Of a DNA stretch of 64,000 nt, positions 1 to 64,000 are shown one piece after another. Both the position numbers and the translations under genes were made by a program. This DNA is from Ipomoea triloba. Taxonomy: Eukaryota; Streptophyta; Magnoliopsida; Solanales; Convolvulaceae. The notes below the pieces were generated by a model. It did no database searches, had not been told where the DNA came from, and was given only the letters and a program-made list of their open reading frames with translations. The DNA is taken from the NCBI RefSeq assembly GCF_003576645.1, contig NC_044916.1, forward strand, positions 13,136,135-13,200,134, given 5' to 3'. Each line of letters starts with the position of its first letter. Positions within the stretch are counted from its first letter, which is position 1.

Positions 1-435
1 TAAGCAAAAAATGGAGGAAGCAAAAGAGCAGATATTTTAAGGGTTCAGCACACACTGGAAATGGAGAAAAGAAGAGAAGAAGACCGAGAAAGAAGAAGAA
101 AGAGGCAAGAACAACAAACGGCCAAGGAGAAGAAAGATGAGCAATTCATGAAAAACTTCAAGTCAGGGTTCAAAGAAGACACAACATAATATCTTAATGG
201 AATCATAGTAAGTTTTCTTGCCAAAACTGACTTATCTCTTCACAGTGGCCTTACTCCTCTGGAATGCATCGATTGGTGGAGAGATGGGGTAATTGAAGGT
301 AACTTCATAGGTGAAGCCTTCATCAACTACATTCACCTTGACGTATCAGATGAATATCTCGAGCAGGTGAACTCCAAAGACCCCATCAAGACACGAGCAG
401 CAATAAACGAGAAGAGGAAAGTTAACAAGCAGTAA
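1..435 (+). pseudogene. Degraded coding remnant upstream of a copia-type 3' LTR
   Basis: A reading frame from ATG at 61 to TAA at 433-435 stays in one frame but has an internal TAA at 187-189. The first half is Glu/Arg/Lys-rich (many GAA/AGA codons); the second half is a more ordinary globular-looking stretch ending NEKRKVNKQ. I do not recognise the family. It lies directly before a polypurine tract and LTR, so by position it is the last ORF, or an extra ORF, of the copia element that extends off the left edge. It could also be an unrelated host fragment. Confidence 0.35.
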
Positions 436-698
436 GCTCTCGATGTCTACATGCATTCCAAACTTCATGTTGTTCTTTATCTTCTTTTAACTTTTCTGCT
501 CAGTTATGTAAACATTCCCTTAATCTCAATATATATATCTTTTGCTGGGGGTGTTGCGTGTGTTTGTTATTCATGTCTTAGCAGATTAGTTTTCATGTCA
601 AACTTACCGTATGCGCTGAAAATAAAATCAAAGTTTATTCTCTTACAAATCAGCCATATAAGTAAGTATAGTGTTGGCATCATCAAAAAGGGGGAAAT
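436..698 (+). other. 3' untranslated segment and polypurine tract of a copia-type element
   Basis: AT-rich DNA without a convincing gene. It ends in a purine run AAAAAGGGGGAAA (about 685-697) directly before TGTTAGGAAC. A purine run with five G's just ahead of TGTTAGG is the usual polypurine tract and LTR start of plant copia elements, including Sireviruses. The 88-codon ORF at 451-717 crosses the LTR boundary and is not credible as a gene. Confidence 0.5.
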
Positions 699-2414
699 TG
701 TTAGGAACATATTGTAATAGGTTTTGATGATACCAAATGTAATCTATAATCCTCTAAGTCTCGAAAGATAGGAATTAATATGTAAGTTCGACAAGTAAAC
801 TAAGAGCGAAAATACAACCGGGTAACTTGAGCTCAACTCGGAAAATATTTAAGCTTAAGGTAAACTTGTGTGAACATCTTAGAAGTCTCGTGTTGTAATC
901 TTATAGACAGATCGGAAGAAGGCACGGGACAACACTGGAGGAATAAGGGTCTGCGAGACATCAACTAAGTCTCGAGACATAAGTAGAGTTCGAGAGATAG
1001 ATCTCTCGATACATGGGATCGAGACATCAAGTGGTCGAGACATCAACATTGGTCTCGATGAACTGGTACTTCTCCAAGGGGCTGAATGGCAGTCAACATG
1101 CATGGATAAAATAATCTAAGTTTGGAGAAGAAGAATATCATGGAGATAAAATATTAAGGAGGTGCCGAAAGAATATTATGGGAACTACCGGAAGTGGACG
1201 CCACATCAGAATTCCACGACAAACGGATAGAAAGTGCACCAATCCAAGGTCGGTCTTATTCCCTAAAACGAGGATCAATGGGAATATAAAAAGAGTAACT
1301 TTTTTCAAAAGTAGCAAGTGGAGCATGGACTCAAGAAAGTGAATTATGGAATATTCACTACAAGACAAAAGGTTCAAGTTACAAGACCACCACTCCATGA
1401 AAAATGCTAAAAATATGCAAGTCCCATACTCAGCATGGGAGACAGATTTCAAACGGAATAATTTTCCCTCCAACGGAATTATTCCTCAACTCTCATATAA
1501 AAAGGACGTGAAGACACAAGTTAAAAGCGTGGTTCATTCGAAAATCTTAAGAGGTGTCTGATTCAAACGTTCAAAAGTGCAAGTGCTCAATTTGGAATAT
1601 CATCCTGATATTCAAAACAGCGAGAAAAACACATCTTAGTGTTTGAGAGAGTTACAAAGCTTAAACTGCTATACATCTAGAAGGTGACCGAAGCTGCTCT
1701 ACATCGAAGTTGATTCAACGATAGCTTTTGGTCAGATTGGAGCTTGTTACACTCAACTGTGACAACCAAAGGTTCTTGCTTTGGATTAAGCAAGAAGAGG
1801 CGGAGTAACCTGGCAGCTGTCTAGTGAAGATCCTGAGGCTTGAGGCGGGCTTGGTGATCAAAGCTCAAGTGCTCGAGAGGTGGAGTAACTGGAAGCGGGG
1901 AGAAAAACCTGAGGAGAGGCGGAGTAACCTGGGAGCTGTCTTGTGAAGATCCTGAGGCTTGAGGCGGGCTTGGTGATCAAAGCTCAAGTGCTCGATAGGT
2001 GGAGTAACAAGAAGCGGGGCGAAAAACCTGAGGCTTGAGGCGGGCTTCGTGATCAAAGCTCAAGCGCTCGATATTGTACTAAAAAGGGAAGTTTTAGTGC
2101 AATCCTTCCAGGGAGTTTCTGGAAGAAGAGTGGACGTAGGCGGGTTGGCCGAACCACTTAAAAATCTCTCTCGCATTTACTTTCTGCTTTTATCTCTCGC
2201 TATCTAACTCTCGAACTGCACTGCTTATAACCGCACCTCTCGAACTAACTCAAACTCGTGCTAACTAAAAGGGGATAACTTTTCCGCTGCGCATAAAACT
2301 TTGTCTTCATCTTGTGAGGTATCGGACCTAAACATCCTAAGTCCAATACACACGAGAAGTCGAAAAAGATTTGCAAAATCTTATACAAGTCTATTCACCC
2401 CCCCCCCCTCTACA
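699..2414 (+). mobile_element. 3' LTR of a copia-type retrotransposon (Sirevirus-like)
   Basis: The left edge TGTTAGGAAC follows a polypurine tract. The text just inside (TTTTGATGATACCAAAT) and the right end (TATTCACCCCC... then CTCTACA) are characteristic of plant copia LTRs of the Sirevirus type. The 5' part of the element is outside the window. Length is about 1.7 kb, with a tandem repeat inside (1798-2070). The right boundary is uncertain by about 20 bp because TTGCAAAATCTTATACAAG occurs on both sides of the C run. The sequence that follows matches the interior of the element-2 LTR, so this copia copy probably inserted into that LTR. Confidence 0.6.
1798..2080 (+). repeat. 119-bp tandem repeat inside the copia LTR, about 2.4 copies
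   Basis: The phrase AGGCGGAGTAACCTGG starts at 1798 and again at 1917 (period 119), followed by a partial third copy from about 2034. Units share a GC-rich core (CTTGAGGCGGGCTT) and differ by a few bases, so they are genuine diverged copies rather than an exact assembly echo. Confidence 0.8.
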
Positions 2415-2599
2415 CTTGCAAAATCTTATACAAGTCTAAAAATACATTTGGATAAGAATGATTGTTTGAGTCATCACATGAATATATTAATCAATAAGAA
2501 TGATTGTTTGAGTCATCACATGAATATATTAATCAAACCCAAGGAAGAAAGAATGTTTTGAAAACCTTAGTTTCTGGATAACGTTATTGAGATGATAAC

Positions 2600-3285
2600 T
2601 TCTTCGGAGGCTTGTGAGCCGGGGCCCGGAAGTTATTGAAATGTTGACTTTACGGGAGGCCTGCGGGAGCCGTGGCCTGAAAGTTATTGAGATGTTTGAC
2701 TTATTGGGAGGCTTGTGAGCCGGGGCCCGGAAGTTATTGAAATGTTGACTTTACGGGAGGCCTGCGGGAGCCGTGGCCCAAAAGTTGTTGAGATGTTTGA
2801 CTTCTTGGGAGGCTTGTGAGCCGGGGCCCGGAAGTTATTGAAATGTTGACTTTACGGGAGGCCTGCGGGAGCCATGGCCCAAAAGTTATTGAGATGTTTG
2901 ACTTCTTGGGAGGCTTGTGAGCCGGGGCCCGGAAGTTATTGAAATGTTGACTTTACGGGAGGCCTGCGGGAGCCGTGGCCCGAAAGTTACTGAGATGTTT
3001 GACTTCTTGGGAGGCTTGCGAGCCGGGGCCCAGAAGTTATTGAAATGTTGACTTTACGAGAGGCCTACGGGAGCCGTGGCCCGAAAGTTATCGAGATGTT
3101 TGACTTCTTGGGAGGCTTGTGAGCCGGGGCCCGGAAGTTAGTGAAATGTTTGACTTTGCGGGAGGCTTGTGAGCCGGGGCCCCAAAGTTATTGAGATGTT
3201 TGACTTTGCGGGAGGCTTGTGAGCCGGGGCCCTGAAGTTATTGGGATGTTTGACCTGCGGGAGGCATGAGTGCCGCGGCCCGAGG
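2600..3285 (+). repeat. Minisatellite with 50-bp monomers and 101-bp dimer periodicity
   Basis: GGCTTGTGAGCCGGGGCCC-like starts fall at about 2609, 2710, 2811, 2912, 3013 and 3114 (period 101), then 3164 and 3214 (period 50). Each 101-bp unit has an A half (GGCTTGTGAGCCGGGGCC) and a B half (GGCCTGCGGGAGCCGTGGCC), each followed by AAGTTATTGA(A/G)ATG and TTGAC. This is a higher-order dimer array inside an LTR. The 3' LTR copy of this element shows only about one unit next to an N. Confidence 0.9.
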
Positions 3286-3595
3286 TTCTTGAAAACATTC
3301 TAAGATNAGAAACTAAGTAATTTTACTAACTATGTAAAATCTAGTTACTCCGTAACTAGATTGAAGAATGCAATGTCGCGAATTTTTGATCAGTAAAGTG
3401 TGTGTTGTTGAACCCTCTATTTTGAATCAAATGATGGAATTCTTGGAGATGAAAGTATTATATGCTGATGTCACTCATATACTAGACTATACTGTCTTTT
3501 GTTGTCAATCTGATTGCAGGTAGATCGCAACTGTAGGGTAAAGTTTACCTTTTTCTGAGTATTATGTTGTTTTTGAAACCTTTGTTTGCTTTCGA

Positions 3596-4009
3596 GTGAC
3601 AATGGATTTTCCTTACTTAGCCGTCGTGCTAACTACACTTCATTGTGTCCTTTATCAGATGGAATTTAGTGTGGGCTCATACAGCCCAGCGGACTCTGAT
3701 CCATCGGAGTTCGAGTTCCCGGTCCTAGATTACGAAGATTACGCCCAGTACATACTTGATGGTGACCCGTACGCACCCGGCTATGCACCAGATCCTCCTG
3801 TGCTGACTTGTACTCCCGATCCTATTCCCACTGCTGTCTCACCAGCGGAACCGGTTTGGTCTCCGGCTCCTGTCAAACCGTTGTGTCCTTTTGACGTCAT
3901 CCAGGCTAGTTATGGGTTTTATCCCATAGAGGTCCTACCCGATAGCGATCCTCTCGAGTTCGTTGTCCACTATTCTTACCCGTGGGATCCGAGTCCCCCA
4001 GACTATCAC
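3596..4009 (+). pseudogene. ORF inside element-2 LTR, 5' copy, interrupted by element 1
   Basis: The 5' LTR version of the 177-codon ORF seen whole at 22467-23000. It reads 138 codons and is then cut by insertion of element 1 after ...SPPDYH; the remaining codons continue at 13171-13337. The product is rich in Pro, Asp and Tyr (for example DYEDYAQYILDGDPYAPGY), with a short hydrophobic N terminus. No known domain is recognised. By my reading it differs from the 3' LTR copy at about nine positions, about seven of which change an amino acid. Confidence 0.45.
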
Positions 4010-6602
4010 TGTAACACCCCGTGATTTCGTTCAAGCCTTTCGTTCGTTAATTAATTCCTTGGGCAATTTAATTATTCTAATTGGGCTAATTCTTTCAATT
4101 TAATATATATGTACACTTGTATATATACATTCATGAGCCTAATTCAATTATTCTAATCAAGAGCCCAATTAATTGAATTATTCTTGTAAGGGATTTTTAT
4201 TCAATTTGGATCCTTACAATAGTTGTAATTAAATATTCCTACAAGCCCAACTTATTGATCTTATATTATATAATGTTCCTAAGACATTTCTATGGGCTTC
4301 CTTGATTCTAATTCCTATATTAATTATAAGGGGTGAATTCATTAGCCCAATTTGCTAGTCTTGTATATATATAATTAATTCTTGTAGCCATCATATTATA
4401 TACTTAAGCCCAACTCATATTAAAGTCTTACACCCTAAATATTGTATGTATTCTTAGTATATAATTTGGAAGATCAAAACCCCTAAAAGCTTTCACTCCT
4501 CTTCCTCCCTCTCTATCACTTACACGCCATTTTCCATTCCTCTTGCACCAAAATTGATCTCCATTTCCCTACAAGTTTTCAAGTAAAGATTGCTCTTTTA
4601 TGCTTGCTTAGGAGTAGGTAAGTTCATCTAGCTAAGAATCCATCTTGTATTTTGTGTTTTTGATAGTCTTTTAGCATATTCCTATAATGTTCTTTTGGGG
4701 TTCTTTGGGTAAAAGATGATCAAGGTGAAGGTGGGGCTTTGTGATCTTGCTTAGGGCTTGTTGGAGTTGGAGAAAGCTATTCAAGGTAACCACTATGTCC
4801 ATCAAAACTATTTTTATTCACTCCTATTCTATATGATGTTCTTGGTGTTGGAAATCCTGAAAATTCTTTGTGATTAGCCTATTTTGTTGGATCTATTTGT
4901 TGGATTTCATCTTGATCTTTTGATTAGTGTTGTATGATCATTGATGGTTTGGATTTCCATGTCTTTGGCCTCTAAATTGGATGAAATGTTGGTGTATTGG
5001 GTCTGATTTTGCTCTCTGGAAATACCTCTTTCGTGTCTGCTGTTGATGTTCTGGAACTGGGGTTGGAGTTGACCTTGCGGAGGTCCTCGGCGGCACAATG
5101 TAACCCGCCGGGGAGTTCCGCAAGGCCAAGGCGGTTGGGTTGAACGGAGAGTGGTGTTCCGTTGAGGCAGTCCGCCTCCTTCCTGCGGAGGAGTGCGGCG
5201 GAAGACGGTGTTCCGTCAGTGTGTTCCGCAAGTTCTCTGGGAATCTGCTCCCAGAGGCTGCTTTGTGATGTTGTTGTCTGTTGTTTCTCCTTTGCTTCTG
5301 ATTATTGTTGGATTGTTTTGTGGAGTATTTTACCATGTCTTTGGAGTATTTATCCATGCTTTTTGTTGGGTATTTACTACCTTGTCTTGGAGATTTATTC
5401 ATGTCTTTAGTTTCCCTTTTTGTACTCTTGGTCTATTGATTCTTGATATTCATTTACCTGGGAGTTTGTTTGTGTTCATAGATGAGATGAACACTTTGTT
5501 TGGTTGTTTTGGGATGATGTTGGAGTATGAGTATGTGATGTTGGTTGTCGGTATCATTGGAGTTTGTTGGGTGAACTAGTTGTGCTACTATTGTTGGTAT
5601 TCGGGTTCATTACCCCTGTGATTGGGTTCATTACCCCCGTGATTGGGTCGATGACCCCTGTGATTGGACTACGGTCCCTGTGATTGGACTACGGTCCCTG
5701 TGATTGGGTTCATTACCCCGTGATTGGGTTCATTACCCCCGTGATTGGGTCGATTCACCCCTGTGATTGGACTTCGGTCCCTGTGATTGGGTTTTTACCC
5801 CTGTATACTTGGCTCCTGATTTGGGGTTGGGTTCGGTGTGAGGATTGGTGTGAGGTTTGGTAGTTGGTGTTGGGATTTTCTTTCGGTTCTTTAGTTGTGA
5901 GTCCTTGTTTACTCAGTTGATATCTTGTTGTTCTCGATTATGATTGATTGTTCCTTATACTCGTGTTCAGTTGGTATCTTGGTTATGACTCGTTGTTGTC
6001 TTATGCTTTCATCGTTGTGCTTTGGCTTTATTCGAATGAGTTTTGGTTATGCTTCGTTCAGCTTATTATTGTTGAGTATCCGTTTTGAACTATCGAACAG
6101 TCTGTTGGTGTTTATATTCTATATGGGTGTGTAAACCTATTTACAAGCTTATGTATATCTATATCTCCTTGCGGGTGTGAATGGTGGTTGTTTAGCATTC
6201 TTTTGCTAATGGTTCTTTGCGTGTTTTCCAGGTTTGGAGTAGTCTATGCGAGAGCGCGCTAGAGTTTCTCTATCTGAGGATGCGTAGACTTAGTTATGAT
6301 GTTAGACTTTGAGTTGTTGGGCCTGTGTGCCTTGAGATATTATTATGATATACTCTTGATTAGTCTTTTGGGTATTTTTGGATAATTATGGATTATGTTT
6401 GAGGATTTATTCTGGATTATTTATATGACAGCTTAGTTTATCTTTATGTTTAGCCTGTGCATCTAGGCTGTGCTTATACCTAGATGTGGCATGACGCCCT
6501 TAAGTTTTAAATTCGCTTCCGCTACGTTTGGTTTTGGTTGAGATAGGCAGCTGTTGTGCTAAGTTTTATCTATCTCAGCCTGTGTGAGGTTGGGGTGTCA
6601 CA
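4010..6602 (+). mobile_element. Element 1, 5' LTR
   Basis: About 2593 bp, from TGTAACACCCC to TGTCACA. The first 700 bp is AT-rich and ends in a C/T-rich run near 4490-4570. A GC-rich block at 5060-5270 has repeated GGTGTTCCGT and GTTCCGCAAG words, followed by a minisatellite (5600-5805) and a T-rich tract. No gene is credible. The 69-codon hydrophobic ORF at 5925 also occurs in the other LTR (12494) simply because the LTRs are near-identical. Confidence 0.9.
5600..5805 (+). repeat. GTGATTGG minisatellite in element 1 LTR
   Basis: About ten degenerate units of roughly 17-23 bp built on CC(C)TGTGATTGGRYT, with alternating spacers (TTCATTACCCC, ACTACGGTC, CGATGACCC). The same array resumes at 12242 in the 3' LTR directly after the N gap, which suggests that the array is why that LTR failed to assemble. 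Confidence 0.85.
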
Positions 6603-6604
6603 GT

Positions 6605-6616
6605 TGGTATCAGAGC
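6605..6616 (+). other. Primer binding site (initiator tRNA-Met), element 1
   Basis: TGGTATCAGAGC, three bases after the LTR end. This is the standard complement of the 3' end of plant initiator tRNA-Met and is used by chromodomain gypsy elements. The untranslated leader continues to about 6883. Its sequence also recurs, diverged, on the minus strand near 63100-63270 in element 4. Confidence 0.9.
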
Positions 6617-6883
6617 CTGTGTTGAGGTCTAAGTAGGAATCCTAGGGTTATGATCTGAGACTCTAGGACTTGATCAGTAGAAGTTAAGATGTTTAAGAGT
6701 TCTAAGATGTGTGAATTTTAGGCTGCGCGGTGAGGACTCGTTTACTTGCTTTTGTTTATGCTTTGCCGGTTGTTTGTTGTTTGCTTGCTGTGAGCTCGTT
6801 CTCACTTGCTTTCTTGCATGTTTGGTTTAGACCGACCGCAGTGTTCTCTTCGCCTTCTGTTAGTATTCTCCCTCTTCTGCATC

Positions 6884-9800
6884 ATGCTACCGTCAAGGAA
6901 GCGGGAGGAAGCCCCAGGCGCGGGAGGAGGAATGCTGGATCGCCTCAAGAAGCTGAAGGCGGCCGACGCTGGAACGGCAAGGACTTCAGGAGGCAGCAGC
7001 TCGTGTAGCAGGGGAGCGACTCTCCTTGGCTTCGAGAGAGCAAGTGGAAAGGAAGGAGTCCCATCTACGACAGGGGAGCTTCTCATCATGAACAAGTCCC
7101 AGGCCGAGAGCTACGACGTGGTCACCGGCATCTTCCCAGTGCTCTCCGTCCCCACCTTGGTGTTGTTCGACTCTGGAGCCTCTAATTCTTTCATATCCTC
7201 GAAGTTGGTCCGTGAGCTGGGCATTGTGCCTAGCGCAGCGACGAGGATTGCAGTCAAGGTGGCGTCGGGCGAAGTTAAGGCATGTGAGCACATCTTCGAG
7301 GGCGTGCCTATCAAGATTAAGGAAGTGACCTTTCCCAGTGATCTCATTCAGTTCGATCTGGATGACTTCGGAGTGGTGTTGGGTATGGACTGGCTGGGAC
7401 AGTATAAGGCTCAGATTCTGTGCAGCGAGCAGAAGGTGGTTTTGAAGGGCCCTGGGGGCAAACGGGTATCGTATAGAGGGGTAACTAAGGAGCCCGAGGT
7501 CAAGCTGGTCTCGATGATCAAGATCAAGAAATATGTCGCCAAGGGGCATGAAGCTTTCTTATGTGCAGTTGAGGACCTCAGTGCTCCGAAAGATGAAGTG
7601 CAGCAAATACCCGTAGTACGTGAGTTCCCCGATGTCTTTCCCGAGGAGATTCCTGGATTACCGCCTCCCCGAGAGGTAGAGTTCACCATTGATTTGATGC
7701 CGGGGACAGCCCCAATATCGAAAGCCCCATACCGTATGGCTCCGAAGGAAATGCAGGAGTTGAAAGAGCAGCTGCAAGATTTGTTAAACAAAGGGTATAT
7801 TCGACCGAGTGTTTCGCCGTGGGGAGCTCCGGTGCTTTTTGTGAGGAAGAAAGATGGTAGCATGCGTCTCTGCATCGATTACCGAGAGCTGAACCGGGTG
7901 ACAGTTAAGAACAAGTATCCCCTGCCGAGAATTGATGACTTTTTTGATCAGTTGAAGGGAGCCGGCATCTTCTCGAAGGTTGATTTGCGATCCGGGTATC
8001 ATCAGCTTAGAGTGGCGGAGGCGGATGTTCCGAAGACGGCGTTCCGGACCCGTTATGGCCACTATGAGTTCACAGTAATGCCGTTCGGGTTAACGAATGC
8101 TCCAGCCGCTTTCATGGATTTGATGAACCGGGTATTTCAGCCGTATCTAGATGAGTTCGTGGTTGTGTTCATCGACGACATCCTGGTCTACTCTCCTGAT
8201 CCGGCCGAGCATGAAAAACATCTCCGAACCGTGTTACACATTCTAAGGGAGAAACAGTTGTATGCCAAACTATCCAAGTGTGAATTCTGGAAGACCAGCG
8301 TGGCTTTCTTGGGTCACGTGATAGCCAAAGAGGGAGTTTCGGTGGATCCTACTAAGATCCGAGCAGTGATAGAGTGGCCGGCACCAACAACTCCGTCTGA
8401 AGTCCGAAGCTTTTTGGGTTTGGCAGGCTATTACAGGAGGTTTGTTCCGGATTTCTCTAAGATAGCCCGACCGATCACGCAGCTCATGAAGAAGACTACA
8501 CCCTTCAGATGGGACAGTGAGTGTGCCGCAGCGTTTCAAGAGTTGAAAGAAAGGTTGACATCGGCTCCTGTTTTGACTTTACCATCCGGGACTGAGGGGT
8601 TTGAAGTATACAGTGACGCGTCGAAGAAAGGGTTGGGTTGTGTACTGATGCAGCAGGGCCGAGTGGTGGCGTACGCATCTCGACAGCTCAAGAGTCATGA
8701 AGAGAACTACCCCACGCACGATTTGGAGTTAGCTGCTGTTGTTTTCGCACTCAAGATTTGGAGGCATTACTTGTATGGGGTGCAGTGTAAGATTTACACC
8801 GATCACAAGAGTTTAAAGTATATCTTCACACAAAAGGAGTTGAATATGCGACAAAGACGTTGGTTAGAGCTCATTAAAGACTACGACTTGATTATTCAGT
8901 ATCATGAGGGAAAAGCAAATGTAGTGGCCGTGATTATTCAGTATCATGAGGGAAAAGCAAATGTAGTGGCCGACGCACTGAGCAGAAATGAGGGAAAAGC
9001 AAATGTAGTGGCCGACGCACTGAGCAGAAAAACGAGCCATTCACTCAATGCCACGTGGGTACTAGCAGACGATCTGTGTAAGGAATTTCAAAAGTTGAAT
9101 ATTGCTGTGGTGGAGGAAGGGCAAGTAGAGGAAGAAGTTCGACTCTTTAGCATGCAGATCTTACCAGCTTTGCTCGACGAGATCCGAAGGGGCCAGACGG
9201 GCGATGCCCGGTTGAACAGAGTGAGGGCCAAGATGGTTAATGGCAAGAAGGGACCCTTCGAGCTCTACCCCGACGGCAGTATTCGATATTTAGGGCGGTG
9301 GTGCGTGCCACTTTCGTGTAAAGACTTGAAGCGACAGATATTGGAAGAAAGCCACTACACTCCGTATTCAGTACATCCTGGTGGCGACAAGTTGTATAAA
9401 GACATGAAGAAACTGTTCTGGTGGCCGAACATGAAAAAGGAAATAGCTGACTTCGTGAGCCGCTGTTTGAACTGTCAGAAAGTCAAGGCAGAAAGGTGCA
9501 AGACTAAAGGAATGTTACTACCCCTGGAAGTGCCCGAAGGAAAGTGGGAATCTATATCTATGGACTTCGTAGGAGGGTTGCCTTTGACCAGATCCGGGAA
9601 AGACAAGATTTGGGTGATAGTGGATCGCCTCACCAAGACAGCCCATTTCATCGCCATGAAGGAGACGTGGACTATGGATCAGTTGGCTAGGTCTTACATA
9701 CACCAGGTGGTGAAGTACCACGGGGTGCCTCGCGACATCGTGTCTGACCGCGACTCGAGGTTCTTATCACAGTTTTGGAAGTCACTACAGGCAGCTTTGG

Positions 9801-10633
9801 GCACGAGATTAAAGATGAGTACAGCTTTTCATCCTGCCACTGACGGACAGACTGAGCGTACCATACAGACTTTGGAGGATATGCTGAGGGCTTGCATGCT
9901 TGATTTGCAAGGGTCGTGGGAAGAGCATCTCGATTTGATTGAATTCTCCTACAACAACAGTTATCACTCCAGTATTCAGATGGCCCCGTATGAGGCGCTC
10001 TATGGGCAAAAGTGCAGAAGTCCGTTGTGTTGGGAAGACTTGGTGGATCCAGTAACCTTGGGACCCCAATATCTGCAAGAAGCCACCGAGAAAGTCAAGC
10101 TGATTCAAAGTAGAATGAAAGCCGCTCAAAACCGCCAGAAATCCTATGCTGATCTGGGAAGGAAATTCGTGGAATTCCAGGCAGGCGAAAAGGTGTGGTT
10201 GAAGATTTCCCCAACTCGTGGAGTAATGAGATTTGGGAAGAAAGGGAAGTTGAGCCCCCGCTTCATCGGACCTTATGAGATCTTGGAGAGGATTGGACAG
10301 GTGGCGTATCGTTTAGCCTTGCCAGCAGAGTTAGATCGAGTGCACAACGTGTTTCATGTCTCCCAGTTGAAGAAGTACGTGCACGACGCCTCGCATGTGT
10401 TAGCTCCCGACACGTTAGAGTTGGACGAGGCGCTGTCTTATGAAGAGAAGCCCGTGAGGATCTTGGACTCCAAGACGCGCGAGACCCGGCGCAAGGCAAT
10501 CAAGCTAGTGAAGGTGCTTTGGTCCAACCATGGAGTCGAGGAGGCAACTTGGGAGATGGAGGACGATATGAGGCGGCGCTACCCGGCTTTGTTTGCTCTA
10601 GGTAAGTTGTTTAGTTATGTTCTTGCATGCTAG
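6884..10633 (+). CDS. Element 1 polyprotein: protease, reverse transcriptase, RNase H, integrase, chromodomain
   Basis: Open frame of 1250 codons from ATG 6884. An in-frame ATG at 6806 is possible, but the 26 codons before 6884 read like leader. About 80 residues of probable gag N terminus lead directly into the protease, so the gag core and zinc knuckle are missing. Order, numbered from 6884: aspartic protease with LFDSGAS near residue 95; reverse transcriptase with LCIDYREL near 327 and FIDDIL near 429; RNase H with YSDAS near 577; integrase with an HHCC zinc finger from about 824 and catalytic residues in MDF (about 893), SDRD (about 955) and GQTER (about 991); chromodomain in the last 70 residues (ending [10 protein letters not shown]). 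No stops or shifts. A block between RNase H and integrase is repeated at a 42-bp offset (8890-9031), adding 28 codons in frame. Expressed from the LTR if at all. Confidence 0.92.
8890..9031 (+). repeat. Two overlapping 42-bp direct duplications inside pol
   Basis: A 42-bp block at 8890 recurs at 8932, and a second 42-bp block at 8948 recurs at 8990. The protein shows the RNase H terminal motif [14 protein letters not shown] about three times, where element 2 has it once. Frame is kept because 42 is divisible by three. The same 42-bp offset occurs elsewhere in the window, so this may be an assembly artefact rather than a real change. Confidence 0.85.
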
Positions 10634-10846
10634 TTTGGGTTGGGTAAGTTATGAGTTTAGATTGTTAGAAGTGTTAGTATGTTCTTGAGTTTAGTTGCAT
10701 GTTAGTGTGTTTGCGAGTTTAGGAGTTGTTGAGCAATCGTTCTTTTCGAATCTTCCGTTGAATCTTCGTTTCCTTTGAATCGTGTCGTTTCAAGTTCCCG
10801 TTAGCTTTGAGCTTCGGGGACGAAGCTCCTTTTAAGGGGGGTAGAG
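10634..10846 (+). other. Element 1, 3' untranslated region and polypurine tract
   Basis: T/G-rich non-coding DNA, then a short hairpin-like phrase GAGCTTCGGGGACGAAGCTC (10810-10829) and the purine tract AAGGGGGGTAGAG directly before the 3' LTR. The hairpin plus tract recurs exactly in element 4 (about 59975-60008, 60580-60613, and reversed at 60829-60865), which ties the two families together. Confidence 0.85.
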
Positions 10847-13170
10847 TGTAACACCCCGTGATTTCGTTCAAGCCTTTCGTTCGTTAATTAATTCCTTGGG
10901 CAATTTAATTATTCTAATTGGGCTAATTCTTTCAATTTAATATATATGTACACTTATATATATACATTCATGAGCCTAATTCAATTATTCTAATCAAGAG
11001 CCCAATTAATTGAATTATTCTTGTAAGGGATTTTTATTCAATTTGGATCCTTACAATAGTTGTAATTAAATATTCCTACAAGCCCAACTTATTGATCTTA
11101 TATTATATAATGTTCCTAAGACATTTCTATGGGCTTCCTTGATTCTAATTCCTATATTAATTATAAGGGGTGAATTCATTAGCCCAATTTGCTAGTCTTG
11201 TATATATATAATTAATTCTTGTAGCCATCATATTATATACTTAAGCCCAACTCATATTAAAGTCTTACACCCTAAATATTGTATGTATTCTTAGTATATA
11301 ATTTAGAAGATCAAAACCCCTAAAAGTTTTCACTCCTCTTCCTCCCTCCCTATCACTTACACGCCATTTTCCATTCCTCTTGCACCAAAATTTGATCTCC
11401 ATTTCCCTACAAGTTTTCAAGTAAAGATTGCTCTTTTATGTTTGCTTAGGAGTGGGTAAGTTCATCTAGCTAAGAATCCATCTTGTATTTTGTGTTTTTG
11501 ATAGTCTTTTAAGCATATTCTTATAATGTTCTTTTGGGGTTCTTTGGGTAAAAGATGATCAAGGTGAAGGTGGGGCTTTGTGATCTTGCTTAGGGCTTGT
11601 TGGAGTTGGAGAAAGCTANNNNNNNNNNNNNNNNNNNNNNNNNNNNNNNNNNNNNNNNNNNNNNNNNNNNNNNNNNNNNNNNNNNNNNNNNNNNNNNNNN
11701 NNNNNNNNNNNNNNNNNNNNNNNNNNNNNNNNNNNNNNNNNNNNNNNNNNNNNNNNNNNNNNNNNNNNNNNNNNNNNNNNNNNNNNNNNNNNNNNNNNNN
11801 NNNNNNNNNNNNNNNNNNNNNNNNNNNNNNNNNNNNNNNNNNNNNNNNNNNNNNNNNNNNNNNNNNNNNNNNNNNNNNNNNNNNNNNNNNNNNNNNNNNN
11901 NNNNNNNNNNNNNNNNNNNNNNNNNNNNNNNNNNNNNNNNNNNNNNNNNNNNNNNNNNNNNNNNNNNNNNNNNNNNNNNNNNNNNNNNNNNNNNNNNNNN
12001 NNNNNNNNNNNNNNNNNNNNNNNNNNNNNNNNNNNNNNNNNNNNNNNNNNNNNNNNNNNNNNNNNNNNNNNNNNNNNNNNNNNNNNNNNNNNNNNNNNNN
12101 NNNNNNNNNNNNNNNNNNNNNNNNNNNNNNNNNNNNNNNNNNNNNNNNNNNNNNNNNNNNNNNNNNNNNNNNNNNNNNNNNNNNNNNNNNNNNNNNNNNN
12201 NNNNNNNNNNNNNNNNNNNNNNNNNNNNNNNNNNNNNNNNNGGTCCCTGTGATTGGACTACGGTCCCTGTGATTGGGTTCATTACCCCGTGATTGGGTTC
12301 ATTACCCCCGTGATTGGGTCGATTCACCCCTGTGATTGGACTTCGGTCCCTGTGATTGGGTTTTTACCCCTGTATACTTGGCTCCTGATTTGGGGTTGGG
12401 TTCGGTGTGAGGATTGGTGTGAGGTTTGGTAGTTGGTGTTGGGATTTTCTTTCGGTTCTTTAGTTGTGAGTCCTTGTTTACTCAGTTGATATCTTGTTGT
12501 TCTCGATTATGATTGATTGTTCCTTATACTCGTGTTCAGTTGGTATCTTGGTTATGACTCGTTGTTGTCTTATGCTTTCATCGTTGTGCTTTGGCTTTAT
12601 TCGAATGAGTTTTGGTTATGCTTCGTTCAGCTTATTATTGTTGAGTATCCGTTTTGAACTATCGAACAGTCTGTTGGTGTTTATATTCTATATGGGTGTG
12701 TAAACCTATTTATAAGCTTATGTATATCTATATCTCCTTGCGGGTGTGAATGGTGGTTGCTTAGCATTCTTTTGCTAATGGTTCTTTGCGTGTTTTCCAG
12801 GTTTGGAGTAGTCTATGCGAGAGCGCGCTAGAGTTTCTCTATCTGAGGATGCGTAGACTTAGTTATGATGTTAGACTTTGAGTTGTTGGGCCTGTGTGCC
12901 TTGAGATATTATTATAATATACTCTTGATTAGTCTTTTGGGTTTTTTGGATAATTATGGATTATGTTTGAGGATTTATTCTGGATTATTTATATGACAGC
13001 TTAGTTTATCTTTATGTTTAGCCTGTGCATCTAGGCTGTGCTTATACCTAGATGTGGCATGACGCCCTTAAGTTTTAAATTCGCTTCCGCTACGTTTGGT
13101 TTTGGTTGAGATAGGCAGCTGTTGTGCTAAGTTTTATCTATCTCAGCCTGTGTGAGGTTGGGGTGTCACA
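10847..13170 (+). mobile_element. Element 1, 3' LTR (with sequencing gap)
   Basis: Begins TGTAACACC right after the polypurine tract and ends TGTCACA at 13170. It is interrupted by 623 N (11619-12241), a gap spanning the part that in the 5' LTR holds the GC-rich block and the minisatellite. The readable parts differ from the 5' LTR at only about a dozen bases. Confidence 0.9.
11619..12241. other. Assembly gap (N)
   Basis: 623 N. By comparison with the 5' LTR the missing sequence should correspond to about 4783-5680 (about 900 bp), so the gap length is an estimate and is too short. ORFs running across it are meaningless. Confidence 0.98.
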
Positions 13171-13698
13171 GTCACGAGGAATGGATGATGTATATCAATA
13201 CTTGCAAGTTTCTGGACCACATCACCTGGTTTGAGGGTGAGTGGCATGTCGTTTGGGGCACCTACACTGGCCCGGTGTGTGAGTGGCATGTCGTTTGGGG
13301 CACCTACACTGGCCCGGTGTACCACTCGTTAGACTAGGTAGTGTCTAGGGTGGGGAGGGTGTACCACTCGTTAGACTAGGTAGTGTCTAGGGTGGGGAGG
13401 CAAGTCTGATTTTTTGTGTATATATATCTTTAGTAGTTATGACAGATCTAGAATGTCTAGCAAAGTCGAGTCCAGTTTAACTCTTTGATGGGCTGTTTTT
13501 AAAACCTTGGTTCTTTTGGTAACTATTTGTAAAGGCTATGAAAATGCACATTAAGTCAATGGTTATGATGATATAGTACAGTTTCCATGTCTTTAGCCTG
13601 TGCATCTAGAATGAACCCCATCTATATGTGATTGGGTTTAGTCTAGGTGTGGCGGTAACTACCCCGGTTGTTCGGTACAGCCGAGTCGGGGTGTTACA
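13171..13698 (+). mobile_element. Element 2, 5' LTR, second piece
   Basis: Continues the LTR where element 1 split it (CACGAGGAATGG) and ends GGGGTGTTACA at 13698. It contains the tail of the LTR ORF (to 13337), two 42-bp direct duplications (13239/13281 and 13321/13363) that the 3' LTR lacks, and then sequence equal to 23000-23331. Confidence 0.85.
13239..13404 (+). repeat. Two adjacent 42-bp direct duplications
   Basis: The block at 13239 repeats at 13281, and the block at 13321 repeats at 13363. The first adds 14 codons in frame to the LTR ORF (GEWHVVWGTYTGPV appears twice); the second lies around the stop codon. Neither is present in the 3' LTR copies. Confidence 0.9.
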
Positions 13699-13701
13699 AG
13701 T

Positions 13702-13713
13702 TGGTATCAGAGC
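13702..13713 (+). other. Primer binding site (initiator tRNA-Met), element 2
   Basis: TGGTATCAGAGC, three bases after the LTR end at 13698. The leader that follows (13714-14158, about 445 bp) has no credible ORF and leads to the gag ATG. Confidence 0.9.
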
Positions 13714-14158
13714 CCTGTTTCGAGTCAGAATCCTAAGTCAAACTTTTTTCGAGTCAGCTCTAGTTTCGAGTTAACCAAGTTTAGAAGTCAGCTTAGGTTC
13801 GTTAAGGCTAATCTAAGTTATGGTTACAGTTTGACGAGTACAAGTTCAGAGCAGAGCTGGAATGGAGGCCGGGTGGCATAAGAAAGGGGTATTTCACTTT
13901 TTACTCCACAGAATCTCACGATCAATATCTGTGTTTTCTTGCATGTGTTTGCTTAAGCTGTTGTGAGTAAGCATGCTAGCGTAATGCGTTGATTACCATT
14001 ATACTATGTTGAGACCCTTGCTTAGAGGGTGTGATAAGGGTGAATGTTAGGAAGGACTGTATAGGACTTGAGTAGGTGCTATACTAACTGCCTAACTAGC
14101 TAATTCCGAGAGGACTTTTATACCTCGAGTACTAACTTGGGATTATCGTCCAGCAAGG

Positions 14159-15295
14159 ATGTCGCCGAGACGGAATGCGCCTGCGGGTAACGACAATAAC
14201 CTCTCTGCGATAGATCGAAAGGTTCAAGCAATGGAGAGAATGGATGAGTTTATGCTAGCTCAGCAAGGCCAAAACCAAAACCAGGGACAGCCGAGAGTGG
14301 ATTTCGCTAAGGCAATCGCCAACCGACAACCACCATACTACGCAGGTGAAAAGGATCCAGTAATTTTAGAGGAGTGGATCCGAACGTTCGACAAGTTGCT
14401 CAACGCAGTGAATTGTCCTGCGAATCAACGAGTATCCTCTGCAGTCTATTACCTGACGAAAGCCGCAGACAATTGGTGAGCGACGGTCGGACCTAATCTC
14501 CTGCAAGACCCAGCATTTGGTTGGGAAGAATTCAAGGTGGAATTAAGGGAACAATTCTACACCGAGAGTATCAAAGGGATTAAGTGCGAGGAGTTTCTGC
14601 GATTGAAATAGAAGGGAGCGACTTTCCAGGAATACTATGATCAGTACGTTGAGCTGATGCGATTTGCTCAAGAGATCGTACCGGATGAGGCGAGTAAGGC
14701 GAGAAGATTCGTTCGGGGGTTGGACTGGAGTATAAGGGGAATGATTGCACCTTTCATGTGCTCTACCTTGAAAGAGGCGTATGATAGAGCCTCGGATCAT
14801 TATCAAGTATACCTGGACCAACAGGAAGTCTACGGCCGAAGCAAGAGGAAAGCTGAAGACAAGTCTCGGAAGTTTCCAGCAGGAAACAAGAAGGCCAACC
14901 AAGGCAGCTTCAACCCAGTGCGAGGAAGAGAAGGGGTCAATCAGGGGAACCGTCCTGCTTGCCCAAGATGTGGGAGGAATCACCCCGGAGTAAACTGTCA
15001 AGGGATGAAGATCAAATGTTATAGGTGTGGTCTCCTAGGGCACAAATCTTTTCAGTGCCAAAGTCAAGAAGACAGTCCCCAAAAGCCTCTGCAGAATGTG
15101 AATCAGGGAAGGAGATTCAATGGGAATGCCGGCTGGAATTCCGCAGGAGCAGAAGACAGGAGGACCAACTCCCAATCTGTAAATTCAGGAAGACCAGCGA
15201 ACGCCACGCCTGGTTCCAATCACAAGGGAAAGCAGGTGATGGGAGAAAGCAGTGGAGAGAGACAAGGCAGGATTTACGTCGTCAATAGCGCTTAG
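14159..15295 (+). pseudogene. Element 2 gag (nucleocapsid), with three in-frame stops
   Basis: One frame from ATG 14159. It contains a retrotransposon gag core (about codons 50-230) and two CCHC zinc knuckles, CPRCGRNHPGVNC and CYRCGLLGHKSFQC (about codons 268-302), which bind the RNA genome. Stops: TGA at 14477 (where Trp is expected), TAG at 14609 and TAG at 15293 (both where Gln is expected). All three fit C-to-T or G-to-A transitions, the usual decay of methylated plant elements. Beyond 15293 the same frame continues into the protease. Confidence 0.85.
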
Positions 15296-18050
15296 GCTCA
15301 GGCTAGTGACGCCGTAACGGGTACTTTCCCCATAAACTCAGTACTTGGATTAGTTCTATTTGATACGAGGACTACCAATTCATTTATATCCTCTGCGTTC
15401 GCTGATAAACTAAAGTTAAGGCTTACTGCTAAGTTAGATCTAAATGTCACAATGGCTTCGGGAGTAGTAGTATCCTGTAAGGAGGACTATGACGACGTTG
15501 CTATAGAGATAGCGGGGTTTAACTGCCCCGGAAACCTAATTCGTTTTGAACTTGAAGGCATCGATGTCGTACTCGGGATGGATTGGTTGGATAGGTACAA
15601 AGCTCAGATCGTGTGTAATGAGCGAAAGGTTGTCCTACAAGGACCCAAGGGAAGGAGAATATCCTACCGAGGGATTGGCAAGCAACCCGAGTCAAGGTTG
15701 TTGACGATGCAGAAATTAAAGAAGTGCGTTCCTCAGGGATGCGAAGCGTATCTCTACTTGGTGCAAGATGCCGAAGTAGAAGAAATCGAGATGGACCGAA
15801 CTCCAATTGTACGTGAATTTCCTGACGTATTCCCCGACGATCTCACTGAAATGCCACCAGAAATGGAAGTGGAATTCACCATCGATCTTGTACCAGGAAC
15901 CTCACCTATCTCAAAAGCGCCTTATCGGATGGCACCCAAAGAGATGGAGGAGCTGAAGGCGCAATTGGCAGAGTTGTTGGAAAAGGGATTTATTAGACCA
16001 AGCGTATCACCCTGGGGCGCACCAGTGTTGTTCGTAAAGAAGAAAGATGGGAGTCTTAGATTTTGCATTGACTATAGGGAACTCAATCGAGTCATAGTGA
16101 AGAACAAATACCCGTTGCCCAGGATCGATGATCTATTTGATCAGTTGAAAGGAGCGGGTGTATTCTCGAAGATTGACTTAGGGTCAGGGTATCACCAAGT
16201 TCGAGTAGCGAAAGAAGATGTGCCTAAAACGGCGTTTCGAACGAGGTACGGACACTACGAGTTCACAGTCATGCCATTCGGAGTGACAAACGCCCCAGGA
16301 ACCTTTATGGACTTGATGAACCGAATTTTCCTTCCATACCTGGACAAATTCGTCGTTGCCTTCATAGATGACATCTTGGTCTACTCTAAAACATCGGAGG
16401 AACACGAGGAACATCTCAGGATAGTGTTACAGACACTGAGGGAAAAGAAACTTTTCGCAAAGCTTTCAAAGTGCGAATTTTGGAAAAGAGAAGTCGCATT
16501 TCTTGGTCATGTGATCACCAAGGAAGGAATACGGGTGGATCCAGCCAAGATACGAGCGGTAATCGAATGGGAAGTGCCCAAATCAGTTACAGAAATCCGC
16601 GGTTTCTTAGGTTTGGTGGGTTATTACCGAAGGTTTGTTCAAGACTTCTCGAAGATAGCAAAACCACTAACGAACTTGCTCAAAAAGACGACCAAGTATA
16701 GTTGGGACGAAGAATGTGAGCAGGCGTTCCAGGAGCTTAAGAAGAGATTGACCACCGCTCCAGTGTTAACTCTACCTGTTGGAACGGAAGGTTATGAGTT
16801 GTATACTGATGCGTCTCACAAAGGACTAGGATGTGTCCTCATGAAAAATGGAAGGGTAATAGCGTATGCTTCTCGACAATTGAAAACTCATGAAGCTAAC
16901 TACCCGACACATGACTTGGAACTTGCAGCAGTGGTATTTGCTCTCAAAATTTGGCAACACTATCTCTATGGAATCTCATGCAAAATTTATACAGATCACA
17001 AGAGTTTAAAGTATATCTTCACTCAGAGGGATCTCAATTTTAGACAAAGGAGATGGCTAGAATTGATCAAAGACTATGACTTGGAAATTCAGTATCACGA
17101 GGGCAAGGCAAACAAAGTGGCTGATGCTTTGAGCCGAAAGACAAACCATGGACTCACGATTTCTATCGCGTTTTTGGGGAGCGTTACAAAGGGCAATGGG
17201 CACTCAACTCAAACTAAGTACGGCTTTTCACCCTGCCACTGATAGTCAAACGGAGCGAACAATCCAAACGTTGGAAGATATGCTCAGAGGTTGTGTGCTC
17301 GATTTCCAGGGTTCATGGGACGAACAGTTGGATTTGATAGAATTTTCCTATAACAACAGCCACCATGCGAGTATAGGAATGGCACCTTATGAGGCATTAT
17401 ATGGGCGGAAATGTCGAAGCCCTCTGTGTTGGGGCGACAAAAGTGATATCGTTACACTTGGACCTCAGTATCTCCAAGAGACTATTGAGGCAATCAAGAT
17501 AATTCAAGGGAGGATGAAAGTCGCGCAGGATCGACAAAAGTCGTACGCCGATTTGAAGCGACAATTCACCGAATATCGGGTTGGGGAGAAAGTATTACTG
17601 AAAGTCTCGCCCACTAGAGGAGTCAGGAGGTTTGGGAGGAAAGGAAAGTTGAGTCCTCGTTATATAGGACCTTACGAAATTTTGGAAAGGATAGGGAATT
17701 TAGCCTATCGACTAGCCCTACCGATTGAGCTTGATAAAGTACATAACGTATTTCACGTTTCTCAACTTAAACGGTATGTACCTGACGCATCCCATGTATT
17801 AGAACCGGAGGAACTAGAGATGGATGATTCGTTGACATACGAGGAAAGACCAATTCGAATCTTGGACTCAAAAACACGAGATACGAGGAGGAAATCAGTT
17901 AAAATGATCAAAGTCCAATGGTCGAACCACAGTCCCGAGGAAGCTACGTGGGAGTTAGAAAGAGTTATGATGGGACGTTATCCGGAATTATTTAACTCAG
18001 GTGCGTGGAACCAATCTAACTTTTATGTGCCTAAACAAAATATGTGTTAG
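15296..18050 (+). pseudogene. Element 2 pol: protease, RT, RNase H, partial integrase, chromodomain
   Basis: In frame with gag through 17242. The protease active site reads LFDTRTT, where D-T/S-G is expected, so the catalytic Gly has become Arg. The RT (FIDDIL near 16367) and RNase H (YTDAS near 16803) look whole. Near 17150 about 0.6 kb is missing compared with element 1: the integrase zinc finger and the first catalytic Asp are gone, the second motif is truncated to MDSRF, and the frame shifts. The rest (17148-18050) keeps SQTER in place of GQTER, the integrase C terminus and a complete chromodomain (YEERPIRILDSK... EEATWELE). Non-functional. Confidence 0.88.
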
Positions 18051-18166
18051 GACTAGGCATGCTAGAAATTCGTTTGAGGTTAAAGAAGGTGGGTAGTAAT
18101 CTACTTGGAATCCGTGGACGCCGAAAAGGAAGTTTCGAAGACGAAACTATTTTAACGAGGGAAGAT
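18051..18166 (+). other. Element 2, 3' untranslated region and polypurine tract
   Basis: Short non-coding stretch ending AACGAGGGAAGAT, a purine-rich tract directly before TGTAACCCCTCG. Confidence 0.7.
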
Positions 18167-18256
18167 TGTAACCCCTCGCTTTTCCGACAAAGTTAGGGTT
18201 CGAAAATATTATTTTTTAAGCTATGACATTTATGTGAAGATCTCTCAGTACTCCAA

Positions 18257-20906
18257 TGTAACACCCCAGTTCTCAAGACTTACACTTATCACGAAATCCG
18301 TAATAAAACGCTGCGGAAGCTTACATCATATCAACAGAAAACCGGGTGCTACCGCCACACCTAGAGTGAATTCTATCACCTCTTTGACAAACTCCACTCT
18401 AAGTGCACAGGCTAAACTTACAACATTAATAACAATCCCTGTCTACATCAAAGAGTAGACCTCAACCTGTACTTCCCTTCTATTCCGAGCTCATCGGCTA
18501 CAGGGGCCCACACTAATCTGCAACTGATAAGAAACACATTGAAGTGCAGTTAGCGCGACGGCTAAGTAAGGAAATCCGATGTCACTCAAAAGTAGACAAA
18601 GGTTTGAAGACATAATCATTTGGAAAATAGTATATCGTTCAGTGAATCAAAATCCACTCGTCTCGTAAGACAAAATCATTTCTTTCTCAAAGACGTTACA
18701 GAGTAACTCTTTACTCATTTTTTAAACTTCCTTAGTTTCATATAGTAAGAGTGAGGCCTACAACCTCGGGCCATGGCACTCCAGCCCTCCCGTAGGTTCC
18801 TCCCTTATCCCAACCCCGGGCCGTGACACTCAAGCCTTCCCGTGGGCACCTCTCCTTATCCCAACATGACGACAAAACGGCGAATAGACTTCGCTCTAAC
18901 AATATAATATAACGACCACTGGGCAAGGGCACTTAAAGCCACCCGTGGGTCAATCAAGGTTCTCCTCAACTTACTTTAGAAACTACGGTTTTGAAAACAT
19001 GATTCTTCCTTCAATTTTTCTTACTCAAATCATTTCTTTTGGACATATTTCACCAATGAGTCCAATATTTGAAATCGGCTACCTCTTTAGCCCCTGAAGG
19101 ATTTTCAAACATCATTTTCTCAAACAATAAGGTTTTGACAACCTTTATATCAAAATAGCATACGTTTTTCAACGTAAGTTTTCATAAACATTTTTGGATA
19201 CACTTCATATGTCCATCTCACACTTAAAATCAACCAACATCCTTAACTATCATCCTCAACAACTTCCACTATGATCAACACCATTAGATCATAACTTGAG
19301 GATATCGTACATCCAAATATATATAAATTCTAATAGGTAAGGTCATTGCCTAACCATAACCCAAAAACATCCAACAACTACTTTCTCAAGATTCACCATA
19401 TACAACCTTTATCTCAACATTTCCATATGACAATTTCCTCAATACACATCATAATAATATCTTTACCTAACTTTATCACCATTAACTCACTAACTACCTC
19501 ACAATTATCATTAACACATCCATAATCATACTAAGCATAATTCAGAAAATTCAGCTTGGCGCAGTCCGAAAGATTGAGCCGGTAAAAATAGTTCCCGAAC
19601 TCTTTTTCACTTGAAATTTTTATGGTAGAATCCCAACTTATAGTACTTGATGTCCATAAAAAGTTTTGGTCATTTTGGTCCGCGAATAAACACAGAAAAT
19701 TCCATCTTTGCCCTTGGCAGTGTGCTGTCCGGAATTTTTCTCTCTCTGGACCAGTTTTGGAGAAAAATTCGAAAACCATACTTATACTACTCCGATCATT
19801 ATGAAATTTTATATGCGGGTTCTACACTTATAGAACTACATGTCTAAAACAAATAGGATCAAAATACCTTACCAATTTTTCCCAATAAATCTCGGAAGTT
19901 ACTGCCAGAATCTACCCTGATTTCCTTTCACTATTCTCACAAGTATAAGCTCATATGAACATAAATATAACATATACATGCATATCCAAGCTATGAACAT
20001 GTATAAAAATATTTCCAAAGCTCAAAAAACACCATATTTCAACCAAAATCAATTATCCAAATTCAAGTGACTAATTCCAACTTAAGGGAATTCCTTACCT
20101 CAATTAGCTACTAAAATCCTTAGAAAGAGTCTTTGAGTGATTTCCCCCAAATTCTTCTTGAAATCCTAAGATCACAATCAACACCATAACAAGAGATTTC
20201 AAGAAATTACTCTCAAATTCATGCTCTAGGAAGGAAAATAGAACTATTTACCGAATAAAAACGAAGATTTACCGAATAAAATTGAGACTTGAGAAGGATT
20301 TTGGCTATGGAATTTGAAGCTTCAAGGAGGAAGAAGATGAAGAATCCCTCTCTCCCTTTCTCTCTCTCATTTCGGCAAAACACAAGGGAAATGGAATAAA
20401 TTGGCTTTTATATTTTGATCACACTTGATGGCTTATGGGATAAGATTAAGAAAAAAAAATAATAAAATAATAAAATATCTCCACAACTTATCAGTTGGGG
20501 TCCAAACAGATAAAGTTTCGGTGGAAAATAATCCAGATAGAATAATTTCCGAAACTAAAAATTTATTCCAGACTAACCCTCGAAATTGGGCTAGGTTCGG
20601 TACACCGCGAAATTTAGCGATGTACGATCAAAATAAATTTTCGCTGCTATGGGCTAATCTAATTAAATAGGAAATTCAAGAATAATAGTATGGTGTCTAG
20701 AAATCCATTTCCTAGGACAAACAAGTCCAAATACTAGTTCTTAAAAATTTTACGGTTCGTGACCGGGACGTACGATCGCAGCTTAATAATAACTATATTT
20801 CCTTATAAAAATCCTTTTGACGCATCGGTCACTCATCTCAGGAATGTCATAGCTTAAAGACATATTTCTCGAACCTTAATCTTATTCGAAAAGACGAGGG
20901 GTTACA
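18257..20906 (-). mobile_element. Solo LTR of the element-2 family, antisense
   Basis: Read on the minus strand it begins TGTAACCCCTCG (20906) and ends GGGGTGTTACA (18257), 2650 bp. It is flanked by perfect 5-bp target duplications TCCAA (18252-18256 and 20907-20911). It resembles the surrounding LTR (for example AAGCTGCGATC and CGGTCACRAACCG in both) and includes two or three diverged units like the 50-bp minisatellite near 18750-18860. No internal region is present, so it arose by LTR-LTR recombination. No gene is seen in it. Confidence 0.92.
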
Positions 20907-22466
20907 TCCAAAGAATTTTTTTTTTAGAATAAGTTATTAATAAGCTGCGATCTACATACCGGTCACAAACCGTAAAATTTTAAAGGATGCATATACAGTT
21001 CGAATTTCTCTTAGAAAATGGATTACTAAGTATGATGCGATTAAGCCTGAACTTTCTACTTAGTTCAAGAGAAATTTAAATGGACTGTAAGGGTGAAATT
21101 GTTACGGACCTCCGTACCTGTATTTCGCGAGATACCGAAAAATTCCCGATCTTAGTGGTTATTGACGGGATTATTTTTAGAATAATTTTGGTGCTAGAAT
21201 TTTTCCGAATTAAGTTATAATCCTCCGCACTTTTATCTGATTTAACCCCAAACTGGCAAAATAAGTTCTACTCTTCAAGATTTACCATAGGGAGTTGACA
21301 AGTGGCACCCTTATTACCACATGGTGATTTAATTAATGTTTGTCATAAGAGGTATGGGAATGATATACTTGTTTCTTAAGCTTCAAGCCAAACTTTCCAT
21401 CATCATCTCTCTCATCTCCCATTTTCGAATTAGAAGGAAAGAAAGAGGAAGGAAAATCTTAGTCTTCTACATTGTGATCCAAGGACTCCCTAACTATCTC
21501 TCCAACTCAAGTGTTCTATTATAGGTAAAAACCTTGGTTTTGTTCGGTTAAATCCTTCCTAGAAATTAAGTTTAAACTAAAAGTTCATGAAAATGTTGTT
21601 ATTATGGTGATTTTGTTTAGGATCTTTGGTGAAAGGTTTGAAGGAGGAAGTCATCAACTTTCTACGGTTCTAAAATCTTCTTGAAAGGTAAGGAATCCCT
21701 TAAGTTGGTGTAGTCACTTGAAGGTGATCAAATGCTAGTAAATTATGTGACTAGGATTTATTTAAAAATTACGTGTTAAGTTTATGGATCTACAAGTTGG
21801 CTCAAAAGACTACATCTTGATTATTTTGTAATTTTTGTAAGCATGTTCATAGTTGATTTATGCATGAATATGCTGTGTTTACGTCCTTGTAGGCTTATAC
21901 TTGTGAAAATAGTCGAAAATCGGGACGTTACAACCCNAAAATCGGGACGTTACAACCCCGTTTTTCTGCCCGAGGTGGGCAGAATCGAGTGGACGCGGCC
22001 TTGGACGCGCGTCCATCGACGCCCAGGAGTTTCGGCGTCACGGCCGAGAGGCCGGACGCGGGCACGGGCTTGTGAGCCGGGGCCCCGAAGTTATTGGGAT
22101 GTTTGACCTGCGGGAGGCATAAGTGTCGTGGCCCGAGGTTCTTGAAACATTCTAAAACCACCCTACACTTATCCAGAGAGAAACTAAGTAATTTTACTAA
22201 CTATGTAAAATCTAGTTACTCCGTAACTAGATTGAAGAATGCAATGTCGCGAATTTTTGATCAGTAAAGTGTGTGTTGTTGAACCCTCTATTTTGAATCA
22301 AATGATGGAATTCTTGGAGATGAAAGTATTATATGCTGATGTCACTCATATACTAGACTATACTGTCTTTTGTTGTCAATCTGATTGCAGGTAGATCGCA
22401 ACTGTTGGGTAAAGTTTACCGTTTTCTGAGTATTATGTTGTTTTTGAAACCTTTGTTTGCTTTCGA

Positions 22467-23000
22467 GTGACAATGGATTTTCCTTACTTAGCCGTCGTGC
22501 TAACTACACTTCATTGTGTCCTTTATCAGATGGAATTTAGTGTGGGCTCATACAGCCTAGCGGACTCCGATCCATCAGAGTTCGAGTTCCCGGTCCTAGA
22601 TTACGATGATTACGCCCAGTACATACTTGATGGTGACCCGTACGCACCCGGCTATGCACCAGATCCTCCTGTGCTGACTTGTATTCCCGATCATGTTCCC
22701 ACTGCTGTCTCACCAGCGGTACCGGTTTGGTCTCCGGCTCCTGTCAAACCGTTGTGTCCTTTTGACGTCATCCAGGCTAGTTATGGGTTTTATCCCATAG
22801 AGGTCCTACCCGATAGCGATCCTCTCGAGTTCGTTGTCCACTATCCTTACCCGTGGGATCCGAGTCCCCCAGACTATCACGAGGAATGGATGATGTATAT
22901 CAATACTTGCAAGTTTCTAGACCACATCACCTGGTTTGAGGGTGAGTGGCATGTCGTTTGGGGAACCTACACTGGCCCGGTGTACCACTTGTTAGACTAG
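22467..23000 (+). CDS. 177-codon ORF of unknown function inside element-2 LTR
   Basis: Open from ATG 22467 to TAG. The N terminus is mildly hydrophobic (FPYLAVVLTTLHCVLY), followed by a Pro/Asp/Tyr-rich body with several PDP-type turns, then an aromatic C terminus (FEGEWHVVWGTYTGPVYH). It has no recognised domain. It lies in sense orientation within the LTR, about 850 bp before the LTR end. An acceptor-like CTGATTGCAG lies about 80 bp upstream, so it could sit in a spliced LTR transcript. It may equally be a chance ORF. A second identical copy lies at 23944. Confidence 0.4.
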   Translation: MTMDFPYLAVVLTTLHCVLYQMEFSVGSYSLADSDPSEFEFPVLDYDDYAQYILDGDPYAPGYAPDPPVLTCIPDHVPTAVSPAVPVWSPAPVKPLCPFDVIQASYGFYPIEVLPDSDPLEFVVHYPYPWDPSPPDYHEEWMMYINTCKFLDHITWFEGEWHVVWGTYTGPVYHLLD

Positions 23001-23943
23001 GTAGTGTCTAGGGTGGGGAGGCAAGTCTGATCTTTTGTGTATATGTATCTTTTGTAGTTATGACAGATCTAGAATGTCTAGAAAGTCGGGTCCAGTTTAA
23101 CTCTTTGATGGGATGTTTTTAAAACCTTGGTTCTTTTGGTAGCTAGTTTAGCTACACCTTATAAAGGCTATGAAAAATGCACATTAAGTCAATGGTTATG
23201 ATGATATAGTACAGTTTCCATGTCTTTAGCCTGTGCATCTAGAATGAACCCCATCTGTATGTGATTGGGTTTAGTCTAGGTGTGGCGGTTACTACCCCGG
23301 TTGTTCGGTACAGCCGAGTCGGGGTGTTACACTTACTGAATATCAAAATATAAGTCTACCTCAAGATCTTGCAATAACTAACCGACAAGTAGTTAAATTA
23401 ATGATATATAATGNAAAATCGGGACGTTACAACCCCGTTTTTCTGCCCGAGGTGGGCAGAATCGAGTGGACGCGGCCTTGGACGCGCGTCCATCGACGCC
23501 CAGGAGTTTCGGCGTCACGGCCGAGAGGCCGGACGCGGGCACGGGCTTGTGAGCCGGGGCCCCGAAGTTATTGGGATGTTTGACCTGCGGGAGGCATAAG
23601 TGTCGTGGCCCGAGGTTCTTGAAACATTCTAAAACCACCCTACACTTATCCAGAGAGAAACTAAGTAATTTTACTAACTATGTAAAATCTAGTTACTCCG
23701 TAACTAGATTGAAGAATGCAATGTCGCGAATTTTTGATCAGTAAAGTGTGTGTTGTTGAACCCTCTATTTTGAATCAAATGATGGAATTCTTGGAGATGA
23801 AAGTATTATATGCTGATGTCACTCATATACTAGACTATACTGTCTTTTGTTGTCAATCTGATTGCAGGTAGATCGCAACTGTTGGGTAAAGTTTACCGTT
23901 TTCTGAGTATTATGTTGTTTTTGAAACCTTTGTTTGCTTTCGA

Positions 23944-24477
23944 GTGACAATGGATTTTCCTTACTTAGCCGTCGTGCTAACTACACTTCATTGTGTCCTT
24001 TATCAGATGGAATTTAGTGTGGGCTCATACAGCCTAGCGGACTCCGATCCATCAGAGTTCGAGTTCCCGGTCCTAGATTACGATGATTACGCCCAGTACA
24101 TACTTGATGGTGACCCGTACGCACCCGGCTATGCACCAGATCCTCCTGTGCTGACTTGTATTCCCGATCATGTTCCCACTGCTGTCTCACCAGCGGTACC
24201 GGTTTGGTCTCCGGCTCCTGTCAAACCGTTGTGTCCTTTTGACGTCATCCAGGCTAGTTATGGGTTTTATCCCATAGAGGTCCTACCCGATAGCGATCCT
24301 CTCGAGTTCGTTGTCCACTATCCTTACCCGTGGGATCCGAGTCCCCCAGACTATCACGAGGAATGGATGATGTATATCAATACTTGCAAGTTTCTAGACC
24401 ACATCACCTGGTTTGAGGGTGAGTGGCATGTCGTTTGGGGAACCTACACTGGCCCGGTGTACCACTTGTTAGACTAG
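23944..24477 (+). CDS. Second copy of the LTR ORF (identical, in the N-joined duplication)
   Basis: The predicted product is identical to that at 22467-23000, and so are the surroundings. Because the duplication also includes flanking DNA and is bounded by single Ns, this is probably the same locus assembled twice rather than a separate gene. Confidence 0.4.
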   Translation: MTMDFPYLAVVLTTLHCVLYQMEFSVGSYSLADSDPSEFEFPVLDYDDYAQYILDGDPYAPGYAPDPPVLTCIPDHVPTAVSPAVPVWSPAPVKPLCPFDVIQASYGFYPIEVLPDSDPLEFVVHYPYPWDPSPPDYHEEWMMYINTCKFLDHITWFEGEWHVVWGTYTGPVYHLLD

Positions 24478-24722
24478 GTAGTGTCTAGGGTGGGGAGGCA
24501 AGTCTGATCTTTTGTGTATATGTATCTTTTGTAGTTATGACAGATCTAGAATGTCTAGAAAGTCGGGTCCAGTTTAACTCTTTGATGGGATGTTTTTAAA
24601 ACCTTGGTTCTTTTGGTAGCTAGTTTAGCTACACCTTATAAAGGCTATGAAAAATGCACATTAAGTCAATGGTTATGATGATATAGTACAGTTTCCATGT
24701 CTTTAGCCTGTGCATCTAGAAT

Positions 24723-24892
24723 GAACCCCATCTGTATGTGATTGGGTTTAGTCGCATCTAGAATGAACCCCATCTGTATGTGATTGGGTTTAGTCTAGGT
24801 GTGGCGGAACCCCATCTGTATGTGATTGGGTTTAGTCTAGGTGTGGCGGTACCCCATCTGTATGTGATTGGGTTTAGTCTAGGTGTGGCGGT
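24723..24892 (+). repeat. Four 42-bp tandem units near the end of element-2 LTR
   Basis: ACCCCATCTGTATGTGATTG recurs with exact 42-bp spacing (block starts 24723, 24765, 24807, 24849). The first copy of this LTR end (23240-23290) has a single unit. The offset matches the other 42-bp duplications in the window. Confidence 0.9.
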
Positions 24893-24934
24893 TACTACCC
24901 CGGTTGTTCGGTACAGCCGAGTCGGGGTGTTACA

Positions 24935-25302
24935 CTTACTGAATATCAAAATATAAGTCTACCTCAAGATCTTGCAATAACTAACCGACAAGTAGTTAAA
25001 TTAATGATATATAATGCAATGCAAATTATCTACATATTGCATTTATACACTTATTTTAGAACACGGAATTTTTGTGATATTTGTTGCATGCAAGGAAGAC
25101 TCATACTATAGTTTATTTGTCAATTCTTATATGTTATAAATCATAATATCATAAGAAACGGATACTTTGATGAAATATGAAGCATGAGTAGTCTGCCAAT
25201 CAATGGTTATGGACATCGCATTTCAACAGTTTGGATGGGCATCATTTCAAAAAGCCATACACTCCATTTGGAAATCTAGAGTGAAGTTTGGATTAACAGT
25301 TT

Positions 25303-25364
<62 letters not shown>

Positions 25365-25924
25365 AAAAAACAATTTAGATATATGATTCATACATTCTGA
25401 TATATTTTTGTTTATTGCATGATGCCAGTATGATGATTTGAATTTTGAGCATAGAAACAAGCTCGAAACATGGTTATATGCTTGAATGGTCTTACCTCAA
25501 AGTTACTACCCACTATCACACAATGCTTTATGTTGTATGTTAGATTCAAGGTTACTAACTTCTCACAATAGTCAAAGACTTGCTTTATATGTATGAATTA
25601 TTGACAAAAAAAAAAGTAGGCTTTAGATGTGAGTTTTACTTATATATACCAATTCAAGGAATCTGAAACATTTTGAAATTTAGTGATTGGTAAAATTAAT
25701 ATGTTTTACAGTTTGACTATCAAAACTAATTTTATAGAAAAAAATACATAATATATACATGTAGATTATAAAATTAAAATTTCAATGTCAATATTGTTAT
25801 GACTCAATGCTTTTCTCTTTTTCTTTTTTTTGAAAACACAACTTAATGTTTTGATTACATTAAAAGTGATTTTTTAAAATTTCAAACTCAAGATATGGCA
25901 CTCTTGATGAGTCGCAACTGGAAG
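24935..25924. other. AT-rich intergenic DNA, no gene seen
   Basis: Unique-looking AT-rich sequence right of element 2 with many stops in all frames. Contains one long AT microsatellite (25304-25362). No TE ends recognised. Confidence 0.6.
25304..25362. repeat. (AT)n microsatellite
   Basis: About 29 uninterrupted AT units. Confidence 0.97.
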
Positions 25925-26525
25925 GTCAGTGATCCGCTCGCCAACTTTAGATATCGTTGATCAAATTAATCAGTACATGTGCGACATGAATATTGCAAAA
26001 GGACGAACATATTTAAGTTGTAACTCTTTGTGTAAGGCAGAACCAGACGGTGAAAATCTATTAGAAATAAACACTCCTAAATTCTTAAATAGTTTGAGAT
26101 TGTTTGATTTTCTTAATCATTCATTGGCATTAATTAAAGGTCGGTGCACCTGTTATGCTATTGCGGAAGATAGACCATTCTCTTGATCTTTATAATGGTA
26201 CGCGACTCATCATCACAAGATTAGATCACGTTGTTGAAGAAAGAATAGTTAATGGGACACATGAAGGAACCAAAGTTCTTATACCTCAAATGTCTCTCAC
26301 TCTTTCTGATACGAGATTGCCCTTCAAGTTCCAGCATAAATTATTCCCATTGATGTTTGCATATGCCATGACTATCAACAAAAGCCAGGGCCGAACACTA
26401 ACTCACGTTGGGTTATTGCTGAAAAAACCAATTTTTAATCACGGTCAATTGTACATGGCTTTCTCCCGAGTCACCCATCCTGATAGCCTGAAAGTGGTAA
26501 TTAGTTCTAGACGAGGATGGACAAG
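25925..26525 (+). pseudogene. Helitron PIF1-type helicase, C-terminal fragment
   Basis: The first part (25929 on) reads SPTLDIVDQINQYM ... INTPKFLNSLRLF. After a one-base frameshift near 26143 it continues APVMLLRKIDHSLDLYNGTR ... FPLMFAYAMTINKSQGRTL ... HGQLYMAFSRVTHPDSLKV. These are the last conserved motifs of the PIF1-like helicase of plant Helitrons (NGTRL, the KSQG motif, QLYVAxSRV). No Rep domain, 5' helicase motifs or Helitron termini are visible, so it is a relic. Confidence 0.85.
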
Positions 26526-27211
26526 CTAGATTGTGTTGCTACTACCGATGTTGTCTACAAAGAGGTTTTCAATAATGTGTAAATACAACCGGTGATATTA
26601 TATATTTTTTCAAGATGGAAAAATTGCTATATATCTACACAAAAATATATCTTCCATACATATGAGTTAGAATAGCAATTGATTTCTAGAATTGAGTTAC
26701 TAGAGAACGAGCATATTTGCCCAATTTATAAAAATCCTAAACAATGATATATAAAATCTCTAAAATTCCAACACCGCATGCGTACATCTACACATTAGCT
26801 GTTAATTAATCAAGGTTACATTAACATGACAATATTTAAACCACATAATTACCATGTACAAAGATTAATATGTAATTAAGTATTAAATAAGGCAAACAAA
26901 TATATGGTAAATATCAAAAAAAGGAAATTGCAAATTTTGGTAATGAATGTACCAGTACGTACGTTCTCCGTCTTCTTCCAACGTCACCAAACTAGCGCAA
27001 CCGTCGTCGTTAACCAGGGAAGAAGGGGAGCCGCCGCCGGCTCACCTAGTTGCAGCAGTAACGTTGTCGACTAGAACTTGAGGAGCCGCAACAGCAAACG
27101 CCGCTGGCATCTACTGGAGGAGAGAAGGAAGCAGCTAAGTTGCCGGGGAGCCGCAACAGCTTCTCTACAGCGCCAACCGCCCTTAGCCACGACGTCAACT
27201 GGAGCTTGAAC
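26526..27211. other. Non-coding: AT-rich DNA and leader-like remnant of a copia element (minus strand)
   Basis: 26526-26780 holds nothing recognisable. From about 26780 the sequence resembles 44010-44485, weakly at first and then closely from 26863. It includes a GC-rich block (26990-27190) with CCG/CAACAGC words. By comparison with the second copy, this is internal leader next to a copia LTR on the minus strand. A deletion of about 660 bp joins it directly to the LTR interior at 27212. ORFs here are short and not convincing. Confidence 0.55.
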
Positions 27212-27424
27212 TTTTTGAGTAGTATGAGTGCCATAACTATAGGTCCTATATGATTGTCTGTCCTGCATCCCATCAATGCAAGTTTTATATAGGCATAATG
27301 GTGCATTGGACAAAACCTAGACGATGTCCAATCCAACCTATAAATTAAATGGGTCTAGTCCACTCGCACCACATTATTAAGGCCCACAATATATAAAATA
27401 TTTGTATTAGAAAAATGTCTTACA
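27212..27424 (-). mobile_element. Truncated copia LTR
   Basis: Matches the LTR at 45153-45365. Read on the minus strand it starts TGTAAGACATTT at 27424. The inner half and primer site are deleted. Confidence 0.75.
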
Positions 27425-27932
27425 CGCTATCCATCAAAACTCAAAAACAACCATTTACCCAACCTAAATTAAACCTATAAATCGATCACACCAAACCTAA
27501 TAAATCATTATTAAAAAATCCTTTTTAAATTAGAGTGTGAAGAGAATATCGGGCCAACCAGGTTCGCATCAAACTAAGCCATATATACGACCATACATTC
27601 TTTCGCTTCACGAGAATAATTGTTGAGCTGTGATATATGGTGGACTATTCGAGCTAAAATGCTTTGAACTTGCGAAACAGAAAGCGTAGAGATGGGGAAG
27701 TTGCTGGAAATGGATGGATTGTTTGAAGAGTGAACACAGAGATGGAAAAGGCGTTGACCGGCCTTCTTATATTATTATTATTATTATTATGTTGTAATTT
27801 TTAATATTTAAAGTAATAATAATAATATTATTATTATTAGTAAGAGTATTGTTGTCCAAATGTGTTAATAATATTATTAGTATTAATGTGTTAATAAAAT
27901 ACTATTATTTTATTAGTGTCAATTAGTGTATC
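27425..27932. other. Non-coding spacer with TTA microsatellite
   Basis: AT-rich DNA shared with 45366-45880, with (TTA)n at 27768-27790. Nothing gene-like. Confidence 0.7.
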
Positions 27933-28139
27933 ATGTTCAAATTTCAAAGAAGACAATTCTCTTTAATGTTGTCATATGCAATGACAATTAGCAAGAGTCA
28001 AGGTCAAATACTTACACATGTTGGGTCACTTTTAAGAAGTCAGGTATTTGTTCATTGCCAATTGTATGTTGCTGCTTCCACAGTGAGAAATTCAAATGGG
28101 TTGAAAATATTAATATGTAATGACTACTTCAACTACTAA
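27933..28139 (+). pseudogene. Helitron PIF1-type helicase, last ~68 codons (copy A)
   Basis: FKFQRRQFSLMLSYAMTISK then KSQGQILTHVG ... LYVAASTVRNSNGLKIL: the terminal helicase motifs of a Helitron RepHel protein, with the SRV motif degraded to STV. It is a different copy from 25925-26525. It begins abruptly, with no upstream domains. Confidence 0.8.
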
Positions 28140-29555
28140 TGTATGTATTGTACCATGAAGTGTTCAATAATGTATAACTAACATGTAATTTAAGTATATT
28201 CCAATATTTAGTGAAATCATGTAATTAGTTAAGATACTTAAATGTCTTTTTCCCTAAACAACTACTGTTTAATTGTCTAATGATTTATTTAATTACTATA
28301 GTATTAAAACAATTGTTATAAAATGTATCCGTACATCGCACTGAACAATAATAGTATGTTTAGTTCCTTCTCTATGGATCAATTTAATTTATAAACATCT
28401 CCATCTATTATACTAGTGACTACACAAATTCAGTTCGGAAACTTCTTCAAAATCATTAATACAGATGATTTTAAAATGAATATATCGCTAAATAAACCTA
28501 ACTTCAATGATGTTGGTGAAGAACCCCTAAGCCTTCTCCCAAATATTATGTAACTTTTTATTACTTAAAAAGTTTTATTAAATGGCAAAACATAACTTAG
28601 AAATGTCAAGAACCAGGGCTACATGCAAGCACCAAAGATGGAAAACAGAAGACTACATTTCGAGAAAAACTTATCATTGAAGAACTTTCAAACAACTGGG
28701 ATTCAATTATGTAGCCGAACAACCTATAATAGGGGAATGACATAGAATCAAATTACAATCAAAATCTTATGATCACAACAGATCCTAGTTCCCGAAGAAC
28801 TTAAAATGATAGAGCTTCGCAAATCAATAGACCTTTCAACAGTATAGATGGAAAAGAGTTAAATCAATAGATCTTATAGTGAGATGAGCCAATAAAGCTT
28901 ATTATCTGTTAGAAGCTAAGATGTGAATTTTTGGCAAACTTAACTAAAAAGCTTTAATTTGATAAAGAAAGTGGTTGGTAGAGCTTAAGGGTTTGAAAGA
29001 AAAGAGGTTTCAAAAGATGTATTCATTAAACCTGGTGGATGAGTTACGTTGACGCTAGGATAATAGAGCATGATTATCAGCCCATGCCAGCCTCGCAGTG
29101 TGGAGCTGTGGGATGGTATCTTGGCTGTCTGACAAGCTTCCAATCTTTATCTTTTTTTGCTGTTTGCATCAAAGTTACCAAGGGATTAATGGAGATTCTG
29201 AAATTAGATTAATTATTTGCAAATCGTGTTAGAATATATATACAATCTCAAATCAAGTGGAAATGGAGATTTTGAAATTAGATTTGGCAAGTTTATGATT
29301 TTTTGCTGTACACTTTTTGTATTTTTTTGTAAAATAAAAAAATTTTATTCACCCCCCCTAGACATTTACTTGTCACCAGAACCAATTTTTTTCAACCTAC
29401 CTACCTAACTTTCTTCCTATAGATACTCTACCCAGAAATATTTGCGTTTCCTTATTAAATGCACTGATCAATATTTGTGAAGTCACCATTACTCTTGTAT
29501 TTGTAGGCCATAGAAATTATTCAAAGATATCCGTTCTTTTAGGATACATACATTC
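28140..29555. other. Upstream region of PR-1 copy A
   Basis: AT-rich, non-coding, and collinear with 46091-47503. Possible regulatory DNA for PR-1. No TE terminus recognised. Confidence 0.6.
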
Positions 29556-29564
29556 CTATAAATA
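29556..29564 (+). promoter_or_regulatory. TATA box of PR-1 copy A
   Basis: CTATAAATA about 120 bp before the ATG, in a stretch identical to copy B (47504). Position and match to the plant TATA consensus support it. The transcription start would fall near 29590. Confidence 0.65.
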
Positions 29565-29683
29565 CCCTATAACCCAATGCCAATGGTCATTATATTGCAT
29601 CTCTGCAGAAAGACTACATTTTTCCATTTCCTCTTACTTTTCCTTTTTATTGCATCTGATCTGCAAATCACAATAAAAAGGAA

Positions 29684-30181
29684 ATGGAGTTTTCTTTTCT
29701 GCAGGTTTCTATTGCCATAATTGCCTTAGCCGCCATTGCCCAGCCATCTTTTGGACAGGCCGCCTGTGATTCTGATTGCATTAAAGGGTTTATTGTTGCA
29801 CATAACGCGGCCCGAGAAACGGTCGGCGCTCCACCGGTTAAGTGGAACACCACCTTAGCAGACTTTGCTGAATCCTATGCCAGCAAGAGGTCTACTGACT
29901 GTGCGGCGCAGCACTCACATGGGCCATATGGAGAAAACATCGCAATGGCTTCTGCCGAATTGTCTCCGGCGGATTCCGTGAAGTTGTGGATGGATGAGAA
30001 GAAATACTATGACCAGGCGTCGAATTCTTGCACCGGCGGAGAGTGTCACCATTATACGCAAGTGGTTTGGCATGACACCACGAGTATTGGCTGTGCTAGG
30101 GCTACGTGCAAAACTGGTTGGATGTTTGTCACCTGCAACTATTACCCTCCAGGCAACTATGTGGGCGAATGTCCATATTAA
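29684..30181 (+). CDS. PR1: Pathogenesis-related protein 1 (CAP superfamily), copy A
   Basis: Intronless, 165 codons, the usual PR-1 size. Residues 1-24 form a secretion signal (hydrophobic core, cleavage after SFG-Q), so the product is apoplastic. The CAP domain follows: AHNAARETVGAPPVKWN, GPYGENIA, HHYTQVVW and CNYYPPGN, including the conserved His/Glu/His cavity residues. PR-1 proteins bind sterols and are induced in defence. The C-terminal 11 residues (PPGNYVGECPY) match the CAPE1 peptide pattern PxGNxxxxxPY, released after CNYx. Here Cys replaces the Arg found in copy B, giving a ninth cysteine in the mature protein. It differs from copy B at about eight residues and has a TATA box at 29556. 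The start is the first ATG after a short A-rich leader. Confidence 0.95.
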   Translation: MEFSFLQVSIAIIALAAIAQPSFGQAACDSDCIKGFIVAHNAARETVGAPPVKWNTTLADFAESYASKRSTDCAAQHSHGPYGENIAMASAELSPADSVKLWMDEKKYYDQASNSCTGGECHHYTQVVWHDTTSIGCARATCKTGWMFVTCNYYPPGNYVGECPY

Positions 30182-32286
30182 AAACAACTTTTTTTCTTGT
30201 TGATTAGTATGATCTTGTGAAATGCAGACAATGCATTATAAAAAATATATAAATATTTAAAAAGTAAAATATTAGCACTAATGTACTATCATGAAACAAC
30301 TACTATTTCATGCATGGATGTTGATTGAATTCAATTTTGAACTTTTTCTTTTACTTCTGGCTAGCTATACTTTATTTTTTTCTGAGTCCATTGATATCCA
30401 TTTTTTCTTTTTTGGTTTTGGTTCTTGCCTTATAAGATTTCCCTGAGTGAACTCATGGGAATAAATTGATTTTGATTAACCAACACCAACCAGTTGCGAG
30501 TTCTTAATACGAAAAAATAATGAGTGAAAATGAGACAAATTTTAGACGGTTTTTTCTCTTTTTTTTTATCGTTATAATTTATTTTTTATTGTTATAATAA
30601 ATATAAGTAAGGCTATAGGGACTCGAACGGTAGACCTTCTCGGTAAAACAGATCAAATTGCTTATTATCAAAATGATCTTAACTCTAAACATTTTATAGC
30701 CCGGGCCAAAATAGTCCCTATATTTAAAAAACTAAAATTTAAATTAAGTAATACTAAAAAAAAATGATAATATATATCAAATAACATGAAATAAGATTAC
30801 AAAATTGTCAACCATGAAATGAAACTACAAAAAGTGAGGTGACAAACACATGATGACATGTATAAATCTTGTTTCATGAGAATGGTAGGAATATACCAAT
30901 TTTTTTTTATAGATATGCAAAGTAACTCAATAGCCCCCTCCTTAGAACGGTTTGGAGAAACAGGTTGAGCAATGTAGGGAGTGTACAGCTTCACGTAGGG
31001 AGTGTACAGCTTCACGAGGGCGGCCTATCTGCTTCCTCTCATCTCTGCTCAGCAAACAAGGGTTGGGGCCCTCTTCAAGTGAGTGACTTCCCTGGTGGAA
31101 GTAATAACCAATGATATGGTCATGAAAATTGAGAGGTTTTATGAGTGTTCAATATTAACCTAAAAAGAGGATGAGAGCCAATTTCTGAATATACATTTAT
31201 TTTCCTTCTCTTTTACCAGGTTGATATAATCAAAATATCTCTTCGATTTCATTATTGATAGGAGGCACTAGAAATACACATACCCTATAGGTGCAATTGT
31301 TATACCATGGACCAAGGTTCACCTTGCATTGTGGATTCTGGTCCAGGATTAAACCTACCTTAAAAAACTGGACATGGGCTTCACTGGGATTAGCTTGGAT
31401 CGGGATCGTCTTAGTCTTATTAGAAAAAGTCCGGGGCCCAGCTTGAAATTGGCCTAGGACCGGATCTAGGCACGACCTAGGCCCATAACTGTCCTAGGCT
31501 CGGAGCGTGCCCAAACTTTGGCCTAAATGAGTTTCAATTAAGAAATAAATTAAAGTGTTTAATTTTCTGGTTCTTCCAACAATAGATCTATAGATTGAAA
31601 ATGTGCTAAATGGCTTAAATACAATATAAAAATTCAGTTTAAAATATTGTGTGCACAACATAATTTACTTAAAAAGTTATTTTAGGTTTGACGATACACC
31701 TACCATATTCAAAGGAATTCTACATATAAATCATCATGATATAATAACTATTTTGTATAATAGTAATCAAGCTATTAATGCTAGCATAATTACAACTATG
31801 TGAATTTTGATTTCTCTAAATTACTGAGGATAGGGATACATCTTAATAATTTTCAATATTAAAAGCTAACCCAATAAAAATAAATCCCAAACCCAAATTT
31901 AAAGTATTTTATAATTTTTCTTAATATATCAATCTAACACAATTTAGTGATTAATAATAAAATAAACTTTAAAATACATTTTATAATATTTCTAAGTTAT
32001 CAATTTTTATAATGTATTAATAAATTAATTAATCGAACATAATTTAGTGATATAAATAATTACAAATTCATTTAGTGCTTCAATAAGACTTAGTAAATAT
32101 TCATATTTTAAACCTGCAAAACAGTGCTTTAGGGTTCTAATGTTCTATAGACGCTAAACAATAGGGAGAACACATATAGGATCAAAGAGAAAACAAGTTG
32201 ATGATGACAAAGGCAATTCTATTATAACTTTGTTTGCCATTGTAAATTTAAACACATCTTAATATGCATATAACTTGAAATATCAT
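30182..32286. other. 3' flank of PR-1 copy A and AT-rich spacer
   Basis: 30182-31545 is the shared 3' flank of the duplication. It includes a 21-bp direct duplication at 30974/30995 plus about 60 bp absent from copy B. 31546-32286 is unique AT-rich DNA. No gene seen. Confidence 0.65.
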
Positions 32287-32992
32287 TGTAGACACAGAAA
32301 TTTTGATGGAATTAAATTGGTTATTAATATTGGACCGCATATTATTTGAACTTGTATATCAATTAATTAAATTAATTTGGGTTATGTTATTTACCTAATT
32401 AATTTAATTATTTGATAAAGATTTAGTCAAATTATATATTATTATTATTTAAGATATTATAATTGTGACAGGATCATGAACCTAGACATTATGGTGACTA
32501 AATACATTTTGGATAACTCTTTATATTATCTCAAATATTTATTTATTAATTTTGAGATAATATCAAAGAGTTCTAGATGGAGTGGGAGTCTCACATTCTC
32601 ACCCCTACAAATAGAGGCATTCATTTCATTCTCAATGATCACTTGAAGCTCCACTTCTCTCTGGAGTAAAGATTTCAGAAGTCAATAAAGAAGCCCTGCA
32701 GAAATACATACCGAAGCTCGGCAAAAGTGGATTGAAGATCAAACGATTCAAGTGATCAAGTCAAGCTAAAGTGGGACTGAAGATCAAGCCAATTTAAGAC
32801 CGGAGGCCCTTCAACGAAGATCAAGCAACAAAGCCCTTCTCTGAAGAACAAGCCGCATTCCGGAGGCCCTTCAGCCAAAGTTTCAAGTCAAGTCAACTAA
32901 GTGGAGAATCAGAGGATTTCATTGATAGAGATTTTGTACCCGCGCACTTTTGAAATTCAAATATATATACTTTTCACTTTTTCTTGTTCACA
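32287..32992 (+). mobile_element. TR-GAG 5' LTR
   Basis: 706 bp. The putative TATA box reads CTACAAATAG here against CTATAAATAG in the 3' LTR, so this copy's own promoter may be weakened. The primer site starts at TGGCACACCCAGTGGGAC (32998). I did not assign the tRNA. Confidence 0.9.
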
Positions 32993-33077
32993 GATTTTGG
33001 CACACCCAGTGGGACATCTCTACCTCTCATCTCTTCACTATCGATCAACTCAACAAGCAACTCTACCAGCAATCTGA

Positions 33078-35663
33078 ATGGCGTCAAGAAGCTCGGTGTT
33101 CAAGAAGTCCTTTGCCCAAGCTGCTAGTTCCAAGTCTTCATCAACAGCTAGTTACGAAGCTAGCCGAGAAACCGAAGGACCATTAACCAGGAGCCACGCA
33201 AGGAGCTTAGGAATGCGATCGTCTGAATCTGAGCCCATCGTTCGACGCATGATTCAAAGATTCAAAACAACCCCTACTATCCTGAGGAAGGCTACCTACG
33301 TTGCGGATCTACCATCTTCGAAAGGAGCAACTAGTAGCGAGATGCCGACTTCTTCGAAAGGAGCAAACGATAGAAAAAGGTCGACTTCTTCGAAAGAAGC
33401 AGCTGGTAGTGGAATGTCGCCTTCTTCGGAAGGAGCAAACGATAGCAGAAGGTCGACATCTTCAAAAGGAACAACCAGTAGTGGGAAGCCAACTTCTTTG
33501 AGAGGAGCAGTTGATAGCGGGAAGTCAACTACCCCAAAAGGAGCGACGAATAGCAAGAGTCCAACATCCCTAAAAGGAGTGGCAGATAGTGAGAGCCCAA
33601 CATCTCCGAAAGAAGCGGCATATAGCGAGAGCCCAACATCTTCGAAAGAAGCGGCATATAGCGAGAGTCCAACATCTCCAAAAGAAGCGACATGTAGCGG
33701 GAGTCCAACATCTTTGAAAGAAGCTGCTGATAGTATGAGTAGAACATCCCCAAAAGGAAACGCTAACACTGGAGGCTCGTTACCAACATCGCTGACATCC
33801 AACGTGTGGAAAGCTGCGCCAGAATGGTCACGCATCTATACCATCATGCCTGCTATGACAACAAGCGCAACATCTATAGAGGATCAACTTGCTGGCATCA
33901 CTAAGGCTCTTGAAGGGATGACTAACCTCATTCAAAGCCAAGAAAAGAGAATCAACGACTTAGTTGAAAAGGTCGAGAGCACAAGAAATGGCGAAACTAG
34001 TAAGGCTCCTGGGAAACAACCCGAGGTTCAAGGAGAAGACATCTCACAGTCTCCAACTCGCATTGGGCGAACTACGATACACGATGAATCAACGTCGCAC
34101 ATACCAGCTTCGGATATGAGCATTCCAGTCACTGGGGGCATGATACCAGTAGATCGACTTAACGAGTTCATCATGGGAGCTATCAAAGGAAAGCTCGAGG
34201 GAGGACATCATTCATACACTTACTCCAAGCCATACACCCAAAGGATAGAGGATTTGAAGATGCCCGTTGGCTATCAACCTCCAACATTTCAACAATTCGA
34301 TGGGAAAGGCAATCCAAGACAACACATCGCCCACTTCGTGGAAACATGTAACGACGCTGGGACATATGGAGATCTTCTTGTCAAGCAGTTCGTCCGCTCT
34401 TTGAAGGGCACTGCATTCAATTGGTACACTGACTTGGAGCCCGGTTGCATTGATAGTTGGCATGACATGGAGCTAGAGTTCTTGACCCGCTTCTATAGCA
34501 CGAGAAGAACCACCAGCTTATTAGAACTCACCACCGCCCGCCAAAGGGAGGGTGAATGCTCAACTACTTACATTGAAAGATGGAGGGAGTTGTGCTTAAA
34601 TTGCAAGGAAAAGATTTCACAGAGCTCTGCGATTGAAATGTGCATCCAGGGCATGCACTTTAAGCTCTCCTACATCCTCCAAGGGCTCAAGCCTAAGACC
34701 TTCGAGGAATTATCTAGTTACGCCCATGATATGGAATTAAGCATAGCTGCTAATGGTGGACAAAACACACTCATCCAAAGCTTCTATAATGGGGGCAAGA
34801 GTCATGATGTTGAAAATGGAGGCAAACCCTTTCAGAAATACGAAAGCATGGATGCTATGTATGTGAATACTCAACCATCTCGGATATTCACTAAAGTTGC
34901 TAGTGGGTTTAAGGATGCTTCTATGCCATTGCGGGGTGGTAGACGGCTTTCTCTAAGGGAAAGACAAAACAAGCAGTATCAATTCTTGGATTCTGATGTC
35001 TCACATATGTTTGATGAACTATTAAAGCACAATCTCATTGATTTGCCAGATATGAGGCGATCACATGAGGCATCAATGGTAGATGATCCGAGTTACTGCA
35101 AGTACCATAGACTCGTCGGACATCCAATTGACAATTGCTTTGTCTTTAAGGATAAAGTAATGGAGTTAGCTCAACAGGGGAAAGTTGAACTTGCAGATTC
35201 CATAGCAAGCACCAATCAAGTTTCCATCTCATGCAATAAATCTACTTCACTACTCGTTAAGAGAAACAATGTGAAAGGAAATGAGAAACGACATAAGCGT
35301 CAACTCCCTCTTAACGTCAAGTCATATGATGTCAAAGCTAGACATGGTACTCGTTTTGGTGCTAAGCATGTTAAACAACAAGTTTGTGATGCAACACGAC
35401 TACCTAAGCAAGTTATGAAAATGTGGGTCAAGAAGAGAGTGTTAAAGGTCCCTATTGATGGGAAAACTTGCAACCACCATATGAAAGTACGAGTCCCAAT
35501 CACATTGGCGGACTATGTGCCGAAGTGGTTCCATACTCCAACTAACCAAGAAATGGAGATGAAAATTCCTCAAATCAACCCATGTGATGGAGAAGAATGT
35601 GCATCATCATATTATACCACTATCTATGATGGAGGCAATACTTGTCAAGCTTCCTCAATATGA
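33078..35663 (+). CDS. Gag protein of the TR-GAG element
   Basis: Intact 861-codon ORF starting 80 bp after the primer site. Residues about 75-230 are a Ser/Thr/Lys-rich region of about a dozen 13-residue repeats (PTSPKEAAYSESP type). About 270-305 is a predicted coiled coil (QEKRINDLVEKVEST). About 395-560 is the retrotransposon gag core (QFDGKGNPRQHIAHFVE ... LKGTAFNWYTDL ... LTRFYSTRR). A zinc-finger-like CKYHRLVGHPIDNC lies near 675-688. Gag forms the particle and packages RNA. The rest of the C terminus is Lys-rich and lacks protease motifs. The intact frame with 2 percent LTR divergence suggests that gag was kept functional until recently. Confidence 0.92.
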   Translation: MASRSSVFKKSFAQAASSKSSSTASYEASRETEGPLTRSHARSLGMRSSESEPIVRRMIQRFKTTPTILRKATYVADLPSSKGATSSEMPTSSKGANDRKRSTSSKEAAGSGMSPSSEGANDSRRSTSSKGTTSSGKPTSLRGAVDSGKSTTPKGATNSKSPTSLKGVADSESPTSPKEAAYSESPTSSKEAAYSESPTSPKEATCSGSPTSLKEAADSMSRTSPKGNANTGGSLPTSLTSNVWKAAPEWSRIYTIMPAMTTSATSIEDQLAGITKALEGMTNLIQSQEKRINDLVEKVESTRNGETSKAPGKQPEVQGEDISQSPTRIGRTTIHDESTSHIPASDMSIPVTGGMIPVDRLNEFIMGAIKGKLEGGHHSYTYSKPYTQRIEDLKMPVGYQPPTFQQFDGKGNPRQHIAHFVETCNDAGTYGDLLVKQFVRSLKGTAFNWYTDLEPGCIDSWHDMELEFLTRFYSTRRTTSLLELTTARQREGECSTTYIERWRELCLNCKEKISQSSAIEMCIQGMHFKLSYILQGLKPKTFEELSSYAHDMELSIAANGGQNTLIQSFYNGGKSHDVENGGKPFQKYESMDAMYVNTQPSRIFTKVASGFKDASMPLRGGRRLSLRERQNKQYQFLDSDVSHMFDELLKHNLIDLPDMRRSHEASMVDDPSYCKYHRLVGHPIDNCFVFKDKVMELAQQGKVELADSIASTNQVSISCNKSTSLLVKRNNVKGNEKRHKRQLPLNVKSYDVKARHGTRFGAKHVKQQVCDATRLPKQVMKMWVKKRVLKVPIDGKTCNHHMKVRVPITLADYVPKWFHTPTNQEMEMKIPQINPCDGEECASSYYTTIYDGGNTCQASSI

Positions 35664-35675
35664 ATTGAAAACACA

Positions 35676-36365
35676 AATCATTTCAATCTCCTTTAGCACG
35701 AGGATAAACTGCTTCAAATCATTTCAATCTCCTTTAGCACGAGGATAAACTGCTTCAAATCATTTCAATCCTCCTTTAGCACGAGGATAAACTGCTTCAA
35801 ATCATTTCAATCTCCTTTAGCACGAGGATAAACTGCTTCAAATCATTTCAATCTCCTGTAGCACGAGGATAAACTGTTTCAAATCATTTCAATCTCCTTT
35901 AGCACGAGGATAAACTGCTTCAAATTATTTCAATCTCCTTTAGCACGAGGATAAACTGCTTCAAATCATTTCAATCTCCTTAGTACGAGGATAAACTGCT
36001 TCATATCATTTCAGTCTCCGTAGTACGAGGATAAACTGCTTCAAATCATTTCAATCTCCTTAGTACGAGGATAAACTGCTTCATATCATTTCAGTCTCCG
36101 TAGTACGAGGATAAACTGCTTCAAATCATTTCAATCTCCTTAGTACGAGGATAAACTGCTTCATATCATTTCAGTCTCCGTAGTACGAGGATAAACTGCT
36201 TCAAATCATTTCAATCTCCTTAGTACGAGGATAAACTGCTTCATATCATTTCAGTCTCCGTAGTACGAGGATAAACTGCTTCAAATCATTTCAATCTCCT
36301 TAGTACGAGGATAAACTGCTTCATATCATTTCAGTCTCCGTAGTACGAGGATAAACTGCTTCATA
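35676..36365 (+). repeat. 40/41-bp tandem array, 17 units, becoming an 80-bp dimer array
   Basis: Units carry GAGGATAAACTGCTTCA. The first seven are 41-bp units with TTTAGCACGAGG. The later ones alternate two variants (AATCTCCTTAGTACGAGG and AGTCTCCGTAGTACGAGG) with an 80-bp period. The array lies between the gag stop and the polypurine tract. Confidence 0.95.
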
Positions 36366-36450
36366 TGGTGTCGAGACTTCCTTGAATATGCACTTTCAAG
36401 CTGGATGCGCTCTCACGTGACAGATTCAAGCAAGTCTCGAGGTGGCAATT

Positions 36451-37158
36451 TGTAGACACGGAAATTTTGATGGAATTAAATTGGTTATTAATATTGGACC
36501 GCATATTATTTGAACCTGTATATCAATTAATTAAATTAATTTGGGTTATGTTATTTACCTACTTAATTTAATTATTTGATAAAGATTTAGTCAAATTATA
36601 TATTATTATTATTTAAGATATTATAGTTGTGATAGGATCATGAACCTAGACATTATGGTGACTAAATACATTTTGGATAACTCTTTATATTATCTCAAAT
36701 ATTTATTTATTAATTTTGAGATAATATCAAAGAGTTCTAGATGGAGTGGGAGTCTCACATTCTCACCCCTATAAATAGAGACATTCATTTCATTCTCAAT
36801 GATCACTTGAAGCTCCACTTCTCTCTGGAGTAAAGATTTCAGAAGTCAATAAAGAAGCCCTGCAGAAATACATACCGAAGCTCGGCAAAAGTGGATTGAA
36901 GATCAAACGATTCAAGTGATCAAGTGAAACTAAAGTGGGACTGAAGATCAAGCCAATTTAAGACCGGAGGCCCTTCAACGAAGATCAAGCAACAAAGCCC
37001 TTCTTTGAAGAACAAGCCGCATTCTGGAGGCCCTTCAGCCAAAGTTTCAAGTCAAGTCAACTAAGTGGAGAATCAGAGGATTTCATTGATAGAGATTTTG
37101 TACCCGCGCACTTTTGAAATTCAAATATATATATACTTTTCATATTTTCTTGTTCACA
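36451..37158 (+). mobile_element. TR-GAG 3' LTR
   Basis: 708 bp, preceded by AGGTGGCAATT as polypurine tract. Contains an intact TATA box (CTATAAATAG near 36768). Confidence 0.9.
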
Positions 37159-38297
37159 ATCATTTTAAATATGTTTTTGAAAATTTTTGAACACTTCATG
37201 TAATTTGTTTTGGATTCAATAAGTAGAAGAACAAGAAAAATACAATTCATAAACATGATTTTGCAAAATCTGACATAAAGCTTAAATTTTGAAAAATAAA
37301 ATTCAGCTTAAAATTTGACAGAATGCTTAAAATTTGAAAAATAAAATTCATTAAGTAAATATGGATTAAAAAATTGAAGTCCTTTAGTACAAAACATAGA
37401 ACAAAAGACTGGAGACCCGTGATACTTATATTTTTTGATAAATTATTTTGAAGTATATAACCATGCATGTTCAAATCTTAGACTAAATTGATCATTATTA
37501 AATAAATACGACCTAAATTAGTACAAGATTTATGATAATAAAAAAAAAAACCAAGTATAAAATAGTTCATTTGCGTCCGGAGTTGTCTAAGCTGATTGCT
37601 GGATATCAAGTATCGATTCAGGATTCTACTTTTTTTTTTAATTAGAAAATGTACAGGTAATGCCACATATCTCTAAGAAGGTTTTAGTGTACGTTTGTCA
37701 GCCAAACTGAAAAACTAAAAATAATTAAGAAAATAGTGAAGTGATAAAGGGAACAAGAAGGCTTCTGTTTCTTCTTGTTATGAACCAAACCGGTTTGCCC
37801 ATAACAGTAAGAATTATAGCATATCCATTTGAAGTAAAAGGCAGTATAATGACGTACATAAGGCCTACCTTTGAATAATATTAACAAAAATGTGACAACG
37901 GACGAGGGAGAGCAGACCGGCATGCAACGGCAAGCAGTGGAGACCGGCAGCGATGGAGGGCAGCGGCGTGCGGCGACGGCGGGCAGCGGCATGCGTCGAG
38001 CAGTGGAGACCGGCGCCGAGTGGCGAATCCGATGCCAAACGCAGTGGGGCGGCAGCGGAGGCTGTGGTGAGTGGTGGGAAGATGATGGAAGCTGTGACGT
38101 GCGGCGATGGTGTGGTGCAGAAATGAAAATTTGAAAATGATGGGATCTAAAACCATAAATTAAAAAAAAAAAATAAAATAAATAAAGGAAAACAATCTCC
38201 GTCCGAAGTAGGGTACTTCGGACGCAGATGGTGGAACGCCACCGACAATCTGTGTCCAAAGTGGATATATACTTCGGATGCAGATTGTCAGGCATTT
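37159..38297. other. AT-rich spacer with GC-rich block and subterminal-like repeats; possibly part of a CACTA element
   Basis: 37890-38120 is GC-rich with CGG/CAG words. 38185-38290 has repeated ACTTCGGA and GCAGATTGTC phrases in both orientations (GTCCGAAGTAGGGTACTTCGGAC is nearly palindromic), which is typical of CACTA subterminal regions. A CACTA-like terminus faces it at 39561. The overlapping ORFs (37684-38295 minus, 37871-38134 plus) are low-complexity frames of the GC block and are not called. Confidence 0.4.
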
Positions 38298-38307
38298 AAA
38301 AATAAAT

Positions 38308-39435
38308 GAGTTAATACCTAATATAGTCATCGACTATATAGTGGTTTTACTCAATTTTGTCCTAAGTGACTTTTTGTACTCTATTTAGTCCTCGACTTTA
38401 ATGTTTTTACACACTTTAGCCCTCTGTTAAGAATTTCGTTAGTTGACTGTTAATAACAAGGTTAACATAGTAATTTCATTTTCTTTTATTTTTTATCAGA
38501 TGATTATTAATTATTTTTCCTAACTTCTCTCCCTCTTTTCAGTCCTCTATCGATACAATTCTCCCCTCCCATTCCCTCAAATAAGAGTCCGATAAATTGG
38601 TAAATCTTATCTACTCAAATCAAGAATGGCAATAAGTCTCATCCTTAGAGTTGTACTAATTTATGCTGGTGGAAATCGTAGCAGATGAAGAAAGTCGACA
38701 AGATTTCGCAGGAATCCGGCAACGATTTCGAGTTATTTTCCTGGAAATTTCTTCGGCGTCACGGGCTCATTTATTGGGAACAACGAACACATGGTTCTTG
38801 CTAGACATTGCTTTCTACAGCCAACAGCTTTTCCTGAAAGATATATTCAAAGCAATAGGATGAATTCCCAATCCAGAGACGATGAACGCCATTGAAGAAG
38901 TTTTTAGGATCGCCAAAGACCAAACGCTGATCGCCGTTTGCAGCACCGTGCCGGGGTACTGGTTCACAGTGAAGCTAATTGACAAAATCGGCCGATTCGC
39001 CATCCAATTAATGGGATTCATCTTCATAACAATGTCCATGTTCGCGTTACCCATTCCTTACGATCACTGGACGCATAAAGAGAACATGATTGGGTTTGTG
39101 ATAATGTACTCCCTAACGTTCTTCTTCGCCAACTTCGGGCCAAGCGCCACGACTTTCGTCGTTCTGGCGGAGATTTTCCCCAGGGGAGGGGGAATTATAT
39201 CGGTAGAAAACTGAGAAGAGGGAGAGAAATTAGGAAAGATAATTAATAATTGATCTGATAAAAAATAAAAAGGAAATGAAATTACCATGTTAACCTTATT
39301 ATTAACAGCTAACCAACAGAATTCTTAACAAAGGACTAAAGTGTGTAAAACCATTAAAGTCGAGGACTAAATAGAGTACAAAGGACTAAATTGAGTAAAA
39401 CCACTATAGTCAAGGACTATATTGGGTATTAACTC
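38308..39435. mobile_element. Pack-MULE (Mutator-like) carrying a phosphate-transporter fragment
   Basis: Long terminal inverted repeats, 38308-38572 against 39184-39435 (about 250 bp, GAGTTAATACC at both ends), flanked by a perfect 10-bp target duplication AAAAATAAAT (38298-38307 and 39436-39445). Mutator-like elements make 9-11 bp duplications. No transposase is encoded. The interior is a host gene fragment (PHT1), the definition of a Pack-MULE. Length 1128 bp. Confidence 0.92.
38684..39183 (+). pseudogene. Captured PHT1-type phosphate transporter fragment
   Basis: Matches the middle of plant PHT1 proton/phosphate symporters: FLRRHGL, then [69 protein letters not shown] and AEIFP. This covers roughly the seventh to eleventh membrane helices. 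Defects: a one-base deletion near 38768 and TGA at 38861 where Trp of AIGW is expected. The frame then runs into the right inverted repeat and ends at 39214. Both gene ends are absent, so it cannot encode a transporter. A transcript could at most produce regulatory RNA against PHT1. Confidence 0.92.
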
Positions 39436-39445
39436 AAAAATAAAT

Positions 39446-40179
39446 AAAAAATTAATTAGTCAACTTTTAATTACAAAAATGTCACCGCGTCACTTTACGC
39501 GTCCGGTGTTTTAACTTTAAACCCAAATTGTCTTATATTTATGGTCATTTTTGTACTAGTGACAGTTACCGTCGTTAATGGTCAGAGAGTCAACCGGTTG
39601 CCTTCACTTGTCGGAGAGCTCTTCATCCAATCTCTGCTTCAATAAGAGGGTACAATTGTTAGGTGAAATCTAGAAATTAGCTTTACTGCACAATTCTTCC
39701 TAGAAATTGAACCAAATTAAATTTGTAGCAAACGGGAAATTAAATTAGCGAATCCAACAAATATACTACCGACTACGGATTAAGATACACCTCAGTATGA
39801 AATGCTTATACAAAAATGTAATGCATGTGTTTTTTAATTTACATTTGCGTTAAACAGTTAGGATTTCGTAAATATTAAAATCAGGCAATTTGTATCATAG
39901 AATATAAATTTAATTTCGTGACAAACATAGTATGCAAGTTACCTTTTATGCAAGATTCAATCTATAAATTGAAAGGAACTGCTACGATCTACACATCTTA
40001 GATGGGTATTAAAAAGAATTGAGAGAAACTATGTTGTGGGCACGGGAATCAAAAATTGTTTACTGGAATATTTTAGAATAATTAGTTTTATAAATTAATT
40101 AGGAAGATTTTCCTAAAATTATTTTATATTTTGTTTTTAGAATTATATTAATTTTCATAAACACAATAAAGACACACCT
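39446..40179. other. AT-rich spacer with a CACTA-like right terminus at about 39561
   Basis: TTTTTGTACTAGTG ends at 39561. Its reverse complement, CACTAGTACAAAAA, is a typical CACTA terminal repeat. The matching left end was not found, so the call is tentative. The rest is AT-rich with nothing recognised. Confidence 0.4.
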
Positions 40180-40180
40180 A

Positions 40181-40223
<43 letters not shown>

Positions 40224-40262
40224 ACAAATAAATAAATAAATAAATAAATATATATATATATA
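40180..40262. repeat. (AAAT)n then (AT)n microsatellite
   Basis: About 16 TAAA units with one interruption (AAAC), then a short TA run. Confidence 0.95.
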
Positions 40263-40273
40263 TAGAAATAATT

Positions 40274-40504
40274 TCAGGTGCGGCCGTGCTCTCCCGTGCG
40301 GCCGTGTGGTCACACACCACTCAATGTTACGAAATACACCACTCAATATTAAGAAAAACACACCACAATGAAACACACCACAATATTAAGAAACACACCA
40401 CAGTGTATATTTGTGTGGTGTGTTTCTTAACATTGAGTGGTGTATTTTGTAACATTGAGTGGTGTGAACCGCACGGCCACACGGGAGAGCACGGCCGCAC
40501 CTGA
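40274..40504. mobile_element. Palindromic foldback MITE inserted in a TA repeat
   Basis: 231 bp, nearly a perfect inverted repeat: TCAGGTGCGGCCGTGCTCTC at the left is mirrored at the right, with arms of about 100 bp containing repeated ACACACCACTCAAT words. TA microsatellites lie on both sides (to 40262 and from 40513). No coding capacity. A folded transcript would be a long hairpin. Confidence 0.8.
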
Positions 40505-40510
40505 TCATGA

Positions 40511-40512
<2 letters not shown>

Positions 40513-40547
<35 letters not shown>
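40513..40547. repeat. (TA)n microsatellite
   Basis: About 17 TA units, right flank of the MITE. Confidence 0.95.
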
Positions 40548-40550
<3 letters not shown>

Positions 40551-40740
40551 ACATTATAATAAATTGATCCATATAACCTAAAATATAACCCTTAACCAAA
40601 CAAAGTAATATTATATTCCACAATCTAAATCAAACACATCAGGTAATCTTACATTTCCAAAATCTCATACTACCTTCCTGGAGGTAATCCTATCACCTGG
40701 GATAATCCAAGATTCCGTGAACCAAACGCCCCATTATGAT
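40548..40740. mobile_element. Possible small MITE
   Basis: The right end reads, reversed, GGGGCGTTTGGTTCACGGAA, a phrase common at the ends of plant Tourist/hAT-like MITEs. The left end has CTTAACCAAACAAAG. Ends are not exact and no target duplication was identified. Confidence 0.3.
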
Positions 40741-43700
40741 AATATTTCATCTCAATTATTAAATAGACAGAAGAATCTAGAGACATAAAACTTGTCTGTG
40801 GGCTAAAGTTTTACTCAATTAGATCCAACTGAAATTTTATGATAAAACAATTATCAAATGAGTTGAAAAATCAATTGATATAAGACTTGCTTGCAAGCTA
40901 AAGTTTTAATCAACGAGATTCATTACAACTATTATGATAAAACTTTTCTTAATCCTTGTGGGTAAATTAAGAAATATGATCTAACGTTTGCATCATAAAA
41001 TTAAACTTTATGATAGAGATGAAATTATTTACAAATAATCATTAACTAAATAAATTTATTTGTTTCCATAATAACTGATAAAACTACTAAACTACATTCC
41101 GATACATAACTGCCTGTGGGCTAAATTATGATCATAGTCTAGTATTTAATCCTAATTAATCATACAAATATAACGAAATTGCTTGTGGGCTAAATTCCAT
41201 CATATTAAATACAATTAATCACAAATGATATGTCTAAAACTTTATGTGATCAACATAAATCGCTCAATATATAATTTTAACTGACTTAAGGATGCTATGG
41301 CTACTCCACAACCAAATTAAAATTATAAGATCACTACACAATTATCAATTCATTGCCTAACCTTTATGTGATTCAAACTTGAGAGAAATCAGTAAATTAA
41401 AGATGCTATGTCTATGCTTTAATGAACTGAAATCAAATCACATTGGCAAGGAATGAAATTAAATTTTCTTTTAACAAACAGATTATACTAGATCGTGATG
41501 GGAAAATCCAAATATATGATATTTACGGAGACTAGTGGCACAAGATGTTCTTAAGTCATAGCCATAAAACTAGTATGCCTCCCAAATTCATATGCACTCA
41601 ATGTATAACTGTTTGGGGGTATAAACCTAAAATTGTAGGGTATACACCAAAATTGCATGGGTCACCTATGATTAAAGCTTAGATGGGTGAACTAAATCAA
41701 TGGACCAAATGTGCTTAAATTCAGGCACTACCGTAACTAAAGTTTATGCATAAGTCCAACTTAATTAGGAACTAATATAATTCCATCCTAAATTTATGCA
41801 TTGCTAAAGGCATAATAAAAAAAAATATTTTGCATAACAAAATATTATACGTTGGACAAATTAATATGCATAAAATTAGGCATTTACCTCATATATTCTA
41901 AACAAATCGCATAACTTAAGACAATTTTTAATATGAGCTTCCAAAGCATAAACTTAATATTCAAACTCTAATGAGTCCAAACCAAAGAGACCCAAATTTT
42001 TGAATAGTAAAGTAATAAATATATTCATGAAATTTCAAACTTGCCCATTAAAATCTTTTAATACATAAAGATCAAATTTATGAGAAATAGACCTAATTTA
42101 CAAATTTCAACAATATCTAACCAGAATATATATTGTCATTTGTAAATCAAAATCTCACAAAACCTAATTGCATAATTAATCCTAATATTATGCACTTAAT
42201 GTGATCAAATTCATGAAACAATTTAAAGAGTATGAACGAACTATAAAGTACGAATTTACACTAAATATTCATTATTCATACTTAACCAAATATGAGAATA
42301 ACGAACTAAAATCATAATTCAAAGAACATAAAAAATTATGGAATTAGTAGCAATAGCTAGTTGCCTTAGCAAATATGTTTTTTTCTTTCAAAATTACTAA
42401 ATTGATTCTCCATAACCTAATTAATAATATTATTATCATTAATGGCAAATTGCAAATAATTCAAAACGAAATAGCCATAATAATATTATCACATTAAATA
42501 GGAGACTAAATATGGAAAAACAATAGTTAAAACCACTAACTATAGAAACATTCTTGGATATAATTTTGAAACTTAATAAAATTTAAAATCCGAAAAATGC
42601 TAAGAATATAATAATAACCAAAATATTTATTTAACTGAAACATTGTCATATAAACTTAATTGGAAATAATTCAGGGTTTATAACTGAATACCATATTAAT
42701 ATTAATGGTTTCATTAATTAAAATATTTTATGGTAATAATCAACATTATAACCACCATTAATATTTAACAATGACAACCAAATTATGGTAAGACACCTTC
42801 TTAATATTTCCATATTTGTAAAGATAACATATGTGACTAGTCCAAATTAGCGATTAACTTAAGGCTTGGTTAGGATTTTTAATACACATAATAGAGAGAG
42901 AGAGAGTAACCGAAGTACATAATATTACCAAAACTGAATGGTGGAAACGAAATGGGTACGGTTTGGGTAATGTTTATCCACCCTTAATGACAAAACTACC
43001 AAGCTATATGGCGATGCATAATCCCAGTGGGCAAATTATGATCATAGTTTAGTATTTTATCCTAATTAACCCTTTAAATATAACAAAATTGCATGTGGGT
43101 TAAATTTCGTCATATAATGCAGAGTTAACTACATGGTTTCTTGCATAAACTTAATCTGATTAATCCTTAATATGTAATTTCTGTAAATTTAAGATGCTTA
43201 GCTACTCTTTAATTGACCAAAACTGAACATAATCACAATGGCAAGGGTATTTAAAGCCTAATCAAACAAATTAAACCAAAACATAATACACAATCCTTAG
43301 ATATACTCCCAGGAAAGTTGGTTGGTGCTAAGACTCCATTAAAAACCAACTCCTTAGATAGAGTAGCGTCGCAAGGCGACTAGTAGCAATATGGTGGTTT
43401 GAGCCAGCAAGGCGTGAAAGCCAAGGCTAGGGAACTAGTATTCCTCCGCAAGAAACTTCCCTAAATCATGTGTTCTCATATTTGAAGTAAAATCGTTTGG
43501 TTGGTCTATATAAATGTAGATTCATCTAAGGATAAGGCTTTAAATAGCGTAGTACTATGAAGAGTTTTATGTACTTTATGTGCTTTGAAATCCTCCAAAA
43601 GAAGTAAGAATGAAGTATTGACTTAAAGGCACTAAATTCACCTAAAAGCTACTAAATCATGCATAATAAGCAATTAATTCAGTCCTAAAAGGCTTTAAAT

Positions 43701-44162
43701 TCAATCTTAATGAACATGCTTTTCTAAAGACATAATTATAACAATCAAATAATATAATCAGTGCAATAAAAAAACATGTATAGCATGCTCAGATTATGCA
43801 TATTACGAACTCAAACTCCACAATTAAATATTTAAATTGTAACACTGAATACAATTTAAACCGAATATTCATTATTAAAATTAAAATTCAAAAAAATTAA
43901 AACTTAATAATTTGTTCAAAATTGAATAATAATTTAATTATGAATTTAATACTACAATGAAGGAAAAACTAAAGGACATTAATATTCCAAAACAAGTAAT
44001 TACCATACATTTACCATTGTCAAAATAATATACAATATTAATTAAGGTAATATTAATATGGCAATATTAAACCAAATAATTACCATTTACCAAAATCACT
44101 ATGTATAATATTACTATATATTTACCATTTTCCAAAAATTATTTATAATATTAATCAAGGTT
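40741..44162. other. Long AT-rich non-coding tract with a dispersed GTGGGCTAAA motif
   Basis: No ORF over 60 codons. A phrase of the form CTTGTGGGCTAAA(TT) recurs near 40800, 40890, 41115, 41180, 43030 and 43090. Longer blocks at 41100-41460 and 43005-43260 are diverged duplicates (shared ATTATGATCATAGT, CACAATGGCAAGG-like words). It lies inside the primer site of the copia LTR at 44963-45365, so it is best explained as the non-coding interior of a LARD-like element on the minus strand. No second LTR was found. Confidence 0.4.
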
Positions 44163-44962
44163 ATTAAATAAGGCAAACAAATATATGGTAAATATAGAAA
44201 AAAAAGGAAATTGCAAATTTTGGTAATGAATGTACCAGTACGTACGTTCTCCGTCTTCTTCCAACGTCACCAAACTAGTGCAACCGCTGTCGTTAACCAG
44301 GGAAGAAGGGGAGAAGCCGCCGGTTCACCAAGTTGCAGCGGTTACGTTGTCGACTAGAACTTGAGGAGCCGCAACAGCAAACGCCGCTGGCATCTACTGG
44401 AGGAGAGAAGGAAGCAGGTACGGCGCTGGGGAGCCGCAACAGCTTCTCTACAGTGCCAAACGCCCTCAGCCACGACCTCAACTGGAGCTTGAAGAACAGT
44501 GACAACCCATCGCCGGAAAAACGAAGCAGTCGCGGGGAAAACAAAGTAGTCGGCTAGCCTCGCCTGTTGTGTCGTCGATGAAACCATGTAGCGTCGTCGT
44601 CGCCTGAAGCTCGCTGTCGATAACCGGTGACCAAATCCGTTGATGCTCCGTCTTCCTCGCAAACTTGGCTCAATAGACAACGGCGACGGAGGGAAACAAG
44701 GTATTTTTTTTTTTAACTCGATCACCGGAAAAGAAAAAAAATAATTTCGCGATTAAAAAAATGAAATTAGAATTTCTTAATTCCAAAATTAATTCAGCAG
44801 TCCAAATATTAAACTTCAACAGTCCAAAAAAATCATATACAAAACTTAAACTTCAACAGTCCAAAAAAATCATATACAAAACTTAATATATATGAAATTA
44901 ATGTTGATTTTTAGGCAATACAATCAACCAGACAGAGATTAATAAAGGCTCTTGATACCAAA
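44163..44962 (-). other. Primer site and GC-rich leader of a copia-like element
   Basis: On the minus strand, TTTGGTATCAAGAGCC directly follows the LTR end at 44963, as in copia elements (primer site at about 44947-44962). Further in comes a GC-rich block (44250-44660) with an open frame of 123 codons (44354-44725) that is Arg/Leu-rich and matches nothing I know. I do not call it a gene. A 37-bp direct duplication lies at 44811/44848. Confidence 0.5.
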
Positions 44963-45365
44963 TGTAAGATCATAAATATAGTCTAATCATACATAATGAA
45001 TCTACGAGAAACTTAACTCGTAGTAGTGGAAGCATAAGTCGTGTTGATCTCCAGCCATAGTTGATACCTTGTTGTGTTGCCTCTTGAACTGTAGATCTGC
45101 AGGGTGTTAGTCGTTTTGTCTCACACTTACCTCAGAACCCTAGATCACGATACTTTTGAGTAGTATGAGTGCCATAACTATAGGTCCTATATGATTGTCT
45201 GTCCTGCATCCCATCAATGCAAGCTTTATATAGGCATAATGGTGCATTGGACAAAACCTAGATGATGTCCAATCCAACCTATAAATTAAATGGGTCTAGT
45301 CTACTCGCACCACATTATTAAGGCCCACAATATATAATATATTTATATTAGAGAAATGTCTTACA
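44963..45365 (-). mobile_element. Copia-like LTR, complete
   Basis: 403 bp. On the minus strand it runs from TGTAAGACATTT (45365) to ATCTTACA (44963), with matching TGTAAGA/TCTTACA ends and a primer site next to it. The partner LTR was not found. The truncated copy in the other duplicate is at 27212. Confidence 0.75.
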
Positions 45366-45880
45366 CGCTATCCGCCAAAACTCAAAAACAACCATTTACC
45401 CAACCTAAATTAAACCTACAAATTGATCACACCAAACCTAATAAATCATTCTTAAAAAAATCCTTTTTAAATTAGAGTGTGAAGAGAATATCGGGCCAAC
45501 CAGGTTCGCATCAAATTAAGCCATACATACGACCATACATTCTTTCGCTTCACGAGAATAATTGTTGAGCTGTGATATATGGTGGACTATTCGAGCTAAA
45601 ATGCTTTGAACTTGCGAAACAGAAAGCGTAGAGATGGGGAAGTTGCTGGAAATGGATGGATTGTTTGAAGAGTGAACACAGAGATGGAAAAGGGGTTGAC
45701 CGGCCTTCTTATATTATTATTATTATTATTATTATTATTATGTTGTAATTTTTAAATTTTAAAGTAATAATAATAATATTATTATTATTAGTAAGAGTAT
45801 TGTTGTCCAAATGTGTTAATAATATTATTAGTATTAATGTGTTAATAAAATACTATTATTTTATTAGTGTCAATTAGTGT
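45366..45880. other. Non-coding spacer with TTA microsatellite
   Basis: Same as 27425-27932, with (TTA)n expanded at 45711-45741. Nothing gene-like. Confidence 0.7.
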
Positions 45881-46090
45881 ATCATGTTCAAATTTCAAAG
45901 AAGACCATTCTCTTTAATGTTGTCATATGCAATGGCAATTAGCAAGAGTCAAGGTCAAACACTTACACATGTTAGGTCACTTTTAAGAAGTCAGTATTTG
46001 TTCATTGCCAATTGTATGTTGCTGCTTCCATAGTGGGAAATTCAAATGGGTTGAAAATATTAATATGTAATGACTACTTCAACTACCAAC
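45881..46090 (+). pseudogene. Helitron PIF1-type helicase tail (copy B)
   Basis: Counterpart of 27933-28139, more decayed: one G is missing after GAAGTCA (near 45994), which shifts the frame, and TAG appears in the former ASTV motif. Confidence 0.75.
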
Positions 46091-47503
46091 GTATGTAGTG
46101 TACCATGAAGTGTTCAATGTATAACTAACATGTAATTTAAGTTTATTCCAATATTTAGTGAAATCATGTAATTAGTTAAGATACTTAAATGTCTTTTTCC
46201 CTAAACAACTACTGTTTAATTGTCTAATGATTTATTTAATTACTATAGTATTAAAAACAATTGTTATAAAATGTATCCGTACATCGCACTGAACAATAAT
46301 AGTATGTTTAGTTCCTTCTCTATGGATCAATTTAATTTATAAACATCTCCATCTATTATACTAGTGACTACACAAATTCGCGGAAACTTCTTCAAAATCA
46401 TTAATACAAATGATTTTAAAATGAATATATCGCTAAATAAACCTAACTTCAATGATGTTGGTGAAGAACCCCTAAGCCTTCTCCCAAATATTATGTAACT
46501 TTTTATTACTTAAAAAGTTTTATTAAACGGCAAAACATAACTTAGAAATGTCAAGAACCAGGGCTACATGCATGCACCAAAGATGGAAAACAGAAGACTA
46601 CATTTCGAGAAAAACTTATCATTGAAGAACTTTCAAACAACTGGGATTCAATCATGTAGCCGAACAACCTATAATAGGGGAATGACATAGAATCAAATTG
46701 CAATAAAAATCTTATGATCACAACGGATCCTAGTTCCCGAAGAACTTAAAATGATAGAGCTTCACAAATCAATAGACCTTTCAACAGTAGAGATGGAAAA
46801 GAGTTAAATTAATAGATCTTATAGTGAGATGAGCCAATAAAGCTTATTATCTGTTAGAAGCTAAGATGTGAATTTTTGGCAAACTTAACTAAAAAGCTTT
46901 AATTTGATAAAGAAAGTGGTTGGTAGAGCTTAAGGGTTTGAAAGAAAAGAGGTTTCAAAAGATGTATTCATTAAACCTGGTGGATGAGTTACGTTGAGGC
47001 TAGGATACTAGAGCATGATTATCAGCCCATGCCAGCCTCGTAGTGTGGAGCTGTGGGATGGTATCTTGGCTGTCTGACAAGCTTCCAATCTTTATCTTTT
47101 TTTGCTGTTTGCATCAAAGTTACCAGGGGATTAATGGAGATTCTGAAATTAGATTAATTATTTGCAAATAGTGTTAGAATATATATATACAATCTCAAAA
47201 CAAGTGGAAATGGAGATTTTGAAATTAGATTTGGCAAGTTTATGATTTTTTGTTGTACACTTTTTGTGTATTTTTTGTAAAATAAAAAAATTTTATTCAC
47301 CCCTCCTAGACATTTACTTGTCATCAGAACTAATTTTTTTCAACCTACCTACCTAACTTTCTTCCTATAGATACTCTACCCAGAAATATTTGTGTTTCCT
47401 TATTAAATGCATTGATCAATATTTGTGAGGTCACCATTATTCTTGTATTTGTAGGCCATAGAAATTATTCAAAGATATCCGTTCTTTTAGGATACATACA
47501 TTC
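46091..47503. other. Upstream region of PR-1 copy B
   Basis: Collinear with 28140-29555, with scattered substitutions and small indels. No gene seen. Confidence 0.6.
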
Positions 47504-47512
47504 CTATAAATA
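47504..47512 (+). promoter_or_regulatory. TATA box of PR-1 copy B
   Basis: CTATAAATA about 120 bp upstream of the ATG, same context as copy A. Confidence 0.65.
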
Positions 47513-47631
47513 CCCTATAACCCAATGCCAATGGTCATTATATTGCATCTCTGCAGAAAGACTACATTTTTCCATTTCCTCTTACTTTTCCTTTTTATTG
47601 CATCTGATCTGCAAATCACAATAAAAAGGAA

Positions 47632-48129
47632 ATGGAGTTTTCTTTTCTGCAGGTCTCTATTGCCATAATTGCCTTAGCCGCCATTGCCCAGCCATCTTTT
47701 GGACAGGTCGCCTGTGATTCTGATTGCATTAAAGGGTTTATTGCTGCACATAACGCGGCCCGAGAAACGGTCGGCGCTCCACCGGTTGAGTGGAACACCA
47801 CCTTAGCAGACTTCGCTGAATCCTATGCCACCAAGAGGTCTGCTGACTGTGCGGCACAGCACTCACAAGGGCCATATGGAGAAAACATCGCAATGGCTTC
47901 TGCCGAATTGTCTCCGGCGGATTCCGTGAAGTTGTGGATGGATGAGAAGAAATACTATGACCAGGCGTCGAATTCTTGCACCGGCGGAGAGTGCCACCAT
48001 TATACGCAGGTGGTTTGGCGTGACACCACGAGTATTGGCTGTGCTAGGGCTACGTGCAAAACTGGTTGGATGTTTGTCACCTGCAACTATTACCCTCCAG
48101 GCAACTATGTGGGCGAACGTCCATATTAA
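47632..48129 (+). CDS. PR1: Pathogenesis-related protein 1 (CAP superfamily), copy B
   Basis: Intronless, 165 codons, same architecture as copy A: signal peptide 1-24, then a secreted CAP domain with AHNAARETVGAPPVEWN, GPYGENIA, HHYTQVVW and CNYYPPGN. The C terminus PPGNYVGERPY fits the CAPE1 defence-peptide pattern with the usual Arg, so this copy looks like the ancestral form. Other changes from A include VEWN for VKWN, ATKRSAD for ASKRSTD, SQGPYG for SHGPYG and WRDTT for WHDTT. The mature protein has eight cysteines. The promoter, 5' leader and 3' flank are nearly identical to A, so both may be co-regulated by the same defence signals (inference). Confidence 0.95.
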   Translation: MEFSFLQVSIAIIALAAIAQPSFGQVACDSDCIKGFIAAHNAARETVGAPPVEWNTTLADFAESYATKRSADCAAQHSQGPYGENIAMASAELSPADSVKLWMDEKKYYDQASNSCTGGECHHYTQVVWRDTTSIGCARATCKTGWMFVTCNYYPPGNYVGERPY

Positions 48130-49374
48130 AAATAATTTTTTTTCTTGTTGATTAGTATGATCTTGTGAAATGCAGACAATGCATTATAAAAAAAATATAT
48201 AAATATTTAAAAACTACAATATTAGCACTAATGTACTATCATGAAACAACTACTGTTTCATGCATGGATGTTGGTTGAATTCAATTTTGAACTTTTTCTT
48301 TTACTTCTGGCTAGCTATACTTTATTTATTTCTGAGTCCATTGATATCCATTTTTTCTTTTTTTTCTTTTTGGTTCTGCCTTATAAGATTTCCCTGAGTG
48401 AACTCATAGGAATAAATTGATTTTGATTAACCAACACCAACCAGTTGCGAGTTCTTAACACGAAAAAATAATGAGTGAAAATGAGACAAATTTTAGATGA
48501 TTTTTTCTTTTTTTTTTTTATTGTTATAATTTCTTTTTTATTGTTATAATAAATATAAGTAGCGCTATACGGACTCGAACTGTAGACCTTCTCGGTAAAA
48601 CAGATCAAATTTCTTATTATCAAAATGATCTTAACTCTAAACATTTTATAGCCCGGAGCAAAATAGTCCCTATATTTAAAAAACTAAAATTTAAATTTAG
48701 TAATACTAAAAAAAATGATAATATATATCAAATAACATGAAATAAGATTACAAAATTTTCAACCATCAAATGAAACTACAAAAATGAGGTGACAAACACA
48801 TGATGACATGTATAAATCTTGTTTCATGAGAATGGTAGGAATATACCAATTTTTTTATAGATATGCAAAGTAACTCAATAGCCCCCTCGGTTTGGGAAAC
48901 AGGTTGAGCAAATGTTGGGGCCCTGTTGGGGGCAAGTGAGTGACTTCCCTGGTGGAAGTAATAACGAATGATATGGTCATGAAAATTGAGAGGTTTTATG
49001 AGTATTCATTATTCACCTAAAAAGAGGATGAGAGGCAATTTCTGAATAAACATTTATTTTCCTTCTCTTTTACTAGGTTGATATAATCAAAATATCTCTT
49101 CGATTTCATTATTGATAGGAGGCACTAAAAATACACATACCCTATAGGTGCAATTGTTATACCATGGACCAAGGTTCAACTTGCATTGTGGATTCTGGTC
49201 TAGGATTAAACCTACCCTAAAAAACATGGGCTTCGAAATTGGCCTAAGACCGAATCTAGGCACGACCTAGGCCAATAACTGTTCCAGGCACGGAGCGTGC
49301 CCAAACTTTGGCCTAAATGAGTTTTAATTAAGAAGAGTTGGTGCATGCATGGCAAATTGGCAACAATAATATTG
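48130..49374. other. 3' flank of PR-1 copy B
   Basis: Homologous to 30182-31545 up to about 49335, but lacks the 21-bp duplication and about 60 bp found in copy A near 30974-31060. No gene seen. Confidence 0.65.
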
Positions 49375-49850
49375 TTTCAAAATTATGCATCCCATAGTTT
49401 TAAAGTTATGCACCATAAAGTTTTAAATTATGCATCATAATATTTAAGTTATGCACTTAAAGATTCAAAATTATGCACTTGTATGCTTAACGTTATGCAC
49501 TTGAAGGTTCAAAGTTATGCATCCGTAGAATCATTGTTATGCAGCCGCAGGTTCAAAGTTATGCACACTAAGACAACAAAGTTATGCACCTAATGATTAA
49601 AATTTATGCACTCATAGGCTAAACTCTATGCACCCCAAGGTCCAAAGTTATACATTTTAAAGTTATGCACCCAATGGTCTAAAGTTATGCACATTAAGTT
49701 CTAAGTTATGCACTTGAAGAAGGAAAATGATGTACTTGAAGAGGGAAATAATGCACTCATCTTTTGAGAATGCACTACCAGGGAAACTATGCATTCGAAG
49801 AGACAAAATATGCACTCGAAGAAGGAAAATAATGCACCCAATAAAAAAAA
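49375..49850. repeat. Degenerate minisatellite with TTATGCAC core
   Basis: About 22 units averaging 21-22 bp, most of the form (A)AAGTTATGCACNNNNNNNG. The core TTATGCA is strongly kept while the spacers vary. It lies between the duplication end and an Athila/Tat LTR. Confidence 0.9.
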
Positions 49851-49928
49851 TGAACTTTCACAAAATTATCATATTGTCATCGTATTTTTTTTAGAAAAAA
49901 CCTTTTTCTTCATTCTAGACGCTTGATC

Positions 49929-51562
49929 TGTGATGTGTAAAGTGGTGTAGTGAATTTGTGGGTTAATTATATCGTTCTCAAGGGATTGGGTTTTATGGCA
50001 TGTACTTGTATAGCAATTAAATTCTTAGGCATTAAGATGAATAAATTTAACAAGAATCCAAGCAATCATATATGAGTTGATATGTAACAAGCTATAACAG
50101 GTTCATCAAGAATTAAAAGCAATATTACAATTGGTATAAACTCTGATAATTAAAGATAGGACTCGAATTAAGGAGAATTATCTTATAGATGCAATAACAA
50201 GATTTGGGGAAAACAATTAATTTAAGAGTTCAATGAATTGCACAAAAGAATCTTTAATCTAAATTTCATTTTCATGAACTAAAGATAAAGATTAGAACAA
50301 TGATTTGCTCCACTTTCGTGACATATCAATTCCTAGTTCTTAGAGGACATAAGCAATTTAAAACCACAATGTTCTTTACTTTCGTAAATTAAATTGGGTG
50401 CATGCAAAGAGTAGCTTGATTTCAACATATAACTTCCATTATAAAATGAAATCATCCAAAGGCAAGTTAACAAATGTTACGTACCATTTACTAACAAGAT
50501 TTCAATTAAATCTATGCATACTTCAATAAACTCTTGAATTAAAGCCTTCCCCTTTATGAAATATTCATGAACTTCGCATCAATAAAGATAATCCTACCCT
50601 AATTCAAGTCCTTAATGCAACTACTCACAATTCATAATGGAATACAACAAACTAACAATATTTAAATTCATAAGCATGATAAATAAATTGTAAAGAGATA
50701 AAGGGAACAAGAAAACTTATGGATTGAAGACCAAACTCTTGGAGTTTCCTCCTACACTCTTGCTTGAAGAAAAACACAACACTAAAACTAAAATATGAAA
50801 GCTAGAATAAGAGGAATAGAAGGAATTGGTGAGGAATGGTGTTTTCTCCTGCAAGGAAGACCTCTATTTATACTTGTTCATGAGGAGGCAAAGCATGATG
50901 GGTATTGGTTGGCAAATTGCAAAAGTGAGGTGCCCACAACATGGTGTATAATGCACATGATTTGTGAAGGCACATGGAGTCCATGTTCTACCAGATCTGG
51001 AGTTTATGGCCCTAATCATAGCTGTAGATCTTTAAATCTTCTTTCCAATGCCATTTGAATCATCCCATTTGGATATTCCTATAATCAGATATGACCAAAA
51101 TACCGAGCAGTGGTCAGATTAGGATAAAATCTGGAACTTCGACTTCAAGGCTGCTTTTGACCATTTTTCGGTCAGAATTACAAATTTCGTATCTCTGGAA
51201 AAGTTGTAGCCCTTGAAGTCTTCTTTCTAATGGTTCAAGAATCATCCATCTTCTCACTTTTGTTCTTGTCCCTTCATGATTCTTTACATCTTCATGATTT
51301 TCCTGATATTTCCACAAGCAATTAAAAACATTAGGATGACTAATTAAAGATGATTATTACAAATCAAACTTAGGTTTTCTCTAAATCACCCAATTAAATG
51401 CAATATGACCTAATTTTCTTTACTTTATTCCAAATAAGGTGATTGTTGCAAACATTAATCAAAGTAAAGAAAATTAAGGTTATATTGAACACAATTTATA
51501 CATTCTAGTGGACAAATAAGGTTAAATATGGGGATTAAATATGATCAAATATGCACTTATCA
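49929..51562 (-). mobile_element. 3' LTR of the Athila/Tat-type element
   Basis: About 1.63 kb, AT-rich. On the minus strand it starts TGATAAGTGC right after the polypurine tract and ends ...ACACATCACA. The exact outer end is inferred from TG...CA, and no target duplication can be tested because the other end is outside the window. ORFs within (50795, 51522, 51715) are not credible. Confidence 0.65.
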
Positions 51563-51576
51563 ACTCCCCCACACTT
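51563..51576 (-). other. Polypurine tract
   Basis: AAGTGTGGGGGAGT directly before the LTR start. A second very similar tract (AAGTGTGGGGGAGAGG) lies upstream at 52923-52938, beside an ACATCGAGGGCGATGT inverted repeat. It is possibly a relic of an internal duplication. Confidence 0.75.
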
Positions 51577-53159
51577 AAACTTTTGTTTGTCCTCAAACAA
51601 AAACAGACAATAAATTGCAAATCATGGCATCGAAATTGTCGAAACTCCCTCATTGCACAACCTATCAAACCACATATCCAACTTGCTATAAAACAACTTA
51701 CTACAAGAATCACCTTAGCTTGGTTCACGAGTTCCATTCCCAAGCCAATAACCAAGTACCAAAACCATTAAAGTGCGTGAGAATCTAGTGTGCACAAATG
51801 CTAAGTTGAGATTATGCAAAACTTGGCTTTTAATGAGATCCCATAGGCTTGCCCTTCTTACTCCCACTAGATTGATCATTGAAATGCATGAAATGATCAA
51901 ATAGGTCTTTTATTAGGCTTATAATGGGGCTAAGGGTGTATGGCTAACAAAGAAGGGGTAAAGAAAATAAACAAAAGAGAGAATTTCACACTTATTCACA
52001 ATTTGGTCTAGAAGAGATAGGGAAACTATGAATAAAGGAGAAATTTATAATTTAGAACAAGCAACACTCTAATGTAGTGGGGTTGAGTATAACCTTCAAA
52101 AATAAAATTCACACTTTTATTCCAATTCTCTTTTTTTTTTCTTTTTTTTTTCTTTTTTTTTTCGTCATTCATTTTTTTTATATATATATATATATATTTT
52201 TTTTTTCGTTTTTCTGAACATCATCTTTTTCATTTTCTTGATTTTTCAAATTAACCAACAAACTTATTGTCAAGACCCCCATACTTTGACAAAATTATCA
52301 AGAGGATTGCTAACAACCTAGCTTCATTAAAGATCTCTTCCATGAAAAAAAGAATAAATGCTCTATTCTCTCAGAGGTGGAGGAAAACATTTTGGCTAAG
52401 GTTAAGGGTTAAATGACAAGGGTTAATACAATAAAAACAAACACAATGAATGATTTAAGTGCTTAGCACTTATTGAACAAAAACAAGGCTCAACGGGGAC
52501 AACTAGGGGTAAACTCATGTGTAAAAGGTAGGCTTAAAGGCTTGGGCTAAACAAAAATGGCCTAAATCATTTCAAAACATGCAAATCTTAGATTTCACTA
52601 GGAGAGTAATGAGGCAAGTTCTAGCAAAACAACCATTACCGGAATCTCACATAAGCCTTCACTAGCAGTGCACAACACACTAGATCAAGAATTGATTCAA
52701 TTATTAAGTGGCTAACAAGGCTATTGGCAAGAGAATAGATCAATCATGTAACCCCTTGGCTCATCAATCACAAGTTGAGTTGCAACAAGTTCCACCAAAA
52801 CAAACCACAAACCAACAAAGAGGGAGCGATCTCAACTTCTAGCAAAGAAAAGCAATTTATTCACACAAAAAGCACATGAGTTATTCAAGCAAAAATTTTG
52901 AAAATTACCTCAATTTTTGTCCTCTCCCCCACACTTAAAAATTTACATCGCCCTCGATGTATAATGCAAATAGGATTTGACAAGATTGAGTGCACACAAA
53001 ACTAGAAGAAAAAAAAAAACTCCAAATATAATTGATAAAACATATGAAATGCAAATGGAGAAAGATTGTACTCCCTTATGATTCTCGTGCAGCAACAAGA
53101 GTAGAGAAGTCCACTAGTTCTACACATCTTTTAGCCTTCCTGTTAAAAATAAGTGAAGT
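51577..53159 (-). other. Long 3' untranslated region of the Athila/Tat-type element
   Basis: No ORF of note. It contains a T-rich microsatellite (52127-52210, T runs with C and an AT run) and the second polypurine-like tract at 52923-52938. Its text resembles 3' regions of Athila/Tat elements, which supports the RWP-RK ORF lying inside the element. Confidence 0.6.
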
Positions 53160-54152
53160 TTAAAACATTTCATCTTCCCACGGAACACGAGATGAATTGG
53201 CAAAGGAAGTAGAGTGAGCAAGATTTATCAATTGTTGATATCTTTTCTTTTTAGAAGAAGATTCCCCCAGTGTTTGAGTTTCTAAGCCTAACTCATTGTT
53301 GGGGTTTGCTAACATCTGCTCACTTTCGTGTTCTAGCTCAATCACCTTCTCCCCTTGGTCAAAATCTTTCTTAAACTTGCTCAACAGTCGATCCATGTAC
53401 TGTAATTTCCTATGTGGCCATTGATTGATTCCCAACTCGGTGCATATTTTCTTCAGCTTGTCTTTTCCTATGTGTAATTCCCTTGCCGCCTGGACAACTG
53501 GTAAGTGGAAGAACTTTGAAATCATTTCAATGCTCCAAGATTTTTCAGAGGTGCTCTTCTTATCCACAATGGTTATGACTGGGTTGGATGCTTCTTCTAT
53601 AATTTCCTCAGTTGCAACCTCATTGATTTCTTTTACTTTTGGTACCTCATCCTTGAAATTCCAGATAGAATCAAATTCTTGGCCAAAACTGCGAATGTGT
53701 TCATCGCTCGAGGATCTTGAAGCTTCACCTACGGGAGCCAAAGTGCATTCCTCATACTGATAATCCCAGAGGGAGTTCTCAGTAATGGAATGGTTATACT
53801 GGTAAGGAGGAGGAGTAGAAATTTCCAGGTTATCCTCCAACCTTAAGAATTTTTTCTGCGGCCATTCGGAAATCCCTAACTCCCTGCACCTAAGCTTTTT
53901 CGAAAATATCCTTTTCTCCTCTTTTTCTTTCCTCTGAAATGCTACCTCCCTTGAAGGTTCAATTTCAGCAACAACCTCAGCTCTAACAGTTGGTTGATTG
54001 AGTTCATGAAACTCATTCTCAAAATCATAGAGAGGAGTTAGATTCATCTCATCCCAAATTGAGGTATCATCAAAATCAGAACAATAAATGAATTGAGAAT
54101 AAAAAGAGGATGAAGCATGATTCGTCATTTGATTAGAAAGATTAAATAGCAA
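53160..54152 (-). CDS. RWP-RK domain protein (RKD-like) encoded within the retrotransposon
   Basis: Intact 330-codon ORF, no intron. Residues about 204-256 form an RWP-RK domain: SIEMISKFFHLPVVQAAREL, then LKKICTELGINQWPHRKLQ. This matches the family signature FHxPxxxAAxxLxxxxxxLKKxCRxxGIxRWPxRK, except that Gln replaces the first Arg (QWPHRK) and Thr replaces Arg in KICTEL. A second, partial motif lies at 84-109 (KKLRCRELGISEWPQKKF): the domain's C-terminal half without its N-terminal helix. Between them lies an acidic Ser/Glu-rich linker; the C terminus is Lys/Ser then acidic (WEDEMF). RKD proteins are nuclear DNA-binding regulators of egg-cell and embryo identity. The ORF starts 320 bp after the integrase stop, same strand, upstream of the polypurine tract: the extra/env-like ORF position. 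The alternatives are a host retrogene between TE pieces, or a spliced host gene. ATG 54152 is the first in frame; Met9 is also possible. Confidence 0.82.
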   Translation of the reverse strand: MLFNLSNQMTNHASSSFYSQFIYCSDFDDTSIWDEMNLTPLYDFENEFHELNQPTVRAEVVAEIEPSREVAFQRKEKEEKRIFSKKLRCRELGISEWPQKKFLRLEDNLEISTPPPYQYNHSITENSLWDYQYEECTLAPVGEASRSSSDEHIRSFGQEFDSIWNFKDEVPKVKEINEVATEEIIEEASNPVITIVDKKSTSEKSWSIEMISKFFHLPVVQAARELHIGKDKLKKICTELGINQWPHRKLQYMDRLLSKFKKDFDQGEKVIELEHESEQMLANPNNELGLETQTLGESSSKKKRYQQLINLAHSTSFANSSRVPWEDEMF

Positions 54153-54471
54153 GGAATCACATCAATGAAGAAGAATGAGAAAGTAAGCAGAGGTTGGGGA
54201 AAAACAACAAGCTAAGTCAAGAATTCTTATCAGAAGAAAGAAAAGACAATTTTAAAGGATAAAGAACAGGACATACTAACCTGAGAGCTGAACACCAATC
54301 TCGATTTCCGGGGCTTGCTGAGCACTAACGAATGGCTTTTGTAAAAAGAGCGATAGTACAATGTCTGCCATTATTGAAACTAGAAAAATTAAATCAACAA
54401 ATTAAAAATCACATCAAATAAAATCTTGGGTTGCCTCCCAAGAAGCGCTTGTGAGCTCGACCCCTGATTCT
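54153..54471 (-). other. Spacer between integrase and RWP-RK ORF
   Basis: AT-rich. Contains CTTGGGTTGCCTCCCAAG next to the integrase stop (near 54426-54443), a phrase I associate with this group of gypsy elements. It is a near-palindrome that could form a hairpin. No gene. Confidence 0.5.
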
Positions 54472-55685
54472 TTATTCATATATGGGCTGGAAGAGGTCCC
54501 AAACTGCCTTGGCCTCGTTCCTCTCTGCTTCCTGCTCCTTGAATGCCTCATTAAACAGTTTCAATCTTTGCCCATTAACCACAAATGTTTTTCCCTCCTT
54601 GTTGGAAATTGCAACTGCTCCTGAGGGAAAATGCTCTTCCACTTGAAATGGTCCTGACCACCTTGATTTTAATTTACCTGGGAACAACTTGAGTCTTGAG
54701 TTGTAGAGTAGAACTTGGTCTCCAGGTTCAAAGTATCTCCTCAAAATCCTTTTATCATGAAAATACTTGGTCCTCTCTTTGTAGATCCTAGCATTCTCAT
54801 AGGCATCCATCCGGAATTCTTCAAGCTCATTCAAACACATCAACCTCTTTTCTCTTGCCAAATCCTCATTCAGATTCAATCTTGCCACTGCCCAATATGC
54901 CTTGTGTTCATACTCAACCAGCAAATGACATGATTTTCCAAAGACGAGTTTGAATGGTGAGACACCAATAGGGGTCTTGTAGGCAGTTCTCAGAGCCCAT
55001 AGTGCATCATCTAGCTTTAAAGACCAATCTTTTCTTGTTGGACTCACTACCTTTTCAAGGATTGACTTGATCTCCCTATTTGCCAACTCGACTTGTCCGC
55101 AAGTTTGAGAATGGTATGGCGTAGAAAGTCGGTGATGAATGCCATACTTGAGAAGAATCCTTTCCAAGAGTTTGTTACAAAAATGCTTGCCATTGTCAGT
55201 GATGAAGGCTCTTGGCATTCCAAACCTGGAAAAAATGTTATTCTTAACAAATTTCAACACTGTCTTTGAATCATTCCTTGGGGTTGCAACAGCTTCCACC
55301 CATTTAGACACATAATCCACAGCTACAAGGATATACTCATTCCCAAATGACCTTGGAAATGGACCCATGAAGTCCATTCCCCATACATCAAAGAGTTCCA
55401 CTTCGAGTATACCTTTCTGAGGCATTTCATGTTTCCTATTGATAGTGCCAGTCCTTTGACAATTGTTGCACTTGCTCACAAATTCCCTTGCAGTAGCAAA
55501 CAAGGTAGGCCAAAATAGTCCAGATTGTAGGACTTTTAGAGCTGTGCGATCGGCACTCATGTGTCCACCATAAGGAGAGGAATGGCAATGGCTCAAGACA
55601 CTTATGAATTCCTCTTCTGGTATGCATCTTCTTATAATCCCATCTGCACATCTTTTGAACAACAGTGGCTCATCCCAAAAGTAAT
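54472..55685 (-). pseudogene. Integrase region of Athila/Tat-type pol, 5' truncated
   Basis: About 404 codons of uninterrupted pol C terminus. It begins mid-protein at [16 protein letters not shown], because the element-4 LTR is joined at 55686. It has an HHCC zinc finger ([10 protein letters not shown] then CNNCQRTG), catalytic motifs [17 protein letters not shown] and GQVELAN (D, D, E), and the C-terminal SH3-like part [20 protein letters not shown] ending [13 protein letters not shown]. No chromodomain, as expected for Athila/Tat. The frame has no stops, so the host element was young when interrupted. The first codons of the open frame (55686-55758) come from the inserted LTR and are not part of this protein. 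Confidence 0.9.
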
Positions 55686-56099
55686 TGTGACACCCCAACC
55701 TTACACAAGCTGAGATAGATAAAAACTCAACACAACAGCTGACTATCTCAACCAACAACAGAACATAGCGGAAGCGAATTTAAAACCTAAGGGCGTCATG
55801 CCACATCTAGGTAAGATAACACGGCCTAGATGCATAGGCTAACCATAAAAACTGAACTGTATAAACGATAATCCTTAAGTCAAGTCTCAAAACATCCAAA
55901 CACTAGTCAAGAGTTTATAAAGAAATCTCAAATGGCTCACAGGCCAAAGCATAAATCTAAAAACATAACCACTATCTAAGCCTCCTCATACGGGTGTATC
56001 TCTATCGCGCTCACGCATAGACTTTAAGGCAAACCTGGAAAACACACAAAGAACCATTAGCAAAAGACTGCTAAGTAACCACCATTCACACCCGCAAGG

Positions 56100-56420
56100 N
56101 NNNNNNNNNNNNNNNNNNNNNNNNNNNNNNNNNNNNNNNNNNNNNNNNNNNNNNNNNNNNNNNNNNNNNNNNNNNNNNNNNNNNNNNNNNNNNNNNNNNN
56201 NNNNNNNNNNNNNNNNNNNNNNNNNNNNNNNNNNNNNNNNNNNNNNNNNNNNNNNNNNNNNNNNNNNNNNNNNNNNNNNNNNNNNNNNNNNNNNNNNNNN
56301 NNNNNNNNNNNNNNNNNNNNNNNNNNNNNNNNNNNNNNNNNNNNNNNNNNNNNNNNNNNNNNNNNNNNNNNNNNNNNNNNNNNNNNNNNNNNNNNNNNNN
56401 NNNNNNNNNNNNNNNNNNNN
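56100..56420. other. Assembly gap (N)
   Basis: 321 N within the element 4 LTR. Comparison with 63779-64000 shows that the missing part starts with the same LTR text. Confidence 0.98.
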
Positions 56421-57429
56421 ACATACAATAGTAGCACAGCTAGTTCACCCAACAACCTCCAAAAGATACCAAGGAACCACCACATCATACTCATACCCAA
56501 CTCAGCCCAAGAACCATCACTCAGAGTGCTCATCTCAGATATGAACACCAACCAACTCCCAAATAACAAAATCAAGGATTCAACCAACCAAATAACAGAC
56601 TCATATCGTGGACTAAGAGGTATGAATAAATATTCAGAATCAAGGTAACATATTCAATAGAATACTCTAACAAACTTAGAACGAAAGGGGAAACCAACCA
56701 CGGATCACTCACCAATCACTACCACCTTACTCTCACGGAAAACCCCAGCGGTTACATTGTCCCACTAGAGAACCCCGCAAGAGCAATTCCCACATACCGA
56801 ATCAGACTCAGCTCAGAATACAAAGAGATACTCCAGAATACAAAGATCATATCACAATACACCAATATTCATCTAACAGAGGCCAAATAACATGGAAATC
56901 CAAACCAACAAAGCTCATATACATCAATAAACAAAGGATCAAGACACAAGTCTATGAATCCAACCAACGAAATCAATAATAGGCTAATAACCAAGGATAT
57001 TCAGGATTTCCAATCACCAAATAATATCATATAGAGCGAGAGTGTAGAAAATAGATTTTGATGGACATAGTGGTTACCTTTGAAGCGTATTTAATTCCGA
57101 AAGCATACTAACTTTACTCATAAGCTAGGTCCAAAGCAACACCAAACTCAAAGCTCGGTTCATAACCACGAACCTGAAGATTAATATAACCTAATACCAT
57201 TACTATGACTATAAATAACGATATTGATATTCCTAATCGGTTCATTATAACCTATAATCCATGCTCAAGGCTAATGTAATATGACCATGTGAATTATACT
57301 TAATCTAATTACTAACTAATACTAAAACAAGGATATGATCAATACTAGTCTAAACTCAAGCTAAGATATAATATTATAACTACACTAAACTAAAAGCTTA
57401 ACATTAAACCAAAATGTTACCTTAAACTG

Positions 57430-57495
57430 TCTAGCCTCGGATTCGAACTCACTACCTCCGGCTCACACGCAAGCACCATACCGCCACGCTATTCC
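57430..57495 (-). mobile_element. Possible SINE head (tRNA-like A and B boxes)
   Basis: On the minus strand TAGCGTGGCGGTATGGTGC (A-box-like) is followed about 25-30 bp later by GAGTTCGAATCC (B box consensus). Spacing and wording are like tRNA-derived plant SINEs. No poly-A/T tail or target duplication was found. It is within the element 4 LTR. Confidence 0.35.
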
Positions 57496-58607
57496 ATCTC
57501 TTCTGTTACGCTGCGAGACTACAGAACCAAGCCTCCTTCCTTGCACCTACGGTTAACATGAGCGGAGGAGAGAGCCCGTTGCTGTTGTTCCGTTCGTTGG
57601 ACGGCTCTGTTTCACGGAGCTTCTAGCACCGCCACCGGCTACCGCCAAGACCACCATGGATCAGTTGCCGTCGCCATTGCCGAGAACAGGGGAGGCACCG
57701 GTTGCTCTGCTTAGTTGGTTCACGTCGACGGGGAGACGTTGCTGAACTCCGCTGCTGCCGCCGCTCAACACGGTCGAGAAGACGGGGGAGACCGCAAGCT
57801 ACCGCTGGAGTCCGTCTATAACGTCGCTGTTGGAGAATAGAGGAAGCGACCGCCATCGCCGAGCCCGTCGCTGACCACCATTGGTACGGTTCTGCCCGTT
57901 GCCGCCGATGATGGAGAGTCTGAGTCGTCAACGTCACCGGAGCTGCTCACCGCCGACGTCTCCCTCTGTTGCTGCTGCGATTCTCCCACGCCGCTTCGCC
58001 GGTGACCTTCATTGTGGGTGCAAGCGGTCGGCCGAAAAGAGAGAGACGAGAGGTGTAGAGAATTAACGAAAACAGAGATGAAGGAACGTGGATGGCTGCT
58101 GATGACTAAACTTAGGTTACCCTATTTGGAAGTTTCCTTTTTGGGCTAGGTTTCCTCTTTGGGTTTGGCTAGATCATAATTAGAAGGTTGGGTCAAAGTG
58201 ATCATAATATAATTATTGGACTTAGGGTAGTTTATTGGGTCCATACAAAAATAATATAGTATGGGCTATTTAGAGAAGTTGGGTCAATAACCATAGCTTA
58301 TAATACATATATATATATATATATATACATAATTATGGGCTTATAATATAACCTTAAGAAAAGATAAAATATGTTGGCTCAAAAATGTTTATGTGGGAAA
58401 TATATATATATATATCTATAGAGATATTGGGCTATAGACTATTATTATTAATTATAACAATAAACTATATACAAGAGTGTATAATCCCGAGCCCATAGGA
58501 AATAATGTTACTTATAATTATTTAAGTAATTACTTAATAATAAATAACCCCTCATTTTAAATATTTATATTTAAAAATACTAATAGGGAAAATGCGGGGT
58601 GTTACAG

Positions 58608-58632
58608 NNNNNNNNNNNNNNNNNNNNNNNNN
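58608..58632. other. Assembly gap (25 N)
   Basis: Joins the element 4 LTR start to an interior copy in the wrong orientation for a simple element. A likely misjoin. Confidence 0.95.
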
Positions 58633-60613
58633 GAAGATGCCAATCGAATAAATAAAGGACTTTCGTAGAACCCTGAACGATCAAAAGAGCAAGAATTCTT
58701 AATGCTAAAGAAGATGCACGCGTTACGTCGGCTTTAGGACTCGATGTTTCAAAGTACAAGAAAGTAAACCCGGTTTTCAAGATCACCAGTAATCATAGGC
58801 GAATCTCCTTTCAAGATCAGGGCGATACTCCCTAGTTGAACCTACTTTTCATGAAGCTTCCTCAGAATCCCTCGTTCTGCACCAATCAGTCTTTAGCAAT
58901 CCATCGCCTTCGACTTCTCCTGGGGTGGCAAAGGTTGTGCGTGTCGTACCTTACGAAGTAGAGCTTATCCGAACTGTAGACCCACGTTGCGTAGGAAGCA
59001 AGGTCAAGATCCGTCAATCGGTCAGAGTATCAGGTCAAATCGTCAAGCTGTGGAAACCGCTTAGAGTTGAGAAACTCCTTATTCCTCTTAAATCTGAATT
59101 CCTCTTTCATCTTTGAAATCCCAATTACCTTTTGTTGAAAAATCCCTTCTATATGTTCTAATCATTATTCATACATCTCTTGGGGAAACTAAATTTCTCT
59201 TTGTTTCTTGAAACTCTAAATGCCTTCTTGTCGAAACACCCCTTCTACCTATTCTAAATCTCCTTCTCATTTTCGCTTGGAACCGAATTCCTCTTTTCCC
59301 TTGAGAAAGTGCATACCCTATCGTTAAAGAATCCTTCCTATCTTCCCAGATCTCATTGCTATCATCCTTGAAACCGAATTTCTCTCATTCCCTTGGAAGA
59401 TTGTTCATCCCTTCGTTCAGACAACCTTTCAGTTTATTTTAAATCTCGTTCTTATCTCCTTTCAAGATTGAATTTCTTTCTTACCTTGAAGAGCTGAATA
59501 CCTTATCATTGACAAACCGTTTCGGTCTTTCGAGACCTTATTCCTAATCCCTTTTGGAATCTAATTTCTTTCTTTTCCTTGAATAAGCCAAATACCCTAT
59601 CGTTGGAAGACTCTTCCTATGTTTTCAATCTTGTGCTTATCTGTTCTCGAAGCCAAGTTCTGTTCATTCCTTCTCTTTTATTAAGGAACTTGACATTAAG
59701 CAATCATTCCCATTCTCTCAAACGTTGTTCTTGTTTGCTTCTTGAAAATAATTCTGTGCAAGGTGGCGACCTTATTTCCTAAGTCGTAACCTTGATAACC
59801 CTTGATTCTATTCTTAACCTACGTTGTTTTTGAATCTTGAACCATTAAGCCTTTCATTCCTTTTTTTCCGTTGGGTCAAAATTTTCTAACCGGGCATTAT
59901 ATATGATATATTGTTTTCTATATATATACTACCATACTAGTTTAACTCTCTGTCCCCAAAACGATTTTCTGAGCTTCGGGGACGAAGCTCCTTTTAAGGG
60001 GGGTAGAGCTATCCCTTCGTTCAGACAACCTTTCAGTTTATTTTAAATCTCGTTCTTATCTCCTTTCAAGATTGAATTTCTTTCTTACCTTGAAGAGCTG
60101 AATACCTTATCATTGACAAACCGTTTCGGTCTTTCGAGACCTTATTCCTAATCCCTTTTGGAATCTAATTTCTTTCTTTTCCTTGAATAAGCCAAATACC
60201 CTATCGTTGGAAGACTCTTCCTATGTTTTCAATCTTGTGCTTATCTGTTCTCGAAGCCAAGTTCTGTTCATTCCTTCTCTTTTATTAAGGAACTTGACAT
60301 TAAGCAATCATTCCCATTCTCTCAAACGTTGTTCTTGTTTGCTTCTTGAAAATAATTCTGTGCAAGGTGGCGACCTTATTTCCTAAGTCGTAACCTTGAT
60401 AACCCTTGATTCTATTCTTAACCTACGTTGTTTTTGAATCTTGAACCATTAAGCCTTTCATTCCTTTTTTTTCCGTTGGGTCAAAATTTTCTAACCGGGC
60501 ATATATATGATATATTGTTTTCTATATATATACTACCATACTAGTTTTAACTCTCTGTCCCCAAAACGATTTTCTGAGCTTCGGGGACGAAGCTCCTTTT
60601 AAGGGGGGTAGAG
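58633..60613 (+). repeat. Element 4 interior, plus-strand arm of an inverted repeat, with a 604-bp tandem duplication
   Basis: Equals the reverse complement of 60829-62207, apart from a second copy of 604 bp (59407-60010 repeated at 60011-60613). The content is itself a degenerate tandem array with a period near 90 bp (units starting GAATTTCTTTC or GAATTCCTCTT, each with CTATCGTT-like and CTTATC words). It ends in the element 1 polypurine tract, but GGGTCACTTG follows instead of an LTR. The 67-codon ORF seen three times is just this repeat. Confidence 0.85.
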
Positions 60614-60828
60614 GGGTCACTTGATTTACCAAATCTTCCCAACTGAACGAGCTGCTACACTTCTTTTCTTTAACCTTTTGTCAGCTTAGGCGAACTCCAT
60701 TTTCTTGAAAGGTCCAACTCAGAACCATTCCATAAGGATAATTCGTATTGGGGACAGAAGGTTAAATAACCCCTCATTTTAAATATTTATATCTAAAAAT
60801 ACTAATAGGGAAAATGCGGGGTGTTACA
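60614..60828. other. Centre of the inverted repeat: 150-bp spacer plus LTR-start fragment
   Basis: 60614-60763 is unplaced sequence. 60764-60828, read on the minus strand, is the first 65 bp of the element 4 LTR (same as 58606-58544), correctly joined to the polypurine tract at 60829. Confidence 0.75.
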
Positions 60829-63270
60829 CTCTACCCCCCTTAAAAGGAGCTTCGTCCCCGAAGCTCAGAAAATCGTTTTGGGGACAGAGAGTTAAAACTA
60901 GTATGGTAGTATATATATAGAAAACAATATATCATATATATGCCCGGTTAGAAAATTTTGACCCAACGGAAAAAAAAGGAATGAAAGGCTTAATGGTTCA
61001 AGATTCAAAAACAACGTAGGTTAAGAATAGAATCAAGGGTTATCAAGGTTACGACTTAGGAAATAAGGTCGCCACCTTGCACAGAATTATTTTCAAGAAG
61101 CAAACAAGAACAACGTTTGAGAGAATGGGAATGATTGCTTAATGTCAAGTTCCTTAATAAAAGAGAAGGAATGAACAGAACTTGGCTTCGAGAACAGATA
61201 AGCACAAGATTGAAAACATAGGAAGAGTCTTCCAACGATAGGGTATTTGGCTTATTCAAGGAAAAGAAAGAAATTAGATTCCAAAAGGGATTAGGAATAA
61301 GGTCTCGAAAGACCGAAACGGTTTGTCAATGATAAGGTATTCAGCTCTTCAAGGTAAGAAAGAAATTCAATCTTGAAAGGAGGTAAGAATGAGACTTAAG
61401 ATAAACTGAAGGGACGTCTCAACGAAAGGATATACAATTTCCAAGGGAACGAGAGAAATTCGGTTTCAAGGGACGATAGCAATGAGATCTGGGAAGATAG
61501 GAAGGATTCTTTAACGATAGGGTATGCACTTTCTCAAGGGAAAAGAGGAATTCGGTTCCAAGCGAAAATGAGAAGGAGATTTAGAATAGGTAGAAGGGGT
61601 GTTTCGACAAGAAGGCATTTAGAGTTTCAAGAAACAAAGAGAATTTAGTTTCCCACAAGAGATGTGAATAATGATTAGAACATATAGAAGGGATTTCTCA
61701 ACAAAAGGATAATTGGGATTTCAAGGATGAAAGAGGAATTCAGATTTAAGAGGAATAAGGAGTTTCTCAACTCTAAGCGGTTTCCACAGCTTGACGATTT
61801 GACCATGATACTCTGACCGATTGACGGATCTTGACCTTGCTTCCTACGCAACGTGGGTCTACAGTTCGGATAAGCTCTACTTCGTAAGGTACGACACGCA
61901 CAACCTTTGCCACCCCAGGAGAAGTCGAAGGCGATGGATTGCTAAAGACTGATTGGTGCAGAACGAGGGATTCCTGAGGAAGCTTCATGAAAAGGTAGGT
62001 TCAACTAGGGAGGTATCGCCTGATCTTGAAAGGAGATTCGCCTATGATTACTGGTGATCTTGAAAACCAGGTTTACTTTCTTGTACTTTGAAACATCGAG
62101 GTCCTAAAGCCGACGTAACGCGTGCATCTTCTTTAGCATTAAGAATTCTTGCTCTTTTGATCGTTCAGGGTTCTACGAGAAGTCCTTTATTTATTCGATT
62201 GGCAATCTTCGTTGTAAGGTGGTTCGGTCAAATCTTGGTGTTCTTCTTGCGATTCTTGCAGGTCAATAGCACGAACACATATCAACCTATTTTTCCACTC
62301 TTCATTGGTTCTTCTTGTTGGTCATCCAAAGTAGTGGAACGCAGCTCTCAACTTTAATCTTTGTGTTTAGCGCGATCAAGGCGCCTTTGCTTACTTGCTC
62401 GGTAGATTAAGTCTTCTACGGAACTCCATTAGCACTACGGGCCAACTCCACTTTGGAAAATTCGGGGATTGAGCTAGCCTTTAGGTTCACTTCGGTTGGT
62501 CTTGATATGCGGTTGATTCGGTCGTTTACTACCTTGCTTAGTTTATTCCTTTATTTATTTCTTGCCACCGAGGTTCCTTCCTTTTTATTCCTTTATTTAT
62601 TTCTTGCCACCGAGGTTCCTTCCTTAGAGTGCTTGCACAAGACTCCTTATGGCCGACCTGAAAGCTCCTACTTGGCGTGCTTTAACTCTTCCTTGACGCG
62701 TCGGCATTTGCTCGTGCCGATCCCTCATAGCCGAGAGTCTTCGAGTCTTCAGTCTTCGAGCTCCTATTGCTTTCTTCGTCTTCTTATCGCACTTCAGCTG
62801 CACGAACTTGGTCTTCAAGTCTTGAGGTGAACGAAGATCTTGCCGACGACGCTTCACACGTGAAGACGCCATTCCCGAAGAACGTAGATTGCTGTCGATG
62901 ACTCCAAGCTGCGAGTGGATTAGTCTTCTTTGACGAGCCGCCCGATCTTCTGATTGCTTAGACGCATACGGTGCTATCCATCGTTCCGCATCAACTAACT
63001 ACTTATTCCTAATCTAAGGCAGGCTCCTAGGCAAAACTAAAACGAAGCAACTTAACTAAAAGCGATTAACAACTTACCCGGAAGACGAGCCGCAAGCTGC
63101 AAACAACGAGGTTAACAAGGCACAAACAATATAAACAAACAAGGCGTGTCCTCACCGCGCATCCTAGAATTCACACAATCCTAGGATTCTCAAACTCCTT
63201 AATTGCTACTGATCAAGTCCTAGAGTCTCAAAAGTTCAACCCTAGGATCTCTACTCAGACCTCAACACAG
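60829..63270 (-). repeat. Element 4 interior, minus-strand arm plus leader
   Basis: Non-coding. 60829-62207 mirrors the other arm. 62208-63270 is C/T-rich leader with no credible ORF, and its last 150 bp (63120-63270) resembles the element 1 leader at 6616-6760. A 42-bp duplication lies at 62542/62584. Confidence 0.75.
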
Positions 63271-63282
63271 GCTCTGATACCA
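63271..63282 (-). other. Primer binding site (initiator tRNA-Met), element 4
   Basis: GCTCTGATACCA on the plus strand, i.e. TGGTATCAGAGC on the minus, two bases from the LTR end at 63285. Confidence 0.9.
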
Positions 63283-63284
63283 AC

Positions 63285-64000
63285 TGTGACACCCCAANTC
63301 CCTTACAAGAATAAATTCAATTAATTGGGCTCTTGATTAGAATAATCAAATTAGGCTCAAGAATTGTGACACCCCAACCTTACACAAGCTGAGATAGATA
63401 AAAACTCAACACAACAGCTGACTATCTCAACCAACAACAGAACATAGCGGAAGGATTAAAAACCTAAAGGGGTATCATGCCACATCTAGGTAAGATAACA
63501 CGGCCTAGATGCACAGGCTAACCATAAAAACTGAACTGTATAAACGATAATCCTTAAGTCAAGTCTCAAAACATCCAAACACTAGTCAAGAGTTTATAAA
63601 GAAATCTCAAATGGCTCACAGGCCAAAGCATAAATCTAAAAACATAACCACTATCTAAGCCTCCTCATACGGGTGTATCTCTATCGCGCTCACGCATAGA
63701 CTTTAAGGCAAACCTGGAAAACACACAAAGAACCATTAGCAAAAGACTGCTAAGTAACCACCATTCACACCCGCAAGGAAGTATAGATATACATATAAGT
63801 TGTAAATAGGTTTACACACCCATATAGAATATAAACACCAACAAACTGTTCAATAGTTCAAAATGGATACTCAACAACAATAAACTGAACGAATCATAAA
63901 CCAAGACTCAACCAAAGGGTCCAATATCCAATAACGAGAGTACAATACAACGAATCCATAAACTAGATACCAACTGAACAACAATCATAAGGAAACCAAC
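63285..64000 (-). mobile_element. Element 4, 5' LTR end (chimeric joint)
   Basis: 63285-63297 is the LTR end. An N at 63298 follows, then 63299-63364, which is a piece of the first part of an element-1-type LTR (matches about 4127-4193 reversed), then the LTR end again from 63365 to the window edge, equal to 55686-56099 and beyond. Either an LTR inserted in an LTR, or a misjoin at the N. Confidence 0.7.

Follow-up and report, generated by a model that had tools for sequence, protein, structure and literature searches.

An RKD-derived RWP-RK open reading frame as probable cargo of a family of Athila-like Ty3 retrotransposons in Ipomoea

The stretch of Ipomoea triloba DNA analyzed here (the window; 64,000 nucleotides of contig NC_044916.1) carries on its minus strand an intact, intronless RWP-RK open reading frame (ORF), as a preliminary description had reported for positions 53160 to 54152. 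The length of 330 codons given there applies if the ORF is started at the TTG at 54152 and becomes 322 codons from the first ATG (53160 to 54128). A chance ORF was ruled out by dinucleotide shuffles of positions 51580 to 55683, none of which (0 of 500) produced an ORF of at least 322 codons and in which the longest ATG-started ORF had 201. Pfam matched RWP-RK (PF02042) to two stretches of the ORF with an E value of 8.9e-22 (77.2 bits compared to a cutoff of 29.3), and it was the sole family found at E values up to 1; the scan gave neither GAF nor PB1, the domains that mark NLPs and not proteins of the RKD type. The domain boundaries were then set with a profile built from 12 single-domain RKD-type hits. 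This placed a complete second domain at residues 196 to 253 and a 21-residue remnant of a first domain at residues 78 to 98, corresponding by computation to minus-strand positions 53370 to 53543 and 53835 to 53897. The domain had been called clear; the second copy is complete, but the RWPxRK motif reads QWPHRK in it and EWPQKK in the remnant. Because of this altered motif, we refer to the product as RKD-like or RKD-derived and not as an RKD. In the predicted structure, the second domain forms a helix-turn-helix followed by long helices and is folded with confidence; no RWP-RK structure was present in the list of fold matches to the ORF returned by Foldseek. The solved structure 1v5n gave a single weak sequence match (E value of 0.51) and was taken as unrelated. 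Eight pattern matches in a viral contig collection included no relatives.

On the same strand, a Ty3-type integrase with H2C2 and rve core matches in Pfam extends from 54472 to about 55683 to 55685, where its upstream part is cut off. The motifs DFMG, TDNGKHF, and VELANREIK follow each other in order within it. A strict H-C...C-C search for its zinc finger gave no match, although the Pfam H2C2 model does match. The open frame of the integrase runs on to 55758, inside a nested insertion (55683 to 64000, strand unassigned) that contains direct repeats at 55683 to 56090 and 63362 to 63769 and that ends at the window edge or beyond it. Since the likeness to integrase ends at about 55683, where the sequence that recurs at 63362 starts, the pol gene of this copy is cut by this insertion. 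The window thus covers just the 3′ portion of the element; the remainder, including the 5′ LTR, the primer binding site, the reverse transcriptase, and any ATHILA ORF1 region, should lie beyond it. In its present state, this copy is unlikely to be autonomous. The integrase stop at 54472 is separated from the RWP-RK ORF by 319 bp (320 in the preliminary description), and this gap (54153 to 54471, minus strand) contains an acceptor-like TTTTTCTAG at 54380 to 54388 and a donor-like CAG/GTTAGT at 54275 to 54283. Downstream, no ORF of at least 100 amino acids was listed before a polypurine tract, AAGTGTGGGGGAG (51564 to 51576, minus strand), which directly precedes the 3′ long terminal repeat (LTR), so the order of integrase, ORF, untranslated region, polypurine tract, and LTR on one strand was described correctly. 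The LTR starts with TGATAAGTGC at 51562 and occupies 49930 to 51562 on the minus strand, its far, low-coordinate end being an estimate because the window holds no second LTR copy; a TATAAATA box is present at LTR position 691 (50872), as LTRs would have. A second copy of the AAGTGTGGGGGAG 13-mer at 52924 to 52936, also on the element (minus) strand and 1.36 kb inside, may mark a former boundary or serve as an additional priming site.

The H2C2 and rve core integrase and the polypurine tract ahead of a TG that opens the LTR are marks of Ty3/gypsy elements. No Chromo domain was matched behind the integrase by Pfam at E values up to 1, and the lack of a chromodomain is a feature of the Athila lineage, to which we also liken the integrase and linker. 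The ORF lies in a slot that had been termed that of an extra or env-like ORF. The first term fits, since the ORF is in the sense orientation in the 3′ extra-ORF position, while an env-like membrane protein was rejected: none of 304 windows of 19 residues reached a Kyte-Doolittle value of 1.6, the maximum being 0.7, and thus no transmembrane segment was detected.

Several other features were observed in the window. Two other Ty3 pols are found on the plus strand at 6806 to 10633, as one 1,275-amino-acid ORF, and at 15452 to 18050, both with weak C-terminal chromodomain matches below the Pfam cutoff. Two near-identical CAP/PR-1-type genes (29684 to 30181 and 47632 to 48129, both plus strand) lie about 18 kb apart and share 157 of 165 residues; the CAP match comes from a Pfam scan of the second gene. 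There are also three very similar GTG-started ORFs on the plus strand (3596 to 4024, 22467 to 23000, and 23944 to 24477), of which the first is shorter and, as the one scanned with Pfam, gave no family. Inside the nested insertion, 58663 to 62178 consists of dense inverted and direct repeats, with 604-bp arms that are 99% complementary, and is either a fold-back element or an assembly artifact.

We searched for relatives with the ORF as the query. Eleven of 1,028 candidates were obtained at an E value of 1e-3, and all 11 were from Ipomoea. Eight of these clusters (P0002 to P0009, 20 member sequences) were 79 to 99% identical to the ORF, and three (P0010 to P0012) were 34 to 36% identical. Near-identical homologues were located on four I. 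triloba contigs (38.1, 23.7, 33.4, and 27.2 Mb) and also among I. batatas gene models, and in the databases the relatives are annotated as RKD2-like, RKD1-like, or RKD5-like genes. In three of the eight close clusters (P0002, P0003, and P0004), all 322 residues were matched with no stretch missing. Of the others, P0005 has a later start, internal stretches are absent from P0006, P0007, and P0008, and P0009 is truncated on either side; these missing stretches reflect either decay or annotation. The second domain was identical to that of the window in three of the four I. triloba clusters (P0002, P0005, and P0008).

Two I. batatas models linked the ORF to a pol-type segment. The first approximately 90 to 99 residues of P0003 and P0009 are not RKD-like, and a search with residues 1 to 100 of P0003 yielded 4 of 29 candidates, namely, P0003 and P0009 themselves plus P0013 and P0014. 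The latter two are named nucleotidyltransferase/Ribonuclease H, and Pfam named no family in either, but both continue into a match to the integrase of the window, at 196 of 201 residues for P0013 and 202 of 206 residues for P0014 (98%). P0009 shares 96 of 99 residues of this first stretch with P0013 and then carries SAQQSPEIEIGVQFS, the window counterpart of which, SAQQAPEIEIGVQLS, lies between the integrase and the ORF; P0003 carries FSPTSAYFLILLH, likewise from the integrase-ORF gap. We take the first stretch, which contains the motif ELKPLPP, to belong between protease and reverse transcriptase, and it does not occur within the window. The order pol-type segment, integrase, gap, and ORF would thus recur in I. 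batatas, as read from gene models that may not mirror real splicing. The protein models support several copies of the ORF with a common integrase, and the joining of the ORF to a pol-type segment in the I. batatas models argues that it is multicopy cargo and not a chance neighbor. This protein-level evidence agrees with the earlier proposal that the ORF is retrotransposon cargo, and we regard it as highly probable that an LTR retrotransposon carries it in the sense 3′ extra-ORF slot.

The origin of the domain was investigated with a profile of six Ipomoea proteins, which returned 43 of 5,951 candidates at an E value of 10 or better, 17 of them from Ipomoea. In a domain tree of 48 rows and 60 columns (few columns for this number of rows), the second domains of the element formed one group with support of 99/98. 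These grouped in turn with the second domains of the RKD1 and RKD1-like proteins of Ipomoea, in a set of 14 rows (95/91) apart from the domains of other plants. A tree against host RKD genes had been proposed as a check, and its outcome favors an RKD-like, host-derived ORF. The branch to the element group measured 0.41 changes per column, part of which may be older than the capture. Five Ipomoea relatives (P0011, P0015, P0016, P0017, and P0019) retain two long domain matches. The placement of the domain within a group made up solely of two-domain RKD-like proteins from Ipomoea points to a host origin, and the most likely source is an Ipomoea two-domain RKD-like gene. An intronless ORF would fit capture from an mRNA, a suggestion that stays tentative because the exon junctions assumed for the Ipomoea paralogues are guesses based on stretches skipped in protein models P0010, P0012, and P0018. 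The lost part of the first domain does not end at a guessed junction but about two residues before it. Other RKD-like families of Ipomoea are also present in several copies. In the I. batatas RKD1 model P0011, residues 30 to 56 read like RWP-RK antisense, with 15 of 27 matching the antisense ORF of the window, which suggests head-to-head RKD copies.

We also compared the rates of change of the ORF and the integrase. Between the window and I. batatas, the ORF differed at 22 of 320 residues (P0003) and 28 of 320 residues (P0004), and the integrase differed at 5 of 201 (P0013) and 4 of 206 (P0014). The ORF therefore diverged faster than the integrase (Fisher P values of 0.04 and 0.001), a comparison that is rough because different copies were compared. 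Within the ORF, differences numbered 3 of 58 residues in the domain versus 19 of 262 in the rest for P0003 and 5 of 58 versus 23 of 262 for P0004; the DNA-binding domain is not extra conserved, and the comparison of the window with I. batatas gave no indication that strong purifying selection acts within the family. The loss of most of the first domain, the altered motif, and the faster change of the ORF than of the integrase weaken any strong functional claim, and we give only a guarded possibility, below an even chance, to retained function of any kind.

The explanation that we favor, and consider somewhat probable as a whole, is that a host RKD-type gene was captured by an Athila-like Ty3 family in Ipomoea, in which it forms a sense-oriented additional ORF after pol and ahead of the 3′ LTR and is expressed and acts as follows. 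Most likely, the mRNA of an Ipomoea two-domain RKD-like gene was copied into the element, which would account for the absence of introns, at a time when the copies now in I. triloba and I. batatas had not yet separated, and the ORF then multiplied along with the element. Expression would probably proceed from the 5′ LTR through a spliced message, as is reported of env-like genes in some plant elements. Since the second domain is predicted to form a helix-turn-helix with long helices, the product would most likely be a nuclear DNA-binding protein that, in reproductive cells, either modulates how the element is transcribed or acts as a competitor of host RKDs. The motif GACYCTT, which we took as the binding motif for the idea of a binding site in the LTR, was absent from both strands of 49930 to 51562, compared to 0.26 occurrences expected by shuffling; this test is weak. 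The domain, the slot, the several copies, the common pol segment, and the Ipomoea origin are apparent at the sequence or protein level; to these, the favored explanation adds mRNA capture, splicing, nuclear action, a benefit in the germline, and a role in the egg or embryo, where the ORF had been proposed to favor transposition, all of which we infer.

A serious contender, to which we give slightly less than an even chance, is that the RKD-like gene was captured but is useless to the element and drifts, its open frame reflecting young copies. The reduction of the first domain to 21 residues and the change of RWP to QWP are as expected of such drift, as are the faster change of the ORF than of the integrase, the absence of extra conservation in the DNA-binding domain, the internal stretches missing from P0006, P0007, and P0008, and the split pol of the window copy. 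However, the frame is open over its full length in P0002, P0003, and P0004 (models of I. triloba and I. batatas) as it is in the window, the second domain is unchanged in three of the four I. triloba clusters, and the domain is still recognizable and confidently folded, by prediction, after a branch of 0.41 changes, although that branch may partly predate the capture. The same loss of the first domain and alteration of the motif, together with the confidently predicted second domain and long helices, would also suit a truncated protein without activation that pairs with host RKDs by its C-terminal helices and blunts either these RKDs or host silencing in the germline. We consider such a decoy improbable, as pairing through the C-terminal helices is an assumption and nothing ties host RKDs to silencing of the element.

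Capture itself would be in doubt if the ORF were one copy of a much-duplicated host RKD2-like family that lies by chance beside a decayed integrase and LTR. The RKD2-like, RKD1-like, and RKD5-like labels of its relatives, the existence of further multicopy RKD-like families in Ipomoea, and the fact that the other copies are known here from protein models are all in keeping with this. Against it, the ORF is on the integrase strand, 319 bp after the integrase and with a polypurine tract and LTR start behind it; two I. batatas models fuse it to a pol-type segment that is tied elsewhere to a matching integrase; and pieces of the gap appear in these two models, ordered as in the window. A chance neighbor is, in our estimation, very unlikely.

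Plant Ty3 elements commonly bear additional ORFs downstream of pol, but few of these encode a recognizable host regulator. With a germline-type transcription factor in this slot, the long-standing question of whether plant elements actively direct their expression to reproductive cells would become testable through ordinary expression and DNA-binding assays. In addition, a set of genes annotated as RKD2-like in I. triloba and sweet potato probably consists of transposon ORFs, and studies of apomixis or embryos should leave these out of the tally of host RKD genes.

Like plant RKD proteins, the ORF product has RWP-RK as its sole Pfam domain, and its nearest relatives are Ipomoea RKD-like proteins; it differs from them in its truncated first domain, changed motif, intronless reading frame, and location in an element. 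Athila and Bagy2 have sense env-like ORFs between pol and the 3′ LTR, with a spliced env message described for Bagy2 (PMC7264820, main text). The Ipomoea element shares this slot and orientation and has splice-like signals, but its ORF is unlike theirs in encoding an RWP-RK product with no transmembrane segment. TRP28 of Retand (PMC11963269) and GENE23 of maize Grande (PMC7264820) are also located between pol and the 3′ LTR and have nuclear or predicted DNA-binding products, but, according to these main texts, they are antisense, contain an unrelated domain, and are not recognized host transcription factors; the term RWP does not occur in either main text (the additional-ORF review PMC7264820 and the Retand survey PMC11963269). 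Among Ty3/gypsy elements with noncanonical domains, the main text of PMC9289625 reports B3 in Aegilops tauschii, a YgdH/LONELY GUY type in Citrus, and an AlkB type in Phalaenopsis, and its screen of 121 angiosperm genomes gave 15 extra domains, with B3 among those named and no occurrence of RWP-RK in that main text. These elements resemble the Ipomoea element in that a host-type domain has become fixed in a Ty3/gypsy family, and B3 is likewise a DNA-binding domain of plant transcription factors. A partial precedent is a 2023 report on pearl millet, a grass, which counted RWP-RK genes that overlap intact LTR elements and are encompassed by them, and which gave ages for these elements (PMC10011142). 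Its authors thought that these genes had multiplied with the LTR elements and read this as gene family expansion for heat tolerance; the section on these genes gives counts and ages and not an ORF slot behind the integrase. The earlier statement that no described RWP-RK-carrying retrotransposon was known therefore needs qualification, and this kind of cargo is not new, although in the literature covered, mostly main texts of open papers, only this report and a comment on it (PMC10442032) were found. As far as that literature goes, the Ipomoea lineage, the slot behind the integrase, and the host origin are new. RWP-RK genes thus occur in LTR retrotransposons of both pearl millet and Ipomoea, and there is a small chance that LTR elements of these unrelated plants independently took up RWP-RK regulators that control gamete and embryo identity and use them as trans-activators that time transcription to the egg cell or zygote; if so, they would be a plant counterpart of retroviral transactivator genes.
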